Under the pieces are notes generated by a model. The model was not told where the DNA came from. It made no database searches and saw nothing but the letters and a program-made list of their open reading frames with translations. The translations under genes and the position numbers were made by a program. From a virus, in the IMG/VR virus record IMGVR_UViG_3300020020_000129, positions 1-29,790 of that record: a DNA stretch of 29,790 nucleotides. One strand, given 5' to 3'. This document shows, in pieces, positions 1-29,790 of this stretch. Each line of letters begins with the position of its first letter. Positions within the stretch are counted from its first letter, which is position 1.

Positions 1-146
1 GGAATAGTCGTGGTGCTGGCGTACCTCGTCGCACACGCCACGGTGCACGGTGAGCGACCGGCCGCCCTCCTCGTTGGACGCGGCTATCTTGTACCGCGAC
101 AGTTCGTCAGGGTCTTGCTCATCCGATGCGTAGCACCAACACTCGT
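1..146. repeat. Left copy of contig-end overlap
   Basis: Bases 1-146 repeat at 29645-29790 with one difference, T at 127 against G at 29771. Joining the two copies restores an unbroken terminase reading frame, so this is the overlap of a circular or circularly permuted genome map, not a tandem duplication. The difference falls in the third position of an alanine codon (Ala169) and is silent. The match runs to the window edge, so the true overlap could be longer. Confidence 0.95.
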
Positions 147-633
147 GCTGGCCGTTGGTTTCCCGTGTCCACTTGCGAACGGGCAATCTTCTTTGCACAG
201 AAGGATCTGGAGATTTCCTTATCAGCTTGACAAGTTTTGACCACGATTCTTTTGCATAATCCAATTGTGTTGACGTACCAAGGATTAGCGGCACGCTCGC
301 AACGAACATCCAATAGCCGGACAGCATCACAGGTATCTCGGTCTTGCCGTTCTGCCGGCCCACGATGACCCACACGTAACGGAAGCGCGGCCACCCATTC
401 GGCAACAGCTCACCGCCGTGGATCGCCACCCAACGCTGCCACGGGTACGGCGGCCGGCGCAGCGAATCCCGCGCGAACTCGACCCAATCGAAACCCTCGC
501 TGGTGTCCTCGGTCAGCGCACAGCCACAGCCACACGGGCCAGGCTCACCGGTCACCAGCGGCGCCGTAAAGATGCGCGGGGTGACGCTACCCAGTACCGC
601 CGGCTCGGCGTGCGCGGCGAGCGCGTAGCTCAT
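1..633 (-). CDS. terL: Terminase large subunit, N-terminal part (continues at right edge)
   Basis: ATPase half of the DNA-packaging motor. Translation from the ATG at 633 shows a Walker A motif GRQNGKT at residues 92-98 (Lys97) and a Walker B-like CDEV with Asp202-Glu203, both in the terminase position and spacing. A strong site (GGAGGG, 8 nt upstream) supports this start, which overlaps the terS end by 47 nt. The frame runs off the left edge and continues at 29644-28679; together they give 1599 nt, 532 residues, a normal TerL length. Bases 181-290 are only about 42% GC with codons such as ATA, AGA and AGG, unlike the rest of the gene. Confidence 0.95.
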   Translation of the reverse strand, partial: MSYALAAHAEPAVLGSVTPRIFTAPLVTGEPGPCGCGCALTEDTSEGFDWVEFARDSLRRPPYPWQRWVAIHGGELLPNGWPRFRYVWVIVGRQNGKTEIPVMLSGYWMFVASVPLILGTSTQLDYAKESWSKLVKLIRKSPDPSVQRRLPVRKWTRETNGQHECWCYASDEQDPDELSRYKIAASNEEGGRSLTVHRGVCDEVRQHHDYS

Positions 634-1018
634 CGGCTTTTCCCTCCGGCTCGGCCGCCGGCGTCTCTGGCTCAACCTCGGGCGCCGGCGCCGGCAACGG
701 CACGGCAGCCCTGGCACCCCGCGCGCCCGGGGTCAACCCCAGCTGGACCAGGCACGCGAGGTACTTCGGGCCGAGGTCGCTCGCCACGGTGTGCGCGGCG
801 AGCGCGTCACGAATCTTGGCTACCGCGTTCACGTCGGCTTTGGCGGTCACCACCCGGGCGATCCGGTCGAGGGCAGGCCGGTAGCTGGCTGGCAGCGCGG
901 CAGCGTCCAGCAGGATGGCGTAGCGCCGAGCTAGGGCGATCGCGGCGCCGTCCCTGTCCGAGGGGGTCCAACCCCGCAGCGACGCTCTCAGGGCCTTCTG
1001 CGCGGGTCCATCGGTCAT
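587..1018 (-). CDS. terS: Terminase small subunit (putative)
   Basis: A 143-residue protein immediately before terL. The middle carries a helical segment and the phrase GPKYLACLVQLGLTPGARG, which resembles small terminase subunits of actinobacterial phages; the tail is proline- and alanine-rich and ends in an Arg-rich stretch. Small subunits bind the packaging site and load the large subunit. Its ATG overlaps the stop of the 53-residue gene upstream by 4 nt (ATGA), and it overlaps terL by 47 nt, so the three are probably translationally coupled. Assignment rests on position, size and partial sequence resemblance; no catalytic motif is expected. Confidence 0.75.
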   Translation of the reverse strand: MTDGPAQKALRASLRGWTPSDRDGAAIALARRYAILLDAAALPASYRPALDRIARVVTAKADVNAVAKIRDALAAHTVASDLGPKYLACLVQLGLTPGARGARAAVPLPAPAPEVEPETPAAEPEGKADELRARRARRAGGTG

Positions 1019-1176
1019 GACCTGGCCATGTCCATATCGTCCCGGTCCGTTTCGTCCAGGTCGCCGGCAAGCTCGGCCGCAGCATCGGCCGCAGCATCGG
1101 CCGCCGCGTCCAACGCCTCAACCAGGCGCCGATCATCGCCGGATAGACGCAACTCCATATCGATCCACGTCGCCAT
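1015..1176 (-). CDS. Small acidic Ala/Asp-repeat protein upstream of terS
   Basis: A 53-residue ORF starting MATWIDMELRLSGDD and ending in a strongly acidic stretch. The centre is a short periodic run of Ala-Ala-Ala-Asp units, likely a helix. Its TGA stop overlaps the terS ATG by 4 nt, the same coupling seen in many gene pairs here, which is the main reason to believe it is real. A modest GGTGG site precedes the ATG. Function is not recognised; its place beside the terminase and the presumed packaging region makes a packaging accessory role conceivable but unproven. Confidence 0.65.
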   Translation of the reverse strand: MATWIDMELRLSGDDRRLVEALDAAADAAADAAAELAGDLDETDRDDMDMARS

Positions 1177-1475
1177 CAGAACACCACCGGCCAGTCAAAA
1201 CCCCAGGACAGAAAACTCACGGCGATCTCCATTCTTGCAGGTCGGGGAGAGGGAAAACGGACAGAGCGGGGTGTCCCATGTGCCCTGACCAGGGAAAACG
1301 CGACCGACGTTTGTGCTGGTCAGCGCGTTATGCGTATGCGTATGTGTTTTGTTCGATGTGTTGGACCGACCCACCCGCTATGCATGGCGCACTGGTGTGT
1401 GCCGGCACGTGTTGCGGGTGGGTCGGTGGCCTGGCTGCCCAAGGTTTCCCCGGGGGTCGGAGGTGGGCAGCTGGC
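1177..1475. other. Non-coding region, candidate packaging (cos/pac) locus
   Basis: The longest stretch without a convincing gene. It contains a perfect 14-bp inverted repeat (1365-1378 and 1414-1427), a tandem TATGCG run (1329-1344), two direct copies of GGGAAAACG (1251-1259 and 1292-1300) and a short palindrome CCCTGACCAGGG (1283-1294). In many siphophages the packaging site lies just upstream of terS, and small terminase binding sites are often repeated. That makes this the best place in the genome for it, but no cut site can be identified from sequence alone. No clear promoter was found. Confidence 0.4.
1365..1427. repeat. Perfect 14-bp inverted repeat, 35-nt loop
   Basis: ACCGACCCACCCGC at 1365-1378 is the exact reverse complement of 1414-1427. 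The intervening 35 bases are long for an intrinsic terminator, so a two-site protein-binding element (for example for the small terminase subunit) is as likely as an RNA hairpin separating the M23-side genes from the terminase genes. Confidence 0.75.
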
Positions 1476-1835
1476 CTAGCGCTCGCTGGCTTCCACGTTG
1501 CCGGCGTGCGCTGCCTGGTACCCGGTCGTGGTACCCGGGTCGTATCGTTCGCCTTCGGCCACGTCGTGCGTGTTGCCCATGGCTTCGGGCTTGACCTCGG
1601 CCTCAGCGATGGCGCATGCGATGAAGTCGAGGTAGTACTCCTCGCCCACCTGAAGCGACGCGGCCGGGTTGTCGACCTGAATCGTCATGGTGCCGAAGGG
1701 TGTTGCCTTGGCGAACCGCTCGTTCTCTGCGGTGCGCTGGTCATAGACCGCGTTCAGTTCGTAGGTGCGTGACGTGGCCGGGTTCTCCGGGTCGCCTGTG
1801 AACTTGACGCTTGTGCACCTGAACTTTGCTCGCAT
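1476..1835 (-). CDS. Conserved phage protein of unknown function
   Basis: A 119-residue protein. Its centre (ENERFAKATPFG, a beta-rich stretch with NPAA, then EEYYLDF) matches a layout I associate with a widespread small phage protein family of unknown function. No enzyme motif is visible, and the last 35 residues are low-complexity and acidic/polar. The start has a clear GGGGAG site 8 nt upstream. It lies between the secreted M23 peptidase and the non-coding region before the terminase genes. Confidence 0.8.
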   Translation of the reverse strand: MRAKFRCTSVKFTGDPENPATSRTYELNAVYDQRTAENERFAKATPFGTMTIQVDNPAASLQVGEEYYLDFIACAIAEAEVKPEAMGNTHDVAEGERYDPGTTTGYQAAHAGNVEASER

Positions 1836-1865
1836 GGTGTGGACTCCCCTGTCTAGGTGTGGCTT

Positions 1866-2675
1866 CTAGCAGCCGATGTTAACGCCATGCTGGCGCATGA
1901 ATGCAGCGGGGTTGACGTTGCTGCCTGTGCTGGTACGCATGACCTCAAAGTGCAAGTGGTATCCGGTCGCGTTGCCTGTGATACCAACGTATCCGATGAT
2001 GGTGCCAGGCTGGACGGCCGCGCCTACGTTGAGGGGTGAGTGCCCGGTCATGTGGTGGTAGCGGGTCCATATCCCACCCGCGTGTTTGATGGTGACGTGA
2101 TAGCCGGCACCACCTGACTGGTACGCCTTACGCGATACCGTGCCGGCCGAGACTGCCCGTATGGGTGTGCCCTTGGGTTGGGCTATGTCCACACCGTTGT
2201 GTCCTGGTCGCCTCGATGTGCGATAGCAGGAGTTGCCTACCTTGCCCGATGCTAAGGGGTGCACCCATGCGGCGCCGCTAACTATCGGCGCTGTGGCTGG
2301 TTTCGCCTTGGGCTTAGGGGCTGGTGTGGTGGCCGGCGGGGCTTTGATGATGGTGCACACGATGACAGCCCTTGCGCCTACTGGGATGCGCCGCTCTGGC
2401 CATCCGTTGGCCTGCTGTATCGCATGCCAGGCGTTGAAGTTGCCGCATCGGGTGATGGCCATGGCGCCGTAGGTGTCGCCGGCAGCGGTCATCAGGTAGC
2501 GCATCTCGCTCGCGCGCTCGGCCCGTGTGATGGGCGTATGTCTGCTCGGCACGTCGTTGACTTCGGTCACATGTTCGAGTGGGCCGGCCGCTTCGGCTTG
2601 CCGTGTAGGGGCTTGCGGGGTGAACGTGAACAGCAGCATAAGGAACGCTGCGGCTATCGACAGTGCTCGTTTCAT
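1866..2675 (-). CDS. Secreted M23-family peptidoglycan endopeptidase
   Basis: A 269-residue protein predicted to cut peptidoglycan cross-bridges outside the membrane. Residues 1-30 form a signal peptide (MKRALS, a hydrophobic core, then AEAA). Residues 60-110 look like a degenerate LysM-type module, followed by a Pro/Ala/Lys linker at 111-130. The C-terminal half is an M23 domain with zinc ligands HNGVD (His159, Asp163) and HLH (His240, His242), plus HH at 207-208. An AGGAGAGG site precedes the ATG. A signal peptide is unusual for a phage hydrolase, and this gene lies far from the GH25 endolysin. It may act in entry, release or exclusion. Confidence 0.88.
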   Translation of the reverse strand: MKRALSIAAAFLMLLFTFTPQAPTRQAEAAGPLEHVTEVNDVPSRHTPITRAERASEMRYLMTAAGDTYGAMAITRCGNFNAWHAIQQANGWPERRIPVGARAVIVCTIIKAPPATTPAPKPKAKPATAPIVSGAAWVHPLASGKVGNSCYRTSRRPGHNGVDIAQPKGTPIRAVSAGTVSRKAYQSGGAGYHVTIKHAGGIWTRYHHMTGHSPLNVGAAVQPGTIIGYVGITGNATGYHLHFEVMRTSTGSNVNPAAFMRQHGVNIGC

Positions 2676-2714
2676 GATGCCCTCTCCTGTTCGAATGATT
2701 CGCTCATACTGCCA

Positions 2715-3029
2715 CTACCACTGTGTGCGCGGTTGCGGTTGCGGGTCGGCCCGCTGGTCAGGGTCGCCTATGTGCAGGTTGCATGCCTTGCATGACGCGA
2801 CGATGAACCGTGGATCGTCGCCGAATCGTTTACCCCGCACATGGTGTGCTTGGCCGGCGTGTTCCCCGGTTTCTTCGGCTCGCTCGGTGCATGTGTGCGA
2901 GGTGGCCCGTTTTGCCTTGGCGCACCACCCATCGTTGTGTGCGCGGCAGCGGTAGCGGTCCCTCGCGAGCACGGCGGACCGTAGTAGGCGCCATGCCCGC
3001 GTTGAACCGCTGCCCCATTGGCTGCTCAC
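2715..3029 (-). CDS. HNH endonuclease
   Basis: A 104-residue protein starting at the GTG at 3029, whose GTGA overlaps the preceding stop codon. The N-terminal QWGSGSTRAWRLLRSAVLARD segment is typical of small phage HNH nucleases. Next come Cys/His residues (CRAHNDGWC), the catalytic AHHV pair, and CKACN with the terminal Asn/His region. In HK97-like phages an HNH protein next to the terminase stimulates cutting of concatemers at cos, and the position here, a few genes before terS, fits that. A longer reading from 3101 exists but would overlap the upstream gene heavily. Confidence 0.9.
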   Translation of the reverse strand: MSSQWGSGSTRAWRLLRSAVLARDRYRCRAHNDGWCAKAKRATSHTCTERAEETGEHAGQAHHVRGKRFGDDPRFIVASCKACNLHIGDPDQRADPQPQPRTQW

Positions 3030-3241
3030 GCACTGAAGTCCCACCGTGTACGGCCGTGGTGGGCCGGCTCGCCTTGTGAGCCGTTGTGGACCTGTTCGCA
3101 TGCCCGCCTTACCCGATCGGCAGCGTTGGCGACGTTGAAAAGCTCACCGGGGTCGAGCTGGTCGAGGATCGCGGTCAAGTCGTGGTCTCGGTGTTGTAGC
3201 GCAGCGTCTATCGCCTTGCTGGCCGTGGTCTGGTCGCTCAT
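3026..3241 (-). CDS. Small hypothetical protein (71 aa)
   Basis: Starts MSDQTTASKAID at the ATG at 3241, with an AAGGA site about 7 nt upstream and a 4-nt ATGA overlap with the previous gene. It ends in a GTGA overlap with the HNH gene. Mostly helical and polar, it carries the stretch NAADRVRRACEQVHNG in the second half. No family recognised. The tight coupling on both sides argues that it is genuine and co-expressed with the HNH nuclease. Confidence 0.7.
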   Translation of the reverse strand: MSDQTTASKAIDAALQHRDHDLTAILDQLDPGELFNVANAADRVRRACEQVHNGSQGEPAHHGRTRWDFSA

Positions 3242-3411
3242 ATCGAGTCCTTCGGTCCGAATCCGAGTGATGCGCCGACACGCTGTTTCGCGTCGATCTC
3301 GCATGCGTCGCGGTACAGGTCGAGGGCTTGTTTGCCCAGTTGGTCAATGCTGGTTTCGGTGGCCTCAAGCTCTACGCTCACGCCTTGGGTGCCTATCTTC
3401 ACCTTGGGCAT
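3238..3411 (-). CDS. Small hypothetical protein (57 aa)
   Basis: Begins MPKVKIGTQGVSVELEATET and ends GFGPKDSI, with a likely short beta segment followed by a helix (IDQLGKQALDLYRDACEIDAK). Its start shares one base with the stop of the gene upstream (TAATG), and its stop overlaps the next start (ATGA). No domain recognised. The compact amphipathic sequence and coupling at both ends support a real gene. Confidence 0.7.
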   Translation of the reverse strand: MPKVKIGTQGVSVELEATETSIDQLGKQALDLYRDACEIDAKQRVGASLGFGPKDSI

Positions 3412-3653
3412 TAGGCCGCTTTCCCTTCTGGATAAGCAACTATCAGCTCATCGAGGTGCAGTAGGCGCCACCCGTAGAGGTGGCAGTGGTCAGAGTGGTC
3501 GGTGCCGATTCCGCCGGCACCGCACGTGCACCCTCGAAACCAGTGCTGGTAGTGCGCCGCGTCGTCTCGGCAGTGGTCACATTGCCTCTCTCCGGGTGGC
3601 TTTGCTGGTACCGGGGTGCGCGGGTAGCTGGGAATGGTCGTTGTCCACGGCAT
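3411..3653 (-). CDS. Cys/His-rich small protein, probable zinc binder
   Basis: An 80-residue protein with CDHC near residue 25, CTCG near 43, and later DHSDHCH, enough ligands for one or two zinc sites. The ATG at 3653 has a strong site (GAGGAAGGA, about 6 nt away) although it lies 77 nt inside the end of the initiator gene, a longer overlap than elsewhere here. Function unknown; such mini zinc proteins in phages often bind nucleic acid or host proteins, but nothing here identifies the partner. Confidence 0.65.
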   Translation of the reverse strand: MPWTTTIPSYPRTPVPAKPPGERQCDHCRDDAAHYQHWFRGCTCGAGGIGTDHSDHCHLYGWRLLHLDELIVAYPEGKAA

Positions 3654-4563
3654 CGGGTTTCCTTCCTCGGTTGGCGAGCTTGGCGCGTAGCTGCGCTCGG
3701 GCCAGCTCGCCCGGGGTTGGCTCTTGGAGCTCTACGGGTCGGACCACGGTCGCCGGCGAGGGCACGGCGGCCGGCCAGAGTCCGGGTTGCGCTCGGGTGG
3801 TCTTGCCTCCCCCGGTTACTACACGCAGCGATGGCGGGTGGGCACCATCATCTAAATCCAAATTCAGATCTTCCGGCTCGGCCTCGCCCACGCGAGTAGC
3901 CGCAGCGTCCGACGAAACATCTTCCCTGGAATGGGAGGTAGTACTTATGGCTAGTTCCATGGCTAAGTTGGCGGCACGCCTAGACGGGGTTAGATCGCGG
4001 TCTAAAACGGGGTTAGATTCGTCCGCTTGTGGCGCTAAGACGTGGTTAGATTCGCCGGATTCGGCCGTTTCTAACCCCGCACAGGTCGGGGTTAGATTCG
4101 GCGGTTCTAACCCCGTCTTAGCCACGGTTCGATGCGGCCTGGCGAGCCTGGCTGCGATCTTCAGATAGTCACTCGGTGTAGGCACCGTGACCCGCTCTAG
4201 AAGATCCTCGGGCAGCGTGAGGCGGTACTCGTCAGCGCGCAACCGATCGGTGCGGGCACCTCGGCGCACCGCTCGGCGTGTCCTCTCGATCAGTCCCAAA
4301 TCGCGCAGACCCGCCACGACACGCGAGGCCACGTTATAGCCCACCTCGCAGTCGGCCGCCAGCCTGGCTATCCCAGGGTGCACCTTGCGGCCTGTCTTGA
4401 CGTTGGCGTATGAGGCGAGCGCGAGCGCTACAGCCTTGACTGTGGTGCTCTTGACGAACGTGCCCGCCTTGGTGCCAGGCACAATCTTTTCAAACCGCAC
4501 CGACCGAATGACGCGCGTCCATTCCAGGGTGCCAGTGCCGTGCTGTGTGTCGTCGCTAGGCAT
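3577..4563 (-). CDS. Winged-helix replication initiator-like protein
   Basis: A 328-residue protein from the ATG at 4563 (MPSDDTQHG). Residues about 35-125 form a winged helix-turn-helix (VKAVALALASYANV, HPGIARLAADCEVGYNVASRVVAGLRDLGLIER) of the kind found in phage and plasmid initiators. The rest is low-complexity, Pro- and Asp-rich, and is encoded partly by the iteron-like repeats at 3985-4115. This mirrors lambda O, where origin repeats lie inside the initiator gene. No polymerase, primase or helicase is recognised elsewhere, so this protein probably recruits the host replisome. It could instead be a transcription regulator. A longer start at 4626 would overlap the previous gene by 71 nt. 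Confidence 0.7.
   Translation of the reverse strand: MPSDDTQHGTGTLEWTRVIRSVRFEKIVPGTKAGTFVKSTTVKAVALALASYANVKTGRKVHPGIARLAADCEVGYNVASRVVAGLRDLGLIERTRRAVRRGARTDRLRADEYRLTLPEDLLERVTVPTPSDYLKIAARLARPHRTVAKTGLEPPNLTPTCAGLETAESGESNHVLAPQADESNPVLDRDLTPSRRAANLAMELAISTTSHSREDVSSDAAATRVGEAEPEDLNLDLDDGAHPPSLRVVTGGGKTTRAQPGLWPAAVPSPATVVRPVELQEPTPGELARAQLRAKLANRGRKPDAVDNDHSQLPAHPGTSKATRREAM
3985..4115. repeat. Iteron-like repeats, candidate replication origin
   Basis: Six copies of CGGGGTTAGA, often extended by TTCG, lie within 131 bp. On the plus strand they are at 3985-3997, 4008-4021, 4041-4054 (CGTGG variant) and 4087-4100; inverted copies are at 4070-4079 and 4106-4115. Degenerate relatives occur nearby (TCTAAAACG at 4001). 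The 28 bases at 3847-3874 are locally AT-rich and could be an unwinding element. The repeats sit in the gene of a winged-helix protein, as lambda iterons sit in O. Origin function is inferred. Confidence 0.75.
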
Positions 4564-4873
4564 TGGACACCACGGCTTGCATGGCCACCACAGCGGGCAA
4601 TATGAACGCGCCCAACGGGTTGTCACGGTTGGCCTCGTGATGCTCGGCCAGCGCGGCGCTTACCTCTGCCAGGTGAGGCAGCTTGGGAAGCGCCTCATAC
4701 ATGGGATGATCTGCGAACCTGCCGGCAAAGTGGTAGGTAGTCCCGCACTCAGCCCGACAACTCTTGGACCCATTGTCCCACGCGGTGACAGCGTCACCGC
4801 ATATCTCTACGGTGACCGTGTGACCGCCCACGTCGATCACTAAGAGCGCCGTGGTTATCTCGAACGTTCCCAT
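4556..4873 (-). CDS. Hypothetical protein (105 aa)
   Basis: Starts MGTFEITTALLVIDVGGHTV at the ATG at 4873, which has a GAGG site about 6 nt upstream; a TTG 12 nt earlier is less likely. The first half is beta-rich with two cysteines (SCRAECG), and the second half is helical (LAEVSAALAEHHEANRDN). No family recognised. It overlaps the initiator start by 8 nt, so the two are probably translated together. Confidence 0.65.
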   Translation of the reverse strand: MGTFEITTALLVIDVGGHTVTVEICGDAVTAWDNGSKSCRAECGTTYHFAGRFADHPMYEALPKLPHLAEVSAALAEHHEANRDNPLGAFILPAVVAMQAVVSNA

Positions 4874-4881
4874 GGTGTGCC

Positions 4882-5235
4882 TCAATTCTTGAAGTCGTAA
4901 CGCTCGCTCTTACGCCCTGATCCGGGTAGATACCGGCCACCCGGTAGCGCGTAGATCCGGCCGCACCAAGCCTCGCCGTCGTCGCGATCCTGACATTGCG
5001 CCTCATAGTCGGTGCGCCAGCTGGTAACGTCCCAGGGCCGATGCGGCGTCAACAGGTGGCCGCAGTGACGACACTCCCCTACCGGCCTACCTTCGGCCAT
5101 GGCACGTAACCACTCCGAGTTGACCACGTGCCCTTTGCCGTCGAGCACTCTCCGGTAGATCCGTCGTTCTAGGGGATCGAACGTTTCGGATCTACCGGAG
5201 TCCGGCGTATCAAACAGCGTGCCGGCAGTGTTCAT
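4882..5235 (-). CDS. Hypothetical zinc-ribbon-like protein (117 aa)
   Basis: From the ATG at 5235 it reads MNTAGTLFDTPDSG. The C-terminal half has CRHCGHLL and later a CQ...WC pair with surrounding His/Asp residues, consistent with a small zinc ribbon. The segment RRVLDGKGHVVNSEWL is a probable helix. Ribosome binding looks weak, and the start lies two bases after the preceding stop, so reinitiation is likely. Function unknown. Confidence 0.65.
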   Translation of the reverse strand: MNTAGTLFDTPDSGRSETFDPLERRIYRRVLDGKGHVVNSEWLRAMAEGRPVGECRHCGHLLTPHRPWDVTSWRTDYEAQCQDRDDGEAWCGRIYALPGGRYLPGSGRKSERYDFKN

Positions 5236-5237
5236 CG

Positions 5238-5471
5238 CTAGTCCAGCACCATCCGAGCCGGCCACCAGTTCGCCTCAGCGCTCGGCGGTGCGTGCTCCTC
5301 AAGCTCGGCCCTGAACCGGTCGTGTTCCACGTCGCTGACGCTCTCAGGCACGGCTACGCGGGTGATGAAACACGTGACGGGGACACCGGTTTCTGTGGTC
5401 CCTTCCCAGATACGGGCCGGTACCTCATTGATGGTGACGACCCGCTCAGTCGACGTGATCGTGAGTTTCAT
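5238..5471 (-). CDS. Conserved small phage protein (77 aa)
   Basis: Begins MKLTITSTERVVTINEVPAR, then IWEGTTETGVPVTCFITRVAV, a compact beta-rich pattern that I associate with short conserved proteins of actinobacterial phages, without known function. The C-terminal third is helical and acidic. Its ATG overlaps the previous stop by 4 nt (ATGA). Confidence 0.75.
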   Translation of the reverse strand: MKLTITSTERVVTINEVPARIWEGTTETGVPVTCFITRVAVPESVSDVEHDRFRAELEEHAPPSAEANWWPARMVLD

Positions 5472-6052
5472 GCGGCATCGTCGGGCACTGACGCGAGCGC
5501 GCGACTAGGCGCGGCCCGCTTGCGCTTGGGCTTGGCATCGTCGGCCGGCGGGTCGGTGGGCACGGCCGCCCCCGCCACGGTCTTAGCGTCGGCGCCATCG
5601 TCGATCGTGGTGACGTCCAAAGCCTTGGCGTTGAACGGTTCCCCGTTCGCCGGCCGCGCCTTGGCAAGCGCTTGTGCTTCCTCGCTCATGAACGGGTCGC
5701 CGGCCGCCGCCTTGAAGTCGGGATCTCCTGGCCACGGTCCATCGCCGGTCGGGTTGGGCACGGCGTCAAAAAGCGTCAACTCGGTGGCGCCTACGCCACG
5801 GCCGCGCCGCATCTTGTCGATGAGGTTACGGACGATGGTGTCTTCCTTGCCACCGGGTACCGGCTCGATCGCGGCGAATCGGATCGACACCGACTCAGGC
5901 TGCCCAACAACGTCGTGGTAGCCGTGGTATTCGATGATGCCCACGACGGCTATGCGGGTGAGCCGATTCGCTCGGATCTTGTCGCCGATCTCGTCCAGAC
6001 CAGAGTCAACCTTGCGGTCTTTCGCCATGGTGCCACTGATTGTTACCTTCAT
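5468..6052 (-). CDS. Conserved phage protein of unknown function (194 aa)
   Basis: The N-terminal 95 residues are an ordered domain (MKVTISGTMAKDRKVD, RIAVVGIIEYHGYHDVVGQPESVSIRFAAIEPV). The rest is a long Ala/Pro/Asp/Lys-rich tail with a basic patch KPKRKR near the end. The start has an AAGGGAAG site 8 nt upstream. The gene lies between small membrane and recombination-region genes and the initiator region. I do not recognise the domain; an accessory role in DNA metabolism is only a guess from position. Confidence 0.7.
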   Translation of the reverse strand: MKVTISGTMAKDRKVDSGLDEIGDKIRANRLTRIAVVGIIEYHGYHDVVGQPESVSIRFAAIEPVPGGKEDTIVRNLIDKMRRGRGVGATELTLFDAVPNPTGDGPWPGDPDFKAAAGDPFMSEEAQALAKARPANGEPFNAKALDVTTIDDGADAKTVAGAAVPTDPPADDAKPKRKRAAPSRALASVPDDAA

Positions 6053-6076
6053 CTGTTCACTTCCCTTGGTTGGGTG

Positions 6077-6214
6077 TTACGCGATCATGTCTAGAAACTT
6101 GCTGATCACTACGCCGAAAGCACAGGCTAACCCGAGCGCTACCCCTGCGCCGGCGCCGATGGCAACGGCTTGACCGACCCATCTACGCGGCCGGCGCCTG
6201 TGGATAACGACCAC
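6077..6214 (-). CDS. Small single-span membrane protein (45 aa)
   Basis: Starts at a GTG (6214) with a good GGAAGGGG site about 7 nt upstream. A strongly basic N-terminus (HRRRPRRW) is followed by one hydrophobic segment (QAVAIGAGAGVALGLACAFGVVI), so it should insert with the N-terminus inside. It overlaps the previous gene by 76 nt in another frame, which lowers confidence, but the ribosome site and clean membrane profile support it. Role unknown. Confidence 0.5.
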   Translation of the reverse strand: MVVIHRRRPRRWVGQAVAIGAGAGVALGLACAFGVVISKFLDMIA

Positions 6215-6480
6215 CTTTGACCCCCTTCCGTGAATCCGTGTGTTCCGGTCGCGTCGGGGTGAACCTCGCACCCTGGCGCGTGAGTGCAGTTGTTGCGGTC
6301 CAGCTCGGATTGGTGCCAGGCAAGCATTTCCCGGGTTGGTGACCGCATCGGCCGAGGCGCGGCAGGGTCTACCGTGGCGGTCATGAACGCGGCGAACCCT
6401 TCTGCCTCAACAACATCCATCGGCCCGTACACCACGAAGTCTGTGCCCGTGTTGAGCAGGACACACCATTGGTCGCTCAT
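6139..6480 (-). CDS. Hypothetical protein with CTH/CxVHP motif (113 aa)
   Basis: Starts MSDQWCVLLNTGTDFVVYG at the ATG at 6480, with GGAGG five bases upstream. A mixed beta/alpha N-terminal part is followed by a helical stretch (REMLAWHQSELDRN) and a Cys/His cluster, C65-T-H, C71, V-H-P at 73-75 and His81. That cluster matches, residue by residue in spacing, one inserted in the exonuclease encoded at 9140-10216. A metal-binding knuckle is likely. No family recognised. The stop lies inside the small membrane-protein gene. Confidence 0.65.
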   Translation of the reverse strand: MSDQWCVLLNTGTDFVVYGPMDVVEAEGFAAFMTATVDPAAPRPMRSPTREMLAWHQSELDRNNCTHAPGCEVHPDATGTHGFTEGGQRWSLSTGAGRVDGSVKPLPSAPAQG

Positions 6481-6812
6481 AGGTACCTCCATGTGATTCG
6501 GGTGACCTCGGTATCCGGGGTGCACTTCATGTGCTCACAGAACATATTGATGAACCACATTGGCGTGTGCCCGGTGAACCCTTCGCGGCGCACGTCTTCG
6601 GCGGTGATGCGGCGCAACGGTTCGCGGCGTATCGCGGTTATCTCCACGTCGCATATCCGTTCTATCCGCTCACCCGGTTTGCGACCCATTACCTTACGGC
6701 ACAACGTGATCCGGTCGCCTACCTTGAGGAACAGCCAGCCGAGCCGGCGTGTGACTGTCTTCGTACGCTGGCGCACCGCGTACTCTGTGAGCGCCACGGA
6801 CATGAGCCTCAC
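6477..6812 (-). CDS. ASCH-domain protein
   Basis: A 111-residue protein. I chose the GTG at 6812 because GTGA overlaps the preceding stop by 4 nt, giving MRLMSVALTEYAV; an ATG at 6803 is possible. TKTVTRRLGW, KVGDRITLCRKVMG, a beta strand with EVEITAIRREPLRRIT, EDVRREGF and the terminal TEVTRITWRYL follow the layout of phage ASCH proteins, a PUA-like fold thought to bind RNA or modified nucleotides. It is coupled by a 4-nt overlap to the next gene. The biological role in phages is unsettled. Confidence 0.85.
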   Translation of the reverse strand: MRLMSVALTEYAVRQRTKTVTRRLGWLFLKVGDRITLCRKVMGRKPGERIERICDVEITAIRREPLRRITAEDVRREGFTGHTPMWFINMFCEHMKCTPDTEVTRITWRYL

Positions 6813-7363
6813 CGCCACACCACCTCAGGCACGAGGGCACGCCACTTCGGCCACTCCTGGCGCTCCATCGCCTTCACGCCGGCCTGTGTCATGTCGCACA
6901 TCGGCTTGCCGTAGTGGTCCGTTGTCATGGCCACCAGCCAAAGCGCGTCGGCCTGATGTTCGTCAGGCATGAACCTAAGCTTCAACCTGTCCACGGCCGC
7001 CGCGATCATCTCCCGCTTGGTGGCTCGGCCGGCGGCCGTGGCGTACATCTTGACCGCCACGTTATCGATGACCACGAACGGGACACCCCGGTAATGCAGG
7101 CCGAGCCGTAGCGCGCCGGCGAGCATGGCCAGGCTGATCGTGATCGGTGCCACCTTGCCGGCGAACACCCCTTCTAGCGCCACGAGCGTGTCGTTTGGTT
7201 CCTTGGCGATGATGGGCCAAAGCTGCTCGCCGATGTGCGCCCACCGTGCTTCTGGTGTCCACGTTGACGCGGTGTAGATGGTGCGCACGGACACCTCACC
7301 ATCGCGCCACACTGCTAGCCCCGACGCGGCGAGCGCGCCGTCAACCCCGATGATGGTGGTCAC
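6809..7363 (-). CDS. ruvC: RuvC-like Holliday junction resolvase
   Basis: A 184-residue RNase H-fold nuclease from the GTG at 7363 (GTGA overlap with the stop upstream). Acidic residues fall as in RuvC: Asp8 in IIGVDGALAASGLA, Glu64 in LVALEGVFAG, and the C-terminal Asp134/Asp139 in PDEHQADALW, with the conserved helix ATKREMIAAAVDRL before it. It should resolve branched DNA made by recombination or replication before packaging, and lies in the same operon as the exonuclease and RecT. A longer start at 7510 would swallow the small gene upstream and looks wrong. Confidence 0.9.
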   Translation of the reverse strand: MTTIIGVDGALAASGLAVWRDGEVSVRTIYTASTWTPEARWAHIGEQLWPIIAKEPNDTLVALEGVFAGKVAPITISLAMLAGALRLGLHYRGVPFVVIDNVAVKMYATAAGRATKREMIAAAVDRLKLRFMPDEHQADALWLVAMTTDHYGKPMCDMTQAGVKAMERQEWPKWRALVPEVVWR

Positions 7364-7470
7364 CTGGTCACCAGCTCGAAGGGTATGTAATCGAATATCA
7401 CTTCTAGGCCAGCAGCCTTGAACAGTGCAATCAGGACAGCGACGATGACGACCGCCTTTACCAGCTTCAT
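7360..7470 (-). CDS. Mini membrane protein (36 aa)
   Basis: MKLVKAVVIVAVLIALFKAAG then a short polar tail ending LVTR: one hydrophobic helix after a basic start. Both ends show 4-nt overlaps (ATGA with the preceding stop, GTGA with the resolvase start), which supports translation despite the small size. No known family; possibly a regulator of membrane state or simply a coupling peptide. Confidence 0.6.
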   Translation of the reverse strand: MKLVKAVVIVAVLIALFKAAGLEVIFDYIPFELVTR

Positions 7471-7838
7471 TCCGCCTCGTCTCTGATCGCCGTGACCGTG
7501 TAGCCGGCATCGGTCAGGTACATCAGGGCGCAGTCAGCGAAGTCGTTCGGCCGCTCGGTTGCACCCTCCTGCTTTATGAAGCCCCGGAACGCTTTCGCCA
7601 GGATCTCAGCGCCGATGTCAGCCAGGCACGCGGGACAGTCGACAAAGCCGCGTCCGGGTACCTCACGCAATCCGCTACGTGGCGTTGGGCATGCGCGCTT
7701 GCCGCACTTGGTGACCATCTGCGCCACGGTGTCATCAGGCCATTCGATGATCTGGTGATTCAGTCCGTCGTACATGGTCAGCGGCGCATCGTCGGTCAGG
7801 GTCACGGTGTTGCCCTGGTAGTCGTACCACTGCCTCAT
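7467..7838 (-). CDS. Hypothetical protein (123 aa)
   Basis: Starts MRQWYDYQGNTVTLTDDAP. The middle has four cysteines in two pairs (KCGKRAC and DCPAC), compatible with a zinc site, and the C-terminal third is helical (AEILAKAFRGFIKQEGA, NDFADCALMYL). Four-nucleotide overlaps join it to genes on both sides. It belongs to the recombination operon by position; function not recognised. Confidence 0.65.
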   Translation of the reverse strand: MRQWYDYQGNTVTLTDDAPLTMYDGLNHQIIEWPDDTVAQMVTKCGKRACPTPRSGLREVPGRGFVDCPACLADIGAEILAKAFRGFIKQEGATERPNDFADCALMYLTDAGYTVTAIRDEAE

Positions 7839-8239
7839 AGCGCCACCGGCCTAAGTAGCGTGCCGACTGTTTCCTGTTGCGGTGCTTCGGCTATCTGCTC
7901 AGCGAACACGCTGAACAGGTCCACCTGTGCCGGGTTCTCGACCTCTGGGCCGGTAGGCGCCGGCGGTGAAGGTGGCCCGTCGTCGCCGTCGTCTTCATCG
8001 TCGTCAACGAACTCGGAACAGTGGTAGTCCTGTACACCCTGGTCGGTCCACTCCTTCGGTATCTTCTGCAACAGCGCTACCAGCAGGATCGGGCACCCTT
8101 CCTCTACTTCATCGCGCTGGAATGGCCCATCCACCTTGCACGTGTAGCACCAATGGCCCATCCAGCCGTATCCCATGGTGCCGTTGGAGAACGGCGCTCG
8201 GTCCTCAGCGTCAGCGCTGATCGCGTCATAGCTACGCAT
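7835..8239 (-). CDS. Hypothetical Cys-containing acidic protein (134 aa)
   Basis: Starts MRSYDAISADAEDRAPF at the ATG at 8239, which has GGAG 7 nt upstream and lies 8 nt inside the recT end. HWCYTCKVDGPF, then a Cys and a DYHC, could form a metal site. These are followed by a run FVDDDEDDGDD, a proline stretch, and a helical C-terminus (VDLFSVFAEQIAEAP). The acidic, proline-rich linker suggests two modules. No family recognised; it sits directly downstream of recT. Confidence 0.7.
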   Translation of the reverse strand: MRSYDAISADAEDRAPFSNGTMGYGWMGHWCYTCKVDGPFQRDEVEEGCPILLVALLQKIPKEWTDQGVQDYHCSEFVDDDEDDGDDGPPSPPAPTGPEVENPAQVDLFSVFAEQIAEAPQQETVGTLLRPVAL

Positions 8240-9143
8240 CGGCTTTCTCCTTCGGCGGTAGCTGACCCGAGCCGGCCGCCGGCACGGCCGGCCACCCGGT
8301 AGCGGGTGCCGTTCCGTCGACGTCGACCAGCTCGCCGTCAAGGAAGTCGCCAGCACCGCCGTACAGCGACGACACAGGCCGATCGTCCACCCCGCTCCAC
8401 CCGCGCGCCGCTGACTCCGCAACGGCCACGTGGGCACGGTATTCAGAGCTGGTAGGAACGAACCCCGCCAGGACGTGCAAGGCGGTCTTCTTCCACATCG
8501 GTTCGGTGTTCGGCCCTTCGCCGTCCGCCGGCCCCCAGAAGTTGCCGCCACCCGCCTTACTCGCCGAGCGCGACATGCTGCGGTGCCGGTCGATTTCGTA
8601 GCGCGGCAGCCACGCCACCTGTGAGATACCGCCACCCCGGAAACGCGCCCACGCATACACCACCTTGAGCGGACCGCGCTGCGCCGGCGACGCGAACTCG
8701 TCATACTTGTGGCGTGGCAACACATCCGTGGTCCGGTTGAACGACAGCACAGGGTCTTTCTCGCGGCCCACCTCTACGTGTACCGACTCGACACCACCCG
8801 CCCGGAAGATGCGATCCACCACACCGCGCCATTCCTCCATGCCGACGATGGCCTTACCACCGGGTGCGTTCTTGTCGTTGAACGCGACCAGTGAGAACGT
8901 GCCCTTCATCGGCAGGTGGCCGAGCGCACCGCACTCGCGTAGCACGAGGATGAGAGATGCCGGGTTACGCTGCGCCGCTTCTAGCAAGTCCCTGTCCCGC
9001 TTGACATAGGCCACGGCCAGCTCTACGAACGCTTCCGGTTTGATGTGCGATGGCACCACGGCCGCGAAGTGTGACGCGTAGCTACCGATCAGGTTCCTTG
9101 CATGGGTTATCAGGCTGACCTCTTGCCCTTGCGCGGTGCTCAT
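8232..9143 (-). CDS. recT: RecT-family single-strand annealing protein
   Basis: A 303-residue protein with the RecT core: HIKPEAFVELAVAYVKRDRDLLEAA, PASLILVLRECGALGHLPMKGTFSLVAF, VGMEEWRGVVDRIFRAGG and EPMWKKTALHVLAGFVPTSSEYR. These proteins coat single strands made by a partner exonuclease and anneal them to homologous DNA. The partner exonuclease gene is directly upstream, overlapping by 4 nt (ATGA). The C-terminal 60 residues are variable and proline-rich. Confidence 0.95.
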   Translation of the reverse strand: MSTAQGQEVSLITHARNLIGSYASHFAAVVPSHIKPEAFVELAVAYVKRDRDLLEAAQRNPASLILVLRECGALGHLPMKGTFSLVAFNDKNAPGGKAIVGMEEWRGVVDRIFRAGGVESVHVEVGREKDPVLSFNRTTDVLPRHKYDEFASPAQRGPLKVVYAWARFRGGGISQVAWLPRYEIDRHRSMSRSASKAGGGNFWGPADGEGPNTEPMWKKTALHVLAGFVPTSSEYRAHVAVAESAARGWSGVDDRPVSSLYGGAGDFLDGELVDVDGTAPATGWPAVPAAGSGQLPPKEKADA

Positions 9144-10216
9144 GACAGTCTCCTCAGTTCGTCGACCTGTTGCGGGCCGACCTCGTAGCCGCGTTTCTTG
9201 TAGATGTTGCGCCGCACCACATACGCGCCGGCCGCGTCGACACCTATCTGTGCGTCGCCTAGCGCGGCGCGTATCTTGTTCTTGGCTTCCTCCAGGGCGA
9301 GCTTGGCGCTTGCCGCTTCATCGTGCCAGTGCTGGAATTCGAGGATGTCGGCTAGCGGCAGCGTTGTGGTCTTGCCGTCCACGTACGCGGCGTGAAGCTG
9401 TTGCAGCGTCGCCGTTGTAGCGGCGTGCCCGTCAATGTCGGGTGGCTGGTTGTCGATCAGCGACCGTATGAACCAGGCGCCATGGTCCAGCCAGAAGCGC
9501 AGCTTAGTTTGCGCCGCATCGTCGAAGGGCAGGACGTAGGCGGCCGGCCGTTTACCCGCCAGGCGCATAAGGTGACCGCGCTTGGCGCCAAGGATCGCGC
9601 ACTGCACATACACTTGCACCCGGTGATGTTCGGGCACCTCGTCTGTACCTGGTGTCCCCCAACCCTTTCCGCCTTCATCGCTCTTACACTCGACAGGCTC
9701 GATCACCAGCTGAGGATCGTTGTCGAAGTTGTGCTGTGCGTTGGCGTTCGGGTGGACGTGGCAGTCAGCGCCGTGCGTACACTCGTCGACCAGGTTCCGC
9801 ACCGCCAGGAAATCCGGGGTGCACACCAACCACTCATGGTCATAGTGGCCGTACAGCGCCGAGCCTGGCCGGCACAGCATGGCGTCGGGGTGCGAGTCGG
9901 CCCACAGTCCGCCTATCACGTCTTCCAGCTTGTGCCCTACCACCATCGCCGTGTTCGCTTGCGGTTGCGACCAGGTGTCTTGCTTCGCCCACCACAGCGA
10001 GAACTCCGATGTGTGCGGTGACAGGCCGATCACGCCGGCTAGCTCCGATGCGCCGATGCGCCACCCGCCGGCGCCGTCACTGCGGCGCGCGTCCAACCAT
10101 TCCGATTCGGGTGCACCCCGCTTGAGGAGTGCCCGCGCGGGGCTGCGAGGTACCGCAGCCCAACGCGCTTTTACCTTGCGTACGTCGGTACGCGTCAGCG
10201 GTACGTGGGTCTTCAT
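9140..10216 (-). CDS. YqaJ-type recombination exonuclease with Cys/His insertion
   Basis: A 358-residue PD-(D/E)XK exonuclease, probable partner of RecT. Motifs: IGASELAGVIGLSPHTS at 55-70, GHKLED (Glu98), catalytic Asp135 in CTPDF, Glu176-x-Lys178 in VECK, and HRVQVYVQ in the usual helix. Between Asp135 and Glu176 there is an insertion of roughly 40 residues with C146-T-H, C152, V-H-P at 154-156 and His162, a likely metal-binding knuckle not typical of the family and shared with the gene at 6139-6480. The C-terminal region (helical, KLALEEAKNKIRAALG) is usual for this group. Start is coupled to the lipoprotein gene upstream. Confidence 0.9.
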   Translation of the reverse strand: MKTHVPLTRTDVRKVKARWAAVPRSPARALLKRGAPESEWLDARRSDGAGGWRIGASELAGVIGLSPHTSEFSLWWAKQDTWSQPQANTAMVVGHKLEDVIGGLWADSHPDAMLCRPGSALYGHYDHEWLVCTPDFLAVRNLVDECTHGADCHVHPNANAQHNFDNDPQLVIEPVECKSDEGGKGWGTPGTDEVPEHHRVQVYVQCAILGAKRGHLMRLAGKRPAAYVLPFDDAAQTKLRFWLDHGAWFIRSLIDNQPPDIDGHAATTATLQQLHAAYVDGKTTTLPLADILEFQHWHDEAASAKLALEEAKNKIRAALGDAQIGVDAAGAYVVRRNIYKKRGYEVGPQQVDELRRLS

Positions 10217-10392
10217 GGCCGGCGCTCCCCGGGCAGCGTCGGCATCGGGTTAGGTGTCGGCACCGGGCACCATATCGGCCCATCGGGACCTGTCCCGCAT
10301 AGGGTGGAGTTGGCAGGTTGCGGCTGAGGTTTCGGCTCGCACGAGCCGGCCGTGAGGAACAGCACGATCAGGGCTGCGGCTATGGTCTTCAT
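10213..10392 (-). CDS. Tiny proline-rich lipoprotein
   Basis: A 59-residue ORF. MKTIAAALIVLFLTAGSC is a lipoprotein signal with a lipobox-like end (TAGSC), followed by a proline-rich body with two more cysteines (TLCGTG, IWCPVP). ATGA overlaps join it to genes on both sides, so it is made with the exonuclease. It resembles an Rz1-like spanin in size and composition, but an actinobacterial host has no matching Gram-negative outer membrane, so a surface or exclusion role is as likely. Confidence 0.7.
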   Translation of the reverse strand: MKTIAAALIVLFLTAGSCEPKPQPQPANSTLCGTGPDGPIWCPVPTPNPMPTLPGERRP

Positions 10393-10733
10393 CGCTTGAA
10401 CACCGCACCCTCTTCAGGTATCCGAACGGCCGGCACGCCTTGCGGCGCCGTGGGGTAGCCCCACCCGGGCGCCAGTACCTCACCCACGGCCGGTAGCTCC
10501 TTGCCGGCCCACTCCGGGGTGTTCGCGGGGTATGCCCACCGGTAGCCCTGAACCGTTGGCTCACACCAGAAGTCAGGCTTGCGCTCTTGGGTGTGGATGT
10601 TGATACAGATCTGTGCGGTTATCGCGTCGATCGTCGGCTTGGGTGGGTCGGGCAACCGTGGGTTGTCCTTGGTGGGAACGGTGCACGCCACGATAAACAC
10701 GAGTGGAAGTAGGATCGCGCCGATTCGTTTCAT
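10389..10733 (-). CDS. Predicted lipoprotein (114 aa)
   Basis: MKRIGAILLPLVFIVAC is a clear lipoprotein signal with lipobox cysteine 17. The mature part is proline-rich with a Cys pair (QICINIHTQ and WCEPT). Four-base overlaps occur at both ends. Together with the next gene it forms a tandem pair of lipoproteins in an early recombination operon, unusual company. Surface-anchored phage lipoproteins can block superinfection; that role is only suggested here. Confidence 0.75.
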   Translation of the reverse strand: MKRIGAILLPLVFIVACTVPTKDNPRLPDPPKPTIDAITAQICINIHTQERKPDFWCEPTVQGYRWAYPANTPEWAGKELPAVGEVLAPGWGYPTAPQGVPAVRIPEEGAVFKR

Positions 10734-11203
10734 TCGCTCACTCCTGGAAGTAGAGCCGGCATCGTGCCGGCGTCATAGGCTGCGGCCAACTGCGGCGCCA
10801 TCCATGTGCCCACGGTCGTGTGACCATCGGGCAATACGATGTGCGCCAAGAACTCTTGCTCAACTGTGGTGATGCCGGCGGCTACCGCCTCAAGCTTGGC
10901 CTTGATAACCAGGGCGAGCGCACGCCACCGTTGCATGACGGCTTGCTGCCGAAGCTCCTCGGCCGCTTCAGGGCGCCGGCGAGCACCGCGCTCGGGTGTG
11001 TGCGTGAACTCCCGAGCGCGTCGGTCGGGTAGCGGCACCCGGAACATGACGCGTCGGTTAGCGATCTCGAACACGATAGCCGCGTCGGTACCGCCGGACA
11101 TGTAGCCGAAAGCTGTTGCCCCGTACCGGGTTACCGTCCGCTCGATCTCGGCGCGGCTACGGTCAAGCGGCACCTTCGTGCTAGCGGCGTACCTGGTCGC
11201 CAT
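10730..11203 (-). CDS. Conserved actinophage protein of unknown function
   Basis: A 157-residue protein from the ATG at 11203, which shares one base with the WhiB-like gene stop (TGATG). RSRAEIERTVTRYGATAF, VMFRVPLPD, a basic EFTHTPERGARRRPEAAEE and RWRALALVIKAKLEAVAAGITTVEQEFLAHIVLPDG form a pattern I recognise as common in actinobacterial phages and prophages, next to recombination genes, without a known activity. Confidence 0.8.
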   Translation of the reverse strand: MATRYAASTKVPLDRSRAEIERTVTRYGATAFGYMSGGTDAAIVFEIANRRVMFRVPLPDRRAREFTHTPERGARRRPEAAEELRQQAVMQRWRALALVIKAKLEAVAAGITTVEQEFLAHIVLPDGHTTVGTWMAPQLAAAYDAGTMPALLPGVSE

Positions 11204-11613
11204 CACTCGGCCCACGCAGCGATAGGCATGGGCGGGTGTACGAACTCCTTCAGCAGCGCGGCAGGGTCGCCGGCGCGCTCGGCCAGCAGCTCACCTAACA
11301 GCGTGCGTTTCGCCGCGTCCTTCGCGTCCTGGTCAGCCTTACGCTTGAGCGCCTTACGCTCGTTAGGCGTTGTACCGCCTAGGATGCCGTCAGGCTGGCC
11401 CGAGCCGAGCGCCCACGTCAGGCACTTGTCCTTTACCGGGCAGCGCTTGCAGAACGCCTTAGCGGCAGCTACAGCAGGCGCCGGCCACAAGCTCTCGCGG
11501 CCGATGGGAAAGAACAGCTCGGGATCAACGTTTGAACATGCCGGGTTGGCCGAAGGGTCTAGCCGTGGGTCCGTGTGTGGCCGATGGTTGATACGCTTGC
11601 TGTGAGTGGTCAC
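11203..11613 (-). CDS. wbl: WhiB-like iron-sulphur regulator
   Basis: A 136-residue protein from the GTG at 11613 (GGAAGG about 8 nt upstream). Cys26, Cys55, Cys58 and Cys64 (C-x28-C-x2-C-x5-C) match the 4Fe-4S ligands of WhiB proteins, which bind the principal sigma factor and alter promoter choice. The turn motif, normally G-V/I-W-G-G, reads GILGG, so the tryptophan is replaced by leucine. A basic helix (NERKALKRKADQ) follows. Extra residues 85-136 form a longer tail than usual. WhiB proteins are confined to actinobacteria and their phages, a strong host clue. It follows a 123-bp gap with two hairpins. Confidence 0.92.
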   Translation of the reverse strand: MTTHSKRINHRPHTDPRLDPSANPACSNVDPELFFPIGRESLWPAPAVAAAKAFCKRCPVKDKCLTWALGSGQPDGILGGTTPNERKALKRKADQDAKDAAKRTLLGELLAERAGDPAALLKEFVHPPMPIAAWAE

Positions 11614-11642
11614 GTGGAAAACCTTCCCTTCTGTGTGATCCG

Positions 11643-11673
11643 AAGGCCTGCTACTTGCCAGGGTGCAGGCCTT
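11643..11673 (-). terminator. Hairpin (9-bp stem) before the WhiB-like gene
   Basis: AAGGCCTGC at 11643-11651 pairs perfectly with 11665-11673 across a 13-nt loop. It is the second of two hairpins transcribed between the DUF932 gene and the WhiB-like gene. No T-run follows, which is not disqualifying in actinobacteria. It could be a terminator, attenuator or processing signal. Confidence 0.55.
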
Positions 11674-11688
11674 TCGTACTGTGGTTGA

Positions 11689-11729
11689 TGCTGGCGGGCA
11701 CCGACCCAGGCGCCAGGTACCCGCCAGCA
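11689..11729 (-). terminator. Strong hairpin just after the DUF932 gene
   Basis: 11689-11702 and 11716-11729 pair over 14 positions with one G-T type mismatch, with a loop of 13 nt. The stem begins 8 bases after the DUF932 stop codon. Together with the hairpin at 11643-11673 it forms a tandem pair likely to reduce read-through into the recombination genes. Confidence 0.6.
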
Positions 11730-11736
11730 CGATCAC

Positions 11737-12867
11737 TCAGCGGATGGCCGCAGCCATCGCCATAGCCGGCAGCGCCGCAGCTTCCAGATCCCACTGACCA
11801 TCGCCGCTGTCTTCGAGCTGAGCGGCCGACGTGACGGCCTGCATCACACCGCCGGCGGTCATCTGTCCGCCAAGGATGAAGTGCTTCAGGATCTCGGTCT
11901 GCTGTTCCTTGGTGAACCCCAGCTTCTTACCCACCGTCGCGACGACGGCCGTAGGGTCGGCCACGGGGATACCGGCCGCCTTTTCAAGCTCGCGCACCTT
12001 GGCCGTGACGTAGTCCACGTCAAGGAACGTGCGCACCGCATCGGCAGTCTGCGACTGGACCAGCGCCAGGTTGGCGCGCTGCGTGGTCTCTGACACCTTC
12101 ACCACGCCGGCGTCAAGCCGTCCACCCAAGTGCACCTTGCGCGCCGCGTCGGCCGCGATGGTCATACCGTTGTTGCACACCTCGATCTCAAGGCGCGGCG
12201 TGAGACTGTACGAGCCGTTACCGGTCTCGCTATTGGTGATGACGAACCCCGCGAACACGTTCGGGCACTCGTCGCCACGCTGCCCGGTGAACGGGGAACG
12301 GTAGCCCTTCAACAGATCCGGCGCGTATGCCTTGATCTCGGGAACGGTCACCCGGACATACATGCGACGGTCGGTCAGGTCGGCCTGAATGGTGGGGTTG
12401 TCCACGCCGGCGTCACGCATGCCCTGCAAGGTGGCGAGCAGCACGTCAAAGTTGTCGATCGTCTTGTACGAGTCGGACAGGAACGCGCGCAGCACACCAG
12501 CCGTTTCGGTTTCACCATCGCCACGCAGTAGGCGCAGCAAGAACTTTCGGTCATCGACGGCCAGCCAACCGTTGACGTTGGCGTCATACAAGTCGGTCTT
12601 GCCGCGTAGCCGGCGAAGGTAGTGCACCGGGATACCGAGCTTGTCGGCCACCCCTTCGTCACCCACGCTGGTCGGGGTGTACAGCCCGTTTGAGCTGGTG
12701 ACCCCATCGGCGGTGATGACTGGGTCCAGCCCGGTCAGCACGAACGCTCCACCTTGGACGGTAAGGCTGCTGGCGGGTGCGACGACGTCAATGGAGCGGG
12801 TGCGCTGGTCTTGCAGGGCGGCGGCTAGTGCGCCTAGGTCGCTGTGGCGTACGCTTGTCTCGGTCAT
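11737..12867 (-). CDS. DUF932 family protein
   Basis: A 376-residue protein of the plasmid/phage DUF932 family: KLGIPVHYLRRL, NVNGWLAVDDRKFLLRLLRGD, RAFLSDSYKTIDNFDVLLATL, and RLEIEVCNNGMTIAADAARKVHLGGRLDAG are its usual conserved segments, with a C-terminal helical region. Its biochemical role is unknown. It is the first large early gene, between the excisionase-like protein and the hairpin pair, so it should be among the first products made. Confidence 0.9.
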   Translation of the reverse strand: MTETSVRHSDLGALAAALQDQRTRSIDVVAPASSLTVQGGAFVLTGLDPVITADGVTSSNGLYTPTSVGDEGVADKLGIPVHYLRRLRGKTDLYDANVNGWLAVDDRKFLLRLLRGDGETETAGVLRAFLSDSYKTIDNFDVLLATLQGMRDAGVDNPTIQADLTDRRMYVRVTVPEIKAYAPDLLKGYRSPFTGQRGDECPNVFAGFVITNSETGNGSYSLTPRLEIEVCNNGMTIAADAARKVHLGGRLDAGVVKVSETTQRANLALVQSQTADAVRTFLDVDYVTAKVRELEKAAGIPVADPTAVVATVGKKLGFTKEQQTEILKHFILGGQMTAGGVMQAVTSAAQLEDSGDGQWDLEAAALPAMAMAAAIR

Positions 12868-12914
12868 GTTGGTACACGGTCCTTTCGCGGGGATCTATCG
12901 GGTAGGGGAATCGT

Positions 12915-12948
12915 AAGGGCCTGGTCGGGTGGAAGCGGCTAGGCCCTT
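12915..12948 (-). terminator. Inverted repeat between HTH gene and DUF932 gene
   Basis: AAGGGCCT at 12915-12922 is the reverse complement of 12941-12948, with an 18-nt loop. It begins just after the stop of the DNA-binding gene at 12952. It is weaker than the other hairpins and may be an attenuator or processing site. Confidence 0.4.
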
Positions 12949-12951
12949 TCC

Positions 12952-13137
12952 TTATGCGCTTGGGATCAGCTCGCCGGCCGCGAACGCGTCCACGTCGGCC
13001 TGACGGAATCGCCAGTGAGCACCTATCTTGATCGCGGGCAGTTGGCCAGACTTGGCCAGCTTGCGCACCGTCTTAGGGGTAACCCGCAGCTCTTGGGCTA
13101 CCTCATCGGCCATCAGTAGGCCAGGTCGGGAAGTCAT
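12952..13137 (-). CDS. Excisionase-like helix-turn-helix protein
   Basis: A 61-residue protein with a MerR/Xis-type winged helix: LLMADEVAQELRVTPKTVRKLAKSGQLPAIKIGAHWRFRQADVDAF. I chose the ATG at 13137 because it lies 7 nt after a good -10 element, so the transcript should be leaderless; no Shine-Dalgarno precedes it. It is the first gene of the long minus-strand operon. No integrase was found, so an excisionase role is doubtful. It more likely acts as a transcription regulator of the divergent region beside it. Confidence 0.88.
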   Translation of the reverse strand: MTSRPGLLMADEVAQELRVTPKTVRKLAKSGQLPAIKIGAHWRFRQADVDAFAAGELIPSA

Positions 13138-13228
13138 GCCGGGGACGCTACACGGTCCGTCCAGCGCCGTCAAGTGCGGCCGTGGTCTATCCCTACCGTC
13201 GTAATCTCACTCTGCCCGGTGATGACAG
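13138..13228. promoter_or_regulatory. Divergent control region between the two transcription directions
   Basis: These 91 bp separate the first minus-strand gene from the only plus-strand gene. The minus promoter is clear (13145-13173). On the plus strand TAATCT at 13202-13207 could be a -10, but no matching -35 is visible. It is the most likely place for early regulation and for binding by the excisionase-like protein. Confidence 0.6.
13145..13173 (-). promoter_or_regulatory. Leaderless sigma-A-type promoter for the early operon
   Basis: Reading on the minus strand, TTGACG (13173-13168), a 17-nt spacer, then TAGCGT (13150-13145), a close match to the actinobacterial housekeeping consensus. 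Only 7 nt separate the -10 from the ATG at 13137, so transcription should begin at or next to the start codon. Confidence 0.75.
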
Positions 13229-13834
13229 GTGGCTACGCTGCTGACCATGGCAGGCAGAGCAGCAAGGCGCCGGCGTCGCGCGCCGATGGTCCAGCGCAGC
13301 GCGCCCGGGGTGGCGATAGACAGCGAAGGTGGGCCGGTAATCGACCCAACCCAAAACGTGCTCGACCTCGTAGAGGCAGCGATCGCACGCCAAGATGACT
13401 TGCGCGCCATGGAATCCGCCCACCTACGCGAGGTCATGACGCTACGCGCTGACTACGATCAGCGGCTACGGGAAGCTGAGACGGCGCGTATCAACGCGAT
13501 CAGGGCTGTCGACGTCGGCGCGGTGAACAGGGCGGCCGAGGTCGCCACGACCCAAGCGGCCACCCTCGCGGCGCAAGTGGCGACCGTGGCCGAGGCTATG
13601 CGTACTCAGGTGACGGCCGCAGCTACGGCCGCGTCAGTGAACCTGGCAGCGGCACTAGAACCGATCCAGCGCGACATTGCCGACCTACGAAGGGTGCAGT
13701 ACGAAACCCAAGGCGGTAAGTCCAATGTGGTGGAGACACGCGAAGCACGCGGAGACACCCGCCTCAACCTGAACACAATCATCATGGCGGCCGGCCTGAT
13801 AATCACCGCGCTGGTGTTCGTGTTCGGCAAGTAA
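13229..13834 (+). CDS. Coiled-coil protein with C-terminal membrane anchor, sole plus-strand gene
   Basis: A 201-residue protein: basic N-terminus (GRAARRRRR), then DPTQNVLDLVEAAIARQDDLR, a long coiled coil rich in Ala (about residues 45-155), and a final membrane helix (TIIMAAGLIITALVFVFG). Similar proteins occur near lysis genes of actinobacterial phages, where they are suspected of a holin or membrane role. The GTG at 13229 is the longest start; ATGs at 13247 and 13286 are alternatives, and none has a strong ribosome site. Its stop lies one base from the convergent stop of the last late gene. Confidence 0.8.
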   Translation: MATLLTMAGRAARRRRRAPMVQRSAPGVAIDSEGGPVIDPTQNVLDLVEAAIARQDDLRAMESAHLREVMTLRADYDQRLREAETARINAIRAVDVGAVNRAAEVATTQAATLAAQVATVAEAMRTQVTAAATAASVNLAAALEPIQRDIADLRRVQYETQGGKSNVVETREARGDTRLNLNTIIMAAGLIITALVFVFGK

Positions 13835-13835
13835 G

Positions 13836-14141
13836 CTAGCGGCGCCGGCGTGGTGGTACCGGCCCGTTCGCGTAGGGCTGCGGTTCCTCTAAGTGCCAAG
13901 CGGAATGCACGCTACGCAAGTCCTCGCGTTGAAACTTCTCGATCGCGGTGACTCGATCCTTCATCGACGGTATGCCCTTGGCCTTGTCGCCTAACAGATC
14001 GTCGGCTACCTCGTTGAGGCGGTTGATGGTTCGCCACACAGCTCTAAGCACCTGTCCCACCTTCACAGCGGCGCCGAGTATGGCCACCAGTGCCACGGCC
14101 GCAGCGCCCAAGTCTAGAAGCCACCATCCTGTTGACGGCAC
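13836..14141 (-). CDS. Small membrane protein, putative holin or lysis accessory
   Basis: A 101-residue protein with one N-terminal membrane helix (WWLLDLGAAAVALVAILGAAVKV), an amphipathic stretch, and a charged soluble tail (LLGDKAKGIPSMKDRVTAIEKF) ending PPRRRR. It starts at a GTG (14141) with a GGA/GAAGG region before it. It follows the endolysin gene, the usual place for a holin or DUF2746-like membrane partner. Two other candidates exist (18905-19180 and the plus-strand gene), so which makes the lesion is unclear. Confidence 0.65.
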   Translation of the reverse strand: MPSTGWWLLDLGAAAVALVAILGAAVKVGQVLRAVWRTINRLNEVADDLLGDKAKGIPSMKDRVTAIEKFQREDLRSVHSAWHLEEPQPYANGPVPPRRRR

Positions 14142-14207
14142 GCCTTCACATCCAATGTGGGTTGTTGCTGCCCGCCGGCGGGGACCAGGCCGGCGGGGCC
14201 AAACAGC

Positions 14208-15242
14208 TTACGGTGTAGCGGTTGCCGGCCCGCTGGTTGCGGCGGCCGGATCGAAGGTGTGTGTGTGCGCGACCAATGACGCCGGCCCCCCGGTGCCGCG
14301 CAGCTTGGCTTGCAGAGCGCGACGCTGCGCCGCACCGAACGTCTTACCGTCGCCGGCCACCTCGGCACCCAGCACGGCCACCATGACGCCGGCGGTACCG
14401 TTGCCGAACTCGCCATCGACACCACCATGCGGGGTGAGATCCCCGCCGGCGTCGACCAGGTCACCCTGTAGCGCCTTCACGTTCTCGCTCTTGTCACCAT
14501 GCTTGCACCACATGTCTTCATCATCTCCTGTCGATTGTCCACCGGTCAGCGCGAGCAGCTGTTGCAGCGACCCGCGAAACGCATTGAGGTCAACGTTGTT
14601 GCCCAGTCCGCCGGCGTCGCCCTTGGACGTGTACTGAAGAATCGTTGCTACAGGCCAGTTTCCGTAACCTGGTGTCCACCACGATTCCGGTATCCGCGCT
14701 GCGAAAGCGTTCGGATCGTCTGGGATCGTATCGAGGTCAGCGGTCAGGTAGTGCGAGTGCCACAGGTACGGGGTGACCGCAACACCGTTCCAGCCCTTCG
14801 GCCCCCACCACCACTTGCCCGTGTACAGCAGGAACGGATGGCCACCGGTGAGCCGGCGCCACTCCGCAGCCCATGCTTGTACGTCGGCATAGCTGGCGTT
14901 GTCTTCACAGTCCAGCTGTATCAGCAGCCCTTGCGGACCGCCGGCACGCTCCACCAGCGCGTGAAAGAACTGCGCCTGTGATGCAGCGTTGCCGGCCTTC
15001 AGCCAGTGGTACAGACCGGGCACGATACCGAGCCGGCGCGCTTCCGCAATCCAGCTAAGGAAACGGGCAGCGAACGCGGCCGACCCTAACCCGCCGGCCG
15101 ATGGTATCGACGTGCCCTCGCTGGCCTTGGTGCACATGAAGTTGTAGCCCTGCGCTTTGAGCTTGGTGAAGTCGATTCCACCCTGATAACGGGCGTGGAT
15201 ATCTACACCATGCAACACGATGGTTCCCTTCCCTTGCGTCAT
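14208..15242 (-). CDS. Endolysin: GH25 muramidase with peptidoglycan-binding domain
   Basis: A 344-residue lysin. Residues 8-230 are a GH25 lysozyme fold: GVDIHARYQGGIDF (Asp14), GYNFMCTKASEG, GLYHWLK, and the DxE catalytic pair Asp111/Glu113 in LIQLDCED, then YLWHSHYLTADLD and ILQYTSKG. Residues about 245-315 resemble a PG_binding_1 domain (SENVKALQGDLVDAGG, VDGEFGNGTAGVM). No signal peptide, so a holin is needed. The start overlaps the tip-protein stop by 4 nt. Confidence 0.93.
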   Translation of the reverse strand: MTQGKGTIVLHGVDIHARYQGGIDFTKLKAQGYNFMCTKASEGTSIPSAGGLGSAAFAARFLSWIAEARRLGIVPGLYHWLKAGNAASQAQFFHALVERAGGPQGLLIQLDCEDNASYADVQAWAAEWRRLTGGHPFLLYTGKWWWGPKGWNGVAVTPYLWHSHYLTADLDTIPDDPNAFAARIPESWWTPGYGNWPVATILQYTSKGDAGGLGNNVDLNAFRGSLQQLLALTGGQSTGDDEDMWCKHGDKSENVKALQGDLVDAGGDLTPHGGVDGEFGNGTAGVMVAVLGAEVAGDGKTFGAAQRRALQAKLRGTGGPASLVAHTHTFDPAAATSGPATATP

Positions 15243-15922
15243 GGCCCCTTGTACTCGAACGTCACACTAACGGTAGGCAGCGCCGTGGCCGTGGTCAGCC
15301 CGGTACCGCTGTTCTGCCACATGTTCACCCCGAGGTAATCGCCGGCCACACCGGTGACCGAGCCGGCGAAGAAAAGGCTAGTCACACCAACGGCTTGAGC
15401 CGTGCCTATGACTTGGGTACCGTCCACGCCGGCGCCGTTCTTGAGCAGGTGCACGGCACGGCGCGCGGTTGCGTTGGCGGACCACGCCGCTAGCCCCATG
15501 AAGTCGTACGCGCCGCTGATTGGCAGGGTGTAGCGGCTCGGGTTAGTCGACGCGTCGGCCCACCCGCCGTGTGTGTCCCTGACTGCTGTGTCCCACTCCA
15601 CGGGCACGTTGGTGTCATTGTTCAGGGTCTGTGCGGCCACCCGGCGTAGCACCGCGTACGGCGCCGTCGTGGCGGTAGCGCCACCGTTGCGGCCGAGGAT
15701 GATTGCCCGCCGGCCGTGGAAGGCAGGGTCAGCGTTGACTACCAGCGCCACCCATACCCGATCGCCGATCGTCAAGGCGCCCACCAGGTTGTCGGGTACA
15801 CCCAGCATCGGTGTGGTGTCGCCGTCCAGCCGGATCGTGAGCGGCGAATCGTCGGTAACCGTTGCCCACACGAGAAGGTTGCGGTGCGCCAGCACAGGCA
15901 GGAGTAGATCCATGTTGTTCAT
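15239..15922 (-). CDS. Tail-tip protein with C1q-like head, putative receptor binding
   Basis: A 227-residue protein. Residues 1-75 form a small beta domain (OB-like: LVWATVTDDSPLTIRLDGD, GDRVWVALV) that resembles the attachment part of actinophage tip proteins. Residues about 90-227 (VRDTHGGWADASTNPSRYTLPISGAYDFMG, LKNGAGVDG, GDYLGVNMWQNSG) match the jelly-roll pattern of C1q/TNF-like trimers in phage adhesins. The ATG at 15922 overlaps the previous stop by 4 nt. Last of the tail genes, just before the endolysin. Confidence 0.8.
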   Translation of the reverse strand: MNNMDLLLPVLAHRNLLVWATVTDDSPLTIRLDGDTTPMLGVPDNLVGALTIGDRVWVALVVNADPAFHGRRAIILGRNGGATATTAPYAVLRRVAAQTLNNDTNVPVEWDTAVRDTHGGWADASTNPSRYTLPISGAYDFMGLAAWSANATARRAVHLLKNGAGVDGTQVIGTAQAVGVTSLFFAGSVTGVAGDYLGVNMWQNSGTGLTTATALPTVSVTFEYKGP

Positions 15923-18240
15923 AGGTCGACCACCTCAACGAGTGTCGTCTTGACCAACGCTGTCGGGTCGAGCGCGATCGCCATCTTGGTGACGACGTGG
16001 CGAGCGTCCACACCCGCCGGCACACGCCGCAACCGCACCGCGTTGTTGAGTGTCAGGTCAGGCACCAAGGCATGGCGCACATCGACCGACGCGGTAGGCG
16101 ACGTCAGCTCGATCAGGCGCCGGCGCGCGTACGCGTCCAACACGTTCTGGTCTGCTGCCTCAACACCCGTGGCGCTCGCGACGATCCACCGTCCACGCGC
16201 CGCGAACGAGTAAGGCGAGTCGGGTTCCTCATTGGTGGCAACCGATATCAGCGCCTCAGTGTCACCCGAGCCTTGCCCTACGGCCACGAACTTGTTGGGG
16301 ATCGCGAACAGGTCCACGTCGATGACGAACTCTGGCGAGTAGATAGACGTTGCGCCGTCAAGGAATTCGTACCGGATCGGGCGTGCGGCCGGCCGAACGT
16401 AAGGCTCCCCGCGATACTGCCCGTTGCCGTCACACCACAAGCTGAAGTAGCCGGCCACGGCCAACAGGTCGTTGACGATACGAAGCTTGGCGGTGCCCGC
16501 TTCCCACGACAACGGCGCCGCGAGGGTAGCCGCGCTCGGCGTGATCGCGTAGTTGGTCTCACCGCTAGACGCGATGACGGTCACCACCGCCGTGGTGATA
16601 ACCGTTCCAGCGTCAAGGCTGTAGGTTCCGTCAACCTGGTCCTGGTCGAGTACGGTCAGCTTGTCCAGGAGCTTGGCTTCCCACGTCCGGCCGGTATCGT
16701 CCCACTCTTGTGGTGCCTCGCTGAACAGGAACATACCCAGCGGGATCTCTGGTAGCCCTTCGATGATGGCCACCGGGCGCACCCGATCGCTGAGCCAGTT
16801 CACCGTTTGCCCGACGTCGACAACGTCAAGGGCGCCACCAGATTTGATGGTTGCCCCGGTGCTGAAGTCGACGCTTCCCTTTACCACCCCGGTCAGTGTG
16901 CCCAGCGGCGCCTCGTCCTGGCTGTAAAGGTCATAGCGGAACGACGTCATGCGGTTGCCGGTAAGGATTTCCTGCTCGCTCAGCGCCCGTACAGGTACCA
17001 GCCCACCGGGCAGGAAGATGGTCCCGCTTCCGATGAGCGTCATGATTCCATCGGTCAGGCCAACCGAGTCTGTAGCCGTCTCGAACGTTGTCGGCTCCAC
17101 CGTGGCCGTATCGGTCAGGCCGGCTGAATCGGTCTGCGCCACCATCTTGGACACTTCCGAGATGATGCCGTCAGTCAGGCCAACCGAATCGGTGGCCACC
17201 TTGCCAGGCTGTTCCGAGTATGGGTCGCTCAGTCCGGCCGAATCGGTGCGGACCATGCCGATAGTTTTCGCCACGCCATCGGTAAGCCCCACCGAATCGG
17301 TGTGTACCTTCGTGGGCACCATCGCCGTGGTGTCGGTCAGGCCGGCCGAATCTGTGTGCACGATAAGGGTTGCCGCCTGAACCTGGGACGTGTCCGTCAG
17401 GCCGGCAGAGTCGGTTACGGTGCGGTCCCACGCTCGGGTCAGGATCGGGCCGGCATCGGTCAACCCAACCGAGTCGGTTGCTACCTTGCCTATCGCCTTG
17501 GCCGATGTGTCGGTGAGGCCGGCAGAGTCGGTCTGTGTCACCGTGTGCGCGGTGCCCGATGCGGCGGCCGGGTTGATTTCGATCCACGCGAATTGCAGGT
17601 TAGTCGAGCTAGCGGCAGGGTTGAACCGCAGCGTGTTCGCCACGGTGTTGACATCGTCGGCCGTGGTGCGACGCGGGAAACAGTAGCTGATCTGACCCGA
17701 GCCGACGTTACCCGTACCGTCAAGGGTGCACCCGCTACCGGCGGTAGGTGCGCCCGTGGCATCCCAGTCGCACACCGACATCACGCCCCACCCGCCCGTT
17801 GATTCGGCCGTGTAGTTCTGCGCTATCGCGGTAGCCGACTGGGAGCCGGCCTTACCGGTCGCGCCGATCGGGTCGGTGGTGTCCTGCCCGGTGAAGACCC
17901 ACACCCGGGCGGCTTTCTCCACAACGCTTGTGCCCGTAGTGGTGATGCTCACGGTCATGGCCGCGCTGCTCGTAACCGGCGCCGTCCAGATAGCAACCTG
18001 CCCGGACACTTGCGGGCCGGCGTCGACACGCGAGCGCCACTGCCTCAGCGTGTAGGTCAGTGGCGTACCACGGCTATCGGTGATGGTGGGCTGGTTGGGG
18101 TTGCTGCTGTTGCTGCTGTTGCCGGCAAGGCACACCACTAGCAGCGAGCCGGCCGGCGGGGTGAAGCTGGCAGAGGTCACCGTGCCGACAGTCGACGTGG
18201 TAAAGACGGCCGGCGCCGACGCATCGAGAGCTAGCGTCAC
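15919..18240 (-). CDS. Tal-like minor tail protein with nine TDSxGLTD repeats
   Basis: A 773-residue protein. Residues 1-235 are a beta-rich N-terminal domain containing an NSSNSSN run coded by a trinucleotide repeat. Residues 237-397 hold nine copies of TDS(A/V)GL(T/S)D, spaced 18-21 residues. Residues about 400-773 look like the tail-associated baseplate protein of actinophages (VDFSTGATIKSGGALDVVDVG, PLGMFLFSEAP, TWEAKLLDKLTVLD, GYFSLWCDGNGQYRGEPYV). It starts at a GTG with GGTGG 7 nt upstream. The repeats probably form an extended spacer between tail attachment and a host-facing domain, though here the adhesin-like part is N-terminal. Confidence 0.85.
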   Translation of the reverse strand: MTLALDASAPAVFTTSTVGTVTSASFTPPAGSLLVVCLAGNSSNSSNPNQPTITDSRGTPLTYTLRQWRSRVDAGPQVSGQVAIWTAPVTSSAAMTVSITTTGTSVVEKAARVWVFTGQDTTDPIGATGKAGSQSATAIAQNYTAESTGGWGVMSVCDWDATGAPTAGSGCTLDGTGNVGSGQISYCFPRRTTADDVNTVANTLRFNPAASSTNLQFAWIEINPAAASGTAHTVTQTDSAGLTDTSAKAIGKVATDSVGLTDAGPILTRAWDRTVTDSAGLTDTSQVQAATLIVHTDSAGLTDTTAMVPTKVHTDSVGLTDGVAKTIGMVRTDSAGLSDPYSEQPGKVATDSVGLTDGIISEVSKMVAQTDSAGLTDTATVEPTTFETATDSVGLTDGIMTLIGSGTIFLPGGLVPVRALSEQEILTGNRMTSFRYDLYSQDEAPLGTLTGVVKGSVDFSTGATIKSGGALDVVDVGQTVNWLSDRVRPVAIIEGLPEIPLGMFLFSEAPQEWDDTGRTWEAKLLDKLTVLDQDQVDGTYSLDAGTVITTAVVTVIASSGETNYAITPSAATLAAPLSWEAGTAKLRIVNDLLAVAGYFSLWCDGNGQYRGEPYVRPAARPIRYEFLDGATSIYSPEFVIDVDLFAIPNKFVAVGQGSGDTEALISVATNEEPDSPYSFAARGRWIVASATGVEAADQNVLDAYARRRLIELTSPTASVDVRHALVPDLTLNNAVRLRRVPAGVDARHVVTKMAIALDPTALVKTTLVEVVDL
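17050..17532 (-). repeat. Nine in-frame repeats of a TDSxGLTD coding unit
   Basis: Each unit is a 24-bp core separated by 30-39 bp of variable, in-frame sequence. The cores alternate between Ala and Val at the fourth position, and between Thr and Ser once at the seventh. A tenth related unit (SDRAGLTD) occurs in the next gene upstream near 18860-18885. Such near-identical DNA could expand or contract by recombination. Confidence 0.9.
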
Positions 18241-18275
18241 GGTGCAACCACCCTTCCACGTCGCGCGTTAGATGG

Positions 18276-18908
18276 TTAGACGCCGAGGAACTTCGCGTTC
18301 CATGTGATCACAAGGCTGTCACTGGCCAGCTTGTTGATAGCGGTAAAGATGATGCGGTGACTCGTGTTCGCCGCTGTGCTGGTCGCATCGGTAGCCGCGT
18401 CGTTGACTATCACCGCTTCCGTGATAGCCGCGTTGGTCACGTCGCCGGCCGCCCACGTCACCTTGTACTGGCCGTTGACACCAAGGCCAGCACCAAGGTT
18501 CTGAACCACCGGGAAGCTTGCGTCAAACAGGTTGTTCGAACCGGTGATGTAGGTGACCATGGCGGCGCCGGCGCCAGCCTTAGACACCGCCGTGGTACCG
18601 GTGCCCAGCTTCATACCGGTCATCTTGGTGGGCTGTGCCGGCGCGGCCGGCGCTACCAGAGCGATCGCCATGCCGGCGTAGTAAAGGTCACCCGCGTCGG
18701 TGATGAGGTTGCCGGCGCGGCGCTCCTCTTTCAGGTTGCCGTCCTTGTCGAACAGCTCGATCAGCACCGTACCCGTGAACTGTGATGCGGGTGCAATGTG
18801 CGACGACCCACCGACGTGAGCGGTCACCCCGCCAGGTCCTTCCGCGCGCACCTCGTGAAGGTCGGTCAGGCCGGCCCGATCGCTTAGGTTCTGCTCCATG
18901 TTGGTCAT
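18276..18908 (-). CDS. Virion-associated tail protein (210 aa)
   Basis: The N-terminus (SDRAGLTDLHEVRAEGPGG) carries one copy of the repeat found nine times in the following tail protein. Residues 40-80 (FTGTVLIELFDKDGNLKEERRAGNLITDAGDLYYAG) and the Gly/Ala/Thr-rich remainder are beta-rich, like phage tail or fibre proteins of unknown detail. The ATG at 18908 overlaps the holin-like gene stop by 4 nt. The shared repeat suggests physical partnership or shared origin with the Tal-like protein. Confidence 0.7.
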   Translation of the reverse strand: MTNMEQNLSDRAGLTDLHEVRAEGPGGVTAHVGGSSHIAPASQFTGTVLIELFDKDGNLKEERRAGNLITDAGDLYYAGMAIALVAPAAPAQPTKMTGMKLGTGTTAVSKAGAGAAMVTYITGSNNLFDASFPVVQNLGAGLGVNGQYKVTWAAGDVTNAAITEAVIVNDAATDATSTAANTSHRIIFTAINKLASDSLVITWNAKFLGV

Positions 18909-19180
18909 GGCGACACCTTACCTTTCATGTCCTCGCGCACGGGCGCAGCGGCCATCCAGGGCACGTAGGTCTTCATCCATACCTCAACCCCGGGAATGGC
19001 CATCACGCGCGTAGCGGCGGCTATGGCGCCCAACGCGCCGGCCACCCACGGGACGGAGCTCAAACCGAACTCCCCGATGATGGCCGGCACGAACGGCAGT
19101 ATGCCCACGATCGCGGCGAGCGCCGTGCGAGCGGTTGCCCGCCACGGGTGCCGCGTCTGGGTCGTTGGCGTGGTAAGCAT
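18905..19180 (-). CDS. Holin-like two-span membrane protein
   Basis: A 91-residue protein with two hydrophobic helices (ATARTALAAIVGILPFVPAIIGEF and VPWVAGALGAIAAATRVMAIPGV) and a short tail PWMAAAPVREDMKG. The TRVMAIPGVE signature is common in small actinophage membrane proteins often annotated as holins. Start has a GGGGG site about 8 nt upstream. It is embedded among tail genes rather than beside the endolysin, so it could also be a virion-linked membrane protein. Confidence 0.75.
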   Translation of the reverse strand: MLTTPTTQTRHPWRATARTALAAIVGILPFVPAIIGEFGLSSVPWVAGALGAIAAATRVMAIPGVEVWMKTYVPWMAAAPVREDMKGKVSP

Positions 19181-19193
19181 TTTGCGGTGCCCC

Positions 19194-21455
19194 CTATTCG
19201 GTGTAGTCGGCTTCGTTCAGGTCAATCGAGACGATCGCCCACCGATGGTTTTCCCGATCGGTTTGCACACTGGCCAGCGACACCCACGCGCGCCGGCCAG
19301 TCGGCTCACGCCACAGCATGACACCGCGTGCCCTGCCGATAGCCTCCCACTCGTCCGCAGTCGACGAGTCATCGCGCAGTGTGCCCGACACAGACAGGCC
19401 GAGGTTTACCGCGTCTCCTTCAAGCTGGACGGGTTTTTCACGGCCGGCGAAGTTGTGCAAGACCCGTTGCCGCTTCACCTCGGCGCCGAACTTGGGCGCC
19501 GCTTTCATCCTGACGATTTGCTCAAAGCCAGGGCCGGCGGACAGGAACGACCAATACGCTTCGTCCGTGATGGCGATGACCTCAGCTGAGACGGCCGAGG
19601 ATGGCAGCGCAGAGAACGCGATCGCCCGATAGGTGTTCGTGCCGTGGATCGTTGGCGTGGTGTCGAGCACGGTCGCCGTGGGCGGGTCGTCGATCAGCAC
19701 CACCCCGGTAACCAGCGTCACCCACTCCCCGCCGTTGATCGAGCGTTGAAGGGTTACCGTCGCGATGGCCACGGTAACCCCGCCGATGACGTCGTCTCCC
19801 ACGATGGTCAGCGCCATCGATCCAGAGTTGCTGTCGTACAACGCGGTCACGGTGACCGACGCCGGCGGTAGGTAGGTGACGGTGAACTCTTGGCTATCCA
19901 GCGCCGACGTGAGGCCGGCGGCCGAGGTGACCGCCACGGTGACTGTGTAGGTGGCGCCGTCTTCGCCGGCCGTGGTGAACGCGCCGGTTAGCTCGGTCGT
20001 CCCCGAGATCTGTTCCAGCAGAACATCATTGGTGTCGTACAGGATCGCGACCCATGCCGCTTGTGCGCTGCTCTGCTCTTGGAAGTAGGTCCACGTCACG
20101 GACAGGGCCGACTGGTTGATCGATGCGGCCGGCGCGCTGATCGTCACGGTGGGCTTGGCGCTGGTGACGAACGTCGACTCAGCGGAGTATGCGGATATGG
20201 TGCCGTTCTGGCCGCTGGTCGCTACCTTCCACGTGATCGTGTGGCCGTTGGTCAGCGTGGCAGCGGTCATCGTGAACGACGAGACGGCCGAGGTTGTCGG
20301 CCCCACCGTCACGAATGAGCCGGCGTCTATCTTGTACTGCAAGCGGTACTGCACTTGTGGCGTACCGTCAGCCGGGTTGTGTTGCCACGTAAAGACTATC
20401 GCCCCGGTCGCGTCCTGCGCCGCTCCCGTGGGTACCAGGGCGGTAGGCGGGTTGGCCGTGGCCAACAAGGTGACCGTGTTCGAGGTGTTCGAATAGGCAG
20501 AGTTGAGGCTGCCCGTGGTCGAGCGTGCCCGTATCCGGTAGGCGTGCGTCACGCTGGTCGATGGCGACGCGTGCTCGTAGGTGATGACACCACCGGACAC
20601 CGACGTCAACTCGCTGAACGCGCCACCGTTCTGAGACTCCTCGATCCGGATTCCGTACTCGGAATAGTTGACGTTGTTCGCCCAGTCAAGCCTGATGTTG
20701 TTGTTACCCAGCTTGGTTGCCACCAGCCCAGACGGCGCCCCGGGTGTCGTCCAAATGTCCCCGGTCTCAGGGCCTGTGATCTCAACACCGTTGGCGCCCA
20801 ACACATTCGGGCGGAAGCGGTACTTGTGGTTGGCGACGATGCCGGTATCCGAATAGGACGCGACCACGCCGAGGGTTGCACGCAGCGCCCACCCGCCGGC
20901 ATCGTCACGGCGGTACAGCTTGATATTGCTGTACGCGGCCGGCGTCGCATCGTTGTTCGTCCACGCCACCGACGCTTGCGTATCGCTGACCCGCGTAGCG
21001 CTCGCGCTGGTCGTGGCAGCCGCATTCGCGTACGGGCGTGCCGGTATCCCCCAGAAGATCGTCACGTTTGGTGTGATGCCGTTGAAGACACCGTTCACCG
21101 TGGCGTCTATCTGTATCGTCCCCGGGGACACGCCGTAGCTACCGCCCGGGTAGTTGTAGGTGACCGTGATGGTTTGCGGGCCGGCCTGCTGCGGTGTCAG
21201 GCTGTTGCTGGTGTTCGTCCACGCGATCGAGGAATCGCTGAGTCCGCCCACGTTGCTTGACAGGTCAAAGGTTTGGTTGTCGTTGAACGACGATCCCTCA
21301 TAGCCTGACTGGTTCGGGCCAGGCTGCACCCAACAGTTGAACGTCAGCACGAACTGAGTCGAGCCGTTGTTAGGTACGGACGCGCCGATCACGTCGATAC
21401 CGGCACGCATACCGGTGCCGCTGTTCAGTTCGTAGGCGCCCCACTGAATCGTCAC
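19194..21455 (-). CDS. Fn3-repeat distal tail (Dit-like) protein
   Basis: A 753-residue minor tail protein from the GTG at 21455 (GGAG 7 nt upstream; GTGA overlap with the tape measure stop). Residues 1-145 are beta-rich. About 150-630 contain four or five fibronectin type III-like units (TPGAPSGLVATKLGNNNIRLDW, ANPPTALVPTGAA, KPTVTISAPAAS, PPASVTVTALYD starts). The C-terminal 120 residues (IVRMKAAPKFGAEVKRQRVLHNF, PVQLEG, LSVSGTLRDDSS, WREPTGRRAWVSLASV) match the distal tail ring domain. Fn3 domains in phages probably bind surface carbohydrate weakly. Confidence 0.87.
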   Translation of the reverse strand: MTIQWGAYELNSGTGMRAGIDVIGASVPNNGSTQFVLTFNCWVQPGPNQSGYEGSSFNDNQTFDLSSNVGGLSDSSIAWTNTSNSLTPQQAGPQTITVTYNYPGGSYGVSPGTIQIDATVNGVFNGITPNVTIFWGIPARPYANAAATTSASATRVSDTQASVAWTNNDATPAAYSNIKLYRRDDAGGWALRATLGVVASYSDTGIVANHKYRFRPNVLGANGVEITGPETGDIWTTPGAPSGLVATKLGNNNIRLDWANNVNYSEYGIRIEESQNGGAFSELTSVSGGVITYEHASPSTSVTHAYRIRARSTTGSLNSAYSNTSNTVTLLATANPPTALVPTGAAQDATGAIVFTWQHNPADGTPQVQYRLQYKIDAGSFVTVGPTTSAVSSFTMTAATLTNGHTITWKVATSGQNGTISAYSAESTFVTSAKPTVTISAPAASINQSALSVTWTYFQEQSSAQAAWVAILYDTNDVLLEQISGTTELTGAFTTAGEDGATYTVTVAVTSAAGLTSALDSQEFTVTYLPPASVTVTALYDSNSGSMALTIVGDDVIGGVTVAIATVTLQRSINGGEWVTLVTGVVLIDDPPTATVLDTTPTIHGTNTYRAIAFSALPSSAVSAEVIAITDEAYWSFLSAGPGFEQIVRMKAAPKFGAEVKRQRVLHNFAGREKPVQLEGDAVNLGLSVSGTLRDDSSTADEWEAIGRARGVMLWREPTGRRAWVSLASVQTDRENHRWAIVSIDLNEADYTE

Positions 21456-22486
21456 GTTGCCGCTCCTGCTGTTGCGAAACCTCTACGGCTGTTGTTGCGC
21501 AGCATCTTCATGAAGTCCTCAAACGTCTTGAGCTGCTTAAGGTCTTCCATGCTCAGCGTTACGTACACGTTGATGACGTCACCGCCGGCGCTACCGCCGG
21601 CGCCGGCCTGTGCTTGAGCGCGTGGGATGACCCGCTCGCCGGCCTGTAGCACGGCCACCACGTCTTGCCCGGGTGTGCCCGGAACGATACCGCCACGGTG
21701 GAACGTGGGCAGCCTTGGCGCCGAGAACGTCTTGCCGCCGATCAGCGGCACCCACGCGGGTACGGTGAACGACAGCCGGCCAACGGAGTTGTTCCACGCG
21801 TTGGCGATACCGTTGAACGCGGCCTTCCACGGCCCCGATATCGTGCCGGCGATACCGCTGAACACAGCGCCTATCTTGCCTGGCAGCGCAGAAAGCCAGT
21901 CCCACACGGACATAGCTACGCTCTTGATCGCACCCCACGCGACGCGCCACGCGTCCTGAAACCAGGTCGTCTTGGTGGCGATCAACACAATGATGGCGAT
22001 CAGCGCGGCTATACCCACGATCAGAAGTCCGATCGGGTTCGCGGTGAGTGCCACGTTCAGTAGCCACTGGACACCTGTCCACACAGCGGTTGCCGCCTTG
22101 GCCGCGCCTTGCGCCACGGTGGAAGCGGCCGTAGCGATCGTGTTTCCGATCGTCGCTATCTTCACCTGTGCAAGGGAAATCAGCACCGGCGCTAGACCGC
22201 CGGCTAGGTCAGCCCACCCTTGGATGTAGGCGCCCATGCCCACCTTGGCCGGCCCCTGCATAATCGTGGCCGTACCAGACATGATGTCGACGACACCGAT
22301 CAGGTTCGCTTCGGCCCCATCGGCTTTGTCGCCCATCCTGCCCATGGCGTTGCCGTGCTCGTCGACTGCGCTGGTCGATGCGCCTACCTTGTCGCTCATC
22401 GTCTTCGCGCCGGCGCCCACCTTATCGAAGGACTTTTCCAGCTTCTCAGTGTCGCCGGCAAAGGTGAGTGTGACCTCGTTAGGCAT
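21452..22486 (-). CDS. Short tape measure protein
   Basis: A 344-residue protein with N-terminal coiled coil (TEKLEKSFDKVGAGAKTMSDKVG), a central hydrophobic region with a long membrane-like helix (IGLLIVGIAALIAIIVLIA), and a C-terminal GGIVPGTPGQDVVAVLQAGERVIPR, typical of tape measures. Tail length follows tape measure length; at roughly 0.15 nm per residue this predicts a tail near 50 nm, short for a siphovirus. It follows the gp10-like gene by one base and precedes the Dit-like gene. Confidence 0.92.
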   Translation of the reverse strand: MPNEVTLTFAGDTEKLEKSFDKVGAGAKTMSDKVGASTSAVDEHGNAMGRMGDKADGAEANLIGVVDIMSGTATIMQGPAKVGMGAYIQGWADLAGGLAPVLISLAQVKIATIGNTIATAASTVAQGAAKAATAVWTGVQWLLNVALTANPIGLLIVGIAALIAIIVLIATKTTWFQDAWRVAWGAIKSVAMSVWDWLSALPGKIGAVFSGIAGTISGPWKAAFNGIANAWNNSVGRLSFTVPAWVPLIGGKTFSAPRLPTFHRGGIVPGTPGQDVVAVLQAGERVIPRAQAQAGAGGSAGGDVINVYVTLSMEDLKQLKTFEDFMKMLRNNSRRGFATAGAAT

Positions 22487-22487
22487 A

Positions 22488-22907
22488 TCAGTCGACCTCT
22501 ATTCCGGCAGCCCTGACAACGTCGAGCAGAGCGGTAGTCATCAATTCCAGGAATTCGCCCGAGTCGCGCTTAGCGAAATAGACCGGGTAAAGGTAGCGGC
22601 CACCTTTGATGAATGGGCGTGGTGTCGGCCGCCCTTTAATGCGACCCTCCCCGCCGTAATCCAACCAAGGATAGTGAGGCGCCTTACGGCCGCCGGCGCG
22701 TACCTTGACCCTGTCCTGCCCCGACGTGGCTTTGATCGATGACTTCGCTTTACCGGTGCGGCTAGGCATCTTCGCGCGAGCGGCAACGATGACGACATCG
22801 GCCACCCCGTTGAGCGCTAGCCGCAACGTCTTTGGTAGCGAGTCGTCTATCTCTTTGATGCCCTTGGAAAATTTGGTGAGGCCAGTAATTTTGACCGCGT
22901 CAGCCAT
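22488..22907 (-). CDS. HK97 gp10-like neck protein, displaced
   Basis: A 139-residue protein with the HK97 gp10 layout: TGLTKFSKGIKEIDDSLPKTLRLALNGVADVVIVAARAKMPSRTGKAKSSIK, then APHYPWLDYGG and RPFIKGGRYLYPVYF. These proteins help complete the neck or tail end. The usual place is between the connector and tail terminator; here it lies after the chaperones and before the tape measure. Start site: GAGGG about 4 nt upstream. Confidence 0.9.
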   Translation of the reverse strand: MADAVKITGLTKFSKGIKEIDDSLPKTLRLALNGVADVVIVAARAKMPSRTGKAKSSIKATSGQDRVKVRAGGRKAPHYPWLDYGGEGRIKGRPTPRPFIKGGRYLYPVYFAKRDSGEFLELMTTALLDVVRAAGIEVD

Positions 22908-22925
22908 TTTGCCCTCACCTCATCC

Positions 22926-23085
22926 TCAAGATTTGCCCTTCAACTCTTCCAACTCTTGCCGTTGTGCTATGCGCTGGTAGTAGATATTCCAGTGCAGAAA
23001 TTCAGCGTTGCTCATTTGCTCCCGCATTGCCGCTACCGTCATCGTCAGCTTTTGCGCTAGGTAGTACTCGAAATTCGGCGTCGGG
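22926..23085 (-). CDS. Tail assembly chaperone second frame (frameshift extension)
   Basis: In the +1 frame relative to the first chaperone, an open frame reads FEYYLAQKLTMTVAAMREQ, then MSNAEFLHW, and ends ELEELKGKS at the TGA at 22926. This is the classic C-terminal part of a gpGT-type fusion. From the start at 23475 to this stop is 550 nt, needing one +1 (or -2) shift. The CCC at 23083-23085 (Pro131) followed by G is a plausible slip site, since the tRNA can re-pair on CCG; another CCC lies at 23125-23127. Independent start at the ATG at 23015 is possible but has no clear ribosome site. Confidence 0.8.
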
Positions 23086-23475
23086 ATCGTCCTCGAATTT
23101 CTTATACACCTCCTTGTCCGGCTTGGGTTTCTTCGCCGTGGCGTACCCGGAAAGCTCGGTGATTTTGTCGCTGACCGGTTCCAGTTCGTTGGCCGGCGAC
23201 GCTTCCTGTAGCTCGCCCACGGCGCCGCACTTCTCGCACTCGTCGGCGCCTAGGCTGTGCAACTTCGGCCACGGCATCATGAACATGGGATTGATCAGAC
23301 CCATAGCCAACAGGCGTCGGTCTTTCTCTTCGCTGTCCGTGGCCTCTTGAACGTGCACGGCCTCTTTGCGGTTGAGGGCACGCACCCGCACCGTACCCAC
23401 CCCGGGGATCTCCACGTCTTCCTCTTGCAGGCGCGGCGTGAGTAGCCGTGCCTTAAGGTCTTCGTCGTCGCTCAC
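23002..23475 (-). CDS. Tail assembly chaperone, short product
   Basis: A 157-residue acidic protein (MSDDEDLKARLLTPRLQEEDVEIPGVGTVRVRAL) directly after the major tail protein and before the tape measure region, the fixed place of gpG-type chaperones that coat the tape measure. A cysteine pair ECEKCG occurs near residue 80, and the C-terminus is Asp/Ser-rich. Ribosomes probably shift frame near residue 131 to make the longer gpGT form. Confidence 0.88.
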   Translation of the reverse strand: MSDDEDLKARLLTPRLQEEDVEIPGVGTVRVRALNRKEAVHVQEATDSEEKDRRLLAMGLINPMFMMPWPKLHSLGADECEKCGAVGELQEASPANELEPVSDKITELSGYATAKKPKPDKEVYKKFEDDPDAEFRVLPSAKADDDGSGNAGANEQR

Positions 23476-23485
23476 CGTTTACCCC

Positions 23486-23893
23486 CTATGATTGCGTGGT
23501 CTTGGCGACCAGTCCTGACACTGTCATCTTCGCGGCCCACTTGATGTAGTCGGCCACCGGGTTGGTTTCCTTGTACTCATCCACGAACGCCTGAAACGTC
23601 TGTAGCGGCTTGCCGCTACCGGTGCCCTCTGGCTTACGGGTCACCGTAACCACGGTGCCGACAAGCGGCTCAAGGATCGCGCGGGTACCTGTGCCGGCCG
23701 TGCCGTCGTATAGCCCGTCACAGACGAACTCGCCCGTACGTAGCCCGTCACCGCCGAAGGTGTGATCGTCGGCGCCGTAGCCGGTCGTGTCGTGCTTGTC
23801 CGCACCCCGCGTGAATTCGCTGTTCTTGGTCCACGCCGAGATGTCCCCAGCCGCGACCGTGATCTGTGTGCGCTTCCCGTGTCCGAGAGCCAT
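23486..23893 (-). CDS. Major tail protein
   Basis: A 135-residue tail-tube subunit: MALGHGKRTQITVAAGDISAWTKNSEFTRGADKHDTTGYG, then GTGTRAILEPLVGTVVTVTRKPEGTG and a C-terminal beta strand set. Compact tail proteins starting MALGHG are common in actinophages. I chose the ATG at 23893 (AAGGAG, 6 nt upstream) over one 21 nt earlier, which would overlap the tail terminator. Confidence 0.88.
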   Translation of the reverse strand: MALGHGKRTQITVAAGDISAWTKNSEFTRGADKHDTTGYGADDHTFGGDGLRTGEFVCDGLYDGTAGTGTRAILEPLVGTVVTVTRKPEGTGSGKPLQTFQAFVDEYKETNPVADYIKWAAKMTVSGLVAKTTQS

Positions 23894-23894
23894 G

Positions 23895-24305
23895 TCAAAC
23901 TCCTTGCCCTGCAATGGTTAGGTCTGCGAGTACGGCCATATAGGGAACATCTTTTATCTCAACCTCAGCGAAGGTGATGAGCGTGACGGTCAGCTCATCG
24001 AACGCGGTATACGCGCCGGCGTCGACCCCATCCTCAAGGATCGACACCAGCCCGGTCGGTGTGTCGTTCACGAATTGCGCTGCGGCCGTACGGGTCTGGC
24101 GTGCGTTGGGTGGACCTAGCACGAGCATCACTTGCAACCCCATGGTGGACACGCCACGGTGATAGGTGCCGTGCGGGTCGATCTCATCGGGATAGGACAC
24201 GATCGCGCACGGCGGTAGCAGCGTCTGACCTACCTCGAACTTGCGCATGCCGTCCATGGTTTCCAGCCGCGCCGCTATCTGTGTCATTGACGCGTCCCAG
24301 TCCAC
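23895..24305 (-). CDS. Tail terminator
   Basis: A 136-residue protein between the connector and the major tail protein. MDWDASMTQIAARLETMDGMRKFEVGQ, then PPCAIVSYPDEIDPHGTYHRGVSTMGLQVMLVLGP, matches the mixed alpha/beta layout of actinophage tail terminators, which cap the tube at the head side. It starts at a GTG (24305) with GGTGG about 8 nt upstream. Confidence 0.8.
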   Translation of the reverse strand: MDWDASMTQIAARLETMDGMRKFEVGQTLLPPCAIVSYPDEIDPHGTYHRGVSTMGLQVMLVLGPPNARQTRTAAAQFVNDTPTGLVSILEDGVDAGAYTAFDELTVTLITFAEVEIKDVPYMAVLADLTIAGQGV

Positions 24306-24308
24306 GGC

Positions 24309-24908
24309 TCAGCCCACCTTACGCGGCCGGCGTAGGCCACGCAGCGACACGGCAACGTCAGGGTCTAGCTGGGACAGCAGCCGCAGCTGTGACTCTGGTG
24401 AGCCGGCGATACCGAACGCGGCATCACGCCTAGCCAGGAAACGGTTGATCTGTAGCCGTGTACCCAGCGGCACCTGTGCCGGGAATGCCGTCCACCCGAA
24501 CGGATTCGCGGTGACCGATACCTCGAACTCTAGCCCGGTCACCGCGACGGGCGCGGTGCGCTTGAAAGTGATTGCCTCCCAAGGCTTGCCCTCTTGCGGC
24601 GCGTTGACAGGTTCCTTGGTGTACTCGGTAGCGGCCACCCCATCGACGCTGATCGTCAGCCCCGACGCGCTCTGGAAGTCGTCCGTGTCGACGATCCACC
24701 GCTCCCGCTCATCGTCATACCAGGCCGTGTAAAGGCGTTCCTCAGCACCGGCCGTCTTACCGAACTGGCGGTTACAGTGATCGTCGATACCGCGCGAGGC
24801 GGCCGAGATGATGAGCGCTATCTCAGCGTCGTCTAGTTCGTCCGTCACCGCCAGACGTACCCACCTCTTAGCGTCTTCCAACACGACGTAATCAGGCGCC
24901 CATGCCAT
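24309..24908 (-). CDS. Head-tail connector (adaptor, gp6-like)
   Basis: A 199-residue protein. VVLEDAKRWVRLAVTDELDDAEIALIISAASRGIDDHCNRQFG is the helical signature of HK97 gp6/SPP1 gp15 adaptors, which form a ring under the portal. The C-terminal half is beta-rich and ends in a basic tail. The ATG at 24908 has GGAGG 8 nt upstream; a GTG 9 nt earlier is less likely. No separate stopper gene is recognised after it. Confidence 0.87.
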   Translation of the reverse strand: MAWAPDYVVLEDAKRWVRLAVTDELDDAEIALIISAASRGIDDHCNRQFGKTAGAEERLYTAWYDDERERWIVDTDDFQSASGLTISVDGVAATEYTKEPVNAPQEGKPWEAITFKRTAPVAVTGLEFEVSVTANPFGWTAFPAQVPLGTRLQINRFLARRDAAFGIAGSPESQLRLLSQLDPDVAVSLRGLRRPRKVG

Positions 24909-24942
24909 CGCGGCCACCTCCTCTCAACGCTCTACAGGCCGG

Positions 24943-25371
24943 TCAGTCCTCGACGATGCGAGTCTCACCAGTCGTGGGGTTGGATGCGGTCACCACACCC
25001 GTTTCCGGGTCGGTGGTCAGGGTTTCCCCTGTGTCCGGATCGATGGTTGTCTCCACCGCCGGCGTGTTGATAACCACGTCATCGAGTGTGGTCACCTCAC
25101 CCTTGATTGTCTCGCCCGTGTTCGGGTCGATGCGGTCCGCCTCAGTCACGGTCACCACGCCGCTAGCGCGGTCGAGCGTGTAGCGGGCACCCGATACCGG
25201 ATCGACCGCGCTACCCGACGATTCGAGGTCGTGACGCATGCCCTCAGACATGAACGGCTTGAGCCGCTTGGGTTGCGCCTGCACCCCTGCCCCGGTGAGC
25301 GGCGCCACGTCAGCCGTGGTCACCACGTTGTCAGCCTTGTCACCCGTCCGCTTGCCTTGCCCTGTTGCCAT
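24943..25371 (-). CDS. Hypothetical head protein with DPxTGE repeats
   Basis: A 142-residue protein directly downstream of the capsid hairpin. The first 60 residues are polar with a basic patch (QPKRLKPF). The rest contains five related units (DPVSGARYT, DPNTGETIK, DPDTGETLT, DPETGVVTA, NPTTGETRI), probably a short beta-repeat. Position after the capsid gene fits a decoration or scaffold-like protein, but no family is recognised. Confidence 0.65.
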   Translation of the reverse strand: MATGQGKRTGDKADNVVTTADVAPLTGAGVQAQPKRLKPFMSEGMRHDLESSGSAVDPVSGARYTLDRASGVVTVTEADRIDPNTGETIKGEVTTLDDVVINTPAVETTIDPDTGETLTTDPETGVVTASNPTTGETRIVED

Positions 25372-25409
25372 TGTCCCTGTGTCCCTTCACGATGGCTCAC
25401 GATGTGCAC

Positions 25410-25436
25410 CCCGCCCTGTCGATGGGACAGGGCGGG
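25410..25436 (-). terminator. Perfect 11-bp hairpin after the capsid coding region
   Basis: CCCGCCCTGTC (25410-25420) pairs exactly with 25426-25436 across the loop GATGG. It starts 16 bases after the stop of the portal-protease-capsid ORF, and no T-run follows. It may lower read-through to downstream genes or protect the abundant capsid message from 3' decay. Confidence 0.75.
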
Positions 25437-25452
25437 ACGTTGCCTAGCTGGC

Positions 25453-28400
25453 TTACGTGGTCGGGTCGTAGATGACCTCACGCACACCGGTCAAGTCGGT
25501 GCACGCCAACGCCTTGTAACCCCAGATACCGACGTGGATCGAATCCACCTCGATCTGATCGAACGTCAAGCGCTGCGGCGCGCTCGCCCACCCGGACACG
25601 TCGGCCCGATCGAACAGGTACGACGATGCCGCAACCGCACCAGTCGCGGCGAGCGCCCACGCTGGCCGGCCGATCAGACCAGCGACCAGGATGGACGAGA
25701 AGAACTCGCCCGTGGTACCGGTCGCGTTGGACGCACCCACCACCGGGAACAGCTTGCGGCCGGCCGTGTCCTTCGCCGAGATCAGCCGCTTGTACAAGTC
25801 GACCTGAACGAAGAAGTCCCGCATGCGGAAACCGCCACGGATGAACTGGAGCGGCGCCAGCTGGTCAGTCAGCGACGCTTCCAGCGCGGCGTCAACCGCG
25901 TTGGTCGTGATGGTCAGACCGGTCGGGGTCAAGCCGTCCAGCAACGCCACGGCCGACGCCTCAAGGGCTTCGAACCAGCCGCGCACCATCTGAGTCCAGA
26001 TCAGCCCCGACAGTTGCGGGTTGCCGCCCTGATCCCACGCGAGCCGCGAGATCTTCACCTTGCCGCTTACCGCGCTCGGGGTGATGGTCTGCGACGTCGC
26101 GACGAACGTGCCCGCTGTCGGCTCGGTACCTTCGGAGTGCGCACCGACCAGACCCGATGAGCTTGAGAACTTGGGGAGGATGAACGGGGTTGCGTTGTCG
26201 ATCGTCCCCTTGTTGATCGCGTTCCAAATCGGGTACTCGTATTCCTGCTGATCCACGTACAGATCAGGCCGGCCGGTCGAAGGGTTCAACGATGCCGCGT
26301 CGGCCGCGCTGACGAACTGCGCCGACGTCATGCCCCGGGCGTGTGCCTCCATGCGGTTGAAGTAGTCCGTCATGAAGGTGGTTGCACGCGTCAACGCCTC
26401 AGCGTTGTTGTCCCGCAACCCTTGGATCACGTCAGTCGAGAAGTCGAACTTGCCGGCGCGAAGGTTGCCCTTGCGATCGAACACGTACGCCGGCGGTTCG
26501 GTCGTGGCCGTGACCGCTGTCGGACGGGTCGGGTTGACCACCGGGCGTGTCTCGGCCGGCAGCTGCTGCGCCGGCACACCGATACCGAGCAAGGCTTGCA
26601 GGTGGCCTTGCGCGGCGAGGATGCCGAGCTGGTCAGCGGACAGGGCGAACGCGGCCGTTGCCGGCGCGGCCTGTGCGGGTGCGGGTACGCCGGCCAAAGC
26701 CTGAAGCACACCCGGGGTAGCGACCAGCGTCTGTAGCTGCTCAGCGGAAAGCTGAAGCGCCGGCGCGGCCGGCACTGCGGCCGGCTGGTTGGCCGGCGGG
26801 TTGTTCTGTGGACGGGAAGCGCACGCCGCCCCTGGCGCGTGCCGCGTACCGCAGACGGCGCAATCTTCCATTGCGGTGCCTCTCTCTTGTGTGGCAACAA
26901 CTTTCGTGATCCTTGCATCGTCAAACGCTGGCATGGCAGTGATTGACGTTTCGGTCATCGTGCACCGGTAGACGTCCCAACAGTCATCTTTGCTGTTGTA
27001 CAGGCAATCTTCGTCTAGGTCGAATTCCACGCCGGCGCTTAGCCCGTCATAGACTTCATCCTCAGCGTCGATCAGGACGTCGGTAGCGGCCTGGCTACGG
27101 CCGAGCTTGTACTTGCCGTTGACACCCGCCTTGGTCTGTGTCAGGCCGAGCGCCTTACCCACGGCCGTCATGTGGTCGATCAGGAACTTGACGCGGCTCA
27201 CCGGGGTTGACCATTCGGCCGAGCCTGGCATGAACCGGAAACCCATGCCGTACTTGCGCACGATCTTCCCGTACGGCAGCGCCATACCCCACACGGTGCG
27301 GGTTTCCTGCTCCACCCGGAAGTCAACCTTCACCGCGTCAAGCTGAATGCTCTGCTTACCGTGCAACGTGACCGGCCTGTCAATGGTCGGCGCGTTGAAG
27401 CGCAGCGCCGTCCGTGAGCTGTTCTGCATCATGTCCTCCGGGTTGTCCTCTCCGGCCGCCTCGCGTGCTATGCGCTCGGCCTCAGCCACCGGGTCAGGCG
27501 CCGGCGCTGGTTTCTCCTCCGGCGGTAGCGGCGGCCGGCCGATCGCGTGGCGAATCTCATCGCGGGTCAGTACGTCGATCTCGTGGTAACCCTTGTGCAC
27601 GGCCAATTGCTCCGTGGGGTTGGACTTCAGGTAGTCCTCCAGATCGAGGATGACCCGATGCCCACGGCGGGTGACGTCACCCATCGACAGACGCTGTGTG
27701 ATGGCCAGCATGTACGGCGCCAGCACATCGTTGAGCCGATCGCGCCGGCGGTCAACCGCATTAGCGTACGTGCGTGAAGTGGTTGACACGCCTAGGTCTT
27801 CAGGGTCCAACCCCAGCAGGTTCGCTATCTCAAGGGTGGCCTGCTTTTGCAGCTCTACCAGCTGCATCTGTTGCGGGGTAGGAGCATCGACCGTGTTGTA
27901 CTTCATTGATGCCGGAATCCAGCCGGTAGACCGCTTCTTACGCGCATCACGCCACCTGGCCAGGATCTTCTGAACCTCGCCGTCCTTGATCTCTTCGGCC
28001 CCCTCGGCAGGGCTGAAGTAGTCCAGCGGCCTAGGGTCGCTGGCGTACATGCCGGCCGACGCGTCCAGCAACAGCCATCGCCGGATCGCCTTAGCCCCGC
28101 CACCGTTGGTGATGCCCGGGTTAGGCGAGTCGAATCGGATCACCCGGGTAGCCGACACCTCGCGGCCGTCGATCCACACCGACGCACCGCGCGGGTCTTG
28201 CCCGTGGGGTAGCGGCGAGAGTGACCGGTGCGTGGGCGGGGTGAGGCTCACCGTGCCAGGGTCGCGCCGGCACGCGTGTACCGGGTAGTCGAACGCGTCA
28301 ACGGCGGTGATCTCCCACCAGGCGATAGCGTCAAAGATGAGATCTTCGATCGTCTGGGCCAGCGTGACCACGTTCGCCACGTCAGGATCTATCTGTTCGA

Positions 28401-28653
28401 ACAGCGGGTTACGTTGCACCACATTGGATTGGTTGAGCTGCACTATGGGAAGTGTCGCGATCGCGCAGAGCTGGTTACGGCCGCGTCGTACGGGTGCCAC
28501 CGACAACGCGGCCTCACGGCTGACTGTAGCCCCGGTCAGGGTCCGCATCTCGAAGAGAACCTGATCGATCGGGCGTGGCGCCGACTCCGAGAAGGCAAGC
28601 CGTTTCCAGGACGCGACGAAACGCGGCAAGAGAGTACTCCACCGGATCGCCAT
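25453..28653 (-). CDS. Portal-prohead protease-major capsid triple fusion
   Basis: One uninterrupted 1066-residue ORF. Residues 1-407 are an HK97-type portal (PIDQVLFEMRTLTGATVSREAALSVAPV, then DLGVSTTSRTYANAVDRRRDRLND). Residues 408-594 are an S78 prohead protease with candidate catalytic His494 (LIDHM), Ser539 (LSAGVEF) and Glu568 (MTETSITAMPAF). Residues 595-1066 are the capsid protein: a 150-residue delta/scaffold segment with CAVCGTRH and two LSA(E/D)QL repeats, then an HK97-fold shell domain (residues about 740-1066). A good ribosome site precedes in-frame ATGs at both boundaries; the ORF start itself lacks one. Portal needs 12 copies and capsid hundreds, so internal starts, proteolysis, or both must set ratios. 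Confidence 0.9.
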   Translation of the reverse strand: MAIRWSTLLPRFVASWKRLAFSESAPRPIDQVLFEMRTLTGATVSREAALSVAPVRRGRNQLCAIATLPIVQLNQSNVVQRNPLFEQIDPDVANVVTLAQTIEDLIFDAIAWWEITAVDAFDYPVHACRRDPGTVSLTPPTHRSLSPLPHGQDPRGASVWIDGREVSATRVIRFDSPNPGITNGGGAKAIRRWLLLDASAGMYASDPRPLDYFSPAEGAEEIKDGEVQKILARWRDARKKRSTGWIPASMKYNTVDAPTPQQMQLVELQKQATLEIANLLGLDPEDLGVSTTSRTYANAVDRRRDRLNDVLAPYMLAITQRLSMGDVTRRGHRVILDLEDYLKSNPTEQLAVHKGYHEIDVLTRDEIRHAIGRPPLPPEEKPAPAPDPVAEAERIAREAAGEDNPEDMMQNSSRTALRFNAPTIDRPVTLHGKQSIQLDAVKVDFRVEQETRTVWGMALPYGKIVRKYGMGFRFMPGSAEWSTPVSRVKFLIDHMTAVGKALGLTQTKAGVNGKYKLGRSQAATDVLIDAEDEVYDGLSAGVEFDLDEDCLYNSKDDCWDVYRCTMTETSITAMPAFDDARITKVVATQERGTAMEDCAVCGTRHAPGAACASRPQNNPPANQPAAVPAAPALQLSAEQLQTLVATPGVLQALAGVPAPAQAAPATAAFALSADQLGILAAQGHLQALLGIGVPAQQLPAETRPVVNPTRPTAVTATTEPPAYVFDRKGNLRAGKFDFSTDVIQGLRDNNAEALTRATTFMTDYFNRMEAHARGMTSAQFVSAADAASLNPSTGRPDLYVDQQEYEYPIWNAINKGTIDNATPFILPKFSSSSGLVGAHSEGTEPTAGTFVATSQTITPSAVSGKVKISRLAWDQGGNPQLSGLIWTQMVRGWFEALEASAVALLDGLTPTGLTITTNAVDAALEASLTDQLAPLQFIRGGFRMRDFFVQVDLYKRLISAKDTAGRKLFPVVGASNATGTTGEFFSSILVAGLIGRPAWALAATGAVAASSYLFDRADVSGWASAPQRLTFDQIEVDSIHVGIWGYKALACTDLTGVREVIYDPTT
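26879..26885 (-). promoter_or_regulatory. Internal ribosome-binding site for free capsid protein
   Basis: AGAGAGG is followed by a 7-nt spacer and the in-frame ATG at 26871 (Met595), at the protease-capsid boundary. It predicts separate translation of the 472-residue capsid part. Confidence 0.7.
27435..27439 (-). promoter_or_regulatory. Internal ribosome-binding site for protease(-capsid)
   Basis: GGAGG lies 5 nt before the second of two adjacent in-frame ATGs (27432 and 27429; Met408 and Met409), exactly at the portal-protease boundary. It predicts initiation of a protease-capsid product of about 658 residues. Confidence 0.65.
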
Positions 28654-28678
28654 GCGGACAGGCTAGCAGGCAAGATTC

Positions 28679-29790
28679 CTAATCTTCATCGTCGCCGACC
28701 AGGATTAGGCGCGGCTTGCCCACCGGTGCGGGTAGCATGCGCGCCAGATAGACGGCGCCGGCCGTGGCGTAGGCAGCGTCACAGTGCCCGCCTTTACGCG
28801 AGATCACCCACCGGTCACCCCACGGCAACCGTTCTGCGCCAAGGACATGCGCGTTCAACAGCGGATCATCTGAATGGACGATCGCCAATTTGTTGACCTG
28901 TTCGTCCAGCCCCATGCACACGTCGGGTAGCTCACCGCGAATGGTCTCCATCTTGCAGCCGGCGGGTAGCCAGTCCGGCCGCTTGTCGCTGCCCTTCGGC
29001 CGCAGCTCGGCGCCGTACGCGGCGGCCGGCCCACCCGGTAGCCAACCGAACGCACGCGGTTTGATCCTGCCCACGGCCGTCTTAAGCTCGGACACCAGCC
29101 GCGCCATGTCGTCACCTGACCAGGCGGCTACCGCCTCAACGCGGCACCGACCATCGGGCAGGACAGCGGCAGCTACCAGCGTCGCATGCTGGTTGTCCGG
29201 CGACACGTCGAATAGGACGGCCACCCGGGTACGCACGCCGGCCAGGTCTCCAGGGACGTGGCAGTCTTTCCACTTGAATTCGTCATACGCCGGTTTGAGG
29301 TTGTGCACCGACATGCACATGGTTTCGGTCTGGAATTTGCGCAGCTTGTCGCCACCGGTGCGCATGGCCTTCGCGCCCTGGCGCACCATGTTCGCGCCGT
29401 CCATCGTCCGGTTGAACTGTGGGTTAGCTGCGGCCAACGCGCGGGGATCGTCGGCGCGTGACCCTTCCGGCGCGCTGTACTCAAACCAGGCGGTACGCGG
29501 GTCGCCTTCACCCGTGCGGATGAACTCCATAGCTTCGGCGCGTGCGTCGTTGAGTACCACGCTCTTGTCACTGCCCATGTTGGACGGCAGCCACAGCTGA
29601 GCATCGGGCACGTTCTCCATCGCCGACTCAACGGCGCCCATCGCGGAATAGTCGTGGTGCTGGCGTACCTCGTCGCACACGCCACGGTGCACGGTGAGCG
29701 ACCGGCCGCCCTCCTCGTTGGACGCGGCTATCTTGTACCGCGACAGTTCGTCAGGGTCTTGCTCATCCGAGGCGTAGCACCAACACTCGT
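28679..29790 (-). CDS. terL: Terminase large subunit, C-terminal part (continues at left edge)
   Basis: This is the same gene as that at 1-633, cut by the window edge. It contains the Walker B-like CDEV again in the overlap, then EFIRTGEGDPRTAWFEYSAPEG and the nuclease domain, with the typical VLFDVSPDNQHATLVAAAV strand (catalytic Asp) and later acidic residues. The stop at 28679 lies 25 bases before the portal start. The codon frame runs on to the edge, so no start should be taken within this part. Confidence 0.93.
   Translation of the reverse strand, partial: ECWCYASDEQDPDELSRYKIAASNEEGGRSLTVHRGVCDEVRQHHDYSAMGAVESAMENVPDAQLWLPSNMGSDKSVVLNDARAEAMEFIRTGEGDPRTAWFEYSAPEGSRADDPRALAAANPQFNRTMDGANMVRQGAKAMRTGGDKLRKFQTETMCMSVHNLKPAYDEFKWKDCHVPGDLAGVRTRVAVLFDVSPDNQHATLVAAAVLPDGRCRVEAVAAWSGDDMARLVSELKTAVGRIKPRAFGWLPGGPAAAYGAELRPKGSDKRPDWLPAGCKMETIRGELPDVCMGLDEQVNKLAIVHSDDPLLNAHVLGAERLPWGDRWVISRKGGHCDAAYATAGAVYLARMLPAPVGKPRLILVGDDED
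29645..29790. repeat. Right copy of contig-end overlap
   Basis: This is the second copy of bases 1-146, with G at 29771 in place of T at 127. See the left copy; it marks the join of the circular map inside terL. Confidence 0.95.

Follow-up and report, generated by a model that had tools for sequence, protein, structure and literature searches.

The portal protein, the S78 prohead protease and the HK97-fold major capsid protein (MCP) of the virus examined here are encoded together in one open reading frame, and comparison with its relatives indicates that this three-part ORF is a genuine, long-conserved head gene. We propose that an MCP gene is nested within it, that the strength of the start sites sets the portal:MCP ratio, and that the linkers between the domains are autoproteolysed, a reading to which we assign a probability of about 0.78. 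The ORF lies in a stretch of 29,790 nucleotides, hereafter called the window (IMG/VR record IMGVR_UViG_3300020020_000129, positions 1 to 29,790). Since only about 12 portals are needed as against hundreds of capsid subunits, a conserved fusion of these proteins is puzzling until its expression is explained.

Domain architecture of the fused gene

The minus-strand frame opens with the ATG at 28653, ends with the stop at 25453, and contains no internal stop in 1066 codons (Table 1). Long ORFs arise frequently by chance in this GC-rich window, so openness by itself is weak evidence, and the modules were identified by domain and fold. The portal module matched Pfam PF04860 (1.2e-16, residues 167-370) and, using Foldseek, the HK97-type portals 3kdr (1.4e-15) and 8fql (1e-13), which identifies it as an HK97-type portal by both domain and fold. 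The protease module was assigned to the S78 prohead proteases by PF04586 (Peptidase_S78; 4.5e-5, above the family cut-off, residues 449-586). The MCP module was covered by the match to phrog_2263, 'major head protein' (4.3e-26, residues 433-1061), a PHROG family that is itself a protease+MCP fusion; when the MCP region was searched alone, neither a Pfam nor a PHROG match was obtained. The C-terminal domain (model residues 720-1066) was matched by Foldseek to the HK97 MCP 1ohg (3.4e-9) and has the HK97 shell fold. The AlphaFold2 model, for which 67 related ORFs were used as alignment input, shows three confident domains and two disordered linkers (397-444 and 582-630), with a mean pLDDT of 79. 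These matches bear out the claim of an earlier sequence-only reading that three head modules share one uninterrupted frame. The protease triad named in the same reading was also recovered across 80 fused ORFs (H494 in 78/80, S539 in 80/80 and E568 in 67/80). The E568 column holds Gly or His in 13 of the 80 fused relatives, whereas Ser539 is invariant.

Table 1 Features of the window discussed in the text.
Feature	Position	Strand	Details
Three-part fused ORF (portal + S78 prohead protease + HK97-fold MCP)	25453..28653	-	1066 aa
Portal domain	27471..28653	-	model confident for residues 40-395; PF04860; Foldseek 3kdr, 8fql
Disordered linker A, portal/protease	27322..27465	-	residues 397-444; pLDDT <50
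Candidate internal start A	27427..27439	-	GGAGG (27439-27435), then ATGATG (27432-27427; M408/M409); SD -9.5
S78 prohead protease domain	26908..27318	-	residues 446-582; H494, S539, E568; PF04586; residue conservation
Internal start B	26869..26886	-	GAGAGAGG (26886-26879), 7-nt spacer, ATG M595 (26871-26869)
Nested MCP reading frame from start B	25453..26871	-	472 aa; model, Foldseek, conservation
Terminase large subunit	28679..29692	-	phrog_9 3.6e-30; directly upstream of fused ORF; truncated by window end
Head-tail adaptor	24309..24917	-	phrog_442 7.9e-9; downstream of fused ORF
RecE-like exonuclease	9140-10216		
RecT-like protein	8232-9143		
RuvC	6809-7510		
GH25 endolysin	14208-15242		
M23-like peptidase	1866-2675		
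Replication initiation-like protein	3577-4626		

With the terminase upstream, and the head-tail adaptor, tail terminator and major tail protein downstream, the fused ORF occupies a place in the usual head-gene order. Further genes of the window were noted across 1866-12867, 14208-15242 and 15919-18240.

Read from start B, the nested product would consist of a Cys-rich N-terminus, two short helical hairpins (637-690), the conserved sequence VNPTR (706-710) and the mature shell (~720-1066), and in the model the region from 595 to ~715 appears delta-like, with an HK97-like length. At its extreme N-terminus (window 26820-26862, residues 598-611), a zinc-ribbon-like motif, CxxCGxxHxxGxxC, is found in most, not all, relatives.

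Conservation of the three-part frame

Viral contigs were searched with the full-length ORF and with its portal and MCP parts alone, and bacterial genomes with one query, which gave 149 distinct loci, four of them cultured phages; the best 80 loci per scan were taken, and the counts therefore cover the nearer part of the family. Among the matches listed, portal and protease share a single open frame in 129 of 134 readable metagenomic or prophage loci (cultured phages excluded), down to ~33% identity, and the MCP is also shown in the same frame in 124 of those 129. The check for all three domains in one protein was thus positive well beyond the window. A separate contig from another IMG dataset (L002) carries an ORF that is 95% identical to that of the window and likewise open, and the fused ORF is present in isolate genomes of Micromonospora, Salinispora, Prauserella, Amycolatopsis and Saccharomonospora; a search of the genus Micromonospora recovered it intact from 8 of 101 genomes. 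Chance and sequencing error are ruled out by the recurrence of this open frame across 129 loci, and with them a stop or frameshift missed at either domain boundary. The cultured relatives are organized differently: none has the three-part join, the portal is separate, and the protease-MCP is annotated as 'major capsid and protease fusion protein'. The suggestion that such a join is rare was therefore correct for cultured phages and wrong for this lineage, in which it is the rule.

The portal is separate in five of the 134 loci among the matches listed (L005, L007, L010, L227 and L239). In separate-portal loci, the protease frame opens by an overlap near the portal end (ATGA with GGAGG in L010; also L227 and L239). 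The portal tree requires a minimum of four state changes, with the cultured phages grouped together and the other separate-portal loci scattered among fused relatives, for which one ancient fusion followed by several later separations would be the simplest reading.

Some loci depart from the common layout in other ways. In L005 (1911-4781) and L007 (608-3844), the separate portal is extended by ~500 aa, in which a repeated LPGKHDQSSHG motif precedes a terminal ADP-ribosyltransferase domain (PF03496; 1.3e-13 and 2.7e-9, respectively), and the insertion lies exactly at the portal-protease join point of the fused relatives. L008 (~3700-4000) has an extra domain of ~60 aa (HPGGEQLRRWYVHGEGRSHWSTW...) between portal and protease, inside the three-part frame. 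In L131 (3400-3600), the protease is missing its end and the MCP lies in another frame, so that MCP could be made only from an internal start (3489, AAGGAAGG); this locus was set aside, as the loss of the protease end may be a natural deletion or a misassembly.

Internal starts within the fused gene

All in-frame ATG, GTG and TTG codons of 80 non-redundant fused ORFs (<85% identity) were scanned for an SD sequence 5-18 nt upstream. In the alignment column of M595, a strong SD precedes all 73 start codons (62 ATG and 11 GTG), while the next best column reached 31; in the other seven ORFs, a start with an SD lies within a few codons of M595, so that the site is found in 80/80 overall. In a hold-out set found later by domain-only queries, a start with an SD was present at the join in 32 of 33 ORFs, the single miss arising where the motif was matched at a wrong place within the MCP; nine additional hold-outs, which are without the motif used for placing the scanned interval, stand outside the 33. 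At site B, 100% of the ATGs have an SD, compared with 19% of 1,399 other in-frame ATGs, and the start codon mostly follows at 4-8 nt. Control stretches of the portal, protease and MCP showed no SD enrichment and mostly SD avoidance.

The SD at the join is partly forced by the Gly-Gly of the linker, and the synonymous null alone gives ~54/73 strong sites. When codons were resampled synonymously with each ORF's own usage, strong sites numbered 54 on average and 60 at most, compared with the 73/73 observed, and the mean SD energy was -6.4, compared with -8.3 at site B (z -7.4). Where the M595 column encodes Val, the codon is GTG in 11/11 cases, although GTG makes up 49% of Val codons. Because the SD occupies different codon phases and coincides with different amino acids (GGA-GGA, A-GGA-G, GAG-GT), it is the nucleotide motif that is conserved, not the peptide. 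These comparisons show that start B is conserved at the RNA level, and the fused gene contains a conserved internal start and ribosome-binding site, as expected of a nested in-frame gene. If used in vivo, as we infer, this start would yield a free 472-aa HK97-like MCP precursor.

In the AlphaFold2 model, start B falls within the disordered linker 582-630. The openness of the RNA at start B was the same as at other in-gene positions, and no sigma-70-like promoter, the only promoter type sought, was found before the MCP in 24900-28800. In 60 of 76 ORFs, site B has a stronger SD than any candidate around the full-length start. The window's own ATG at 28653 is not preceded by an SD at the normal distance, but a moderate SD (-6.2) accompanies a TTG eight codons downstream.

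A second putative internal start, M408/M409 (start A), lies inside disordered linker A of the model and would, if used, give a protease-MCP of 659/658 aa. Comparable sites occur in L017, L018 and scattered other loci and are absent family-wide; on this comparison, start A stands out clearly only in the clade to which the window belongs. Since it is not universal, no separate source of protease is evident in most members. Site A of the window may be a remnant of, or a counterpart to, the overlap start of the separate-portal loci. If most members are without start A, the protease would be made only in portal-attached form, at about one per portal chain, which would fit a procapsid containing a few tens of proteases.

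Discussion

Using start sites of different strength, one gene could supply its products in unequal amounts. Initiation at 28653, with its weak start signal in the window, would give a small amount of a ~115 kDa portal-protease-MCP polyprotein, and initiation at the SD and ATG of M595 would give a much larger amount of the free MCP precursor, comprising the delta-like region and the HK97-fold shell; in the window's clade, additional initiation at M408/M409 would produce protease-MCP as well. The S78 domain would then cleave the disordered linkers, by which the portal is released and the MCP matured. The portal:MCP stoichiometry would thus come from start-site strength rather than from 1:1:1 synthesis. 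The sequence-only reading had held that a 1:1:1 polyprotein cannot supply both portals and capsid subunits and that some mechanism must set the ratios; such a mechanism is indeed likely, given the near-universal ribosome-binding site and start at the join, while the gene probably makes something other than a plain 1:1:1 polyprotein. As for the cleavage site, a VDPTR-like motif is conserved before the shell domain (706-710) and absent from linker A in 80/80 ORFs; the idea that it is a shared site and evidence of portal release was dropped for that absence.

The alternatives account for less of the evidence. A true polyprotein, synthesized 1:1:1 and separated by the S78 protease alone, with the surplus portal and protease discarded, would agree with one open frame that has the protease in its middle, and for the two-part fusion of phage PAJU2, autocatalysis has been suggested (PMC8306868); we nevertheless consider it improbable, as it leaves unexplained a start codon and SD at the join that are present in 80/80 and 32/33 relatives and conserved at the RNA level. 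It is just as improbable, in our view, that the SD-like run serves as a translational pause for domain folding, with no initiation. The run does sit in a disordered linker between two folded domains, but it is invariably followed by a start codon at normal spacing (mostly 4-8 nt), Val at that position is always GTG, and no universal SD is found in the portal/protease linker, although that boundary between domains is just as strong.

If ribosomes shifted frame or terminated early close to the end of the portal, free portal could be made and its dosage set in that way, and a few CCCGGGC-type heptamers do occur in linker A; their density of 0.92 per kb compared with 0.85 inside the MCP, their presence in only 18/80 ORFs and their absence from the window make this explanation highly improbable. 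Many of the relatives are metagenomic contigs, which could raise the suspicion of an assembly or sequencing artefact or of a decayed prophage. However, the same frame recurs in isolate genomes and other samples, in ORFs of 33-95% identity in which the catalytic residues are conserved and the head genes keep their normal order; family-wide conservation refutes sequencing or assembly error, and the probability left to this class of explanation is negligible.

Each of the domains, two-part fusions and nested in-frame head genes are already known. HK97 has the same three folds in the same order (gp3 portal, gp4 protease and gp5 MCP), with a delta-like region before the shell, but uses three genes where the window has one ORF. 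The layout of the nested 472-aa product resembles that of the HK97 gp5 precursor, a delta domain and then the shell. In lambda, an in-frame internal start within the protease gene C gives Nu3, an abundant assembly protein. The nested product of lambda is a scaffold and its frame contains no portal, whereas the nested product in the window is the MCP.

The closest counterparts are found in 15-17 kb actinophages (Arthrobacter cluster AN phages Maggie, Adaia and Atraxa, Curtobacterium phage Root, Gordonia phages Coeur/GMA5 and Rhodococcus phage RRH1), which have a homologous protease-MCP unit and shared gene order; phrog_2263 is matched by the window ORF, Maggie and RRH1 alike. In these phages, the portal is a separate gene, often with a 4-nt overlap, whereas it is in-frame in the window and, among the matches listed, in 129/134 relatives. 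An SD-like run followed by ATG was found at the join in cultured two-part fusions: AAAGGA in Adaia, MooKitty, Root, Penoan and Kels, GAGAGG in Atraxa and CAGGAGGA in GMA5. Of the 13 cultured two-part fusions listed, 12 have an ATG with SD at the join that passes the threshold, compared with 24% of their other in-frame ATGs; EricDab and Emperor are without a clear site there. In the synonymous test, the SD of the cultured fusions was no stronger than the null (z -0.1), and the support from them therefore consists in the Met position and the contrast with other ATGs. The protease-capsid gene of OR067381.1, 'Pseudomonas phage Hadban', is ~99% identical to that of Arthrobacter phage Adaia, and its host label looks doubtful.

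Pseudomonas phage PAJU2 likewise has a protease fused to the MCP (gp03), in which an internal ATG at codon 197 has a strong SD (CAGGAGGGCAACGAC-ATG) at the join, among the strongest sites. Its portal is separate and downstream, and the fusion is an independent one in a different phage group.

Two-part protease-capsid fusions were described by Klyczek et al. 2017 (PMC5513430), and no mention of a nested start was found in the passages of that article that were covered. The same article describes a portal-MuF fusion in cluster AK, in which the portal is joined to a downstream head protein as in the window, the partner being MuF-like there and protease-MCP here. In the portions of open-licence full text covered, we found neither a portal-protease-capsid fusion nor a nested MCP start within protease-capsid fusions described, and the three-part join and the family-wide nested MCP start appear to be new to the literature.

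In conclusion, the near-universal internal MCP start offers a concrete, testable answer to the ratio puzzle. Our results also suggest that in easily grown actinophages, Maggie and RRH1 among them, the long-annotated 'protease-capsid fusion' genes are likewise nested, with an unannotated MCP start. As a more speculative extension, which we think rather unlikely, uncut portal-protease-MCP chains would form the dodecameric portal, their MCP ends would join the first shell ring, and the dozen or so proteases would then release themselves. If this is true, each procapsid would start on one portal by virtue of the tethered chains, and the fusion with its nested MCP start would be a built-in mechanism for one portal per shell. 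The fusion is a natural system for studying how portal, protease and shell meet in one procapsid.
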